A stretch of 64,000 bases of DNA from Selaginella tamariscina (lineage: Eukaryota > Streptophyta > Lycopodiopsida > Selaginellales > Selaginellaceae), in contig PUQB01000272.1 of NCBI GenBank assembly GCA_003024785.1, positions 1 to 64,000 on the forward strand, read 5' to 3'. Positions 1 through 64,000 of this stretch are shown piece by piece (within the stretch, counting starts at the first letter, position 1; each line of letters opens with the position of its first letter). The translations under genes and the position numbers were made by a program. The notes beneath the pieces are model-generated. The model did not search any database. It was not told the DNA's origin and saw only the letters and a list, made by a program, of their open reading frames with translations.

Positions 1-1
1 T

Positions 2-136
2 GAAGCAGGACAATGCTTGTATTGTGGTGAAGTAGGACACAAGGTGGCAGAATGTCTTATTAAAGCCAGGAAGTTCAAGACACATGAAGTTGAAACTGAA
101 GTTCAGTTAGAAAACTTTAATGTCCACTTCATTTAG
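2..136 (+). pseudogene. Gag nucleocapsid CCHC zinc knuckle (partial)
   Basis: The frame starting at base 2 reads CLYCGEVGHKVAEC at 14-55, a perfect C-X2-C-X4-H-X4-C retroviral-type zinc knuckle that binds RNA in the Gag particle. The frame closes with TAG at 134-136. Gag upstream is outside the window. The following protease region (about 140-360) is degraded: the stretch before THGIP-type residues no longer shows an intact D-(S/T)-G active site. Confidence 0.75.
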
Positions 137-825
137 GAGCTGGGAAGTTGGACGCAGGTGCAGGATCTATTAGTGCTACTCATACCATTTCATCACTCAA
201 GTTTCCTGTACACATTTGTCTCAATAATCGAGAGCTCAAGGAGTTTGCCCTGTTAAACACTGTGCAAATGCATGCTTCATGATAACACTTTTGCAACTCA
301 ACATGGCATTCCGGTGGTGAAGTTGAAGCGTGCAATTCCTGTAGAGGTGGCATGGTCGTCTGATTGCTTCTAGCGTAGTTACCCATACTACCACACCTCT
401 CTCATGCAGTCATGGCACATTCAACTATTCAATTTCCTTCAACTTGATCAAGACCTGGTCAACTCCCATCATTTTGGGCATGCCATGGTTTGGTTACAAA
501 TCCTCAAATCGACTGGAGGTTTAGGACGCTCACGTTTTCCTTTTCGACAGCCAGATCAATCCTGTACCTTCCTGCATGTAGGATACGTCCTTAGTGTCCA
601 AGGCAATACAAGCTACAGGATTGACTGTGCCTGTTCCTAGATTAGTGTTGAAGACTCCTCCTCAACAGGATTCACCTCATGTCAGTTCTTCAACACAAGA
701 AAATCAATCTTGCAGAAGGAAAGACTCCACCGTTCGGACCGATTTATGCACTATCACCTACAGAATTGAAGGTTCTTCGTTACATCCAGTTTCATTCATC
801 ACTTAAAGTCCTATGCAGAGCACCT

Positions 826-1336
826 ATCTTCTTTGTCAAGAAGAAAGATGGGAGTATGCGTTTGGTTGTGAACTACAAGGGTTTGAATCAAGTCATCATT
901 CAGAACCGGTACCCGTTGCCATTGATCCCGGAACTTCTTAATCGGCTGCGAGGAGCAAAGGTGTTCACAAAGATCGATTATGAGGGGCTTACAATCTTGT
1001 ACGGATTCGTCCAGGCGATGAGTGAAAGACTGCCTTTCGTACAAGGTATGGACACTTCGAGTACACGGTGATGCCTTTCGGACTTACCAATGCCCCAACT
1101 GTGTTCCAACACATGGTGAACGACATCTTTTGTGACTTCTTGACTAGTTTGTGGTAATCTACCTTAATGACATTTTGATTTTCTCCAAGGACCAAGCAGC
1201 TCATGACAAGCATATACGACTAGTTCTACAGAGGCTTCGTGAGCATGACCTGTATACAAAGTTAAAAAAGTGTTTCTTTGACAGGGATACTGTGGAGTTC
1301 TTGAGCTACATCGTCTTCCTGCTGACGTTTCTATAA
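826..1336 (+). pseudogene. Reverse transcriptase domain, frameshifted (gypsy element 1)
   Basis: Translation from about 826 gives [20 protein letters not shown] followed by the [15 protein letters not shown] and FTKID blocks of Ty3/gypsy RT. A frame change and stop follow near 1040-1070. The palm then resumes as [15 protein letters not shown] at about 1071-1115. The catalytic YxDD box at about 1157 reads YLND instead of YLDD, so one active-site aspartate is lost in addition to the frameshifts. The thumb-like region with FSKDQAAHDKHIRLVLQRL follows. RT would copy element RNA into cDNA; this copy is inactive. Confidence 0.8.
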
Positions 1337-1559
1337 CATACACAATGTGAAGACTATCTGGAGTGGGAGAGGCCCAAGTCTATACGAGACGTGCAATGTT
1401 TCCTTGGCTTTGCAAACTTGTACATGCATTTCATATAGGACTTCTCCAAGCGTGTACTTCCATTTACGGAACTCACCAAGAGCACAGGAGTGTTCTTTTG
1501 GTCCAACAAGGCGGAACATGCATTCACAACACTCAAGGACGCCTTCACGATAGCTCCGA

Positions 1560-1856
1560 TTTTAGCACATCCTGATCCTTCTCGTCTTTTTCGATGTCTC
1601 GGATTTTGCAGTAGGATTTATCCTATCACAAGTTGGAGAAGATAAGTTGCTTCATCCTGTAACTTTCCACTCTCGTAAGTTCCTTTCGGCGGAGATCAAT
1701 TATGAGATTCATGACAAGGAACTCAAGGCCATTGTGGATTCGTTCGAGGAGTGGCGGCATTTCTTGGAAGGTGTTGCGCATCCTGTACAAGTTCTTACGG
1801 ATCACAAGAACCTGGAGTTTTTCAAAGGCTCAAGTTCTCAGTCGGCGACAGGCTAG
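1560..1856 (+). pseudogene. RNase H domain remnant (gypsy element 1)
   Basis: The open segment 1647-1856 contains [20 protein letters not shown], then [18 protein letters not shown] and [11 protein letters not shown], the standard C-terminal half of gypsy RNase H. The first catalytic aspartate block, which should lie near 1590, is out of frame. A premature TAG at 1854-1856 ends the segment before the usual linker to integrase. Sequence from 1857 to 2290 is a degraded connection and integrase N-terminal region. Confidence 0.75.
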
Positions 1857-2294
1857 GTGAGCAGAGTTTCTATCACGTTTTGATTTTATCATCATCTACA
1901 AACCTAGTTTTCGAAATGGCAAGGTAATGCATTGTCTAGGAGCTCTTACCTTGCACCGACCCGGGCGATCCTGCATATGACTGTCAAAAGCAAGTGTTGT
2001 TGGGTCCTGATCGACTTCTTGCAGCACTACAAGTTCATCAGGCTCCAGCAAATTTACACTCCTACAGGACATCCATTTGCAGTTGGCTACAGACGACTTG
2101 GCAAGGAATGTGTTTTCACACATTAGTACTGACATCGCAAGTTCCTCTTCCTCCAGTTCCCATATAGACTACAAGTTGTTTGCCATACAGACAGGACTCC
2201 TGTACCGGGAAGGTCTTCTATACGTTCATGTTGGTGTTTGCAGACTCGTGTGGTACAGGATTGTCATGATACCCCGGCTACATGACATTTTGGT

Positions 2295-3014
2295 ATGGCC
2301 AAGACAGTTGAGTTGGTGACTCGCAACTATTGGTGGCCTGGGTTACGAGGTTTTGTGGACAAGTTTGTACGGAGTTGTGACACTTGCAATAGGTCGAAGA
2401 TGCCTTGTCACGTGCCCTCTGGTCTTTTTCATCCTCTTCCTATTCCTTCTGCTCCTTGGAAATCCATTTTTATGGATTTCCTCACAGATCTTCCTCTTTC
2501 TCATGGATTTGATGCAGTTCTTGTGGTGGTTGACCGTTTCACCAAACAAGCTCATTTCCTACCATGTAACAAGACTGCTACAGGCCAGACAATTGCTGAG
2601 TTGGTGATCCACAAAGTGTTCCAACACCATGGTCTTCTGAGAGCATTGTTTCTGATCGAGGTCCACAATTCATGTCCAAGTTTTGGCGAGAGCTTCTCCG
2701 GAGTCTACAAGGTTAAAGCAGATCTTTCTTCAGGATATTATCCACAAACTGATGGGCAGTCAGAACGCACAATTCAGACCTTGGAACAGTATCTTCATTG
2801 CTTCATCAGTTATCAACAGGATAATTGGTTAGACCTTCTTCCTATGGCGGAGTTTGCCTATAACAACTCCATTCCACATCTACAGGTCAGACACCTTTCT
2901 TCTCTTACAGGCTACCATCCACGTTTTGACTTTGCTCCTCCTGCTTCTTCTTCTTCCGCTCCTGCAGTACATGATCGTCTCCAGCATCTTCATAAGGTAC
3001 AGGATGATCTCTAG
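2295..3014 (+). pseudogene. Integrase of gypsy element 1 (239-codon open frame)
   Basis: The frame opens at the end of the HHCC zinc-binding domain: CDTC is at residues 28-31, after the NYWWPGLRG block. The catalytic core begins at about residue 55 ([14 protein letters not shown]), with the first catalytic Asp at residue 61. The segment that should hold the second Asp (SDRGPQF in the family) is read in the wrong frame at about 2645-2690, although the open frame recovers. The third catalytic residue, Glu, lies in TDGQSERTIQTLEQYL. AEFAYNNS follows. The compensating frame errors make strand-transfer activity unlikely. Confidence 0.8.
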
Positions 3015-3229
3015 GTTCATCTTCAGCAGGCACAGGAACGGTACAAGCATCATGCTGATGCTCATCGTCAGCTGGCACCTGCATATAAAATTGGTGATCT
3101 CGTGTGGCTTCTTTGTCGGCATATTTGCACCAGCATGCCTTCTTTAAGTTGGATTTTCAACGAATGGGCCCTTACAAGATTGCGGCTGAACTCAATCCTG
3201 TAGCTTTTCGATTATAATTACCATCTACG

Positions 3230-3540
3230 GTGAAACTTCATCCTATGTTTCACACCTCTTTGTTGGAGCTGTATCATCCTTCTTCTCTTCTGGTCGTGCT
3301 TCTTCTTCTCCCCCTTGTGGTCATTGACGGTGAACCTGAGTACAAAGTTGCAGCCATTTTGATTCTCGTCTTCATTGCCGTCAACTTCAATACTTGGTGG
3401 ATTGAAAAGGTTATTTGCCTACCGATCGCACTTGGGAACCTGCATCCAACTTACTCCATGCTTCTTCCAAAGTTGCTTTCCATCGACGTTATCCTGCTAA
3501 ACCAGGTCCCAAGACTCGTGGAACTCGTCCTTAGGAAGGA
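3230..3540 (+). pseudogene. Chromodomain at integrase C-terminus (gypsy element 1)
   Basis: Sequence around 3320-3450 encodes a chromodomain across two frames: PEYKVAAIL at its start and a TWEP-like end before the terminal linker. The same arrangement is clear in element 2 at 22069-22232 (KFEVAAILDSK to WIGYPPGERTWEP). Chromodomains at this position are known to bias chromovirus integration to heterochromatin. Here a single frame does not cover the whole domain. It ends just before a purine-rich tract (AGGAAGGAGG, 3533-3542). Confidence 0.65.
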
Positions 3541-3542
3541 GG
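3533..3542 (+). promoter_or_regulatory. Polypurine tract of gypsy element 1
   Basis: AGGAAGGAGG lies immediately 5' of the TGTGTCATG start of the 3' LTR, the position where plus-strand DNA synthesis is primed in LTR retrotransposons. Confidence 0.6.
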
Positions 3543-4051
3543 TGTGTCATGACCCGATATAGAATGCAGGATTCCGAATACAGGATACAAGATACAAAAT
3601 ACGGGTTATAGGATATGCTTATAAGATACCTACAGGATATTCCTACATGATATACCTACAGGATATTTCTATAGGATATGCCTATAGGATATACCTATAG
3701 GATATTCTTACATGATATACCTACAGATATTTCTATAGGATATGCTTATAGGATATGCTAGGATATGCCTAAAGGATAAGGGTCACTATTTTTAGCTCTT
3801 GATTAGATTAGACTCATGACCAGATTAGCTTGGAGTTGTGAAATAAAAGCTCCGACCTAATTGTTGTATAATCAGTTACTATCATCATCAGTCTTTCTAC
3901 GATTAATATTGTCTTGTCTTGCTCCTTGCCTTCTACTCTTGTCTTGTTCTTGATTCCTAGTTCCTGTCTTGCTCTTTGTCCTGCTTCTGAGTCAAGCTTC
4001 CTTATTCTCGGGATCCTGCTCATTTCCTTGTTCCTGGATCGTGACTTGACA
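3543..4051 (+). repeat. 3' LTR of gypsy element 1
   Basis: The segment begins TG directly after the polypurine tract and ends CA (GTGACTTGACA), about 509 bp. It contains a degenerate minisatellite (3575-3775) built of AGGATAT words joined by TGCCTA/TACCTA spacers, repeated a dozen or more times. Directly after the terminal CA the sequence becomes the first exon of an AP2-like gene on the other strand, which fixes the boundary. The 5' partner LTR is outside the window, so the boundaries rest on the polypurine tract, the TG...CA ends and the host junction. Confidence 0.65.
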
Positions 4052-4213
4052 CCTCTGAGACACGCTTCAGGTAACCAACAACATCTTGTATGGAAGTTTT
4101 TGGCCCTTGGAACTTTGAACATCTGTTGCGAGTGTCCTACCATCTAATTTCTCTTCCTTTAAGATACGCTTTGGGGAACTGGCAACAACATGCTGCTTGT
4201 GTTGATTGCTCAT
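4052..4213 (-). pseudogene. AP2/ERF-like gene copy A: N-terminal exon truncated by an LTR retrotransposon
   Basis: The minus strand from the ATG at 4213 reads MSNQHKQHVVASSPKRILKE, matching the starts of the copies at 39955 and 50085 (MRNQHKQHVVARSPKRVLEE). A small deletion near 4097 shifts the frame. The copy stops abruptly at 4051 where the gypsy LTR begins. The DNA-binding domain is absent from the window and may lie beyond base 1 on the far side of the element. Confidence 0.75.
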
Positions 4214-4430
4214 GACTATGTTTATGTAACAAATAAACTATTCAACACAAGAAGATTATTTAGGAAATCCAACAAGGGAAATAACAAACCTAACCTATAA
4301 ATAGATATTGTAGATGCAACCGATGGCCAGGTGATGGAATTTACATCTTGACTGCTAGATATTTAAGAATATTCTTGATACTTATTAAAAAGTTATAAAG
4401 GTTTAATTTTCATAAAATTATATGTGTAAT
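4214..4430 (-). promoter_or_regulatory. Promoter region of AP2-like copy A
   Basis: Read on the minus strand this matches the sequence upstream of the AP2-like genes at 39955 and 50085. It includes a TATTTATA box (complement at 4296-4303) about 83-90 bp from the ATG, the leader with GTTGGATTTCCT-like text, and the ATCAAGAATATTCTTAAATA segment further upstream. Conservation in three copies supports a real 5' region duplicated with the gene. Confidence 0.55.
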
Positions 4431-7330
4431 ACTATGGAAGTATATTTATGGAAGCACATACATTATCTTCTCTACGATACACATAATTGAGACCACTAGT
4501 ATGAAGAACATTGATTATCCAACCTTATACTCATGTGGTTCGTGAAACTCACTAGCAAGCCTTTTAGAAATTCCCAAAAATTCTCAATGTTGTATTGATC
4601 TATAAACTCTTGAAACTACTCAAATTTCAATGTGAATTGATATATGTTAGAAACCCACATTGTCTAAATATGTATTTGCTTTGCCATTAATCTATTAGCA
4701 TAAATAACAAAATGTATTTTGAACATATTTGTCACTCATTATGCACTTTCTTAACCTATGGTGTATTAATAAAACAATTATTACAATGTGAATATATATA
4801 GAGTTAAATTAAAATAAATATTAACTATCCATATTTTAACAATGATATTCTTTTAAAATTCATTAATTTATTTATTTTTATTTTATTTTAAAACCTTCAA
4901 ATACTCAATAGTATTTTTGTTGCTAATTTCTTTTTATTAACACGTGATTTAAAATAGGTTATAAATATAACATATTACAAGATTTTTATGTATAAATGTA
5001 TATTATAGACAATATTATTAAATTATTGTTAGTTTTCCCTTTTTATAGCTAGTGTATTGGCAACTGAGATTTTTCTTATATATAATTTTTCCTAATTCAT
5101 ATATACTAAAACAATTTGTAAATTAATAACATTAATCTTTTTGAACATGTGTACACTAAAGCCACTAAAGCCACTTAGTAGTAAAAGGTGAAAACTTAAT
5201 CTTTATAAACACATATCATGAATCACACATACACATGCAAACAATTGCACATAAATAAATGTGTACACACTCAAATATTTAATATTGTTTTTGCCTTAAA
5301 TATCCAACGGTTGAAAAAGAGGGAAAAAAAAAACCCTCTTTAATATAAACCTATCTAATATTAGAGTTTCACCGAATTTAAATTTCTTAACATTCACCAA
5401 TTTTCATTTGTTTATTCCTAAAAGACTTTATACTCAAAATTTATTTAACACTTATTCTTTTAAATCATCAAAATTATAGAATAATTAATATGTTCAAGGT
5501 TGATGCGACGCTTTCTTGGTTTGCAAATGTGTTATTGAACATTTTCAAAATCTTGTGAATGCATTCTCCAGTAACAAAAGAAATTAATAATATTTAAAAT
5601 ATTTTAATGTATTTAAATATTAAAATGTGAGATTTTAAAATATTGAAATTACATATTTAAAATTAAATAAAAAAACAAACACTAATAAATGCCTCAATAG
5701 ATGCCCCTTTTGGGCAAAATGCTGGAAAAACAAATTGATAAATTGGGCAAATGCGTTACGAACGCCCGCAAAAACATGCAAATGCCATTCTCTGGTAACA
5801 CTAATTAAGTTGGATATCTTACAGTGTGTGCGAGAGAGATAGAATGTCTAGCACCATTATGTGTGACCTATACTTATCACAATACTAGAAATACAAGAAG
5901 CAGTGAACTATTACATGAAGCATACATATAGTACATGAGATTAACGATCGTACCTAGCAACAAACTATTGTAATCTTTATCATGCATGTATTTATATATG
6001 TATAGATATATATACAAAGATCTTGTCTGTATGTATGTAGTATAATCCAAATTCTTGTCAACATTAAATTTTAATATACAACTTTGCACTTTAATAATGA
6101 TTTATAATTACTGAACTAATAAATTAAATACTCGTGGATTTGATAAGTCAGCACCAATAAAAGTTACATCATCGTCTCCATCAACATGTGCTCCATTGCA
6201 TCAATATCTCTCCCAATAACTACATATTAATATATTCACTGAAGCAGAATTTTGAGTTCTTTATCCGAAAATGAATTATGTGATGTAAGTAGTCATGTAT
6301 GGTTAATAATTTGTTACATTAAGTTAAAATGGATATATTATATTCTAATTAAAATTCATTTATGTGTTTGTTTTTTATTGATTAACATTGACTTGTGACA
6401 AATTAACTTGCATGTTCTTCAAATTGAACAAATACCATGCACATTACCAATAACCACACATGTCCAATGCCATCTCTCCACGCCTTTATAGATCCACATG
6501 AAACCTTGATGTCTTTAGCTTTGCCACCTAGTTAGGTTTTATGTGTGTATTTATATAGAACTTTATGAAGCTCTGGAAGATGTTCAACTTTATGACTTCA
6601 TTAACTGTAAATAAGGTCTATATATGTTTGAACATCTTTCAGAGCTTGGAGAGCCACCATTTTTTACCAAACACTGATCTTTATGAACATTATATTAAAA
6701 TGTGAGTTGGGTTCCACCACTACACCTATAATGTAATCTCCACAACATATGCCATTGCATATGGTCGATTGCAAATGCAATGAAAGAGACTTATAAAAAC
6801 AAAACAATCTGATCTTTTATCTGCCAATATTGTTTTGAAACTTATCAAAACAGAACAATCTAGTCTTTATCTGCCAAGATTGTTTCGGACATTTGTAAAT
6901 GTCTCTCATGGGTACAATACTAACATAGTTTCATAATAACTTTCTAAGTTTTCACCTATTAACAACACATTATGAGCCATCTATGTCATTGTGGTTCTTT
7001 AGAAGGTTGCCTCTTGGGAATGTGGTGTATAAATAGTCATGGTTTTTGTACTCAAAGGATCCAAGATAACCATCATCCAAACTCTCTAATTAAGAAACTC
7101 ACAATGAGTTTAATTAAGAAAATGCATTAGGATGAGTTTAGATATTTAGATGCTTTTGAGAGTTTGTCCTTTGTTTAATAAGAGAACTTAGCTTGAGAAT
7201 CCTGCAAGTAGATCTAAATACAAGAATTAACTAGTGTTATAAAATAAATATCACAACAAGCATCCACAAATCCCACATGAGTCAAAAAAGATATTAATCC
7301 CACTATGAAAACCTATAAATTTCAAAGGAC
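4431..7330. other. AT-rich intergenic DNA, no gene seen
   Basis: No open frame here resembles a protein. A block at about 4735-5340 recurs in direct orientation at about 31343-31900. Two local inverted repeats stand out: AAAGAGGG/CCCTCTTT at 5316-5341 and a 20-bp stem at 6568-6647. A repeated OCAATCT-free description applies to 6779-6900, where a unit containing TTTATCTGCCAA occurs twice between inverted AACAATCT/AGATTGTT arms. Confidence 0.5.
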
Positions 7331-7334
7331 ATGA

Positions 7335-8190
7335 GGAGCGATTATTTAGTTGGTCACCTTGTGCCATTACAATTCTTTTTCTCCATAAGAGATGGTATAT
7401 TTATTATGTAGTACAAGTTATGGCCATCAAAACAGGAGTGGTTACCAAAAGAGGGTTTAATGCTCTTCAAAAGTGGAAAGGATGGAAAATCACTTCTCCC
7501 AGAAGGACAATCAGACCCTATTTCATTGAGTGCCCAATTCAAGGAACAAAAGGTTATTATTGATAACATCAAAAAATATGTGGCATGGGTTCAAAAATCG
7601 ATGCAAAGAATTTTGATAAAGCAACTGATTACTTAGAATTATATAAGTATGTGGTCGACTATTGGGAAACTATGGTTTGAGAGTTAAAAGGGCCTACTGT
7701 CACAAGTACAGAATTGTAACGCCCTTTTTAACTTAAAACAAGGTGGCAAGAGGAGATTGAAATGACATCACTGAGCACAAATAACATAAAAGCCAGTAGT
7801 GATGTGGAAGTGTAAACCCCACACTTTGTTAAACAAAGGAACCAAAAACCTAAAGCATACTTTAATTGTCAAGGATATTCAAAAATTAATTATGGTCCTC
7901 ATTACAAATGTGTCATATAATAAATATATTTGGATGGGTCAAATTATTGACACACCTGAAATAATCACAAAAAAATAGTATGGTTAAGGTTGCATGGTTC
8001 AAACCACAAAAAAGGCGATATGAAAAGGAGAGCGAAAGATATAATAAATGCCTAGACAAAACATGGTCTCCCAATCAGCATGTTTTTATAAATGTTAAAT
8101 ACATTCAATATGAGTGGATGTCAAGAACTGTTGATAAAGTCACGATTAACAAAACTGCAAAAGAATGTATGTTTTCTGAAGCATAAAGCA
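7335..8190 (+). pseudogene. Unrecognised gene remnant, copy 1 (pair of 30010-30870)
   Basis: I do not recognise this family. Plus-strand frames include a segment reading PLSAQFKEQ-like text (here ISLSAQFKEQKVIIDNIKKY, about 7519-7580) and, after about 280 degraded bases, an open frame 7980-8186 starting MVKVAWFKPQKRRYEKESER. The same two segments in the same order and spacing occur at 30100-30450 and 30660-30793. In this copy the codon after Q-E is TGG (Trp), where the other has TGA. This copy carries stops elsewhere (for example near 7635). It could be an old transposon-encoded or duplicated host protein. Confidence 0.45.
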
Positions 8191-8690
8191 ATTACAAAAT
8201 TATAAAATATCGTATATTTAATATTTATAATTATAATAAATTCTTTAATAATAATACCAAATTGTTTACTTAACTATATAAATTTATAAAAAGATATGGA
8301 AGATTGACTATATTATTATAGGATTTTGTATATATATATATTATTACTAGTACAAATTTTCAATTAATGTTATATTTAAATATTAATATTTTAATAAGAA
8401 CATCAATATTTATATAATGTACTTCTTATGCTCTTCCTTAATCTTTATATTAGGCCATACAATTTTAAATATAATATATCATATAATTTAATACCTTCTA
8501 CTTTTATAATGTTATTAATCTTTAGTCCATGAATGTTATAATTTATTAAAGGGTCAATTACAAAATAGAATATTCTAAAGAATATTCTATCTTCAAATGT
8601 TTATTTTAAAGAATATTTCTTTAATATTAGAAAATGCTAATTAAATAACTAAAATTGCTAATTATTAAGAAATGGATTTATAGACATGCA
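8163..8690. repeat. AT-rich repeat present three times (8163, 30840, 36838)
   Basis: Starting with the sequence around ATGTATGTTTTCTGAAGC, this block is repeated directly at 30840-31330 and 36838-37395, including the TTTAATAATA and AAAGGGTCAATTACAAAA landmarks. At 8163 and 30840 it forms the tail of the duplicated unknown gene; at 36838 it stands without it. Confidence 0.65.
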
Positions 8691-9255
8691 TATAGGTATA
8701 TTCCTTCTAATATCTTTATGTGTACTTTTTGTAGATGGACGAAACAATAAATGTGGAAGGGGTAGGGGAAGAGGTAAAGAAAGAGGAAGAGGGCAAAGTC
8801 GAGGGTAATATACCTTTTAGGGGTGATAAACTTTATGTTTTTTAATTGTTAAATATACATGAAATAGTAGTAAATTTTTTTCAATTGCTAAGTATACCAA
8901 GAGATAAAATATTAATAGTTATTGGTATACTTGGGTTAGAAAACTTCTCTATATACGTAGATGTTTTTAAAACTTTGAATAGAGTGAACTCCCTGGGCTT
9001 TTTGGATATGCAATATAGAAAATAAAAATTAACAATAACTTAAAAATATTGTATATAATATACATTTATACATAAATATTTCCTAAATATTGTATTTATG
9101 ACCTATTATGCTAATAAAAAAATCAGCAACAAAAATACTATTTTGAGTATTTGAAGGTTTTAAAATATAATAAAAATAAACATTAATTGAAAATGTTAGT
9201 GTTCAGCATAGTCTTAAGGAAAACTTATTGAAAGGTATTTAATATTTATTTTAAT
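8691..9255. other. Intergenic; contains a short Arg-Gly-rich frame
   Basis: A plus-strand frame at about 8735-8808 reads GRGRGRGKERGRGQSRG and ends in TAA. It has no start codon or neighbours that would prove it is an exon, so it is only noted. From about 8990 the sequence belongs to a block repeated at 50845-52150. Confidence 0.3.
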
Positions 9256-9546
9256 TTATATATTTCTATTACATTTAGTTGTTTTATTAATATACCAAGA
9301 AAGTTCAAAAATAGCCAGCCCCACATCAGAAGTTTTGTGTTTAAAATCCTTGGAGTCCTCATTGAGTATGTGTAAATAGCTTAGATCACTGCTATGGTCC
9401 GATAGCACTATCTTTTTGGATTTCCCTTTCTGTGATTGTGCACAAACACACTTCCATCGCCCGGCCAGTGAGGTTTTAATTGATGAAGCCTCTTTCTTCT
9501 TAAAATTTTCTATTATATCGGACGCCTGAGAAATGCAACATGACAT
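9256..9546 (-). CDS. Small conserved ORF of unknown function (96 codons)
   Basis: No family is recognised. The frame has the core GRWKCVCAQSQKGKSKK followed by IVLSDHSSDLSYLHILNEDS. The related minus frame at 51045-51311 keeps WKCVC, TVLSDHSSDLSYLHILNEDS and adjoining residues. A third, degraded copy runs on the plus strand at about 33500-33760. Protein-level similarity among copies hints at past coding, but the whole surrounding DNA is also duplicated, so selection is not shown. It may be one exon of a gene inside the repeated block. Confidence 0.3.
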   Translation of the reverse strand: MSCCISQASDIIENFKKKEASSIKTSLAGRWKCVCAQSQKGKSKKIVLSDHSSDLSYLHILNEDSKDFKHKTSDVGLAIFELSWYINKTTKCNRNI

Positions 9547-9950
9547 GTTAACATAATTTGTTTTGAAAGGGTTGCCTACAACACTTTGTTAAAGTTGATA
9601 TATTTCACAATTTGATATATTTATATAGTAATAAATAATAACATTTAATTAACTAAGAATACTATCTATTAATTTTCATTAATATATGCTACACCTAAAT
9701 CAAAATTCATTAACTAATATAAAAAAGTGAGTTTTATATGTCGGCGTGAATGGTATATGCTTAAATACCTTTAAAATAATACTATTAATGCTAAGATTTA
9801 CTAACATTGTTTTAATACTTTTATATTTAAGTTAGATACATTTTATATTCTATATTATAAATTCAACTATTTGAAAAATAGCTTTAAATTTATAATTAAT
9901 GAGTGAATGGTGTACATTATATCGATATATTTATGTATAATGGTATGTAT

Positions 9951-10011
<61 letters not shown>

Positions 10012-11529
10012 ACAAGTTAAAGTATATTTAAATGTGATTTATTAGTAGTTTAACATGCACAAAATTATTATATATACAGTCATTTATAAGTGAGGGAAAT
10101 CTAAAAAGAAAAAGAAATAGAAGATATAACATCTTTTAAAACATATGTAGGACATGTTGATTATTAGGCATGGGCACCGTCACTTTTTTACAAATTGCTC
10201 CAGCTACAGTTAACCCGTTTCACTAGGTTATGTAGATTTACATATAAAATTTATATTATATTTATTTATATCATTAGGTTCATATTCCACTGGGGCACTT
10301 TATTTAGGCTAGGCACACAGCGCGACAAGATTATTTTCTAGGTGTCACCTGAAATAATTATTGGTTCGTTATTCACTTTTTTGAACTCTAATAAGACTTT
10401 CTAAAGTAACACCTTAATAGATTCAGAATTTATGAAAGTAATATTAAATTATAAATTTTATTGACAAAGAGAATTAATCCCTAATGAAATGGAATGGAAC
10501 CTTAGTATAGTATAGAAAATAATCGATAAAAATGATTTCATAGAACCTACATTTTGATTTTAAAAAGTGGCATCTCAAATTTATATCTCATTATTGTGAA
10601 GGTGCAGTATGATTGGGAGCACCAACAAATAAGATTCCGAACCAGGCGGGCAATAAGGTCTGTATCTCCACTAATCCTTATTTAAGTTTTAAAATGCCTT
10701 TATTGAAAACTTAACTTTGATCTCTTTAATTTTAACTTTAATAAAATGTAAAGTGTATCTAAATTAGGAGCTTTCGTGAGTTAAACTTTAAATATTAATT
10801 AAGTAGTAAGATAGTTTAATGAATCGTGAAGTAAATAGTAAATAAAATTAAACTCTAAGGTCTAACTATGTTCATATTAGCACTACTATTTTCTCTATTA
10901 CTAACTTTAAAATGTATTAACATTAATTTATTAAATTCAATGTATTTAGAAAATATATATTTATGGAATGAGGTTTTAAAAGATACTATATAAATCTAAT
11001 TATTTGTGTTATGGTATAATAATGTAATAAAACCTTTACAACTATAGTTTTTTCATCGTTAAAAAAGGCATAATGATGAATACTATAAAAATGTTTTCTT
11101 ATATATTGTTAGAGTTTTGACACAAAAGATTTCTTGTAATTTCTCAAAGAAGATATTCATAAAATAACCTTAAAAATTAACTTATCATACACTTAAGATA
11201 GATTCATGCCATAACTCTATCATAAAGACATATGCATGTATACTTAGTAAGAACACGCTAGTAAGATGGTGATATAAGTATATAGGCATCTTGAGATGAA
11301 AGTAATAAAATAAAAAATCACACACTACAAAGGTAAAGAACTATATCTTGAACCTAGAAACAATAGCATGGAATTCGGATAAATGCGGTATGATATTATC
11401 TTATTTGTGCTCATTCCATGTGATGTTAGCTGGTTACCTGCTCAAGATGGCATGTTAGTTATATAAATGTGTCCCATCCATGGTACATAAATGTAAGTAA
11501 ATACAATTACACAATGATCCTCACATTTA
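9547..11529. other. AT-rich intergenic DNA with a long TA microsatellite
   Basis: No gene is seen. A TA/ATGT microsatellite runs about 9952-10012. Up to about 10480 the sequence matches 51310-52150 in direct orientation. From 10480 to 11530 nothing was recognised. Confidence 0.5.
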
Positions 11530-13170
11530 TATATACAACGAGCTTCCTTGTAATTACTACTTCATGCCACTAGTTTACATATAATGCATACATATATACA
11601 TATATACATTTTGAAGCATATGTATACAATAAACATAGATTTTATATATTTACAACTCCTTGCATGCTAATGGTACTTGTTGTCTCATACTCAAATTTTA
11701 TCACATATAAAAAACACTAAAAACAATACATACCATGAAAAACGAGAGTCAGATGGGAACGCAGAATTATAGGTTACTGATGTAATATTGGTCTTTTATG
11801 ATGACTTTATTTTATATTGAACTATATATTGGTAACCCCGAGGTTTTACACACATATGCACACACAATATAGGAATGTATATGTATGTGCATGTTTAATA
11901 ATCATGTTTGTGTATACATAAGCATACACAAATATAATTTTATGATTCTAATGATTCCATGTACATATATAAATACATATATTAGGTGGAAGTATGGTAT
12001 TTATTGCCTATAGCTTTTCAATATACTAAAATATTAATCATAACCACGTTAATAGTCAAATGTTTAAACGACACATTGCATTGTGTGTAATAATCAAAGT
12101 CAATTGTCCAAGCCCAAGAAGTAAATATATTTACAAACTTTCAAATTTGTATGATGAAATTTTTATATTGACATTACTACAGTTCTCTCTCTTCAATACA
12201 ATGGTGTATGTATGAAGTAAATCTTTTGTTTTGTATTAAAATAATTTATTCAATTTACATTAAGTATGAGACATCGGAAGGGATGAAGTAAATCAATTCT
12301 CTCTCATGTGCAAACATTATGTTAAGGTTTGCACTCATTGCAATATATATGTGTGTGTGTTATTGTGACCTATTTACAATAAATAAATTAGGGTCTTATT
12401 TAAATTATATTATGTATATGTGTGTGTGTGTGTGTATATTATACATAGCAAAAATAACTACATTTTTACTTACAAAATTTATCATTAAATATTTATGTAT
12501 AAATATATATTATATACAATATTATTAAGTTATTGTTAATTTTTCTTTTTTATTTTGCATATTCAAAGAGTTTCCTTTGTAAGTAAGTCCCATTATGCTA
12601 ACAATTCGAATTCGACGTTGAGTCCACGTTGCAGCTATTCAAGTCTGAGTAAGAGTCTCTCTTAAGTAATTCAATTCCAAAAGACATGGCCTTCACCAAG
12701 TACATGGAGGAAATGTAAAAGTTTTTTTATGATGCTTCTCAAGCTCTTCTTGGGGCTTGATATCGGCCTCTAAATCGGTCCCAAGTTCTACAACCTCATT
12801 TAGTGCACATTGTGCAAGAGATGTATTTACTTTTGCAAGGGTTGTACGATGGTGCCCTTGCAAAGGCTTCACGTGCCTCTATTGCTTGTGCTGCAGGGGT
12901 TGTACGATGGTGTTCCCTTGCAAAGGCTTCACATGCCTCTATTGCTTGTGCTGCAAGGGTTGTACGATGGTGCTCCCTTGCAAAACTTCATGTGCCTCTA
13001 TTGCTTGTGCCGCAAGGGTTGTACGATGGTGCTCCCTTGCAAAAGCTTCACATGCCTCTGCACGGGTTGTACGATGGTGCTCCCTTGCAAAAGCTTCACA
13101 TGCCTCTATTGCTTGTGCCGTAGGGGGTGTACAATGGTGCTCCCTTGCAAAGGCTTCACATATGCTCTAG
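11530..13170 (-). repeat. Inverted copy of the block at 41010-42540
   Basis: Read on the minus strand this segment follows the plus strand of 41010-42540: end of the AP2-like gene with its 60-bp repeats, then a microsatellite, then the stretch with GCATGAAGTAGTAATTACAA next to 42500. The two copies differ in microsatellite length and repeat number. The break at about 13165 falls inside the tandem repeat array. Confidence 0.7.
12660..13170 (-). pseudogene. AP2/ERF-like gene copy B: C-terminal part with six repeat units
   Basis: The minus strand encodes the C-terminal end seen in copy D (about 12660-12835) preceded by tandem units of the AAQAIEAREAFAREHHRTTL type. Landmarks (the complement of GTTGTACGATGG) fall at about 12840, 12900, 12959, 13018, 13056 and 13117, giving spacings of 60, 59, 59, 38 and 61 bp. 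The non-60 spacings break the frame several times. The AP2 core and N-terminus are missing. Confidence 0.7.
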
Positions 13171-14944
13171 ACTATTGAGAATCTAGTTTTTTCTTTCTTA
13201 AGTGTATAAATTTATGAATAAACTTTATATATTTATAAATAATATATTTAAAATGTATAAATTTATAGAAGGCATATGATTTCAATATTAGATTCAGTAA
13301 TAATGGCTAAAGAAAAAGCTTATATTTATATACAAAGCCATTTATCGGAACAAATAGTTGAAAAACGTTATTCTAAAACACTTATACTCTCTATATTTCA
13401 AGAATAAGTTTGACTCCTCATACTCTTTATACTTCTTATCCAATTTTTATAAAACAATTTAATAAAAAAGGTGATTTCTTTTTTCTCCAATTATTATTAA
13501 CCCAGGATATGTAACATGAATGACCCGATTAATGACCATTCGCGACAACTAAGGTGAGGAAAATATTAATGTTTTCTTAATTACAAGGCTGAATAATTAA
13601 TTAATTTCAAGCAAATAAGTATAAAAACTTTAAATAGATATGAACATGCACTTTTTATATAACATTGACTAATTGTGTTAAAATACACTTCTATTTTTTA
13701 TTTACTTAGTACTCCTTTACATTTTTATTTACTTAATATAGGAGTACTTGATTTGTGACATACATGTTACTAACTCTTTATACACATGTTGTAATGAGGT
13801 ATTTGATTGGCTTGGGCTCTTTAAACGAAGGTGGTTCCTTTTGTACAAGAGTATTAAGTTGTAAGTCTTTATTTCCATTTATAAACTAAATAAGTAAATT
13901 GTTAATTCTTATAAGCTGTGTTAGTGAAGTACAAGAAAGTTCAAGTACACTCTATACTTTTATCTTAAGAATGATTAATAACATACCTATTCATATAATG
14001 TCTATATTGGTTTTAACAATCAAAAGTTCCAATGCATGTATGATACTTTAAAGTTGTTGTTGATTTTACCTTAAGGTCCAAATCAATTTTATTTTTTATT
14101 TCAAGTTAGTAACTTCTTAATTTTATATTCAAAAGATGAAATGTACCGATGCCTAACCACCTTACATAAGCGTGTCTTAGTTCCTTATAATTTCATTAAC
14201 GGGGTTTCATTCAAAGTTTACTCCTTAAGTTTAGTGCCATAGTGTTAAATTAGTTTTTGATAATTGCAATTCAAAATAGTTGGTTGGACATATATTTATT
14301 TTCAATTGATAAACAAAGTTTCTAAAAAGTGTTCGTTCTAGAACACAAAGTCTTATAGTCTCATTTAATGATATTTATTTTTTAAACTTTGAAAATGTTT
14401 ATAACTATTTATTTAAAATAGTTAAATAGCTTATTAAAATAAATAAAATATTTACTGAGAAGAATACTCAATATTGTGTCTTCTTTTTAGCATGGTTGGG
14501 TAAAATTATTTTGTGAGATGCGAGATAAAAACAAGGAGAGCTAAGTTGAAAGTCCAATGGCACATTACTTACCCTTTGTTTTTTTTAACTAAGGATAAAC
14601 GAATAGGACACTAACATTTTCACATAATGTGTTTTAATATTAATTAAAATTTTCAAATAAGAAGGCTTCATATACATTATTTCAAGTAAGTCACAAAGAA
14701 TACTAAGTATTGATATATTTTGATTTAGTATTTTCAAATTAAATAATTTTACTCATGTTAGTAAATTTAGTTGAGTTATGAAACAAAAATTGATATAATG
14801 TTTTAAAAATCTTATTGAGAACTTATGGATAAACTCACTAGGCTAAAGGATAACTTAGGATAAACTCACTAGATTAAGATAATAATTAATTAATATTTAT
14901 TAAATAATTAATTATTATTAAATAATTAAGCCAAAAAGGATTGG
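13171..14944. other. AT-rich intergenic DNA, nothing recognised
   Basis: No convincing frame, RNA or repeat array. Near 14830-14870 the phrase GATAAACTCACTAG is repeated twice in tandem. Confidence 0.4.
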
Positions 14945-15196
14945 CTAAGAATAATAGCTGGGATTTAGGGATAATTCACCGTGTTCACAGAGTGTGCCGA
15001 GAACATTAGAATAGCTACAGTTGGGGATCACACGTGTTGATTCAGATTGTAGAAGAAAATCATTTGTCATTTTGTCAACTGCACCTGTGGCATCCCATGC
15101 TACAATAACACGTTCCTGGTTGAGTGGCTTATAATTGAAGTTTGGGTTGACGCTGCAATACTTAACCCTACACTTGTAAATCTTATCATCCAACAT
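14945..15196 (-). CDS. Hypothetical 83-codon ORF
   Basis: No family recognised. The protein begins MLDDKIYKCRVKYCSVNPNF and includes VIVAWDATGAVDKMTNDFLL. It has ordinary composition, unlike the low-complexity frames around it, which is the only argument that it was once coding. It could be a gene fragment or a chance frame. Confidence 0.25.
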   Translation of the reverse strand: MLDDKIYKCRVKYCSVNPNFNYKPLNQERVIVAWDATGAVDKMTNDFLLQSESTRVIPNCSYSNVLGTLCEHGELSLNPSYYS

Positions 15197-15529
15197 TATT
15201 TCTTGTGCATGGAGAAGATGAAGGACGACAATTCCTTACACCGTTCCACATAATGCTCTTTTGTGCCTATATTATGAAAAAAGAAAGGCACTCAGATAGT
15301 GTGGGTCACAACACCAGAAAATCACGAAGATTCAGATGGAGAATAAAAATTAATCAGGTACTACATTATTAATGGCTAGCACACAATAATGGTAGCTCAA
15401 CGACTTCTCAATGAACATAATAAAGGAATGAAACCAATTTTTTTTAGCATACCCGTGAGAAGCTAACAAAAAGATCAGCATTTTTAGCTAAGCCGAATTT
15501 CATAATTAAGTAGTACCATAAGTTATCAG

Positions 15530-16039
15530 CGGAATGGGATGTTGCTGACACCAACCACTACAACAGTAAAATATGGGAGAAGTTCAAACACATGCGATCC
15601 ATGTGGGAAACTCTTGGGCGACCACAAAGAGCTACTGCAGGGAAAGAACAATGTGTGGATTATCGGGTAAGTAAATTGTCTTAGTGAGATTTATCTTGCC
15701 AGTATATTAATCTATCTTCTTTTTTTTTTGTAGAGAGTTGAAGACATTGCATAGTTGATTTTACCTAGGTGGGCAGGAAGGAAACATCATTTTTTATAAT
15801 GTTGATTTCTTGCCCCGATAAGATCTTTGCCAAATGGGTGGGGATTATGAAATCATTTGCAAAAGGAACACTGAAGAAGCAGATAAGAGAAGGGGACCCT
15901 CACATAAGTCTGCAAAGAAACTTAGTAAGACGCTGAAATCTAAGTCTATTCAATCTATAAAGGATGTAACACAATTTCAAGCTGACATGGTTGAAGCCTT
16001 TAAATGGAACAACGATGGAGGAGATGAAAGTCTTAACTA
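15530..16039 (+). pseudogene. Unrecognised two-exon gene fragment
   Basis: A plus-strand frame around 15533-15666 reads WDVADTNHYNSKIWEKFKHM and continues to CVDYR. It is followed by a plausible intron (GTAAGT at 15667 to a T-rich tract and TAG at 15731-15733). A second open frame at 15834-16037 starts MGGDYEIICKRNTEEADKRR and is Lys/Ser-rich with KSAKKLSKTLKSKS. The phase across the intron does not connect the two cleanly, so the link is inferred from proximity only. The gene ends where the minisatellite begins, suggesting truncation. Confidence 0.3.
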
Positions 16040-16049
16040 ATTTGGTGAT

Positions 16050-17330
16050 TGATGGCAAACTACATATTAATAACAGTAGCTCTGGCAAACTACATATTCA
16101 TAACAGTAGCTCTGGCAAACTACATATTAATAGCTCTCCTTTTCGTGTCAAGGCATATTAATAATAGCTCTCCTTTTCGTGTCAAGGCATATTAATAATA
16201 GCTGGGAGTGTCAAGGCAATGGAGTTAGCTCTCCTTTTCGTGTCAAGGCATATTAATAATAGCTCTCCTTTTCGTGTCAAGGCATATAATAATTGGGAGT
16301 GTCAAGGCAATGGAGTTAGCTCTCCTTTTTGTCAAGGCATATTAATAATAGCTGGGAGTGTCAAGGCAATGGAGTTAGCTCTCTTTTTGTGTCAAGGCAT
16401 ATTAATAATAGTTGGGAGTGTCAAGGCAATGGAGTTAGCTCTCCTTTTCATGTCAAGGCATATTAATAATAGCTGGAGTGTCAAGGCAATGGAGTTAGCT
16501 CTCCTTTTCGTGTCAAGGCATATTAATAATAGCTCTCCTTTTCGTGTATAGCTCTCCTTTTCTGTCAAGGCATATTAATAATAGCTGGGAGTGTCAAGGC
16601 AATGGAGTTAGCTCTCCTTTTCGTGTCAAGGCATATTAATAATAGCTCTCCTTTTCGTGTATAGCTCTCCTTTTCGAGTCAAGGCATATTAATAATAGTT
16701 GGGAGTGTCAAGGCAATGGAGTTAGCTCTCCTTTTCATGTCAAGGCATATTAATAATAGCTGGAGTGTCAAGGCAATGGAGTTAGCTCTCCTTTTCGTGT
16801 CAAGGCATATTAATAATAACTCTCCTTTTCGTGTAATAGCTCTCCTTTTCATGTCAAGGCATATTAATAATAGCTCTCCTTTTCGTGTAATAGCTCTCCT
16901 TTTCGTGTCAAGTAATAGCTCTCCTTTTCGTGTCAAGGCATATTAATAATAGCTCTCCTTTTCGTGTCAAGGCATATTAATAATAGCTCTCCTTTTCGTG
17001 TAATAGCTCTCCTTTTCGTGTCAAGGCATATTAATAATGTCTTGACGGTTGGTGTCAAGGCATATTAATAATAGCTCTCCTTTTCATGTAATAGCTCTCC
17101 TTTTCTTCGTGTCAAGGCATATTAATAATGTCTTGACGGTTGGTGTCAAGGCATATTAATAATAGCTCTCCTTTTCGTGTCAAGGCATATTAATAATGTC
17201 TTGACGGTTGGGGTGGTGTAATGTCTTGACGGTTGGTGTCAAGGCATATTAATAATAGCTCTCCTTTTCGTGTAATAGCTCTCCTTTTCGTGTCAAGGCA
17301 TATTAATAATGTCTTGACGGTTGGGGAATA
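16050..17330. repeat. Modular minisatellite of three interchangeable units
   Basis: About 1.28 kb are built from recombined modules. One is AGCTCTCCTTTTCGTGTCAA followed by GGCATATTAATAAT. The second is GGGAGTGTCAAGGCAATGG with AGTT. The third, only in the 3' part from about 17038, is GTCTTGACGGTTGGTGTCAA. Units occur in varying order with small internal deletions, so it is not a simple head-to-tail array. GTCAAG and CTTGAC words sit near each other and could pair. Open frames through it (for example 16219-16551) simply reflect the repeat. Confidence 0.85.
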
Positions 17331-17343
17331 CACTACCACAAAC

Positions 17344-17722
17344 TGTAAGGATCATGGTTTATTTTTTTCCTTTCATAGGACTTGAACCCGAGACCTTTTG
17401 GTTAACCAACTGATCCGTATGATCCTGAATGCTGAACTACACCATCAAACAAAGGCGTATATTCATACGCATGTTCCAGACCAGTTGTGGACCACACATT
17501 CCAAACCAGTTGTGGATCAACATTTCAGACCAGTTGTGGACCATACTATCTCAGGACCTCAGATATATAACAGGGTTCAGTTCCAGGTTTCTCAGAATCA
17601 TTCAACACCAGTCTCCGGCCTTGTGTTTCATTTTGTATTCATTTCTTTCTTGAATACAATCTCCTCCTTTCAAGGTTCCACCCTTGTTCTAAAGGTTTCG
17701 CCCTTTGCACAAGGTCGTGACA
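17344..17722 (+). repeat. 5' LTR of gypsy element 2
   Basis: Starts TGTAAGGATCATGG and ends GTCGTGACA. It aligns with 23335-23738 throughout; the 3' LTR is about 25 bp longer because of an insert near 23390-23412. A repeated GACCAGTTGTGGACCA-like motif occurs three times (about 17478-17545). TATATAACAGG near 17563 may be the promoter TATA region. No standard initiator-tRNA primer-binding site is visible after 17722. Confidence 0.85.
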
Positions 17723-17876
17723 GTTTGAATGATTCTAGTAGTGACAAGCTTCTGTTTCTTGTCATCGATCCCATTTTCTTTCTTTCTCTCTTTTCAATTT
17801 TCTTTTCGATTTTTTTTTTTTTTTTTTTTTTTTTTCTTTTTTTTTTTTTCTTTTGATTCTTTCTTCTTGACTCATC

Positions 17877-18551
17877 ATGTCCGAGCATGCTCTTCATGAG
17901 CAAGTTGCTGCCCTAGCAGCAGCTCAAACAACTACACCTGAGAATGATCAGCTCCGACAGCGTGCGAATTCTCCAGAGCCGAAGATCAGCATGCCCGAAA
18001 AGTTCGATGGTACCCGATCGAAGTTCCGAGGTTTTCTCAATCAAGTTCGTCTGCGGATCGTGATGCAGCCGAGGCGCTACAACACAGAACCCATTAAGGT
18101 TGGATTGATCGGGTTGCTTTCTGGTTCTGCTCTTTCATGGTTCTCAGCCTTGCTGGAGAACAATGATCCGATCCTTGGGAATTTTGACGAGTTTGTGGAA
18201 CGGTTCACGGCGATGTTCAGTGACGTGGATCGTGAGAGTGCTGCCATCACCAAACTCCGTCAGCTTCACCAAGGGGGTATGTCGGTAGCAGAGTACGCAT
18301 CGAAGTTTCAACTTCTTGCTTGTGATGTCACATGGGGAGATCGTGCTCTCAAGGAGGTTTTCCGGTCGGGGTTGCAGGACGAGGTCAAAGACATGTTGCT
18401 GAATTTTGCGGTTCCGGAAACCCTCACCAGCATGATCGAGTTGGCAATTCGTTGTGACAACCGGTTGATCGAGCGGAAACAAGAACGTCGGCATCCTTCT
18501 TTCTTGGTGCCCTTCTTCCATTTCTGCAGTCCCTGTTCCCTCATCTGCTGA
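17877..18551 (+). CDS. Gag capsid polyprotein (gypsy element 2)
   Basis: The 224-codon frame begins with the ATG at 17877 after a T-rich leader (17811-17853). It contains the retrotransposon Gag signature: PKISMPEKFDGTRSKFRGFL near residues 35-55, a WF..LL block (LSWFSALLE), and YASKFQLLACDVTWGDRALK. The final residues after ERKQERR diverge from the expected linker, pointing to a frameshift near 18500. The zinc knuckle then continues in another frame from 18583. Gag forms the virus-like particle of the element in the cytoplasm. Confidence 0.8.
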   Translation: MSEHALHEQVAALAAAQTTTPENDQLRQRANSPEPKISMPEKFDGTRSKFRGFLNQVRLRIVMQPRRYNTEPIKVGLIGLLSGSALSWFSALLENNDPILGNFDEFVERFTAMFSDVDRESAAITKLRQLHQGGMSVAEYASKFQLLACDVTWGDRALKEVFRSGLQDEVKDMLLNFAVPETLTSMIELAIRCDNRLIERKQERRHPSFLVPFFHFCSPCSLIC

Positions 18552-18582
18552 TTCATCATCTTCCTCAGTAGAACCATCCCCG

Positions 18583-19036
18583 ATGGAATTAGGGCGATCA
18601 CGCCGAGGCAAGCTTTTGCCAACCGAACGTCAGAAGCGGATTCAGTACAAGCTTTGTTTGTACTGTGGGGACCCGTACCACAAGTTGGAGAATTGTCATC
18701 GACGTCCAAAACAAGCTCGTGAAGTGGCCCTTGCTGTGCTATGGGAAAGAAGATCCAGCCCGAATAGGAGCCGTCCGGCTGGATTGCCGTGGAACAACTC
18801 ATGTTCCTCAAGGCTCTTCACTCATAACATCTTCCCTTCCTCATCTTGGATCCATTCCATCCACGAAGGTGTGCAAGCCGTTCCATGTTCTGGTGCAGCT
18901 GAAGACACCAGAGGTGGAGTTCTCTGGTAAAGCTTTGGTGGATAGCGGAGCGAACGCAAATTTCATCGACAAGAATTTTGCTGTCAGGCACGGGATCCGT
19001 CTACATCCTTTGGAGATATCAAATCTGGAGCGGTAA
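18583..19036 (+). pseudogene. Zinc knuckle and aspartic protease (gypsy element 2)
   Basis: The frame from 18583 carries CLYCGDPYHKLENC, a C-X2-C-X4-H-X4-C zinc knuckle. After a frame change, the frame ending at 19036 reads KALVDSGANANFIDKNFAVR, with the DSG active site of a retroviral-type aspartic protease at about 18940. A stop at 19034-19036 interrupts the connection to RT. The protease would mature Gag-Pol. Confidence 0.75.
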
Positions 19037-19559
19037 CAAATGACACGGAGTTCGTTGAGGTCGTTGCTTGTGGTGCTGTGTGCAACATCTCCTTCAGTGT
19101 TGTTTTCCAGACTCTACGATTTGCCGTGGATCGAGTTGGTGGATCCTGGTTGGAGAGAACGTTTCATGAACAGTTTCCCAGCTGTTTCAACTCCAGCACA
19201 CTCTTTGATTCCGATCCTGTTCCAGTTCCTCCTCCACTTCGAGTCTCGCATATCACCTTGAAGCAGTTCAAGAAAGATAGCCGACATGACCCAGCATCCG
19301 TGTTCGCGATCAAAGTCTATCCCTGCTCTGCTAAGGATGTTTCTGTTCCTCCTGCCTTAAAAGCAGTATGCCGATTTCGCAGACGTCTTCGACAAAAAGA
19401 AAGCTTCTGCCTTGCCACGCACCGTGAGTACGACTGTCCTATCGATCTCGTTGAGGGTAAGCAGCCGTCCTCCGGTCCCATTTACGGTCTCTCACCAACA
19501 GAGTTGGAGACATTGAGGAGAATCTTCACTGGATTTATCCGTCATTCGCATCACCGCTG

Positions 19560-20590
19560 GTGCTCCAGTATTCTTTGTTTCCAAGAAGGATGGAAGTCTC
19601 CGGCTCGTGGTGGACTACCGAGATCTGAATAAGGTCACCATTCCAAACAAGTATCCTCTCCCGCTCGTCTCCGACATGCTCGAACGTCTTTTTGGTGCCC
19701 GGTACTTCACAAAGATCGATTTAAGAGGAGCGTACAATCTCATCCAATTCGAGAAGGGGACGAGTGGAAAACAGCTTTCTGTACACGCTACGGACATTTC
19801 GAGTACGTAGTAATGCCGTTCGGCCTGACAAATGCACCTGCTGTGTTCCAGCACATGGCTAACGATATTTTCTGGACTTCTTGGATTTGTTTGTCATCAT
19901 GTACCTAGACGACATCCTGATATTTTAAGACTCGAGAAGAACACGAACGGCATGTACGGTTAGTCTTGGAGAGGCTCCGGAAGCACCACTTGTTTGCCAA
20001 GTTGGAAAGTGCTCTTTCAGTTAGCAGTCTGTCGAGTTCCTGGGGTACATCATTTCAGCTGAAGGTGTTCACATGGATCCTGCAAAAGTCCGGACTGTAT
20101 TGGAGTGGGAGAGACCATCAAATGTTCGTGATGTTTGTTTTTCGGGTTTGCGAACTTCTATCGACGTTTCGTTCGGGATTTCTCCAAGATTGCATTGCCA
20201 TTGACGAAGTTGACTGGCAAGGATGTTCCATTTGTCTGGTCCTCTGAGGCTGAGGAGGCGTTCGAGTTCCTAAAGAAGGCGTTCACCTCGGCACCTGTTC
20301 TTATCCATCCTGACCCTGCGAAGCCATATTTCGTGGAAGCTGATGCTCTGACTTCGCCATTGGTGGAGTGTTGTCCCAGGAAGGTCCAGATCATCTTCTC
20401 CATCCCATTGCTTTCCATTCCCGCAAGTTCACTGCACCTGAGATCAACTACGATGTTACAACAAGGAGCTGCTGGCGATCGTCATGCCTTTGAGGAGTGG
20501 CAGATTCCTTGAAGGTTCCCCATGTGGTTAAGGTGTATTGTGATCACAAGAACCTCCAGTACTGAGGCAACATCACGAGTTCTCAATCGA
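19560..20590 (+). pseudogene. Reverse transcriptase and RNase H (gypsy element 2)
   Basis: RT motifs in order: [20 protein letters not shown] from about 19572, [44 protein letters not shown] at about 19813, and an intact YLDD at 19902-19913. A TAA follows at 19926, and at least three frame changes split the domain. RNase H text (PYFVEADA near 20327 and a DHKNL-like block near 20545) follows, interrupted by a TGA at about 20564. The connection to integrase reads RPGRLNGKADALSRR at about 20647. Confidence 0.8.
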
Positions 20591-20601
20591 CGTCAGGCGC
20601 G

Positions 20602-21720
20602 ATGGGCACAGTCTTTGTCCCGGTTCCGATACAGATTATTCATCGTCCCGGTCGTCTAAATGGCAAAGCAGATGCCTTATCTCGTCGCAGTTACCTAGCT
20701 CCAGTACCAGGTGAAATCCGATTTGATCAACAAGAACAAGTCATCCTGAGCTCTGACCAGTTGTTGATAAACGTGCTTTCCCATTCTTCTGCTCCAGTTG
20801 ACACTTCGTTTTTGGATCTAATCCGAGAAAATCTCCCTCAAGACGAGTTTGCTCGTGATGTCCTTGCACATGTTCGACGAGTTCAGCCATTGTCTTCAGG
20901 GTCACAACTACGAGATTATGCTGCTTTCCATCTTCATAATGGGTTGCTGTACCACCACATCCAAATCTATGTTCCGGACGGAGAACTGAGGTTGCGAGCT
21001 GTCCAACACTGCCATGACAACACAGTGCAGGACATTTTGGCATTCAAACGATCGAGCTGGTACAACGGGTGTTCTGGTGGCCTCGGCTTGCGTGTATGTT
21101 GAGAGATTTGTGCGATCTTGTGACACGTGCCAGTGTACAAAGCTTCTCGTCATCGACCGGTTGGACTACTACAGCCTCTTCCTATTGCTCAGCGGCCATG
21201 GTCATCCATCACCATGGATTTCCTCACGGATTTACCGCCTTCTAAGGGTTTGATGCTGTCCTAGTCATTGTTGATCGGTTCTCTAAGATGGCGCACTTTG
21301 TTCCCTGCAACAAGACATGTTCAGTCCTGATGTGCAGATCTGGTTGTACCGGGAGGTGTTCCGTCTTCATGGTCTTCCTGATGAACTTGTCACGGGATCG
21401 AGGTCCCCAGTTCACTTCGGCATTCTGGCAGAGATTCCTAGAACGGCTACGTATCACCGGGAAGCTGTCTACTGCACATCATCCTGAAACAGATGGACAA
21501 TCGGAGCACACGATTCAGACTTGGAACAATATCTCCGGTGTTTCATTTCTCATCTGCAAGATGATTGGGTCGATCTCCTTCCTGCTGCCGAGTTCGCGTA
21601 CAACAACACGGCACACTCATCCATAGGTGTGTCGCCATTTTTCGCGTTCTTGGTGTTCATCCTCGCTGGTCCTACAGCTTGCCCGTGGTTCCTGGCCTCA
21701 CCACTGCTCCGATGATCGTT
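20602..21720 (+). pseudogene. Integrase (gypsy element 2), several frameshifts
   Basis: After the RNase H linker, the zinc-binding region ends with [11 protein letters not shown] at about 21111-21143. Core fragments are spread over three frames: a VDRFSKMAHFVPCNKT-like stretch near 21268, a PDELV..RG region near 21380, HPETDGQSE at about 21482 and [20 protein letters not shown] followed by [12 protein letters not shown] at 21530-21630. Catalytic regions are recognisable but not in one frame. Confidence 0.75.
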
Positions 21721-21839
21721 TGAGCATCTCCGACAGGTCCATGAAGAAGTGCAGCATCATCTTCAACGCGCTGGGATTTGCAACAACAAGCTGTTGATCG
21801 TTCCCGTTCCTCTCCTCCACATTCACAATTGGTGACCAA

Positions 21840-22232
21840 GTGTGGCTCCTCCGGCGTCATTGGCCAACCACATGTCCTGTGACAAGCTGGACTATCAACG
21901 CTTGGGGCCATTTCGCATCATCGAAAAACTCTCTGAGTGACGTTTCGTCTCGAGCTTTCGCCAACCATCCGGATCCATCCCGTGTTCCATGTTTCTTTGT
22001 TGGAGCCTTATCATGCTCTTCTGAACCTGGCCAACTTCTTCCACCACCTCCTCTAGTTACAGTTGCTGGTAAACCTAAGTTCGAGGTTGCTGCAATTCTT
22101 GACTCCAAACTTGTTCGTGGTCAGCTTCATTATTTCGTGGACTGGATCGGTTATCCACCTGGTGAACGCACTTGGGAGCCTACTGCTCATCTTGTTCATG
22201 CTCCTGATCTTGTTGCCGAGTTCCATCAATGA
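21840..22232 (+). CDS. Integrase C-terminus with chromodomain (gypsy element 2)
   Basis: This 130-codon frame ends with an intact chromodomain: KFEVAAILDSKLVRGQLHYF, VDWIGYPPGERTWEP and LVAEFHQ (about residues 79-130). The aromatic positions (F of KFEV, Y/F of HYFVDW, W of WIGY) that cage methyl-lysine in true chromodomains are present or similar. The first part holds the WLLRR integrase tail. Directly downstream the last part of the domain is multiplied into a tandem array. Confidence 0.75.
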   Translation: MWLLRRHWPTTCPVTSWTINAWGHFASSKNSLSDVSSRAFANHPDPSRVPCFFVGALSCSSEPGQLLPPPPLVTVAGKPKFEVAAILDSKLVRGQLHYFVDWIGYPPGERTWEPTAHLVHAPDLVAEFHQ

Positions 22233-22234
22233 TA

Positions 22235-23331
22235 TCCTGCAAAACCTTGACTCCAAACTTGTTCATGGTCAGCTTCACTATTTCGTGGACTGGATCGGTT
22301 CACTAGGTTTGTTCATGGTCAGCTTCACTATTTCGTGGACTGGATCGGTTATCCACCTGGTGAACGCACTTGGGAGCCTGCTGCTCATGGACCAATGACG
22401 AGCACCCGAACTGGATCGGTTATCCACCTGGTGAACGCACTTGGGAGCTTGCTGCTCATCTTGTTCATGCTCCTAATCTTGTTGCCGAGTTCCATCAACG
22501 AACCTGGACCAATGACGAGCACCCGAACTGGATCGGTTATCCACCTGGTGAACGCACTTGGGAGCCTACTGCTCATCTTGTTCATGCTCCTAATCTTGTT
22601 GCCGAGTTCCATCAACGAACCTGGACCAATGACGAGCACCCGAACTGGATCGGTTATCCACCTGGTGAACGCACTTGGGAGCTTGCTGCTCATCTTGTTC
22701 ATGCTCCTAATCTTGTTGCCGAGTTCCATCAACGAACCTGGACCAATGACGAGCACCCGAACTGGATCGGTTATCCACCTGGTGAACGCACTTGGGAGCC
22801 TGCTGCTCATCTTGTTCATGCTCCTAATCTTGTTGCCGAGTTCCATCAACGAACCTGGACCAATGACGAGCACCCGAACTGGATCGGTTATCCACCTGGT
22901 GAACGCACTTGGGAGCCTGCTGCTCATCTTGTTCATGCTCTGCTCATCTGTTCATGCTCCTAATCTTGTTGCCGAGTTCCATCAACGAACCTGGACCAAT
23001 GACGAGCACCGCGCGTCATTGGTTTGCCGAGTTCCATCAACGAACCTGGACCAATGACGAGCACCCGAACCTGGACCAATGACGCGCGGTGCTCATCATC
23101 GATCGTCATCGAAGGGGGAGACTGCTGCTCATCTTGTTCATGCTCCTAATCTTTTGCCGAGTTCCATCAACGAACCTGGACCAATGACGAGCACCGCGCG
23201 TCATTGGTTTGCCGAGTTCCATCAACGAACCTGGACCAATGACGAGCACCCGAACCTGGACCGATGACGAGCACCCGAACCTGGACCAATGACGCGCGGT
23301 GCTCATCATCGATCGTCATCGAAGGGGGAGA
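22235..23331 (+). repeat. Tandem array of chromodomain C-terminal segment, 117-bp unit
   Basis: CTGGATCGGTTATCC recurs at 22411, 22528, 22645, 22762 and 22879, an exact 117-bp period equal to 39 codons. The translated unit starts NWIGYPPGERTWEPAAHLVH and ends RTWTNDEHP. Upstream are partial duplications at 22247-22380. Downstream (22940-23331) are shorter rearranged units rich in CGAACCTGGACCAATGACG. The frame 22370-22963 stays open through all five units, and two other frames are also open because the period is a multiple of three. Confidence 0.85.
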
Positions 23332-23334
23332 TAG
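23320..23334 (+). promoter_or_regulatory. Polypurine tract of gypsy element 2
   Basis: GAAGGGGGAGATAG sits directly before the TGTAAGG start of the 3' LTR, the usual plus-strand priming site. Confidence 0.65.
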
Positions 23335-23738
23335 TGTAAGGATCATGGTTTATTTTTTTGCCTTTCACAGGACTTGAACCCGAGACCTTTTTTTTGGCTA
23401 AAACACACATGTGTTAACCAACTGGTCCGTATGATCCTGGATGCTGAACTACACCATCAACAACAAGGCGTATATTCATACGCATGTTCCAGACCAGTTG
23501 TGGACCACACATTCCAGACCAGTTGTGGATCAACATTCTAGACCAGTTGTGGACCATACAATTCTCAGGACCTTAGATATATAAACAAGGTTCCAGTTCC
23601 AGGTTTCTTAGAATCATTCAACACCAGTCTCCGGCCTTGTGTTTCATTTTGTATTCATTTTTTTCTTGAATACAATCTCCTCCTTTCAAGGTTTCACCCT
23701 TGTTCTAAAGGTTTTGCCCTTTGCACAAGGTCGTGACA
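23335..23738 (+). repeat. 3' LTR of gypsy element 2
   Basis: Begins TGTAAGGATCATGG, ends GTCGTGACA, and aligns with 17344-17722. Scattered substitutions and the short insert near 23390 separate the two LTRs, so insertion is not very recent. Confidence 0.85.
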
Positions 23739-24945
23739 TAACTGGGTTGGACCTCGGCTTCAACATACGAAGAGATCAACAAAATTTGCATGTGACAGAC
23801 GATGATATGCTTGTCCAATGGGTGAACCAATTGGAAGATCTGGGCAAGAATCTATTGCATGCCAACACCAAAAAGGAAACCATTACGATAACGCCTTCTC
23901 TTATGGCAGTCCTTCAGCAGCGGAGAACCGAGTTGAACCTTATAAAGGAGGATGCTACAAATCACAACAAGCCCTATAGGTGTTTGTTGTTGGATTTAGA
24001 GACTTTATGGGGTGCTTGTAAGAAACCGTTTCAATTGTTTGTGATGGATCGGCAGGTCTCAAAAAATCCTTCAACAGATAGGGCACTAAAGATTTAGTGG
24101 AGAAACTTAGCCATGCAAGCATGTACAAAGAAGGTATTTATTATTGAATTCATGGTTACACTCTTAATTGATACCTACGTTTTCAGATATTTATATCTTC
24201 ATTTTGGCTCATGTCACCGATACTTTTGCCTTCGTCTTCGCTAAGAAGAATAGACATCATTGAACAGGATTTTATATGAACGATGCTAATCCCAAGTGCA
24301 TTGATACGGTTGTTCACTTGATTGTTAGGAATGCGCCAAACAATTTCAAACTTCTAAATGACTGGCCAGGCATCTGTTTGCACTCCAACGTGCCTGAACC
24401 TTCATTTGATACACTGATAGCTAAGAGGGACGTATTCAGCAATGTACGTTATCCAAACATTACAAGTCAGGTTGCACAGAGCATCATCAAATTGATCACA
24501 GGGTTCCTCACAGTGATGCATGGGTTTTTTACTATTGCACTAGGAGATCCATCTTGAAGGAGTGTTACCTTCGGAATACATGTGTGTTTGTCGTTGAAAA
24601 GGATAAGACCATGGTTGAGGACCTGAATAAGTGGATAAAGAGGTTCTCAACTTACTACCTCAACAAACCCATACAAGAGTATTTGGGAAAGTTCCCTTCC
24701 GAGAAATGCAATAGCTCTGAAGAGGAATCTAGTTCAATGTCGAAGTCTGAAGACGATCTTCAATTAAATATTAGACCGGAAGTTATCTCGAGGAGTACAG
24801 AACATTCACATACTCCATTAACCATGGAAACATCAACAGAAGATACGGAAGATTATGAATGATCTTCCAAGCGGCTAAAACCTTCTTCGCCTCACTTAGA
24901 AGGTAACAGCGAAGAAGAATTGTTAATGAATTCTTAGAGTGACAA
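23739..24945 (+). pseudogene. Unrecognised multi-exon gene remnant, possibly methyltransferase-related
   Basis: Right after the LTR a frame reads ITGLDLGFNIRRDQQNLHVT and continues to about 24095 (part of an open segment from 23639). A GT-AG intron fits 24134-24186. Further text includes ILAHVTDTFAFVFAKKN, then MNDANPKCIDTVVHLIVRNA from 24276 and, after a frame change near 24555, CVFVVEKDKTMVEDLNKWIK. The GDPSL...VFVVEKD spacing is reminiscent of the SAM-binding motif of DNA methylases, but that is only a suggestion. The acidic Ser-rich C-terminus ends EEELLMNS near 24937; an internal TGA lies at 24860. Its 3' end is duplicated at 61630-61840. Confidence 0.4.
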
Positions 24946-26556
24946 ATAGTTATAAATGAGTGTAACATAAGGCATTTTTGTATATTTTGTTTATATTTGT
25001 ACAGAAAATAGATTCTCAAGGATTAAAGAAGCTTTTAGTTCAAACATGGGTAACACATTAACAAGGTAAATAATATACCTTGATAATTATAAGGCCAGCT
25101 AACTATCATTTTACAGATGTAATGAAACAGTTGAGAACATGGATTTTCAGCATTGCCATGAGGTAAGAGAGGGGTTTGGTAAAAATTTCTTGTGCCACAT
25201 GTCAAAATGACAGAGTTCATGCAGGAAGTGGATAATAATGTAGCTCAAAACATCCTTACTATGGGGACCACTTTAGTTTTTTCATCACCATTTCTATTAT
25301 CTTCAGTTCCTAAATCACTTTCTTCAGCGCCTCCAATATCTGAATCTTATAAGGATGATGTACAAGTAAATTATAAAGGGATAGGCAACAATATGGTGTC
25401 AACAGATAAATGTGAAAGGGACAAAACAAGTGAGTTGCAAAGCATTCGAGAGGCAAAGTTACCCCTTGTTACCCATGGTCATATTGTGTTATTGGATGTT
25501 AATGGTGTTTTGCTTTATCAACAAAGGCTCGAGGATAAAAAAAAAAAAATCAAACAAGGAGATTTCATTCTTTGTCATGGTAAATTTTGATATGATATCA
25601 TTTTTCGTCCAAGGTCGGACCGTCTCTTTCAAAAGCTTAAGGAGATGGGTGCACTTGTGGGGATTTGGTCATGCATATAAATTCACAACTTGACACTGCT
25701 GCTAAATTTGTTTAAGAAACATTGTAGTGTTGCATAATAGGTGATTCGTAAAGATTGAATTTTTAATCAGCGAATATGTTATAAACCTCTCGAATTTCAC
25801 AATATAAGAAAGGAAAGCAAGCCATACTTCTTCAAGAATGAAAGGTTAATTGAGCTTCATGGGGAGATCAATCAATTAAGGATAATAAAGAATGCACATA
25901 TCTTAGTGATAGACGACTCTCCTTAGAAGGCTATGCTTAATCAAAACATTGCTTGTATCCATCCAACCACTTTCGACCCATATTCTGATACCAATACCAT
26001 GGATGAGCTAGTTAATTACTTGGATATGTGCCTCGGAAAGAAGAATCTTGAAAACTTTTATGAGCAATATCCACCATATCAAACATTTCATGACGCTTTT
26101 TTTTTGTGATTTTGAATTTTATAAAATGAAGGAGAGCAACTGAGTGCTCTATAATATTATTCTTAAAAGAACGTCATTTTTTAGATAAACCTTTATGTAG
26201 TCCTTTCTTATCACAGCTTATATATTAACAAGTATAGCAACTACTAATTGCATTCGTGAGAGTGTTACTATGTATGGTTAAGGAGGAAGTATTTATAAAT
26301 AGATTAACATGCTGATAAGGAAATGATTTCATTTGTAATTATGTTTGATAATATTTTTTAATTATTGTAAATTATTTTTACAACAAAGAATAATATGAAT
26401 ATTCTAAGATATTTTAGGAATATTCCTTACTAAGTAAGGTTATTGAAGGATTAATTTGTTAATTAATTAATATTTAAGATTAATTATATATTAATTAAAT
26501 AATTAATTAATAATTAAGTATTAATTAGCAATTTATTTTATATCCTCATTTTCATG
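24720..26556 (+). repeat. Segmental duplication, inverted copy at 59951-61840
   Basis: The block covers the 3' end of the unrecognised gene, the phosphatase gene and about 270 bp of AT-rich 3' DNA up to a break near 26556 (TATCATGCC). The other copy is inverted and about 33 kb away. Both keep the same introns, so the duplication was at DNA level, not by retroposition. Confidence 0.8.
25046..26282 (+). pseudogene. NIF/FCP1-like HAD phosphatase gene, copy 1 (broken)
   Basis: The frame 25192-25587 starts as PHVKMTEFMQEVDNN after an upstream intron (25066-25116, GT-AG, conserved in the inverted copy). It contains HGHIVLLDVNGVLL, HAD motif I. The usual DxDx(T/V) is DxNG here, a variant I recall in some plant NIF-like proteins. 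A TGA at 25588 replaces an Arg codon. In the following bases RLFQKLKEMGALVGIWSC and VIDDSP (motif IV) are readable across frames, with further stops near 25920 and 26142. Such enzymes dephosphorylate Ser in targets such as the RNA polymerase II tail; this copy cannot make the full enzyme. Confidence 0.7.
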
Positions 26557-27405
26557 TATCATGCCTTACAATGTGCATCTATAACTCTTTTTATTTGAAA
26601 GTTGCCAAGAAATTATGAACCTGTTATGCATCATTCTCATCTAGCATGTACTCTCCCATATCAAGTTGCAAAGCCAAGTTCACCATTGAGATGATGTCCT
26701 CTAGTAGCACTACTTTATTATCAGGCAAGTCATAAATCCAATTCCATGTTTCCACATTTTTCTAATATCAATGCAAGTTGAAACGAATTGGATAACTTAG
26801 CCGATCACAAAGATCCCCTTCTTGGCCTCCTTGATCGCGCCTTGCCGGCCATCCACTAGCTCATGAGTCTCCCTCCATGAACTTCCTAATTTCTTGGACA
26901 TCTTTAGAACTCGTCTAATATACCATATACATTCCCCATCCTCCTAAAAAATTACTGCAACATCTGTTCCAAAACACACTATTGTTTGTGTTCTCACTCT
27001 TCTAGAAATACTACTATCATAAACTCATGCTTTCACCTTTGTTAATTTATCCTTCGATAGAAAGGGATCACCATTTAAATGTGAAATTAGAGTGCTCTTA
27101 GCAATTTTTTCCCCTTTGTTTCCACATAGAAAGTTGTTTCTTTCTGTTTTGATCCTTCTTCATCATCTAGCATCATGTGAAACATATGTCAAAGTTGGAG
27201 TGTGGAAGCAAGATTTTCATCCATTACCTCTCTACTGGCCTTTATGCTTGAGCACTTTATTGCTATTGTGGCTCAACCTCCTCCTTTGGTGCATTTGCTT
27301 CATCTCCACTAGTTCTTTGTAATGAATTGTTGAAGCTTGCTTTGTGAAAGTCCTCGAACTCCCATGGATGATTCCACCAAGTTTGAGTAGTTGAAACACC
27401 GACTT
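26557..27405. other. Non-coding or decayed DNA
   Basis: No gene recognised. Minus-strand frames near 26600-26900 have protein-like stretches (for example LALQLDMGEYML) but with stops, suggesting an old coding remnant. Confidence 0.3.
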
Positions 27406-29095
27406 TGTTAAAGTTTTAACCCAAAGGGCCAACACATGGCTGCCAAGTGGCCATTCGGTGCATCACCCTGTGTGAGCAATCCTTATGTGAGCAACACTAA
27501 GTCTTCCAAGATGACCCTAAGAGTCTGACTTAGATGCCTAGTTAAACAGAAGACTTAGAGTTCTACCCTAAGTCCCCTAGAATGACCATCCCCGAACCCT
27601 AGAGGATATCCCGAGTAGACTTTAGATCCTATCCCTGTAGACTTAAACAGGCTCATGCCCTAACCCCACAAAGGAGATGTGTCTCACACATGCCCCCATG
27701 ACAGAGCTAAGGCATTGTCACTTACCCCTTGAGGAATCACCTCATTTAGGAGAACATCCCCTTTAAGGCGACAAGGGTACCTTGAACCACGACTAACCCT
27801 TAAGGGTTGAGTGGCCAAGTCATACCCTAGACCTAGGCTAGTACTTAGTGAGGACATGAGTGTGCGCCGTAGGCGAACATGAATGTTCTGTTAAGCAAAC
27901 TCCCTAAGGCTAGGTTTAGATAACTCTAAGTACATGACCTTGCGAGTGTCTTATGATAAGGTTTCTGCTAATGAGCTTAGGTTGTTCAACCCTTAGATCC
28001 TAAGGAGAACACCCCCTAGCCAAGTGTGCCAAAGCACACCTAGTTATAAGACCTAACTTCCATTGAGTAGATGCCCAAGGCTTAGCACCCTAGTGCGAGC
28101 ACAAGCATGTATGTTTACTAGAGTATCCAATCCCTTGGCGACAAACCCATGACACGACCCCAAAGGGCATGCCTCATGCGTTGTCATGTGACGTCTAACC
28201 TAGTGTCATATCTCCATGTGACACTACCTTCCACAATCTGGCTATCATGCCATAGCTCTTAGATTCAAGAGTTGCATCAAGTGCCATAAACATGGCTCCT
28301 AAATACCAACTCTAAAACCCCTTAGTGAACCTCATGAACTGGGTAATGTGTACCTGTCAAACAAGATCTCATGCCCACAGTTGGACAAGGACACGGATGT
28401 GCCTTGCTTGGCCATGAGTGTGACACCTAACTTGACGTGGAGGAGAAGACCGGAGACAAGTCTCAACCTTTACCTCTTGAAACGTGCATTTCAACAAGAC
28501 CTCCCAAGCATGGATTCACCAACGTTAAGGATGTTCAACCCCTAAGGTGGGATGTACCCATGTCATCTAGAAGTTAGGGCAGCACAACAGAGGATTGTAC
28601 CTTAACTAAAGCCTGCACCAAGAGAAGAGTAACGAACTCAGTAATGAACCCAGGAACTTTCACTCCTACATACTCTACCTTATTTATGTGACGGAGCCCC
28701 CCCTTTCCTATATGTGTAAATGGGCTGGCATAAAATGCCAGCCCCTTAGTTAATGAGATGAGTTTGCACACTAACCCCTACCCCTAAACCCTACCCAAGG
28801 GGGGTGGGGGTTTTAAGGCGTGGATTAGGGCAACCCTAGGGGTGTTCCTAACCCTATTTAACATGTCAAACTCATCTTAACTAGGACATCAAAATTGGAG
28901 GTGGTTTTCTAGAAGGTAAGTGCTACCTCACTTAGAGTTTCTCACAACATATAAAGATAACTGGCCGGACTACCCCTAAACACTTAAGTGCACTAAGCGG
29001 AACTATTTTTTACTACATTTAGGGTCCGTCAACATAGTATAATAAGTAACAACAATCAACCTCCAAAGTAAAGGGTCGAGTCATAGTAAAAACTA
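27406..29095. repeat. LTR-like moderately GC-rich repeat
   Basis: Base composition rises clearly above the AT-rich surroundings. There is no protein-like frame, but many CCTAAG/CTTAGG and ACCCTA words. The beginning (AAAGTTTTAACCCAAAGGG near 27410) and the part around 27595-27730 recur in shortened form at 35745-36040; the beginning also recurs at 33284. A gypsy integrase remnant follows directly, so a long LTR is the best guess, but I cannot pair it with a second LTR. Confidence 0.4.
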
Positions 29096-29099
29096 TGAC

Positions 29100-29690
29100 A
29101 GAGAGGCTGTTAAGAGAGCATCATGACATTCTTTTGGCAGGACATGGTGGAAGACATAAGATGTTAGCTTTGTTGAAACAGGGATTCTGAAGAATCGTTC
29201 GCAAAAACAAGTTGGGAAGTTGTAGTGTCTATTGATTCCAAAGTGGCCATTTCAAAGTGTTACTTTGGACTTTATTATGGGATTGTCAAAACCTTGTGGT
29301 TTTAATGTGCTCATGGTGGTGGTTGATCCATTTTCAAAAGTTGCTCATTTCATTCTAATTGTAGAGATAGTGAATGCAATTCAAGCAACAAAGTTATTCT
29401 TCCACAAAGTCGTAAAAGTACACGGGCCACTTGAAATGATGATCTCAGATAGGGATCCTTGATTTACAGACAAGTTTTGGGCAATTTGGTACATTCAGTA
29501 CAGCTTACCATCCGCAAACAAATGGTCAAATAAAGAGGGTAAATCGGCAAGTTGAGGACTATCTTAAATGCTATGTTCAAGGTGATCAACTTGATTGCAC
29601 TGAACACTTGGATATGGCTGAGATATGTTACAATAACTCAACACACACTGCGATCGGGTGTAGCTCATTAACTGGAAATAAGGGTGGTAC
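29100..29690 (+). pseudogene. Gypsy integrase remnant (element 3)
   Basis: Readable blocks: HHDILLAGHGGRHKMLALLK near 29125 (zinc-domain region), then WPFQSVTLDFIMGLSKPCGF and VVVDPFSKVAHFI from 29238, with ISDRDP at 29443-29460 holding the second catalytic Asp. YHPQTNGQIKRVNRQVEDYL follows near 29510 with Lys where the catalytic Glu is expected, and YNNSTHTAIG. Stops at 29187 and 29461 and frame changes show decay. It belongs to a different gypsy lineage from the other two elements. Confidence 0.75.
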
Positions 29691-29908
29691 TCCTTAGAGT
29701 ATGGTGTTACCAAAAGACAATGTCAATTGAGTTCCCTTTATAGTAGAGTTTACCCTCTAACTCACATAGTGTACATGTATCCTAACATCAAATAAACTTC
29801 CTCATCATTTGCTTTTACATATGCAGGCAAGAATAAAAATAGGTAAATCATTTTAGTTAAGGGTTTCTCAAGCTCATACTTACTTTATTTTCTATATATG
29901 TTCTACAT

Positions 29909-30870
29909 ATGATGGATCTTTTTAAAAATTGCATCTTCAAAAAAAGTTGTGCTTTACTTATGACTGAGGTGGCAAATTTCAAAAAGTTTCTCAAGGAGTA
30001 TATCAAAGAGAGAAGCAATTCTTTAACTGGTCACCTTGTGCCACTACAATTCTTTTTCTTTATAAGAGATGGTATACCTAATATGCAATATAAGTTTCGG
30101 CCATCAGAACAAGAGTGATTACTGAAAGAGGGCTTAATGCTCTTCAAAAATAAAGAGAATGAAAAGCCACTTATCCCAAAAGGACAACCATACCCTATTC
30201 CATTAAGTGCCCAATTCAAGGAACAACAGCATATTATTGATGGCATCAAAAAATATGTGACATGGATTCAAGAATTAATGCCAAAGAATTCTGATAAGGC
30301 AATTAGTTATTCAGAATTATATAAGCATGTGATCGATTATTGTGAGACTGTTGTTCAAGAGTTAGAAGGGCATGTTATCACAAGTACAGAATTACAATAC
30401 TCTTTTTGGCTTAAAACAAGGTGGCAAAAGAAGATTAAAATGACATAAATGAGCACAAACGACATAGAAGCCAGTAGTAATGTGAAAGTCCAAACCTCAC
30501 ACTTTGTTGAATAAAAGAACCAAAACCTAAACTATGTTTTGATTGTTATAAAGATCTTCAAAAAATGATAATCGTCCTCATTACTCTAGATGTATTATAT
30601 AACCAACCTATTTGGATCAGTTAAATTATTAACACACTTGAAGTTATCACAAAAACAGTATGGTAAAGGTTGCATGGTTCAAACCACAAAAAGGCGATAT
30701 AAGAATGAGAACAAAAAATATAATGGATGCCTAGAAAAAACATGGTCTCCCAATCAAAAAACCCAACTTATTAATTCTATTCAATATGGGTGAATATTAA
30801 AAACTATTGATAAAGTCACGATTAACAAAATTACAAAAGAATGTATGTTTTCTGAAGTTTAAAACAATTA
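29909..30870 (+). pseudogene. Unrecognised gene remnant, copy 2 (pair of 7335-8190)
   Basis: Frame 29909-30118 reads MTEVANFKKFLKEYIKERSN and ends at TGA just after RPSEQE. The same frame continues past that stop to 30448 as LLKEGLMLFKNKENEKPLIP and PLSAQFKEQQHIIDGIKKYV. A third piece, 30660-30793, reads VKVAWFKPQKRRYKNENKK. At the stop position copy 1 has TGG, so TGA is a nonsense change in this copy. No domain is recognised; residues are Lys/Glu-rich and likely helical. Confidence 0.45.
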
Positions 30871-31900
30871 CAAAATTATAAAATATAGTATATTTAATAT
30901 TCATAATTATAATCAACTCTTTAATAATAGTACCAAATTGTTTCCTTAACTATATAAATTTATAAAAAGATATGGAAGATTGACTATATAGATACTAGTA
31001 CAAAATTTTAATTAAAATTATATTTAGATATTAATATTTTAATAACAACATAAATATTTATATCTCATGCTCTTTAAAAACTTCTATACTAGGCTCATAC
31101 AATCTTAAATATAATATATTATATAGCTTAATACCTTCTACTTTTATAATGTTATCAATTTTTGTCCACCAATGCTATAATTTATTAAAGGGTCAATTAC
31201 AAAAATAGAATGCTTTAAAGAATATTCTATTTTTAAACCTATATTTTAAAGAATATTCTTTCTTTAAACATATATTATTCTAAAAAGTTTAAAATTACTA
31301 ATTATTATGAAATGGAACTATAGACATGCCCATTTTAGTTACAACGTGCATATATTAATAAAATAATTATTATAATGTGAATATATATAGAGTTAAATTG
31401 AAATAAATATTAACTACCAGATTTTAACTATGATATTCTTTTAGTAAGTTTTCCTTAAGTATATGCTAAACACTAAAATTCATTAATTTATTTATTTTTT
31501 ATTTTATTTAAAACCATCAAATACTCAATATAGTATTTTTGTTGCTGGTTTTTTTTTTTTATTAACATGTGATTTTAAATAGGTTATAAATATAACTTTT
31601 AGAAAATATTGCAAGATTTTTATGCATAAATGTATATTGTAGACAATATTATTAAGTTATTGTTAATTTTTCTTTTTTTTTGGCAACTAAGAATTTTCTT
31701 ATATATAATTTTTCCTAATTCATATATACTACTTAAACAATTTGTTAAAATAATAACATTAATCTCTTTGAGCATAAGCTACTTAGTAGTAAAAGGTGGA
31801 AACTTAATCTTTGTAAACACATATCACAAATCACACACACACGTAAACAATTGCACATAAATAAATATATACACACTTCAATACTTAATACTGTTTTTGC
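30840..31900. repeat. AT-rich repeats shared with 8163-8690 and 4735-5340
   Basis: 30840-31330 matches 8163-8690 and 36838-37395. 31343-31900 matches 4735-5340 in direct orientation. The junction at about 31335 therefore joins two blocks that are separate elsewhere. No gene seen. Confidence 0.6.
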
Positions 31901-31914
31901 CTTAAATATCATAA

Positions 31915-32044
31915 TTTACAAATCAGCTATAGATTGTTTATTTATTTTTAAAAATGAAATCTAATTTGAAGTATTAAGAATGTTTATTACAATTTAGAAC
32001 TTCTAAATAATAAGACACATTTCAAGAGTATATTGCTAATTTAC

Positions 32045-32092
<48 letters not shown>

Positions 32093-33250
32093 TATATAAT
32101 GTTAATGTTTTATATATAGTGCATAATTGTATTCATATCTATAACTCCTCAAAGTTTATATATTATATAATAATTAAATAAAAATTGGAAATTTATTATA
32201 CTCTTTTGTTTTCGAAGTATAATTTGGAGTAAGTTTAATTTTGTTTTCATTCTCTTTGAGTATATAATTTATCATTCTTGTATAAGGTTAATATATGACT
32301 TAAAGTTTTAATATTATATAAAGGGTTAAAGAAAGAAAGAAAATGTCTTATTAAGTTTTGTTTTGAAAATATAAAGAGATTTAATCTTTAGCAAAAGATA
32401 GTTTTTTACAAGGGGAACTTTACTAGCACGTGTATGTATATATAAATATTTATAAAGTATGGTCAACCTAATGAATCTTAACAAAAGGAGGTTGGAAAAA
32501 TGAATTAAGTTAAATAAAGCTCTTAGCCATATTAATGTGTTTATAAGAAAGTTAAATATATTTAAAGATATAAGAATTATAAGATTTATAATATTTGAAG
32601 ATTTTAAAGATGTTGTGTGTAACAATTCAATTCTAAGGTGATAATATATTATTATAAAAAAATTAGAACATCGAAATATCTTGATATTAACTTTGTTTAA
32701 CCATTAAAAGCCTCATCTATTAATAATTATTATCAAACTTATTAATCATCAAGTGTGTTAATGAAAATGTTTACTTTTCAAATAATGACTTAATGTTATA
32801 AGTGGAGATTACATATCCACATCCTTGTTATGTACATGGATTAGTCAAGGATTTAAACTTATTCTTTATCCTTTCATACGCACCTCTTCTTTTAAGAAAA
32901 TTATTGTATTTCTTGTTATTGGCTAGCAAATGACAATTGTTATTGTTTATTTAAGATAATTAAAAAAAGATATTGAATTTGTACTTAGTAATTACAAAAC
33001 ACTTTATTAATGTCCCATGACCTATTTAAGAAATTATAGAAGATTTATTATACAATTTTAATAAGTTCAAGGTTTATTACATTGTACTAAAGTCAAAATA
33101 ATAATTAAAAATATTGGCTGATTGGAGGGAAATGTTATTAAAAGAGTTAACATAACATTTTACAAGTTTTAAAATTGATTTATCACTAGCTTTATGCAAG
33201 ATCGTCTTGCATTTCACATCTTAGCCAATTACAAATTCATATGTAAGAAA
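31915..33250. repeat. AT-rich repeat with inverted and direct copies at 34670-36810
   Basis: 31915-32640 is repeated inverted at about 36040-36700, and 32500-33250 directly at 34670-35760. The direct copy carries about 290 extra bases (35351-35640). A TA microsatellite lies at about 32047-32098. No coding sequence seen; minus-strand frames here are AT-driven. Confidence 0.65.
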
Positions 33251-33324
33251 CTATTTTATATTTACTTTATAAATCATGTCAAAGTTTTGACCCAAAGGGT
33301 CAATACATGGTAGTACTTTCGTAT

Positions 33325-33990
33325 ATTAGTTAATGAATTCCTATTTAGGTGTAGCATATATGTATTAATATTAATGAAAATTGATAGATAGTATTCTCAA
33401 TTAATTAAATGTTATTATTTATTACTATATAGATATATCAAATTGGGAAATATATCAGCATTAAAAGTGTTGTAGGCAACTCTTTCAAAACAAATTATGT
33501 TAACACGTCATGTTGCATTTTTGAGCCGTCGGATACAATAGAAAATTTTAAGAAGAAAGTGGCTTCATCAATTAAAACCTTGCTGGTCGGGCGATGGAAG
33601 TGTGTTTGTGCACAATCATAGAAAAAGAAATCCAAAAAGATAGTGCTATCAAACCATAACAATGATCTAAGTTATCTGCACATACTCAATGGATTTCAAA
33701 AACAAAACTTCTAATGTGGGTTTTGAACTTTCTTAATGTATTAATAAAATAAGTAAATGTAATATAAATAGATAAATTAAAATAAATATTAAATACCTTT
33801 CAATAAGTTTTTTTAAGAATATGCTAAACACTAACATTCATCATTAATGTTAATTTTTATTATATTTTAAAACCTTCAAATACTCAAAATTGCTGACTTT
33901 TTTTTTATTAGCATAATAGGTCATAAATACAATATTTAGGAAATATTTATGTATAAATGTTTATTATATACAATATTATTAAGTTATTGT
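33325..33990 (-). repeat. Inverted copy of 9060-9725
   Basis: The reverse complement follows the 9060-9725 block, including the small ORF at 9256-9546; here its equivalent (33500-33760, plus) has stops. The AP2-like copy C follows, in the same relative order as the arrangement at 50085-51311. Confidence 0.65.
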
Positions 33991-34129
33991 TAATTTTTCT
34001 CTTTTTTTTATTGCATATTCAAAGAGTTTCCTTTGTAATTAAGTCCCATTGTGCTAACAATTTGAATCCGACATTGAGTCCACGTTGCAACTATTCAAGT
34101 CTGAGTAAGAGCCTCTCTTGGGTGGTTCA

Positions 34130-34660
34130 ATTCCAAAAGACATAGCCTTCACCAAGTACATGGAGGAATGCTTTGTCCACATCTTTTGTCAATGTAAAGT
34201 TTTTCTATGGTGCTTCTCAAACTCTTCTTCGAGCTTGATATTAGCCTCTAAATCAGTCCCAAGTTCTACAGCCTCATTTAGTGCACATTGTGCAAGAGAT
34301 GTATTTACATCTGCAAGGGTTGTACGATGGTGCTCCCTTGCAAAGGCTTCAGTGCCTCTATTGCTTCTGCTGCAGTGTCATGTACGCCCAACCATTGCCT
34401 AATAATACCTTCCCGAAACTCAATTGACCATCTCCAATTCTTTTGCTGCCTCAATCCAGGGCATTTATTCTTGCTCTTCTTTATCTTCTTCTCTGGTTGT
34501 GCAGAACTCTAAGCCTGCTCTTGTATGGAAGTTTTGTGTTTCTTGGAATTTTTAACATCTGCCACAAGTGTCCTATCGTCGGATAATCCTCTCTTTTCTA
34601 TTTCTCTTCCTCTAAGACACACTTTGGGTAACCAACAACATCTTGTATAGAAGTTTTGAT
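34130..34660 (-). pseudogene. AP2/ERF-like gene copy C, 5'-truncated
   Basis: Minus-strand text covers the second half of the N-terminal region, the AP2-like domain and one C-terminal unit, with the complement of CCCAACCATTGCC marking the WLG segment near 34390. In-frame TAG codons occur in the N-terminal part (about 34597 and 34513). The start is missing because the copy breaks at about 34660 into an unrelated AT-rich repeat. Only one 20-residue unit is present, as in copy E. Confidence 0.65.
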
Positions 34661-34669
34661 GGATTAGGT

Positions 34670-37400
34670 TAAAGTTTTTAATCATATTAATATGATTATA
34701 AGAAAATTGAATATATTAATGGAAAAGTTTTACAAAGATATAAGAAATATGAATTTGATAATATTTAAAGTTCTTAAAGATGTTGTGCAAAAGTTCAATC
34801 CTAAGGTGATAACGATGTTATTGAAAAAGAAAATTAAAACATAAAAGTATCTTGATATTAAATTTATCTAGCCAATTAAAAGCCTCATACATATAATAAT
34901 TATTATCAAACTTATCAATAATCAAGTGTGTTAATGAAAGTATTTACTTTTTAAATAATGACTTGATGTTATAATGGAGTTTACATATCCACATTCTTGT
35001 CACATACATGATCAATCAAGGATTTAAACTTATTCTTTATCTTTTCATACACACCTTTTCTTTTAAGAAATTATTGTATAATATTTTTGTATTTCTTGTT
35101 ATTATCTAGTAAATGATAATTGTTATTGTTTATTTAAGATAATTTAAAAAAGATATTGAATTTCCACTTTGTAGTTACAAAACACTTTATTAATGTCCCA
35201 TGACCTATTTAAGAAATTATAGAAGATTTATTATACAATTTTAATAAGTTCAAGGTTTTTTACATTGTGTTAAAATTAAAATAATAATTAAAACTATTGG
35301 CTAATTGAAGGGAAATGGTATTAAAAGAGTTAACATAACATTTTACAAGTCTATATTATTCGTTCAATAGGGTTTTGTTTATTATTGAAGCATAATAATT
35401 AATAAACTTAAAATGTTTTAGTTGATAAAATGTAGAACCAAACGTTGTAATTAGTATACGATATGAGATTAATGACAATATTGATGTGTTTTTTATTTAA
35501 ATGCTTAACATAGAGATAAATATGATTTAGTTATAAAAAATTTACAATGTATAATAATTAGAACATATATTTGAAGAGCAAAAATGTTGAACCATCAAAA
35601 GTTTATATTTGAATAACAAAACAAGTTGAAGCATCAAAGTTGTATAATGGATTTATCATTAGCTTTATGCAAGATCACTTTGCATTTCACAACTCAACCA
35701 ATTATAAATTCATTTATTAAAAAAAATTATTTTATATTTACTTTATAAATCATGAAGGGTTAATACGTGATTGCCAAGTGATGATCTAACATCATCACGT
35801 TATATAAGTAACGCTAATTCTTTCAATACAACTCTGACACTTTAATTGAGATGCTAAAATAAGTAACAAACTTAGGGTCCCACCCTAACTTCTTAAATGT
35901 GACTATTCTTTTATATTTAAAGGACCAGAACTAGGATCATGCCCCATGGGACTTAGATATGCTCATGTCCTAACCCTAACTAATAAGGAAATACATATCT
36001 CGTGATAGAGCTAAGACATCATCTTATCACCTTCTTTAAAAACTTTAAATATTATAAAACTCATAATTCTTACATCTTTAAATATATTTAACTTTTTTAA
36101 ACACATTAATATGGCTAAGAGCTTTATTTAACCTAATCCATTTTTCCAACCTCGTGTTAAGATTCATTAGGTTGACCATACTTTATAAATATTTATATAT
36201 ACATATACACGTGCAATAAAGTTCCCCTTGTAAAAAACTATCTTTTGCTAAAGATTAAATCTCTTTATATTTTCAAAACAAAACTTAATAAGACATTTTC
36301 TTTTTTTCTTTAACCCTTTATATATAATATTTAAACTTTAAGTCATATATTAACCTTAATACTAGGTATACAAGAATGATAAATTATATACTCAAAGAGA
36401 ATGAAAACAAAATTAAATTTACTCCAAATTATACTTTGGAAACAAAAGAGTATAATAAATTTTCAATTTTTATTTAATTATTATATAATATACAAACTTT
36501 GAGGAGTTATAGATATGAATACAATTATATATAAAACATTAACATTATATATATATATATTGTAAATTAGCATTATACTCTTGAAATGTGTCTTATTATT
36601 TAGAAGTTCTAAATTGAAATAAACATTCTTAATACTTCAATTTAGATTTCATTTTTAGAAATAAATAAACAATCTATAATTGATTTGTAAATTATGATAT
36701 TTAAGGCAAAAACAATATTAAGTATTTAAGTGTGTACATCTTTATTTATGAGCAATTGTTTGTGTGATTTGTGATATGTGTTTACAAAGATTAAGTTTCC
36801 ACCTTTTATTACTAAGTGGCTTTAAACTGCAAGACAATGTATGTTTTCTAAAGCTTAAAGCAATTAAAAAATTATAAAATATAATATATTAATATTTATA
36901 ATTATAATAAACTCTTTAATAATAGTACCAAATTGTTTACTTAACTATAAATTTATAAAAAGATATAGAACATTGACTATATAGGATTTCATATATTATA
37001 TATATATTATTACTAGTACAAATTTTAATTAATGTTATATTTAAATATTAATATTTTAATAACAACATCAATATTTATATAATGTACCTCTCATGCTCTT
37101 TAATAATTTTTATATTAAGCCCATACAATATTAAATATAAATATTATATAACTTAATACCTTCTACTTAAAGTATTATTAATTTTTGGTCCATGAATGCT
37201 ATAATTTATTAAAGGGTTAATTACAAAAATAAAATATTTTAAAGAATATTCTGTCTTTAAACATATATTCTAAAGAATATTCAATCTTTAAACATATATT
37301 ATTCTAAAGAATATTCCTTTAATATTATAAAATGCTAATTGAATAACTAAAATTGCTAATTATTAAGAAATGGGACTATAGACATTCCCTTTAGTTACAA
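34670..37400. other. AT-rich repeated DNA without genes
   Basis: Mosaic of a direct copy of 32500-33250, a shortened relative of the 27406 LTR-like repeat (35745-36040), an inverted copy of 31915-32640 (36040-36700) and a copy of 8163-8690 (36838-37395). Confidence 0.55.
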
Positions 37401-39719
37401 CTTGCATGTATTTTAAATATACCCTGGCAAAACAAACAAGCATAAAAGTTTTAACACATAAACTCTCATCGGTAATATTATGAACTAGTCAGGTTTAAAA
37501 AAACCTGAATTGGTGAATATTGTGGTATTCAAACATGAATGTGTACCATGTGGGCATATGATCCGCCCCTCTCTCACACACACTTCAATTTGTTTTACAA
37601 CTGCACAAGTCGGGACTGACTTTTACAATCCTAAATGATTATATGCAATTGTGTATACATCTATATACAGTCTATCATATTGATTACAGGTATAAGTGGA
37701 CATAAAATAACCATAGTGTATATACATTATTATACAATATACATATTATATGTAATATTAACATAAGCAATCATTGTCATATGTGGTGAATGGCATATAT
37801 ATTATGCATATCTATGTTTAAAAAGAAAAAAAAAAGATTTTCTTTTGTACCATTAGCTATTATATATATATATTAGAGTTTAAATGTTAATTATGATTTA
37901 ATAAAAAGTTTGTATTCATTTCTATACATGTTTCACATCATATAAGAAGCAAGCATATGTGTTCGACAGGTTTCATATGCATATCAGTCTCACAGGTTGA
38001 TATAACACCCGCACACACACACATGCACTTTTGTTTGATGTGTTCTTCTTAACTTATTTGAAGAAGCTTTAGTTCACGTTGAATGCATCATCTTTAATTT
38101 TTGTTAATTCTACTATCATTTAATAATTTAGAGTTACATATTTATATTTAGCTTTATTGTGTATGAGAATTTGTTTTAATTTGTAAATCATACATATTTG
38201 CATATTATATATACACCATATTGAAATATCTACAAAATTTCAAAAAACTACGTAAAGTACAAATAAACCATATTCATGAATATATTGATCACTTTAAATT
38301 TGTGTATGTAGATCAACACATGGATTAGTGTTTATGTAATAATTAGTATATATATAAGAAGACACAGAGTTCCAAAGCAACCTCACATATAATTAATATC
38401 TTATTCCAGTTTATATTGAAATGTTGCATTACCAAAATGTTGTTTTGCACTATTCTTTTTGAAAATGCATTCCATTTGAAATATATATATGGTTGGAATT
38501 TGTTTTGCAACCAGGATTTTGAATTTTATTTAAATTCTAAACTTACTTCATGTAAACGGTGGATTCATAAATATTACTAGTCAAGCGTTTTTTGCCATTT
38601 GTTTAATATATAGCTGCATTAGATTTTGATGTGTGCAACCATATTTTATACAGTTAGAATACATGATTTTATAAATTATATTTTAATTTATTTGTCACAT
38701 GAGTAAGGTAATACACCATGTAATTGGAATTGTTATGTACGTATGACAAACAAAGTGTGGATTAAAAAGTGAATTAAACTAAGTCTAAGTCAATGTCCAA
38801 TGTATTAATAATCTATGTATATGTGCGAACTTATGTAACAGAAATTATAATTTCTTGTCAGCTATATGACACCCACAATATGTATTTATGTGTATATTGT
38901 GTCTTATACACCAACGCAGACACACACAAAAACAAATTAACTTCAAGTGTATGATAAAGAGTATCATGCATATAATGGTGTGTGCTTGATTATTAAGTTT
39001 CTAAGTACATATCATGGAACAAAGTATGACATTTGCTGAAATATTAAGAACACCAAAAGCACCATCTTCCTTCCAGCGGTATAGATAAACATTCAAGTAA
39101 TACACCTACATTTCCACTATCAATGTCTTAATGTCTCATGTAAGTGCGTATGGATATCCACAAATGCATGTGTAGGCATGCATTACAATGTTCTTATTAA
39201 CTAGTTATTCAATGTGAGAATCAGAGTATTTAGTAATTGTTAAATCAATGTGGGAATTTTCCCAACACTAAACATACAATTCCAAATTAACACTCAAAAT
39301 TAACATTTTTAATGAAGCTTTATAAGATTCATTAAGAATTACTTTTACAAAAATTGCTGCAATTTTTACATAATAAATTATTATATTTGATATTTTCATA
39401 TTAAAAGAATGTCATATTTAAGCTACTTGTTTATAATTTAAATCTAAAACTCTTGTTAGAATTTAATAATAAATTTTGTAAGTAAAAATGTAGTTATTTT
39501 TGCGTATGTATAATACACACACATACATAATATAATTTAAATAAGACCCTAATTTATTTATCTGTAAATAGGACACAATAACATATATATATATATATAT
39601 ATAATATATATTGCAATGAGTGCAGACCTTAAAATAATGTTTGCACATGAGAGAGAATTGATTTACTTTATCCCTTCCGATGTCTCATACTTAATGTAAA
39701 TTGAATAAATTATTTTAAT

Positions 39720-39954
39720 ACGAGACAAAAGATAAATATACTTCCATAGTATTACATATATAATTTTAAACCTTTATAACTTTTTAATAAATATCAAGAA
39801 TATTCTTAAATATAGCAGTCACATGTAAATTCATTGTGTGGCCATCGGTTGCATCTACAATATCTATTTATAGGTTAGGTTTGTTATTTCCCTTGTTGGA
39901 TTTCCTAGATAATCTTCTTGTGTTGAATAATTTATTTGTTACATAAACATAGTC
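39720..39954 (+). promoter_or_regulatory. Promoter and leader of AP2-like gene copy D
   Basis: TATTTATA at 39865-39872 lies 83 bp before the ATG at 39955. The region is nearly identical to 49860-50084 and matches the complement of 4214-4430, so it travels with the gene. The GTTGCATCTACAATATC stretch before the TATA-like box is conserved in all three. Confidence 0.55.
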
Positions 39955-41414
39955 ATGAGAAATCAACACAAGCAGCATGTGGTTGCCCGTTCCCCAAAGC
40001 GTGTCTTAGAGGAAGAGAAATCAGATGGTAGGACACTCGCAATAGATGTTCAAAGTTCCAAGAAACACAAAACTTCCATACAAGATGTGGTTGGTTACCC
40101 GAAGTGTGTCTTAGAGGAAGAGAAATCAGAAAAGAAAGGATTATCCGACAGTAGGAGACTTGTGGCGGATGTTAAAAATTCTAAGAAACACAAAACGTCC
40201 ATACAAGAACATGCTCAGAGTTCTGCACAACCGGAGAAGAAGAGCAAAAAGAGCAAGAATAAGTGCCCTGGATTGAGGCGGCAAAAGAATGGGAGATGGT
40301 CAATTGAGTTTCGGGAAGGTGATGTTAGGCAATGGTTGGGCGTACATGACACTGCAGCACAAGCAATAGAGGCACGTGAAGCCTTTGCAAGGGAGCACTA
40401 TCGTACAACCCTTGCAGCACAAGCAATAGAGGCACCTGAAGCCTTTGAAAGGGAGCACCATCATACAACCCTTGCGGCACAAGCAATAGAGGCACGTGAA
40501 GCCTCTGCAAGGGAGCACCATCGTACAACCCTTGCGGCACAAGCAATAGAGGCATGTGAAGCCTCTCCAAGGGAGCACCATCGTACAACCTGTGCGGCAC
40601 AAGCAATAGAGACATGTGAAGCCTCTGCAAGGGAGCACCATCGTACAACCCGTGTGGCACAAGCAATAGAGGCATGTGAAGCCTTTGCAAGGGAGCACCA
40701 TCGTACAACCCGTGTGGCACAAAAAATAGAGGCACGTGAAGCCTTTGCAAGGGATCACCATCGTACAACCCCTAGGGCACAAGCAATAGAGGCACGTGAA
40801 GCCTCTACAAGGGAGCACCATCGTACAACCCTTGCGGCACAAGCAATAGAGGCATGTGAAGCTCTCCAAGGGAGCACCATCGTACAACCTGTGCGGCACA
40901 AGCAATAGAGACATGTGAAGCCTCTGCAAGGGAGCACCATCGTACAACCCGTGTGGCACAAGCAATAGAGGCATGTGAAGCCTCTGCAAGGGAGCACCAT
41001 CGTACAACCCGTGTGGCACAAAAAATAGAGGCACGTGAAGCCTTTGCAAGGGATCACCATCGTACAACCCCTAGGGCACAAGCAATAGAGGCACGTGAAG
41101 CCTCTACAAGGGAGCACCATCGTACAACCCCTGCTACACAAGCAATAGAGCCACGTGAAGCCTTTGCAAGGGAGCACCATCGTACAACCCTTGCCTTTGC
41201 AAGGGAGCACCATCCTACAACCCTTGCAGAAGTAAATACATCTTTTGCACAATGTGCACTAAATGAGGCTGTAGAACTTGGGACCGATTCAGAGGCCGAT
41301 ATCAAGCCCCAAGAAGAGCTTGAGAAGCACCATAGAAATACTTTTACATTGACAAAAGATGTGGACAAAGCCTTCCTCCATGTACTTGGTGAAGGCCATG
41401 TCTTTTGGAATTGA
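39955..41414 (+). CDS. AP2/ERF-like protein with a tandem 20-residue repeat array (copy D, one frameshift)
   Basis: The open frame from the ATG at 39955 runs 317 codons to 40908; after a 1-base deletion near 40862 the homologous frame continues at 40953-41414. The N-terminal third is basic and contains two related units with PKRVLEEEKS and SKKHKTSIQ. The AP2/ERF-like core is at residues 104-150: CPGLRRQKNGRWSIEFREGD then VRQWLGVHDTAAQAIEA, matching the three strands and helix of the plant DNA-binding domain but lacking the usual YRG start. From residue 134 the helix segment AAQAIEAREAFAREHHRTTL is repeated about 14 times. The C-terminal tail (LTKDVDKAFLHVLGEGHVFW) is shared with the other copies. 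Likely nuclear; DNA-binding ability is inferred only. Confidence 0.7.
40354..41225 (+). repeat. 60-bp coding tandem array (about 14 units)
   Basis: Units starting GCACAAGCAATAGAGG fall at 40357, 40417, 40477, 40537, 40597, 40657, 40717, 40777, 40837, 40896, 40956, 41016, 41076 and 41136, followed by a shortened unit at about 41196. All spacings are 60 bp except one of 59. Units differ by few substitutions, such as AAAAAATAG for AAGCAATAG. Confidence 0.9.
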
Positions 41415-41585
41415 ATCACCCAATACTCAAACTTGAATAGGTGCAACGTGGACTCAATGTCGGATTCGATTGTTAGCACAATGGAACTTAATTACAAAGG
41501 AAACTTTTTGAATATGCAATATAAAAAAGAAAAATTAACAATAACTTAATAATATTGTATATAATATACATTTATACATAAATAT

Positions 41586-41846
41586 TTAATAATAAATTTT
41601 GTAAGTAAAAATGTAGTTATTTTTGCATATGTATAATACACACACACACATAACATAATATAATTTAAATATAATTTATTTATTTATAAATAGGCAATAA
41701 CATATATATATATATATATATATGCAATGAGTGCAAACCTTAACATAATGTTTGCACATGAGAGAGAATTGATTTACTTTATCCCTTCCGATGTCTCATA
41801 CTTAATGTAAATTGAATAAATTGTTTTAATACAAAACAAAAGATTT
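41586..41846 (+). repeat. Direct repeat of the region upstream of AP2-like copy D
   Basis: The segment from TTTAATAATAAATTTTGTAA through the TA microsatellite to the ATCCCTTCCGATGTCTCATA stretch repeats 39452-39732. The AP2-like gene is thus bracketed by two direct repeats of about 260-280 bp. Confidence 0.7.
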
Positions 41847-42698
41847 ACTTCATGCATACACCATTGTATTGAAGAGAGAGAACTGTAGTAATGTCAATAT
41901 AAAAATTTCATCATACAAATTTGAAAGTTTGTAAATATTTTTACTTCTTGGGCTTGGACAATTGGCTTTGATTATTACACACAATGCAATGTGTCGTTTA
42001 AACATTTGACTATCAACGTGGTTATGATTAATATTTTAGTATATTGAAAAGCCGTAGGCAATAAATACCATACTTCCACCTAATATATGTATTTATATCT
42101 GTACATGGAATCATTAGAATCATAAAATTGTACATTTGTGTATGCTTATGTATACACAAACATGATTATTAAACATGCACATACATATATACATTCCTAT
42201 ATTGTGTGTGCATATGTGTGTAAAACCTCAGTACGGGGTTACCAATATATAGTTCAATATAAAATAAAGTCATCGTAAAAGACCAATATTACATCAATAG
42301 CCCGTAATTATGTGTTCCCATCCGACTCTCGTTTTTCACGATATGTATTGTTTTTTGGTGTTTTTATATGTGCTATAAAATTTGAGTATGATACAGCAAG
42401 TACCATCAGCATGCAAGGATTTGTAAATATATAAAATCTATGTTTATTGTATACATATGCTCCAAGATGTATATATGTATGCATTATATGTAAACCAGTG
42501 GCATGAAGTAGTAATTACAAGGAAGCTCGTCGTGTGTATAAATGCGGGGATCATTGTGTGTATAAATGTGGGGATCATTGTGTATATCAAGATATAGTTT
42601 CCGACGGTTCAAGATATAGAACCGACGGCGTAAGATGCACACACAAATGTGTATATAAATAGGGAAGTATTGTAGGGATTTCATCTTATCTATATGTT
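41847..42698. other. Intergenic DNA upstream of the macro-domain gene
   Basis: Up to 42540 this is the plus-strand partner of 11530-12230. Near 42535-42600 the phrase GGGGATCATTGTGT is duplicated. TATATAAATAGGG at about 42651-42663 is a good TATA box, some 36 bp before the ATG at 42699. Confidence 0.5.
42651..42663 (+). promoter_or_regulatory. TATA box of macro-domain gene
   Basis: TATATAAATAGGG fits the plant TATA consensus and lies upstream of the first exon. The short distance to the ATG implies a very short leader or a start elsewhere. Confidence 0.45.
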
Positions 42699-44230
42699 AT
42701 GGGATCTCCTAAAAGGATGCGCTGTACATTTGACTCTACAGACAAGGATGATGTAAAGAGGAGGAAAATTTCACACCCAAAACTAGAACAAGGTATATTC
42801 TCTTTCAAGTTCTCTCCCACGGCACCATGTACCATAAATTATTCTCTCTTTTTTTTCTTTTCCTTAGGGACTAAGATGGGATCAAAACCAGGACCAACCA
42901 TTGGGGCTCAGTTTAAAATCACCGATTCTTGCACGCTCGCTATTAACTTTGGAGACATCACCAAATGGTGCGTGAATGGCACAACAGACGCCATTGTAAA
43001 TGCTGCTAATAAAAGGATGCTTGGGGTGGTGGTGTTGATGGAGGTATATACACTTCTATAATATAATATTATTTTACATGTTTCTCACACTTATTCCATG
43101 TCACCTATTATTTATTAGCAATCCATCGTGCTGCTGGACCTGAGCTGCGTGCCGCTTGTGAAGGATTGCAAGAGATATCTCCTGACGTCCGTTGTGCTAC
43201 TGGTGGGGCAATTGACACACTGTAAGTTTGCATGTGTGTGCAAGAGAGAGAGTACAATATTTTCTTATGCATTTTAATTTCCAGAGGATTTAAGTTGCCA
43301 GTATCTCGCATAATACACACGGTCGGTCCTATTTACAAGAAGGAGAAAGAAAGCGAGTGCTCCAAGGACCTCACAAAAGCCTATAGGTAAAGCTAAGGTA
43401 GTGGTTAATGTTGTAAGTGTTATAAACATAAAATGTGTCATTCATGCAATTAAATTATAAAACTTTATAATTATATGTATTATTGACAATTAGATATATT
43501 AATTAAACCATATTTTATGAAGCATACTAACGAGACATATGACAGCAACTCTTTGAAGCTGGCAAGGGAGAAGGGCATTGAGTACATTGCATTCCCAGCT
43601 ATTTCTTGTGGTATCTATCGGTAAGTTTTCAATTACTATACAGTAACATATATATAAATATATCCAATGGTATGTGTGAGGCGTATACTGATGTATGTTT
43701 TATATGTAGTTATCCACTCATTGATGCAATAGGTCTTGCCTTGGAAACCTTGAAGGAGAGCTCAAACGGCTTTAAAGAGGTAAATATAAACATAATATAG
43801 TTTGCAATCTATATCAATTAAGCATATGCAATGGATGTTAATAGCATGATTTGCGTGGTCCATATTAAAACCAAACCGGTGAATTTGCACCTATCTTTAT
43901 TTGTAATTTTTATTTCTCGGATGTTATTTCACAAAATATGCACGTGCATGTATAATATATATTATACGTATTTAGTACTGACCAATTTCTATTTAGTATG
44001 AAAATATAAGTGAACCAAAGTATGTTTATTACAAATACATGCTTTATTTTTAATTAACCATACGAGTATAAAATGCTATTGATGTATCAATTAGTATATT
44101 TGTACCAACCATTCAATTGAATATTAATACTTCTTTTCCATGACTTCAGATTCACTTTATATTATTCGAGGAAAACACCTTGTCTGCTTTTCTTGTAACT
44201 GCGAAAGAGAAGTTTGAAAGGATACAATAA
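42699..44230 (+). CDS. Macro-domain (ADP-ribose-binding) protein, seven exons, one frameshift
   Basis: Exons inferred from GT-AG sites and protein continuity: 42699-42792, 42868-43043, 43119-43221, 43285-43386, 43546-43620, 43710-43779, 44150-44230. They total 701 nt, one short of 234 codons. Protein landmarks: basic N-terminus with KRRK, DAIVNAANKRMLG (substrate-loop start), AIHRAAGPELRAAC, IIHTVGPIY, YIAFPAISCGIY and a final KEKFERIQ. These match plant Appr-1''-p-processing-type macro proteins, which bind or hydrolyse ADP-ribose derivatives. The missing base lies in the G-rich run at 43022-43027, exactly where GGGGVDG is expected. Either an assembly error or a recent disabling mutation; everything else is intact. 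Confidence 0.8.
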
Positions 44231-44289
44231 TACAATAATACTTGAAATTAAATTATGTATACTTGTTTTTATAATACTCTTGTACATAT

Positions 44290-45600
44290 TTTACTACTTT
44301 GATTCATAAATATTACTAGTCAAACATTTATTGCCATTTGTTTAATATATAGCTGCATCAGATTTTGACTTGTGCAACCATATTTTATACAGCTAGAATA
44401 CATGATTTTATAAATTGTATTCTAATTTTCTATTTGTCACATGAGTAAGGTAATACACCATGTAATTTGGCCTTGTACCCTTCCAAATGTACATATGACA
44501 AACAAAGTGTGGATTAAGAGTGAATTAAACTAAGTCTTGTTACACTTTATTTATCTTTCGAATCTTTTACCCTCGATACATCGATAATTGTTTTGTTTCT
44601 TCCGTTCCTTATTAAATTGATTGTTTGTTTCAATAATCATATTTTATATGTATGTAGTTATTTTATAAATAAATAAAATGGCACTACATAATATTGTTAC
44701 CCTTTATATATTCAATTATATTAATAATTTTCTACATAATAGTCTATAATCATGTGTTATACAATAGTTTAATAATCATGTATGTGTAATAAAGCTTTAT
44801 ATATATACGATTAGTTCTATGGTTACATAGTTTATTATTTATGTGATTACATGTAATCACCTCACTGATATATAATTCTTTATAATTTACATTTTGTGTT
44901 ACACTAATGTGTATTTATCTCTATTGTATTGCTTACAAAGGTTACTTTTGTATTGAATGTTTATATATCTTAACATGTTTATAGTTACAAAAAGCATATG
45001 TTCAGAGGATATGCATGGGTGAGTGTGATTATTTGCTTTTCTAAAATGAATAAAGAACAAACACTAGCCATGTATGTATGTATAAATGATATGTGTAGAT
45101 ATAAATTAATGTGGCATGTGTTAATAATACATGTACATGTGCAAACTTATGTACACAAAAATTATAGTTTCTTGTTAGCTATATGGCACCCACAATATGT
45201 ATTTATGTATATACTGTGTCTTATACACCACACAAAAACAAATCAACTTCAAGTGTATGAGTAAGAGTATCATGCATATAATGTTGTGTGCTTGATTATT
45301 AAGTTTCTAAGTTCATACTATGGAACAAAGTATGATATTTGCTGAAATATTAAAAACACCAAAAGCTCCGTCTTCCTTCCAGCAGCATAGATAAACATTC
45401 AAGTAATACACCTCCATTTCCACTATCAATGTCTCAATGTCTCATGTAAGTGTGTATGGATATCCACAAATGCCATATAAGGCACACATGCATGTGTAGG
45501 CATGCATTACAATAGCCAGTTCTTCAATGTGAGAATGAGAGTATTTAGTATTTGTTAAATCAATGTGGGAACGTTCCCAACAATTCCGAATTAACACTCA
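44290..45600 (+). repeat. Third partial copy of the 38560-39310 / 48650-49400 block
   Basis: Shares TCATAAATATTACTAGTCAA, the GTAAGGTAATACACCATGTA stretch and the AATGTGGGAA-containing end with both other copies, but contains about 550 bp of extra AT-rich DNA at 44540-45100. No gene is seen. Confidence 0.65.
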
Positions 45601-46419
45601 AAATTAATATTATTTTAACTTTTTTTAAATTGTATTATTTCTTAGATATTATTAAAATAGGAAATGTCATTTATGTTGAAATGGAATTAAATTTTTTTCA
45701 TTCACCTAATGTGTTTAATTCTTAAATTGTACATGAAATTTAATTTCTATATGCACTTAATACTTAATATTTAAAAATTTAATTCTTGCGTCCACCTCAT
45801 ATGCATAATTTAGTTAATCCCATTTTATTTGAAATTAATTTTAATATTCATGACAATATTAAAAACTATTTTAAAAATAAATATTATTTGAAAAATAATA
45901 TAGCACAATAAGTCTAATTATGGATTTAAAAAATTTAAAACAAGAAACAATAGTGGAAATATGTGAAATTTAAACATTATGTAGCCCTCATTAAACTAAA
46001 ATGATTGTATTTGTTATATATTCATCTTTAATAATTATGATTTATATACAATAATATATGAAGGCTATCTTCATGTAATAAAATCCATAATAATAGCTAA
46101 TATAAAGATCAACACGAGATTTTTTTGTAGATCCAATATATGCATATATAGATTTCATAATATCCAATTAATATATAATGTATTCTTATTTTTCTTCGCT
46201 CCAAAACTTTTCTTAAATGCTACATAATAGTGTGTATAAAATTTCTCTTAAAAATAAAAAAGAGATGTGTTTTTCTTATTCATTTAAGAACAATACATTT
46301 AATGAAAATGTATGAATATATAATATACTTTATATGTACAAAGCATGTGAAAGCATAAGTATAATTCTTTATTAAAAATCAAATATCATTTCATATCCAA
46401 ATGGCCTAAAACATAGTAT
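45601..46419. other. AT-rich intergenic DNA, nothing recognised
   Basis: No open frame of note and no array. It is the 3' flank of the minus-strand ORF at 46420-47193. Confidence 0.4.
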
Positions 46420-47193
46420 TCACACTAGCTCCTTTTCAAGCTCGTGATACCTTCTTGACATAGTCTTGAGGATATTTCCAACGACAGGATCGTGGCCCAA
46501 CATCAAATGTGTCCAACGGCTTTTATTTATTTTGCATTTGTACCTAGGCTCAGTCAAACTACCATTGTTAACGTCGTAAAACTTAGTACAACTTTTAACT
46601 CCATGGTATTTACATGGTATCTGGCTTGGCCACAACGCTTTAGCCTCCCGTATTAACTTTTCCATCTCCGGATGTCTTTTTTCCTTTTTCTTAATGTTCT
46701 TCCCACCCTCAATTGCTTTATTCTTACCCTTTTCCCCTCTACTTACCTCTTCTTCACCCTTAATCTCCTCTCCATACAACAAAAGATCAAACTCGTCCTT
46801 GTTGCCCTCTACCTCCTCAAATAGCCGCTCCAACTCATCCATATTTTCCTTGTTGCCCTTTGAATGCCCCTCTGCCTCCTCATCCTCCTCAAATAACCCA
46901 TCAAACTCATTCATAGTGTCATTTGAATGCCCCTCCAGCACTACCTCCTCACTCTCCACCTTGTTGCGCTTTTCATCCAAAGCATCCACGTTACCTCCCC
47001 TTTTCATCTCCATAGGAACTCCCTTCATCGCCTCTTCAGCCCTTTCCATGCTCCCACCCTCATTTCCCTTTCCTATCTCTTCATCCACAATTAACCATGG
47101 CGGCAGATCTCTGTAATCCCCAACACGCCCATCACGTATTAAGTCAGCCATATAATTAATGTATTTCCTTCTTTTTTTGGGAGGAGGTTCCAC
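46420..47193 (-). CDS. Intact 257-codon protein of unknown function with NLS-like motif
   Basis: One uninterrupted minus-strand frame begins MEPPPKKRRKYINYMADLIR; PPKKRRK resembles the classical monopartite nuclear localisation signal. DLPPWLIVDEEIG follows. Residues about 40-165 are very acidic and Glu-rich with repeated LERLFEEVEG / DGLFEEDEEA-like text. The C-terminal 80 residues look globular: KLIREAKALWPSQIPCKYHG, then SCTKFYDVNNGSLTEPRYKC with three Cys, and a helical end RRYHELEKELV. I recognise no family. It is one of the longest intact frames in a region of broken genes, which favours a real gene. The plus-strand frame at 46694-47116 is its shadow. Confidence 0.55.
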   Translation of the reverse strand: MEPPPKKRRKYINYMADLIRDGRVGDYRDLPPWLIVDEEIGKGNEGGSMERAEEAMKGVPMEMKRGGNVDALDEKRNKVESEEVVLEGHSNDTMNEFDGLFEEDEEAEGHSKGNKENMDELERLFEEVEGNKDEFDLLLYGEEIKGEEEVSRGEKGKNKAIEGGKNIKKKEKRHPEMEKLIREAKALWPSQIPCKYHGVKSCTKFYDVNNGSLTEPRYKCKINKSRWTHLMLGHDPVVGNILKTMSRRYHELEKELV

Positions 47194-47445
47194 AAACTCA
47201 CCCTAGTGCAAAGAACTTGGTTGTGTTGCAATGTGGTTTTGTTGGATCCACATATGGGTCGTCTTCATCGGCAGCACCTACCCAAATGAGTCAAATGAAT
47301 CTCTCTCTCTCTCATCTCTCATATTACCTGAATCACCTTTGGTGTTTGGTTGTGATGGCGGCACTACAAAGTACCATAACCTCTTTTGCTGTGGTTGAAC
47401 AAACATGCACATAATTAATGTGCCATGGATCCTATCGTATCTATT
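47194..47445. other. 5' flank of the 257-codon ORF
   Basis: Slightly more GC-rich than surrounding DNA; a CT microsatellite (TCTCTCTCTCTC) lies near 47301. It may hold the leader or an upstream exon of the minus-strand gene, but no splice pair is convincing. Confidence 0.3.
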
Positions 47446-49693
47446 TTAAATATACCAGACTAACCACGCAAATGTACCGCCTGGCAAAACAAACAAGCAT
47501 ATGAATTTTAACACGTAAACTCTCATCGATCATATAATTGCATAATATTGTGAACTAGCCATGGCCATCATCGGTGAATATTGTGGTATTCGAACATGAA
47601 TGTGTACCATGTGGGCATATGACCCTCCCCTCTGTCACACACACTTCAATTTGCCTTACAACTGCACAAGTTGGGGCTGACTTTTACAATCCTAAATGAC
47701 TATATGCAATTGTGTATACATAGTCTATGACATAAAATACCCATAGTGTATATACATGATTATACAATATACATATTATATGTAATATTATCATAAGCAA
47801 TCATTGTCATATGTGGCGAATGGCAACTAATAAATATATATTATGCATATCTATGTTTAAAAAAGTTTAAAAAAAATCTTCTTTTGTACCATTAGCTATT
47901 GCATAAATATATATATATATATATTAGAGTTTAAATGTTAATTATGATTTAATAAAAAGCCTGTATTCATTTCTATACATGTTTCACATCATATAAGAAG
48001 CAAGCATATGTGTTCAGTAGGTTTCATATGCATATCAGTCTCACATGTTGATATAACACTCGCACACGCACGCGTGCACACACACGTACTTTTATTTTCT
48101 TATGTTGGCTTATTTGAAGAAGCTTTAGTTCACTTTGAATGCGTCATCTTTAATTTTTGTTAATTCTACTATCATTTAATAATTTAGAGTTACATTATAT
48201 ATTTAGCTTTATTGTGTATGAGAATTTGTTTTAATTTGTAAATCATACATATCATATTATATACACACCATATTGAAATATCTACAGAATTTCAAAAACT
48301 ATATAAAGTACAAATAAATGCACTCCTAACAACACATACTCATATTCATGAATATATGGATCGCTTTAAATTTGTGTACGTAGATCAACACATACTCCAA
48401 CATGGATTAGCGTTTATGTAATAATTAGTATATATACATACAAAACACAGAGTCCCAAAGCAACCTCACGTATAATTAATATCTTATTCTAGTTTATATT
48501 GAGATGTTGCATTACCAAATATGATGTTTTGCACTATTCTTTTTGAGAGTGCATTCCATTCGATATAGGAATTTGTTTTTGCGACCAGGATTTTGAATTT
48601 TATTCAAATTTTAAACTTACTTCGTGTAAACGGTGGCATATTTTACTACTTTGATTCATAAATATTACTAGTCAAGCGTTTATTGCCATTTGTTTAATAT
48701 ATAGCTGCATTAGATTTTGACGTGTGCAACCATATTTTATACAGCTAGAATACATGATTTTATAAATTGTATTTTAATTCTCTATTTGTCACATGAGTAA
48801 GGTAATACACCATGTAATTTGGAATTGTTATGCTTGTGAACCCTTCCAAATGTACGTATGACAAACAAAGTGTGGATTAAAGAGTAAGTCTAAGTCAATG
48901 TCCAATATATGTGTTAATAATCTATGTACATGTGCGAACTTATGTACACAGAAATTTTAATTTCTTGTCAGCTATATGACACCCACAATATGTATTTATG
49001 TGTATATTGTGTCTTATACACCAACGCAGACACACACAAAAACAAATTAACTTCAAGTGTATGACAAAGAGTATCATGCATATAATGGTGTGTGCTTGAT
49101 TATTAAGTTTCTAAGTACATATCATGGAACAAAGTATGACATTTGCTGAAATATTAAGAACACCAAAAGCACCATCTTCCTTCCAGCGGTATAGATAAAC
49201 ATTCAAGTAATACACCTACATTTCCACTATCAATGTCTTAATGTCTCATGTAAGTGCGTATGGATATCCACAAATGCATGTGTAGGCATGCATTACAATG
49301 TTCTTATTAGCTAGTTCTTCAATGTGAGAATTAGAGTATTTAGTAGTTGTTAAATCAATGTGGGAATTTTCCCAACACTAAACATACAATTCCGAATTAA
49401 CACTCAAAATTAACATTTTTAATCAAGCTTTATAAGATTCATTAAGAATTACTTTTACAAAAATTGCTGCAATTTTTACATAATAAATTATTATATTTGA
49501 TATTTTCATATTAAAAGAATGTCATATTTAAGCTACTTGTTTATAATTTAAATCTAAAACTCTTGTTAGAATTTAATAATAAATTTTGTAAGTAAAAATG
49601 TAGTTATTTTTGCGTATGTATAATACACACACACACATACATAATATAATTTAAATAAGACCCTAATTTATTTATCTGTAAATAGGACACAAT

Positions 49694-49757
<64 letters not shown>

Positions 49758-49859
49758 ATGAGTGCAGACCTTAAAATAATGTTTGCACATGAGAGAGAAT
49801 TGATTTACTTTATCCCTTCCGATGTCTCATACTTAATGTAAATTGAATAAATTATTTTA

Positions 49860-50084
49860 ATACGAGACAAAAGATAATATACTTCCATAGTATTACATAT
49901 ATAATTTTAAACCTTTATAACTTTTTAATAAATATCAAGAATATTCTTAAATAGATGCAAAATTCCAGTGGCCATCGGTTGCATCTACAATATCTATTTA
50001 TAGGTTAGGTTTGTTATTTCCCTTGTTGGATTTCCTAGATAATCTTCTTGTGTTGAATAATTTATTTGTTACATAAACATAGTC
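49860..50084 (+). promoter_or_regulatory. Promoter and leader of AP2-like gene copy E
   Basis: TATTTATA at 49995-50002 lies 83 bp before the ATG at 50085, at the same distance as in copy D. The sequence is almost identical to 39720-39954 apart from a small replacement near 49955. Confidence 0.55.
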
Positions 50085-50638
50085 ATGAGAAATCAACACA
50101 AGCAGCATGTGGTTGCCCGTTCCCCAAAGCGTGTCTTAGAGGAAGAGAAATCAGATGGTAGGACACTCGCAATAGATGTTCAAAGTTCCAAGAAACACAA
50201 AACTTCCATACAAGATGTGGTTGGTTACCCGAAGTGTGTCTTAGAGGAAGAGAAATCAGAAAAGAAAGGATTATCCGACAGTAGGAGACTTGTGGCGGAT
50301 GTTAAAAATTCTAAGAAACACAAAACTTCCATACAAGAACATGCTCAGAGTTCTGCACAACCGGAGAAGAAGAGCAAAAAGAGCAAGAATAAGTGCCCTG
50401 GATTGAGGCGGCAAAAAATGGGAGATGGTCAGTTGAGTTTCGGGAAGGTGATGTTAGGCAATGGTTGGGCGTACATGACACTGCAGCACAAGCAATAGAG
50501 GCACGTGAAGCCTTTGCAAGGGAGCACCATCGTACAACCCTTGCAGAAGTAAATACATCTTTTGCACAATGCGCACTAAATGAGGCTGTAGAAGTTGGGA
50601 CCGATTCAAAGGCCAATATCAAGCTCGAAGAAGCTTGA
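50085..50638 (+). pseudogene. AP2/ERF-like gene copy E, single repeat unit, frameshifted in the domain
   Basis: The frame from 50085 matches copy D through KNKCPGLRRQK, then loses one base in an A-run near 50415. The original frame continues from there as NGRWSVEFREGDVRQWLGVH, one AAQAIEAREAFAREHHRTTL unit, and the tail AEVNTSFAQCALNEAVEVGT, ending early at 50636-50638. This arrangement, core plus one unit plus tail, is probably the ancestral architecture from which copy D expanded. As it stands, the first frame gives 137 residues with a nonsense tail. Confidence 0.7.
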
Positions 50639-50889
50639 GAAGCATCATAAAAAAACTTTTACATTGACAAAAGATGTTGGACAAAGCATTCCTCCATGTA
50701 CTCGGTGAAGGCCATGTCTTTTGGAATTGAACCACCCAAGAGAGGCTCTTACTTGGACTTGAATAGCTGCAATGTGGAGTCAACGTCGTTTGAATTGTTA
50801 GCACAATGGGACTTAATTACAAAGAAAACTCTTTGAATATGCAATATAGAAAAGAAATTAACAATAACTTAATAATATTATATATATAT

Positions 50890-52180
50890 ACATTTATATG
50901 TAAATATTTCCTAAATATTGTATTTATGACCTATTATGCTAATAAAAGAAAAATCAGCAATTTTGAGTATTTGAAATATAATAAAAATATGTCTAGCATA
51001 TTCTTAAGGAAAACTTATTGAAGGTATTTAATATTTATTTTAATTTATCTATTTATATTACATTTAGTTATTTTATTAATATTACCAAGAAGCTCAAAAC
51101 CCACATCAAAGTTTAGTTTTTGAAATCCTTGGGAGTCCTCATTAAGTATGTGTAGATAGCTTAGATCACTGCTATGGTCTGATAGCACTGTCTTTTTTGT
51201 ACAAACACACTTCCATCGCCAGCCAGCAAGGTTTAATTGATGAAACCACTTTTTTCTTAAAATTTTTTGTTGTATCCGATGGCTGAGAAATGCAATATGA
51301 CGTGTTAACATAATTTGTTTTGAAAGGGTTGCCTACAACACTTTTAATGCTGATATATTTAGTAGTTTGATATATTAATTGAGAATACTATCTATTAATT
51401 TTCATTAATATAATACATATATGCTACACCCTAAATCAGAATTCATTAACTAATATAGGAAAGTGAATTTTATATGTCGGCATGAATGGTATACTTGCAT
51501 ATCTTTAAAATATTACTATTAATGCTAAGATTTGCTAACATTGTTTTAATACTTTTATATTTAAATTAGATACATTTTATATTCTATATTATAAATTCAA
51601 CTATTTGAAAAATAGCTTCAAATTTATAACTAATGAGTGAATGGTGTACATTTAATATATTTATGTATAATGGTACATATCGCATTATATGTGTGTGTGT
51701 GTGTGTACAAGTTAAAGTATATTTATTAGTAGTTTAACATGCACAAAATTATTATATATACAATCATTTATAAGTAAGGGAAATCTTAAAAGAAAAAAAA
51801 ATAGAAGATAAACATCTTTTAAAACATATGTAGGACATGTTGATTATTAGGTCTGGGCACTGTCACTTTTTTACACACTACTCCAGCTACAGTTAACTTC
51901 GTTCACTAAGTTATGTAGATTTATGTATAAAATTTATATTATATTTATTTATATTTTTAGGTTCAATTCCATTGGGGCACTTTATTTAGGCTAGGCACAT
52001 AGCGCAATGAGATTATTTTCTAGGTGTCACTTGAAGTAATTATTGGTTTGTCATTCACTTTTTTGAATTCTAATAAGACTTTCTAAAGTCCTTAATAGAT
52101 TGAAAATTTATAAAAGTGATATTAAATTATAAATATTATTGACGGAGATGAATATATATAAATATAATATACTCTCAAGA
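50890..52180 (+). repeat. Direct copy of 8990-10480
   Basis: Landmarks such as TGTATTTATGACCTATTATG, the small ORF (minus) and TTTAGGCTAGGCACA appear in the same order in both. Between about 52145 and 52240 a short inverted pair flanks GATGCCTATATA words. Confidence 0.7.
51045..51311 (-). CDS. Small conserved ORF of unknown function, copy of 9256-9546
   Basis: 88 codons; shares WKCVC and TVLSDHSSDLSYLHILNEDS with the frame at 9256-9546. It lacks the QSQKGKSKK insert, and the N-terminus is in a different frame relative to that copy. No family known. Both could be remnants of one exon. Confidence 0.3.
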   Translation of the reverse strand: MLTRHIAFLSHRIQQKILRKKWFHQLNLAGWRWKCVCTKKTVLSDHSSDLSYLHILNEDSQGFQKLNFDVGFELLGNINKITKCNINR

Positions 52181-54490
52181 TGCCTATATACCTATATCAC
52201 CATAGTATATATAGGCATCTTGAGAGTATATTTATAAGATACACACTATATATGACATATACACAATTTGATACACAACCCATAATATATATATATATAT
52301 ATATATATTATACATGCATATATACACATGCATTTAGAGAGAGAAAGAGTATACCAATTTGATATATACATGGATTATATTGGAACAAGCGTGTATATAT
52401 ATATTACACATAGTTTTATACGCAGCACATATAATACATATTTATAGGTTGGGCTGAGTAGCCTGGCTGTTCAGTCTAGCCTATGGCTGAACAGATGGGC
52501 TGCTCATGCCGAATTAAGCAACCCGACACCTCAATTCGACTTGCAACTAAGTATATTGGCTAATTAGAGAGGATTCTATGGAATAACCTTGCTGCCATGC
52601 TGCCATGTTGGAAAAACACAAATTTTTTGAAGGTAAGGGAATCACTTGCCAATGCTATCAGAAAATTTTAGATAAAGGTTCCACCCTTAACCCCATTTTA
52701 AAGGTAATGTAAGGCTCGGTGAGAATATTCCCTCTTGTAAACACATATCACCACCTACACAATATACAAATATGACACACTTAAATACTTAGGGTATCTT
52801 TGCACTAGCAGTTACATAGCTTTAACGGAGCAAAGTTGTCTTCACATAGACATTTGTTAACTTAAACTTGTAATTATTGCCATTAACATATTTTGAACGT
52901 AAAGGCAATGTCTTCACACTAAAATTTATGTTATGTTACATTAATTTTTCATTCCATTAACTTAATGTAAATTTATATGTTCCTAAATAGGAGTTAATAG
53001 TGTTGTTAATCGAGTAGGGGTCTGAGATTAGAGTTTATGGCTTCAACAATCATCTATGTGTGCTTAGCTCAATCGTTTGCTTCAATTGTTTTATCGCATG
53101 TTGTGCCAAACTCAAATCACTAATGCCCATGATGTTTCTAACTCAGATAAGGATTTTTTTTTCTAATTTTTCATTTTATTTTATTTTTTGAAATAAGAAT
53201 GAAATGCAACTTTACGAGGCTAGTGAATCCCTCAACGAGGAGGATGATCGATGGATTAAGGTAATTTTACATTGAAAATAGTGATTGCAAACAAAAAATT
53301 AAAAATTTAAAAAAAAAAAAACATTTTATAAGCTGTGGTCAACCATAAATGCAAATTTATCAACATTTTCTATAGATTTCCAATAGTTGCCATGATGAAT
53401 GCATATGGAAGAATTTTAAACTTTTAAGAAAGATTAAGTGTGAGGAAATCTTGGTCGCTCCACAATCGAAGTTGGATTTTCTTTTACTTAGGTATTTTGA
53501 TTTCATTTTTTTTTTTTGATATTTTAAATAAAACCTTATGTTCTTGGTGATAAAGGTTATCATCTAACCGTGGATAGTAACTCCATTCGTTAGTGATTCT
53601 TGATTTCTCAATCATGTTGAGACACATTTTAACAAGATGATGATAAAAGAGTGATTGTGAGTAGAACAAGCCTTCAGAATTTTCAAGTAATGATTTGGCT
53701 TATTTACTTCTTGACTGAAGATGGATTCAAAATTCATTCTTACAACAGTAAAAGTTGCATGCATATATACACAACTTGACGGGCGAGATTACAAAAATGA
53801 ACTTCAGTATCTAGACTTAGCAAAAAAGCAATGGTAATCAATCTAGAGAACTAGCTCCAAGAGATCACAACAGAGATGTTAAAGAGGGTATTATTATACA
53901 AAATGTGCTTGTAGATCACCTATTAAAGAGATAAATGTAATGTTTTTTTTTAGAGTTTTTTGGAATTTTTTAATTTTAACTTTTAATTATAGCATAGTGT
54001 TGGTAATTAGTAACATAACAGAATTATGTGTGAAGTGACATACCGTTACATAATCTGTACTACCGTTATGTTAATTAACCTAAGATAACAGTGACCCTGT
54101 GCAAAGCTGTTTTAATCTGTTACGTTAGTTAACCTAAACGGAAATGAAACCAGTGTGAAGACCAATTCTTCCGTTAGTATAAATATGACATTTAATTGAA
54201 AGTAACATAACTCCATTATACTGTTTTTGCCTTGCAAATGGAGCCATGTGCACGATTATTATTATTATATAAGCAACTAACTCGGTTTAGCCACAAGAAT
54301 TAATTCATGCACATAAGAACGTCGATTGTACCTAGCACAAGAATCATTGTATTAAACTAATTGCCATCTTTAAGAGAGCTTGTAATGTCAAAATAGAGAA
54401 CTCATGAGCTTAACTGTGCACTGATTATTAAGTTATATTTAAGTTAACAGCTTCAAACAAAACACTACCACATGTATGTGTATGTATACA
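52181..54490. other. Intergenic DNA, no gene recognised
   Basis: Includes TA tracts near 52284-52310. At about 52855-53000 and 54000-54210 lie related phrases with TTACGTTAGTTAACCTAA / GTAACATAA words, apparently two inverted ends of an AT-rich element of about 1.3 kb. Frames inside are short and low complexity. Confidence 0.35.
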
Positions 54491-54496
54491 TGTTAG

Positions 54497-57060
54497 TTAA
54501 CAGCATATGCGTTTGACAGCAACACATATGCTCCAGACTGTTGAGAATCCAACCCATCGTACTGAGCAGCACGAGTTACACGTTGAACATCACCATGAAC
54601 ATTACATGCACCAAGCAAGGACATCCATGCAAGACAATCCGGTTCATAAGGCATGCTATAAACAAGCTCTCGGCCTCTTCAAGTCTTCCTAGCCTAGCTA
54701 AGACATCCACAATGGACTCATATTGACCAGCAATCCCATAATCTTCCCTCACGAAAACAAACTGTAACAAAGCCTCTTTCACTAGTCCACCATGGCTACA
54801 AGCGAAAACCAGTGCTGAAAGTGTAACCTCGTCCGGAGTTACACCCTCCAGCTGCATCTCTTGGAAGACCTCAAAGGCTTCCTGCACTGACATGAGCATA
54901 TGCTGCAAGCATTGCAGTCCAGTGAACAAGAGTCCTGATGAAATACACATGAATGCAGCTTCAGCCTCTTTGATGCTCCCACATTTCCCATACATGTCAA
55001 GCAGTGCTCCTTGAACTGCATCCGAAAGACTCACACGCTGAATGCTGGCATGGATCGACTTCCCATACATTACAGAGGTGGCTCGCCACAGGCATCAAAC
55101 ATGGTCACATAAGTTGCTTCCTGGGCTTAACCCCTTGGTGTTGCATCTGATGAAACACTCCCAAAGCTTGCGTGATATGCCCATTCTGAGCATAGGCTGC
55201 AACCATGGCATTCCACGATACTTGATCTCTCCGGTGCATGCTTTCAAACACACGGGCTGCTGAGGTAACGTCCCCACATTTTACCATACATGTTAATCAT
55301 CGTGTTACTAACAGTAACTTGCAAGGTCCACCCTGTGGCAACCGTCCTGTTTTCCAAAGCCATACCTTGTGAGACGTCTTACGAGCACGCACATGCATCA
55401 AGGACGCCAATGTAAGTCACCTCGTCAGGCTCGTCTTCCAGGTCTATATAATGAAGAACTTTCGCTGCTTCCTTGGTATGCCTATGTTGGGCATATGCCG
55501 AGAGCATCAGGTTCCACGTTACCAACCCTTACACTGCAAACGTTCAAGGAGCTTGTTTGCAGCCTCAAAATTCCGGCATTTCCCATACATGTTAATAAGT
55601 GCGGTAGCTACGACAATGTGGGAATCTAAGCCGCTTTGAGTGACCCGTTCATGAATCTCTGGACCGAGCTTCAGATCGAGCAACGCAGTGCATGCATCGA
55701 TAGTGCTAACGAGGGATATAGAGTTGGCTTTCATACCTTCCAGCTCCATCCTTTTGAACAGCACCAGTGTGTGCTTGCCATGCCCATTCTGTGCATAACC
55801 AGAAAGTAAGCAGTTCCATGATATGATATTCTTCCTGGGCAAGCTTTCAAATGCATCTCTCGCTTCTTGCAGGCACCCACACTTGATAAACATGTTCACT
55901 AGAGCGTTTCTAAGCACAAGATCCGTGTCTAAGCACCCTGTGTCTGCTCCCATGTAGAACTGCTATATCATCTCTCACATCCTTAAATATTGATCTGCAA
56001 AGTGCTGAATCTCCTCGCTTACTGTAAGCCTCGAACAGGCTGATGAAAGTAATCCGATCAGGCTGGAAAGCCTTCTATGATCATCCTCTTGAACAGTTTG
56101 AGTGGGTGCTGCGTGCTTCCAGATAATACTTCTGAAGAGATTATCACATTCCATGCGATCAAATCTTTTTGAGTAATCCCCTCAAACACCAGTCTGGCAT
56201 TCTCTAGACTCCCACACCTCACATACATCTTCATGAGTGCATTCCTCACAAACACATCGTTTTCAAACCCAGCCAAAACCAGTCTCTCATTAAGGATATC
56301 TCCATAGCAAAGACATGAGCATGCATTTAACACAGCTGCTAGTGTCACGCTTGTTGGTTTCACTCCTTCGAGTTCCATTCTCCAGAAGATAACCAGAGCT
56401 TCCTGGAAATGCGCATTCTGGACATATGTAGCAAGGAGAGAGTTCCAGCTCACGACGTCCTTGTTCTCCATCCTCTCGAACATGGTTTTTGCATGCTCCA
56501 CGTCCCTGCATTTCCCGTACATATTGATCAGTGTGTTTCCCAAAACTCGGCTAGATATTTCTAGACCGGATTCTACAACGAACTCGTGGAGAAACATACC
56601 TTGAGTGAGATCTGAAAGTGTAGCACAGACGTCTATAACCGTAACAAAGGTGACAACATCCGGTTTGGATCCTGCAAAGCTCATCATTCTGAAGGCCTGC
56701 ATTGCATCCTTGTAATGCCCATTCTGGGCATATGCTGCAATCATGATAGTCCATGAGTAAACGTTCCTCCGACGCAAACTGGTGAAGACATTCTTGGCTT
56801 CCTCTATACAGCCGCATTTACCATACATTTCTATAAGGAAATTTCCCAGGAAAACTTCTTCAACGTGCCTAGTTCGCATCAAGAGTTCGTGGATGCGTTT
56901 GCCCTTCTCTAAGTTCCCGCTGTTCCCACATTTCCTGAGCAAGGATGCATACTCTGAACGACTCACCGTGTGGGGGTCCTTCAGTTCCATCCATCTGAAT
57001 GCTTCTTCTATGTTTCTGGCATGGAATCGTCTCCTGGGAACCTACAATAGTAGCATGCCC
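54497..57060 (-). pseudogene. PLS-type pentatricopeptide repeat gene, frameshifted
   Basis: On the minus strand the repeats run from 57060 to 54497. Open parts lie at 56990-56058, 55953-55519, 55287-55105 and 55070-54576, and are joined by at least four frame changes. Typical PPR phrases abound: LINMYGKC, SWNSLLATYVQNAHFQEAL, FKRMELEGMK, AAYAQNGH, ALLDMYGKCGSIKEAE. The distal end keeps the LLGACNVHGD and GAYVLLSNAY text of the E region. PLS-class PPRs usually act in organelle RNA processing or editing. No DYW domain is seen and the gene starts mid-protein upstream, so this is a pseudogene. Confidence 0.8.
56058..56990 (-). CDS. Longest open segment of the PPR gene (310 codons)
   Basis: Starts MELKDPHTVSRSEYASLLRK and includes about eight PPR motifs in P-L-S succession, ending MIIEGFPA where a one-base change shifts the frame. 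The reading continues upstream of this Met without a stop for about 20 codons (to a TAG near 57041), so this Met may be internal. If expressed it would be a truncated organelle-type RNA-binding protein lacking the rest of the array. Confidence 0.55.
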   Translation of the reverse strand: MELKDPHTVSRSEYASLLRKCGNSGNLEKGKRIHELLMRTRHVEEVFLGNFLIEMYGKCGCIEEAKNVFTSLRRRNVYSWTIMIAAYAQNGHYKDAMQAFRMMSFAGSKPDVVTFVTVIDVCATLSDLTQGMFLHEFVVESGLEISSRVLGNTLINMYGKCRDVEHAKTMFERMENKDVVSWNSLLATYVQNAHFQEALVIFWRMELEGVKPTSVTLAAVLNACSCLCYGDILNERLVLAGFENDVFVRNALMKMYVRCGSLENARLVFEGITQKDLIAWNVIISSEVLSGSTQHPLKLFKRMIIEGFPA

Positions 57061-57119
57061 ACCGTCTGGCAGACATCTCAACAGCATTATTTCATCCGAT
57101 GGACATAGTAACATAATTA

Positions 57120-57900
57120 TAATTATAATGTAATAATCATTTTATAAGGTTTTAAAATAAACTTAAATAAATTTTAATTTTGCTATCATTATAAAACTAA
57201 GAAAAATTATTTCTCAAAAACAATAATGTTAAATTATATATCGACCTAGTAAATTCATTACGACCTAACATACTAAATAATAAATTCATTACAGCATTTC
57301 ATGTATTTTAGTATTTAGATTAGTAAAAGTGTCACTATTATTTTAAAATTAAAATTAAATATCTAAAATTATAATTTATAAATTTTTATTTTCAAGTTAA
57401 TAATGTAATTTTAATATAATATATATAATTTAATATTCTAATTAAACTATATAACATATAGTTTAAAAATAAAAAATTACATTCTTTTATTAAGTTTGAA
57501 ATTGCATATGTAAAAAAAAAGATGTAAATATGAATCCTAATGCAAATTAAGCATGTGAGTTTTAAATTAATACGGCGGGTGAATAAACTTTAACATAACA
57601 TAAATTTAAGGATGTACTTTAAAAATTTATGTAAATTTGGTTTACATCAACCTTTAAGAACATCTCCACTAGTGATGGTTAAATTTATGTTAAATTTAAT
57701 ATTATTTTTTGGGTTAAATGGAGGTACCTCCATATTTAACCCATTAGTTCATTATTGCACTTGACAGTTCATAACTAAAACACATGTTAAATTTTATTTA
57801 AAACTCACTTTCAAACTTACCTTACTTGAAAGTGTCAACAATGAGGAGTACCTCTTTCTTGATAGTATTGCTAGCCTTTTTGTAATAGATAAGGTGTCTT
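57120..57900. other. AT-rich spacer
   Basis: No gene recognised. The right end is probably the 5' part of the Harbinger element, whose terminal repeats I could not identify. Confidence 0.35.
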
Positions 57901-57903
57901 ATC

Positions 57904-59095
57904 TTGCATAGAGGTGGTTTAAATGTAAGACAACCCCCAAATGTGGAATGTGGAAGGGTCACTAGCCACGATCAAATATACAGAGACTATTTTGCAACTC
58001 TATCACTGTATCCTAAGGAGTATTTTTGCAATCATTATCGTTTATTTCTCAAGATCATAGTCAATGTCCAAGTTCATAATGAATGGTTTGTGCAAAAGCG
58101 AGATGCAGCTAGCACACTTGGTTTGTCTGCTATACAAAAGGTCCTTGCAGCTCTTCGACAATTAGCATATGGCGAGCTTGCTGATGCCTGTGATGAATAC
58201 ATTCAAATTGGGGAGAGCACGGTGGCGGAATGCCTTAAGCGTGTATGTCGCATAGTCGTTCATGTATATAGTAATGAATATTTGTGTTCTCCAACACAAT
58301 GGTTCATTAGATTGCATGCATTGGACATGGAAGAATTATCCTACAACATGGGTTGGCTAGGTAAGTAGTTTTGGTTTATTCAAGCTACTTTCATTCTAAT
58401 CTTTTCTATCATTGGTATATTAGAAAGAAAAACGAGCCTACTATTGTCTTAGAAGCAATTGCTTTCTACGATTTATGGATCTAGCATGCCTTCTTTGGCA
58501 TGCCAAGGTCCAATAATGACATAAATGTCTTGGATTGATCTCCACTATCTAGCAAGCTCGTTGATGAGGAGGCTCCAAGTTAGTTACGTGGTAAACGGGC
58601 AGAGATATTCCATGGAGTACTACTTAGTTAATAGCATTTACCCACAATGGGCAACCCTAGTTCAAACAAATTGTAGCCACTGAAGGAAAAGCACAAAATG
58701 TGATCTAACTTAAAACATTGGAGTGGTTCTAATACTCGAGATGTAGAGCATTTTGCAAAAATGTAAGAAGGTGCTCGTAAAGATGTAAAGCAGGCATTTG
58801 GTGTTCTACAAGCACGTTTTCAAATTGTTAGACCTGCATGTTTATGGAAACTTGAGAACTTAAAATTCATAACGACAACTTGTGTCATATTACACAATAT
58901 AATTATACACAATGAACGTGGCGAAGGCAACAGGCTTCCATACATTGTGCTAGTCCCAAGGCTACAAAATGGAGGTGATATAGACTTGCAAGCTTTCATC
59001 CAACAATATCAGCTCATGTGAGACACCACTACACATTATTAGCTTTGCGATGACTTTATTGAACATTTGTGGGTGAGAAAAGGTGACTCATAATT
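57904..59095 (+). pseudogene. PIF/Harbinger-type DDE transposase, degenerate
   Basis: The open segment 57904-58368 gives PPNVECGRVTSHDQIYRDYF, VQKRDAASTLGLSAIQKVLA and LAYGELADACDEYIQIGEST, the conserved N-terminal part of plant Harbinger transposases. After a stop the catalytic part is readable with stops: EPTIVLEAIAFYDLWI, HAFFGMPRSNNDINVLD (about 58485-58545, second Asp), and ARKDVKQAFGVLQARFQIVR (third acidic region, about 58770-58830). It ends DDFIEHLWVRKG near 59085. Stops at about 58470, 58536 and 58769 show it is dead. These enzymes cut and paste DNA flanked by short terminal inverted repeats. Confidence 0.8.
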
Positions 59096-59389
59096 TTTTT
59101 TTACTTATGTTATTTAAAACTAATGATTCTCTTCCAACTCTGTCCTTAATATACTTTGCTTCTCCAACATAAAGTACTACTTACTTATCTCATCCATCCC
59201 CTCCAACGACATTGTTATTATGGTCTGCTCACAAGTCTTCTCAATTCGTTGTTCGGTTACCAATTACAAATGTAGCATCTCATTTAGCGCCCGTCTTCTA
59301 GGCTACATGTCTAAGCATTACTTCATGGGTTTTTCACTGTTTGCTCCATGAAACTCTCATGGGTAGAAGCTTAAATTGTTAACTTTGGC

Positions 59390-59900
59390 CTTTTTACAAT
59401 CGATTGGTCTAGGTGTCTCCACAGCCTCAACAATCTTGTCATCAGGTTCATTAGCTTCATTATCTTTAATAACATTTTCCTCAACATTTTCTATAGCACT
59501 TGGATTCAACATATATATATATATATATATAGTATGAAGCAGAAAATGTGTGCGCGTGTGTGTGTGACATGATGTTCTCTTTAGTGAGAGATCTCAAGAA
59601 CATAATACCTTTTTCTTTTTCTTCTTTTGTTGGCTTCTACCACAGCTTAATATTTGGGTGCCTTATATAGCACATTCCAAGCTACAATACTTCCGAAAGG
59701 GGTTCCTTCTAACTCATGGCACATCATTAATGTGTCACTGATAAGATCTTGAGTCATCTTCCCACTTTCATTATGAACAAGCACCTACACATAGGTTCCA
59801 CTAAACTTGTTAACAAGTCATTGCAAAGTCTTCTAGTGATTGGCTAGTCCATCAGCATCACGGATGTCCCAAGTGGCAAAGAAATCAATTTGAACTTTTC
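59390..59900 (-). pseudogene. Harbinger-associated Myb/SANT-like protein, C-terminal part
   Basis: On the minus strand, 59890-59610 reads VNKFSGTYV then VLVHNESGKMTQDLISDTLM, GTPFGSIVAWNVLYKAPKY and VEANKRRKR. After about 80 bases (possible intron), 59510-59385 reads EANEPDDKIVEAVETPRPID then CKKAKV. The N-K-F...PF...W-VL..APKW order and the later RPxGxKKAK box are those of the second protein of Harbinger elements, which helps the transposase enter the nucleus and bind DNA. It is convergent with the transposase, with several stops. Confidence 0.55.
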
Positions 59901-60220
59901 AAAGACTTCGCAAAAGAAAGTAGTGCGCCTCTATGCACGTTGTAACTAAAGTGGGCATGATACGTGAAAATGGGAATATAAAATAAATTACTAATTAATA
60001 CTTAAGTTTTAATTATTAATTAATCATTTAATTAATATGTAATTAAGCCTTAAATATTAATTAATTAATTAATTAACCCTTCAATAACCTTACTTAGTAA
60101 GGAATATTCCTAAAATATCTTAGAATATTCATATTATTCTAAAAATAGTTTACAATAATGAAGAAATACTATCAAACATAATTACAAATGAAATCATTTT
60201 CTTATCAACATGTTAATTTT

Positions 60221-61400
60221 TTATAAATACTTTCTTCCTATCATACAATCATCACTCTCCGGATTAATCAAATCATTTTGGTCAATATCTTGATGTTGTT
60301 GCCACCACTTAACACTCTCACGAATGCAATTGGGAGTTGCCATCCTTGTTAATACATAAGATGTGATAAGAGAAGGTCTGCATAAAGGCTCATCTAAAAA
60401 CTGACGTTCCTTAAGAATAATATTATAAAGCGCCCGGTTGCTATCCTTCATTTTATAAAATTCAATATCACGAGAAAGAAAAGCTTCAGGAAATGTATGA
60501 TACGGTGGATACTGCTCACAAAAATTTTCGAAATTCTTCTTTCTGAGGCACGTATCTAAGTAGTTCACTAGCTCATCCATGATATCGGTATCCGAATATG
60601 GATCGAAAGTGATTGGATGAATACAAGCAATGTTTTGGTTGAGCATAGCCTTCTAGGAGAGTCGTCTACTACTAACATCTGTGCGTTCTTCATTATCCTT
60701 AAGCGACTGATCTCCCCATGAGTCCCAATTATTCTTTCATTCTTGAAGAAGTACGGCTTGCTTTCCTTTCTTATATTGTGAAATTCGAGAGGTTTATAAC
60801 ATATTCGCTGGTCAAAAATCCAATCTTTACGAATCACCTCTTCTGCAAACACTACAATGTTTCTTAAGTAAATTCAACAACGGTGTTAAGTTATGAATCT
60901 ACATGCATGACCAAATCCCCACAAGCGCACCTATCTCCTTAAGCTTTTGAAAGAGACGATCCAACCTTGGACAAAAAATAATATCATATCGAAATTTACC
61001 ATGACAAGGAATGAAATCTCCTTGTTTGATTTCTTTTTTTCTATCCTCGGGCCTTTGTCGATGAAGCAGAACACCATTGACATCCAACAACACAATATGG
61101 CCATGAGTAACATGAGATAGCGTTGCCTCTTGAATACTTTGCAAATCACTTGTTTGCTCCCTTTCACATTTATCCGTTGCCACTATCTCGTTGCTTATCC
61201 CTTCATCATTTAATTGTACATCATCCTTACAAGATTCAGATATTGCATGCGCTGAAGAAATTAATTTCGGAATTGAAGCCAATAAAAATGATGATGAAGT
61301 GGCCCCCATGGTAACGATGTTTTGAGCTGCATTATTATCCATTTCCTGCATGAACTCTGTCATTCTGACATGTGGCACAAGAAATTGTCGCCAAACCCCT
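60221..61400 (-). pseudogene. NIF/FCP1-like HAD phosphatase gene, copy 2
   Basis: From 61378 the minus frame starts MPHVRMTEFMQEMDNNAAQN and reaches HGHIVLLDVNGVLL (motif I with Asn for the second Asp) and RLFQKLKEIGALVGIWSC without a stop. A degraded stretch with stops follows (60900-60850). The frame resumes as FAEEVIRKDWIFDQRICYKP and AQMLVVDDSP (motif IV, about 60665). A one-base loss near 60653 then shifts to the frame 60646-60221, which starts MLNQNIACIHPITFDPYSDT. Motif I is intact here, unlike copy 1 with its TGA, but both genes are broken at different places. Confidence 0.7.
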
Positions 61401-61629
61401 CTCTTACCTCATGCCAATGCTGAAAATCCATGTTCTCAATTATTTTATTACATCTGCAAAATGATAATTAGCTGACCTTAAAATTATCAAGGTATATTAT
61501 TTACCTTGTTAATGTGTGACCCATGTTTGAACTAAAATCTTCATTAATCCTTGAGAATTTATTTTCTGTACAAATATAAAAGAAATATACAAAAATGCCT
61601 TATGTTACACTCATTTACAACTATTCATC

Positions 61630-61840
61630 ACTCTAACAATTCATTAACAATTCTTCTTCGCTATTACCTTCTGAGTGAGGCGAAGAAGGTCTAAGCCGCT
61701 TGTGAGATGGTTCAAGATCTTCTACATCTTCTATTGATGTTTCCATGGGTCCTGGAGTGTGCGAATGTTCTGTACTCCTCGAGATAACTTCCGGTCTAAT
61801 ATCTGATTGAAGTTCGTTCTCAGACTCAGACTCCGAGATT
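61630..61840 (-). pseudogene. Copy of the acidic C-terminal exon of the unrecognised gene at 23739-24945
   Basis: Minus-strand text DIRPEVISRSTEHSHTPG, then LRPSSPHSEGNSEEELLMN and a stop, matches 24775-24937. The TGA found at 24860 in the other copy is absent here. Everything 5' of this exon is missing. Confidence 0.55.
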
Positions 61841-61890
61841 AATCCCGCCGCCCATAACCTGCGTGAAGGGCCTCGGCGGCGGGATTAATC
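61837..61890. repeat. GC-rich 16-bp perfect inverted repeat
   Basis: GATTAATCCCGCCGCC at 61837-61852 is the exact reverse complement of 61875-61890, with a 22-base loop. It lies at the edge of the inverted segmental duplication and is unlike the AT-rich context. Confidence 0.85.
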
Positions 61891-61915
61891 CCGCTGCTCG
61901 AGGGGCTTAGCGTGT

Positions 61916-62368
61916 GTGCGAAAGAAAAAATTAATAAATAAAAAAATTATACAGATAAAAACACACACATATATATATGTGTATATATATATATATTATG
62001 TATGTATAGGAGTGTACGTGTGTGTGCAAGAGATAGATAAACAAATAAAATTATACAGTACTGGTACACATAATATATGTGTGTACATAGGTATATATGT
62101 GTGTGTATATGTATATCGTGTGTATGCGTGTGAACGAAACAAATAAAATCATACAGATAAACAAACACACACACACACATATATATACACAGGAGTGTGC
62201 GTGTGTGTGCGAAAAATAAAACTAATAAATAAATAAAATTATACAGATAAACACACACATATATATGTGTGTATATAGATATATAACCCATAGAGAAAGA
62301 GAGAGAGTCTGTGAATATATAAGCATATAATAACTAGTGTTGTATACTATTTGTTAATATGCATTGAT

Positions 62369-62400
<32 letters not shown>

Positions 62401-62850
62401 CAGTGTGCGTGTGTGTGGGAGAGATAGATCAATAAAAAAATTATATAGATACTGGTACACATAATATATGTATGTATATAGGTATATATATATGTGTATA
62501 TGTATATTGTGTGTATGCGTGTGTGAGCGAAACAAATAAAATCATACAGATAAACAAAACACACACACACATATATATACACATGAGTGTGCATGTGTGT
62601 GCGAGAGATAAAACTAATAAATAAATAAATTATATAAACACACACATATATATATGTGTGTATATAGATATATAACCCATATGAATATATAAGCATATAT
62701 ATAAACTAGTGTTGTATACTATTTGTTAATATGCATTGATATATTATATAATATATATATATATATATATAAAGCAGTGTGCATGTGTGTGGGAGAGATA
62801 GATTAATAAATTTTTTTTATAGATACTGGTACACATAAAATTATACGCAC
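61916..62850. repeat. Tandem repeat of about 375-390 bp made of CA/TA microsatellites
   Basis: TACTGGTACACATAA occurs near 62058, 62449 and 62824, with the same intervening order of CA, TA and AAATAAAAT segments. That gives slightly more than two full units. Open frames through it are low complexity. Confidence 0.7.
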
Positions 62851-62864
62851 ACTCCTATACATAT

Positions 62865-62897
<33 letters not shown>

Positions 62898-64000
62898 GAT
62901 CTCACCTGTGTGCACAGCCGCCGCCGCCGATTTCAAGCGCCGCCTCTTGAAACCCTAAGAATACACCTAAACCCTAAAGAATTAATTATATATATTAACC
63001 CTAATAGAATATTCCTTCTAAGAATATACTTAAACCCTAAAAAGAATAAAATATAGATTGCCCTAAACGAATATTCTTTCATTATATTATTAGTGTGCGT
63101 GTGCATGGGTGTATCATATACACCCCAAAAATATAAATCATGCAGGGATTTAACATGTGTGTGTCCATGAGAGTGTTAAAGTTTCATGTGTATCAATACA
63201 TACATACACATTGCATATATTAATACACATAATATATACATACACACGTATATACACACAGACATACATACATATTACATGGGTTTAGGGTTTAGGGTTT
63301 AGGGTTTTGGATTTAGGATGGATCATGCATGGTGTGTATGTATGAGAGAAGAGAGAGTGTTGAAAAATTATTTTTGTACACATTGCATATATTAGTACAC
63401 ATATATACTTACACATATTATACACAGATATACATACATAGTATATGAGAGAAAGAGACAGTACATATTATGGATATGCATGGTGTGTGTATTATACACA
63501 CAGACATACATACATATTAGTACATAATATTAAGAGACCGAGTACATATTATAGATCATGCATGGTGTGTATGTTTGAGAGAAGAGAGACAGTACATATT
63601 AACATGGATCATGCATGGTGTGTATGTATGAGAGAAACAGAAAGTACACATATATACATATAGAGTACACATATATACATACACACGTGTATACACACAG
63701 ACATACATACATATTACATGAGTAAATTCATTGTGTTACATATTAGGGTTTAGGGTTTAGGGTTTAGGATGGATCATGCATGGTGTGAAGAGAGAGTGTT
63801 GAAAAATTATTTTTGTACACACATGTATACACAGGGTTTAGGGTTTAGGGTTTGCTCCCAACAAGCTTAATATAAATATTACACATGTAAATTCAATGTG
63901 TTACATACACACAGATTGAGTACATATATCATACATGCGTTGAACATGATGTTTTCAATAAAGAAGCAACATATTTCTTCAGTTTGGTTTAGGGTTGTGC
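62851..64000. repeat. Microsatellite-rich DNA with telomere-like blocks
   Basis: Units near 63238 and 63668 share TACATACACACGT, GACATACATACATATTACAT, a GGGTTTA block, then GATCATGCATGGTGTG and GTGTTGAAAAATTATTTTTG, giving a repeat of about 430 bp. TTTAGGG runs of three to four copies lie at 63281-63306, 63745-63768 and 63835-63853; CCCTAAA words occur at 62950-63060. No gene seen. Confidence 0.7.

Follow-up and report, generated by a model that had tools for sequence, protein, structure and literature searches.

Minisatellites consist of several tandem units of roughly 10 to 100 bp each, and short direct repeats are sites where slippage or unequal exchange can start. The AP2/ERF domain is a fold in which a three-stranded sheet is packed on a helix. 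The locus described here, copy D, lies in the 64-kb stretch of DNA that was analyzed (the window) and is one of five copies, A to E, located on both strands. Like other minisatellites and intragenic tandem repeats, which grow by slippage or unequal exchange, the copy D array has a short unit, a block duplication, direct repeats at unit edges, and a variable unit number; unlike them, it is derived from coding sequence, has a period divisible by three, and yields a repeat peptide that is readable for part of its length. Like solved plant AP2/ERF domains (TEM1, ERF096, and ATERF1), the copy D core aligns in order over G-x-R/V...GRW or GKY...E...R-x-WLG...A. Unlike plant domains of the Pfam AP2 family, copy D lacks a Pfam match, has a multiplied helix segment, and has a broken frame. 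The feature is very probably an intragenic minisatellite that grew from coding sequence within one member of a small, decaying AP2-like gene family, duplicated locally in a land plant. The array is ordinary in kind, and its history is well resolved.

Tandem Repeats Finder detected a 60-bp tandem array at positions 40353 to 41194 (period 60, 14.1 copies, 91% matches, and a score of 1320), far beyond chance expectation. A unit-resolving script delimited 14 units at 40354 to 41192 of the plus strand: 13 units of 60 bp and a 59-bp unit 9 (40834 to 40892, plus strand). With the 33-bp terminal partial unit that follows unit 14 (41193 to 41225, plus strand), the array spans 40354 to 41225. Both analyses confirmed the observation, made earlier in a sequence-only reading, that about 14 tandem 60-bp units directly follow the AP2-like core of copy D. 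The unit numbers proposed there for the other copies were also recovered, with one unit in C and E and six, irregular ones in B. Thus, in having 14.1 units of 60 bp and a unit number that differs among D (14), B (6), and the single-unit copies C and E, the array conforms to the definition of a minisatellite. The claim that each unit repeats AAQAIEAREAFAREHHRTTL did not survive translation: 0 of the 14 copy D units match this peptide exactly. The changes include F>S, R>C, A>T, and L>R/P/C, along with others, and prolines are present in units 2, 4, 7, 12, 13, and 14. The single unit of copy E, whose sequence was read by hand, translates to AAQAIEAREAFAREHHRTTL.

The open frame of copy D runs on the plus strand from the ATG at 39955 to a TAG stop at 40906 to 40908. 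This 317-aa frame (39955 to 40908) comprises a basic N-terminal region, the AP2-like core, units 1 to 8, and the broken unit 9. Since unit 9 has 59 bp, 1 base fewer than unit 4, the frame ends after eight intact units. Stop-to-stop frames over copy D extend from 39931 to 40908 and, in another frame, from 40860 to 41414, both on the plus strand. The part of the array beyond the break and the C-terminal tail (41226 to 41414, plus strand) are read in the latter, out of frame with the ATG at 39955. The units had been described as perfectly phased; given the 59-bp unit 9 that ends the frame, this description has to be abandoned, and an uninterrupted reading of 39955 to 41414 does not exist in this DNA. 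The missing base may be either a biological loss or an assembly error. Long minus-strand frames of 256, 167, and 148 aa, which the sequence-only reading did not mention, are also open across the array.

Elsewhere in the window, each of the other four copies carries a truncation, a frameshift, or a stop. Copy A (4052 to 4449, minus strand) is a 5′ piece only and carries a 1-bp deletion relative to D. Copy B (12360 to 13161, minus strand) is devoid of the 5′ part and the core; its six units include 48-bp and 59-bp ones, and its tail carries a 23-bp deletion. Copy C (33941 to 34658, minus strand) is truncated at the 5′ end, contains one unit, and has a CAG-to-TAG change in D’s codon frame and three 1-bp deletions. 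Copy E (49740 to 50909, plus strand), which has a single unit, lacks 1 bp in the core; in its tail, 2 bp are deleted and 1 bp is inserted. An additional insertion at 41414 in the comparison of D with E reflects the edge of the aligned slice and was left out of the counts. With the D frame broken as well, none of the five copies is an intact coding gene, and we infer that the copy D family would not be expressed.

The identity of the core was assessed using the region that comprises the AP2-like core and the first helix unit of copy D (40261 to 40413, plus strand). In a phmmer search of PDB sequences, eight distinct sequences matched at E ≤ 10. The four best were AP2 domains, TEM1 (E = 0.013), ERF096 (E = 0.047), and two ATERF1 entries (E = 0.78 and 0.98); the other four, with E values of 1 or more, were V-type ATP synthase subunit D (three) and a designed helical protein (one). 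The core thus shows similarity, weak as judged by E value, to AP2 domains of known structure across the sheet and the start of the helix. Its alignment scores with three AP2 fragments, which were chosen as best hits, gave z values of 7.4 to 9.2 relative to shuffles, and 0 of 2000 shuffles reached each score. The Pfam AP2 profile did not match the core in hmmscan searches of Pfam-A at E up to 1 and then up to 10, a threshold at which HMMER filters discard most matches above 0.1, so a significant match to the family profile is absent. A single-sequence AlphaFold2 model of the core (pTM 0.30) contains helices along with two short strands. Foldseek searches with this low-pTM model returned three PDB matches at E ≤ 10, all with E of 7 or more and none of them AP2, and 0 matches at E ≤ 0.001. 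The AP2-like assignment made earlier is therefore retained on the strength of the PDB matches and shuffle z-scores but not of a Pfam AP2 match; that the core is AP2-like, and not an established AP2/ERF member, is a fair but weak reading of its sequence. Three other profiles stayed below their curated cut-offs and were rejected: DUF2188 (E = 0.057; 14 bits versus a cut-off of 22) and KTSC (E = 0.16) on the core, and Mg_chelatase_C (E = 0.0022; 19 bits versus a cut-off of 26) on the array.

The internal structure of the array records how it grew. A 300-bp block, units 4 to 8 (40534 to 40833, plus strand), was duplicated into units 9 to 13 (40834 to 41132). Over these five unit pairs there are three differences, one of which is the missing base of unit 9: pairs 5/10 and 7/12 are identical, while 4/9, 6/11, and 8/13 differ by one place each. 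When unit orders were shuffled, a match as good as that of units 4 to 8 with 9 to 13 was seen in 1 of 20,000 cases (a fraction of 0.00005). The single units of E and C have TGCAG at both edges. The ancestral gene may have resembled C and E, with one 60-bp segment that had TGCAG at either end. The first tandem copy would have arisen through slippage or unequal exchange between these short repeats, and further unequal exchange would have lengthened the array, in an order of early steps that is itself conjectural. In one late step, the five-unit block 4 to 8 was copied into 9 to 13. Unit 4 has the base that unit 9 lacks, so the loss, if not an assembly error, came after the block copy, and it is this change that ends the frame. 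The repeat peptide would then be incidental, a consequence of a period that is a multiple of three. Replication slippage had been suggested as the origin of the array; the block duplication and TGCAG edges support an expansion of this type, for which we name unequal exchange equally.

The relationship of copy D to the other copies varies along its length. Copies D and E are 98 to 100% alike at 39915 to 40414 and 98 to 99.6% alike at 38915 to 39414, compared to 89 to 93% between 39414 and 39915 and 78 to 87% at 37415 to 38914. Over its 3′ part (41193 to 41587), D matches C more closely (91%) than E (88%). Within the coding tail, it is least different from B, with 7 substitutions in 166 positions (in addition to the 23-bp deletion), compared to 12 in 188 for C and 11 in 187 for E. 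Because the nearest copy differs between regions, copy D is a mosaic, which recent conversion or recombination among copies would best account for.

We next consider substitutions as a measure of constraint. With each distinct base change among units counted once, 20 are nonsynonymous and 2 are synonymous; because changed bases were classified singly, two nonsynonymous changes are scored for the AGG codon of units 8 and 13. The 17 variable columns are distributed over codon positions 1, 2, and 3 as 8, 7, and 2. A recount that started from the E unit and left out units 9 to 13, the recent block copy, again gave 20 nonsynonymous and 2 synonymous changes. About 27% of changes among units are expected to be synonymous under neutrality (transition bias of 2), and the probability of 2 or fewer in 22 is about 0.04, unadjusted. 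Purifying selection on the repeat peptide is thus without support, and the pattern would fit neutrality or, at most, weak diversification. Neutral substitution had been named, together with a lack of transcripts, as an observation that would speak against the helical-rod reading, and the substitution pattern fits this as far as the window allows. Outside the array, comparisons of D with A, B, C, and E, which all share D and are not independent, gave 72 substitutions: 21 synonymous, 50 nonsynonymous, and 1 stop. The expected values are about 24% synonymous and about 5% stop, i.e., 3 to 4 of 72, so stop changes are somewhat fewer than expected. In the 5′ part alone, D and C differ by 25 changes, of which 10 are synonymous and 12 are at third positions, a hint that the ancestral gene may once have been constrained. 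The openness of the array is uninformative about a protein role: when 14-unit arrays were simulated from an open unit (4000 simulations each), the share that stayed open ranged from 28% with 60 neutral substitutions to 64% with 22, and an open array is thus likely by chance. When shuffled 60-mers of the same composition were repeated, a mean of 2.67 of six frames was open (n = 5000); for the consensus unit, the value is 4. The array is widely open on the minus strand as well, and several frames are likewise open in a second coding-derived array of the window, that of the Ty3-type element described below.

The sequence-only reading had proposed that the repeats form a helical rod, possibly a spacer or oligomerization arm. 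Copy D would then encode a genuine AP2-like protein, with its DNA-binding helix lengthened into an arm of 8 units, or 14 if the gap in unit 9 is an assembly error, that serves as spacer or in oligomerization. Some observations speak against a minisatellite in a decaying gene: D has one frame break only, which also favors the arm and, as a single-base change, may stem from sequencing or assembly; the first eight units and the N-terminal part are open; the 5′ comparison of D with C hints at past constraint on the ancestral gene; stops outside the array are somewhat too few; and the nonsynonymous excess among units can also be read as diversification. Single-sequence AlphaFold2 models contain long helices; from residue 131 onward, 16 of 19 blocks of ten residues have a pLDDT of at least 75 (range, 58 to 92). 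The pTM values are low (0.27 to 0.30), and the models agree with the helical repeat proposed earlier without thereby demonstrating function. Against an arm stand the unconstrained changes among units, the prolines in six of the units, the frame break in unit 9, the broken state of every sister copy in the window, and the failure to find a relative. Residues 1 to 152 of copy D gave 112 candidates in a protein database, none matching at E ≤ 1, and residues 90 to 155 of the 317-aa frame gave 19, none matching at E ≤ 10; the database includes plants, since a PPR frame of the same window found matches there. Units 1 to 6 had 0 matches among PDB sequences at E ≤ 1, and Rfam yielded 0 matches at gathering scores. 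Among viral contigs, 4 stretches fit a pattern and 0 were relatives; among prokaryote contigs, 96 fit and 0 were relatives, as expected for a plant locus. The relatives that the earlier reading had proposed to look for were thus not found among proteins or viral or prokaryote contigs. The openings of published abstracts contained nothing on an AP2 helix array, and such work may still exist. We consider a functional arm in copy D very unlikely. Expression of an AP2-like protein with a DNA-binding helix that runs into a repeated helical arm, whether from copy D or from an intact relative at another place in the genome, is also very unlikely.

It is likewise very improbable that misassembly accounts for the length of the array or for the deletion in unit 9, and that the actual locus contains fewer units or keeps its frame. 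The break involves a single base, two unit pairs are identical, and a 300-bp block repeat is of the kind that assemblers misplace. Nevertheless, the two blocks are distinguishable, since units 4/9, 6/11, and 8/13 each differ at one place (in 4/9, the missing base itself); copy B holds six units independently; and other copies show changes that exceed single-base noise, namely the stop and the 23-bp deletion. Somewhat different is the possibility, unlikely but compatible with the minisatellite reading, that the AP2-like module was cargo of a non-autonomous mobile element and spread by transposition. The presence of five copies, distributed over both strands of a 64-kb stretch, would suit such a history, as would the position of copy D between direct repeats of ~270 bp (39461 to 39733 and 41584 to 41844; 90% alike), in whose alignment no terminal motif was recognized. 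However, homology reaches far into flanks that differ between pairs (3.1 kb for D and E, 1.7 kb for B and D, and 1.4 kb for C and E), which fits segmental duplication and conversion.

As an intragenic minisatellite in a decaying gene, copy D would be a small, clear case of a repeat peptide that arises without selection, by amplification of a coding segment whose period is divisible by three. Part of the array stays open simply because the unit itself is open, which calls for caution before such arrays are taken for protein innovation. Were the helical-arm reading true, it would represent a new way to extend the DNA-binding helix of a transcription factor.

The window is rich in local duplications. 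The ~270-bp repeat that brackets copy D is also present 3′ of copy B (12490 to 12221) and 5′ of copy E (49571 to 49875). Segments of 1.8 kb at 24744 to 26565 and 59954 to 61826 form an inverted pair that is 87 to 88% alike, and nested tandem arrays with units of ~34, 54, 60, 88, and 113 bp are located at 16053 to 17324, upstream of a Ty3-type gag frame. A 117-bp tandem array at 22388 to 22940 (4.7 copies, 98% alike) is built from parts of the chromodomain of a fragmented Ty3-type retroelement; two of its plus frames and one of its minus frames are open. Like the copy D array, it is derived from coding sequence, has a period divisible by three and several open frames, and resides in a fragmented host element; unlike it, it derives from another domain and has units that are 98% alike versus 91% in D, for which reason it is probably the younger of the two. 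The homology of copy B to the D flank stops at 42559, just before a plus-strand frame (42663 to 43061) that has no Pfam match at E ≤ 1 and contains a putative macro-domain-like stretch, as judged by its motif. A 260-aa minus-strand frame at 46423 to 47202 weakly matches the Dof zinc finger (E = 0.00012), at 22.6 bits versus a cut-off of 26.6. For the PPR frame at 56061 to 57041, the best match, among the best 120 of 221, is from Selaginella moellendorffii (43% identical over 78%), which would point to a land plant, perhaps a lycophyte, as the source of the DNA. Short runs of GGGTTTA and TTAGGGT repeats, which we take to be of the plant telomere type, are found at 63281 to 63317 and 63743 to 63768.
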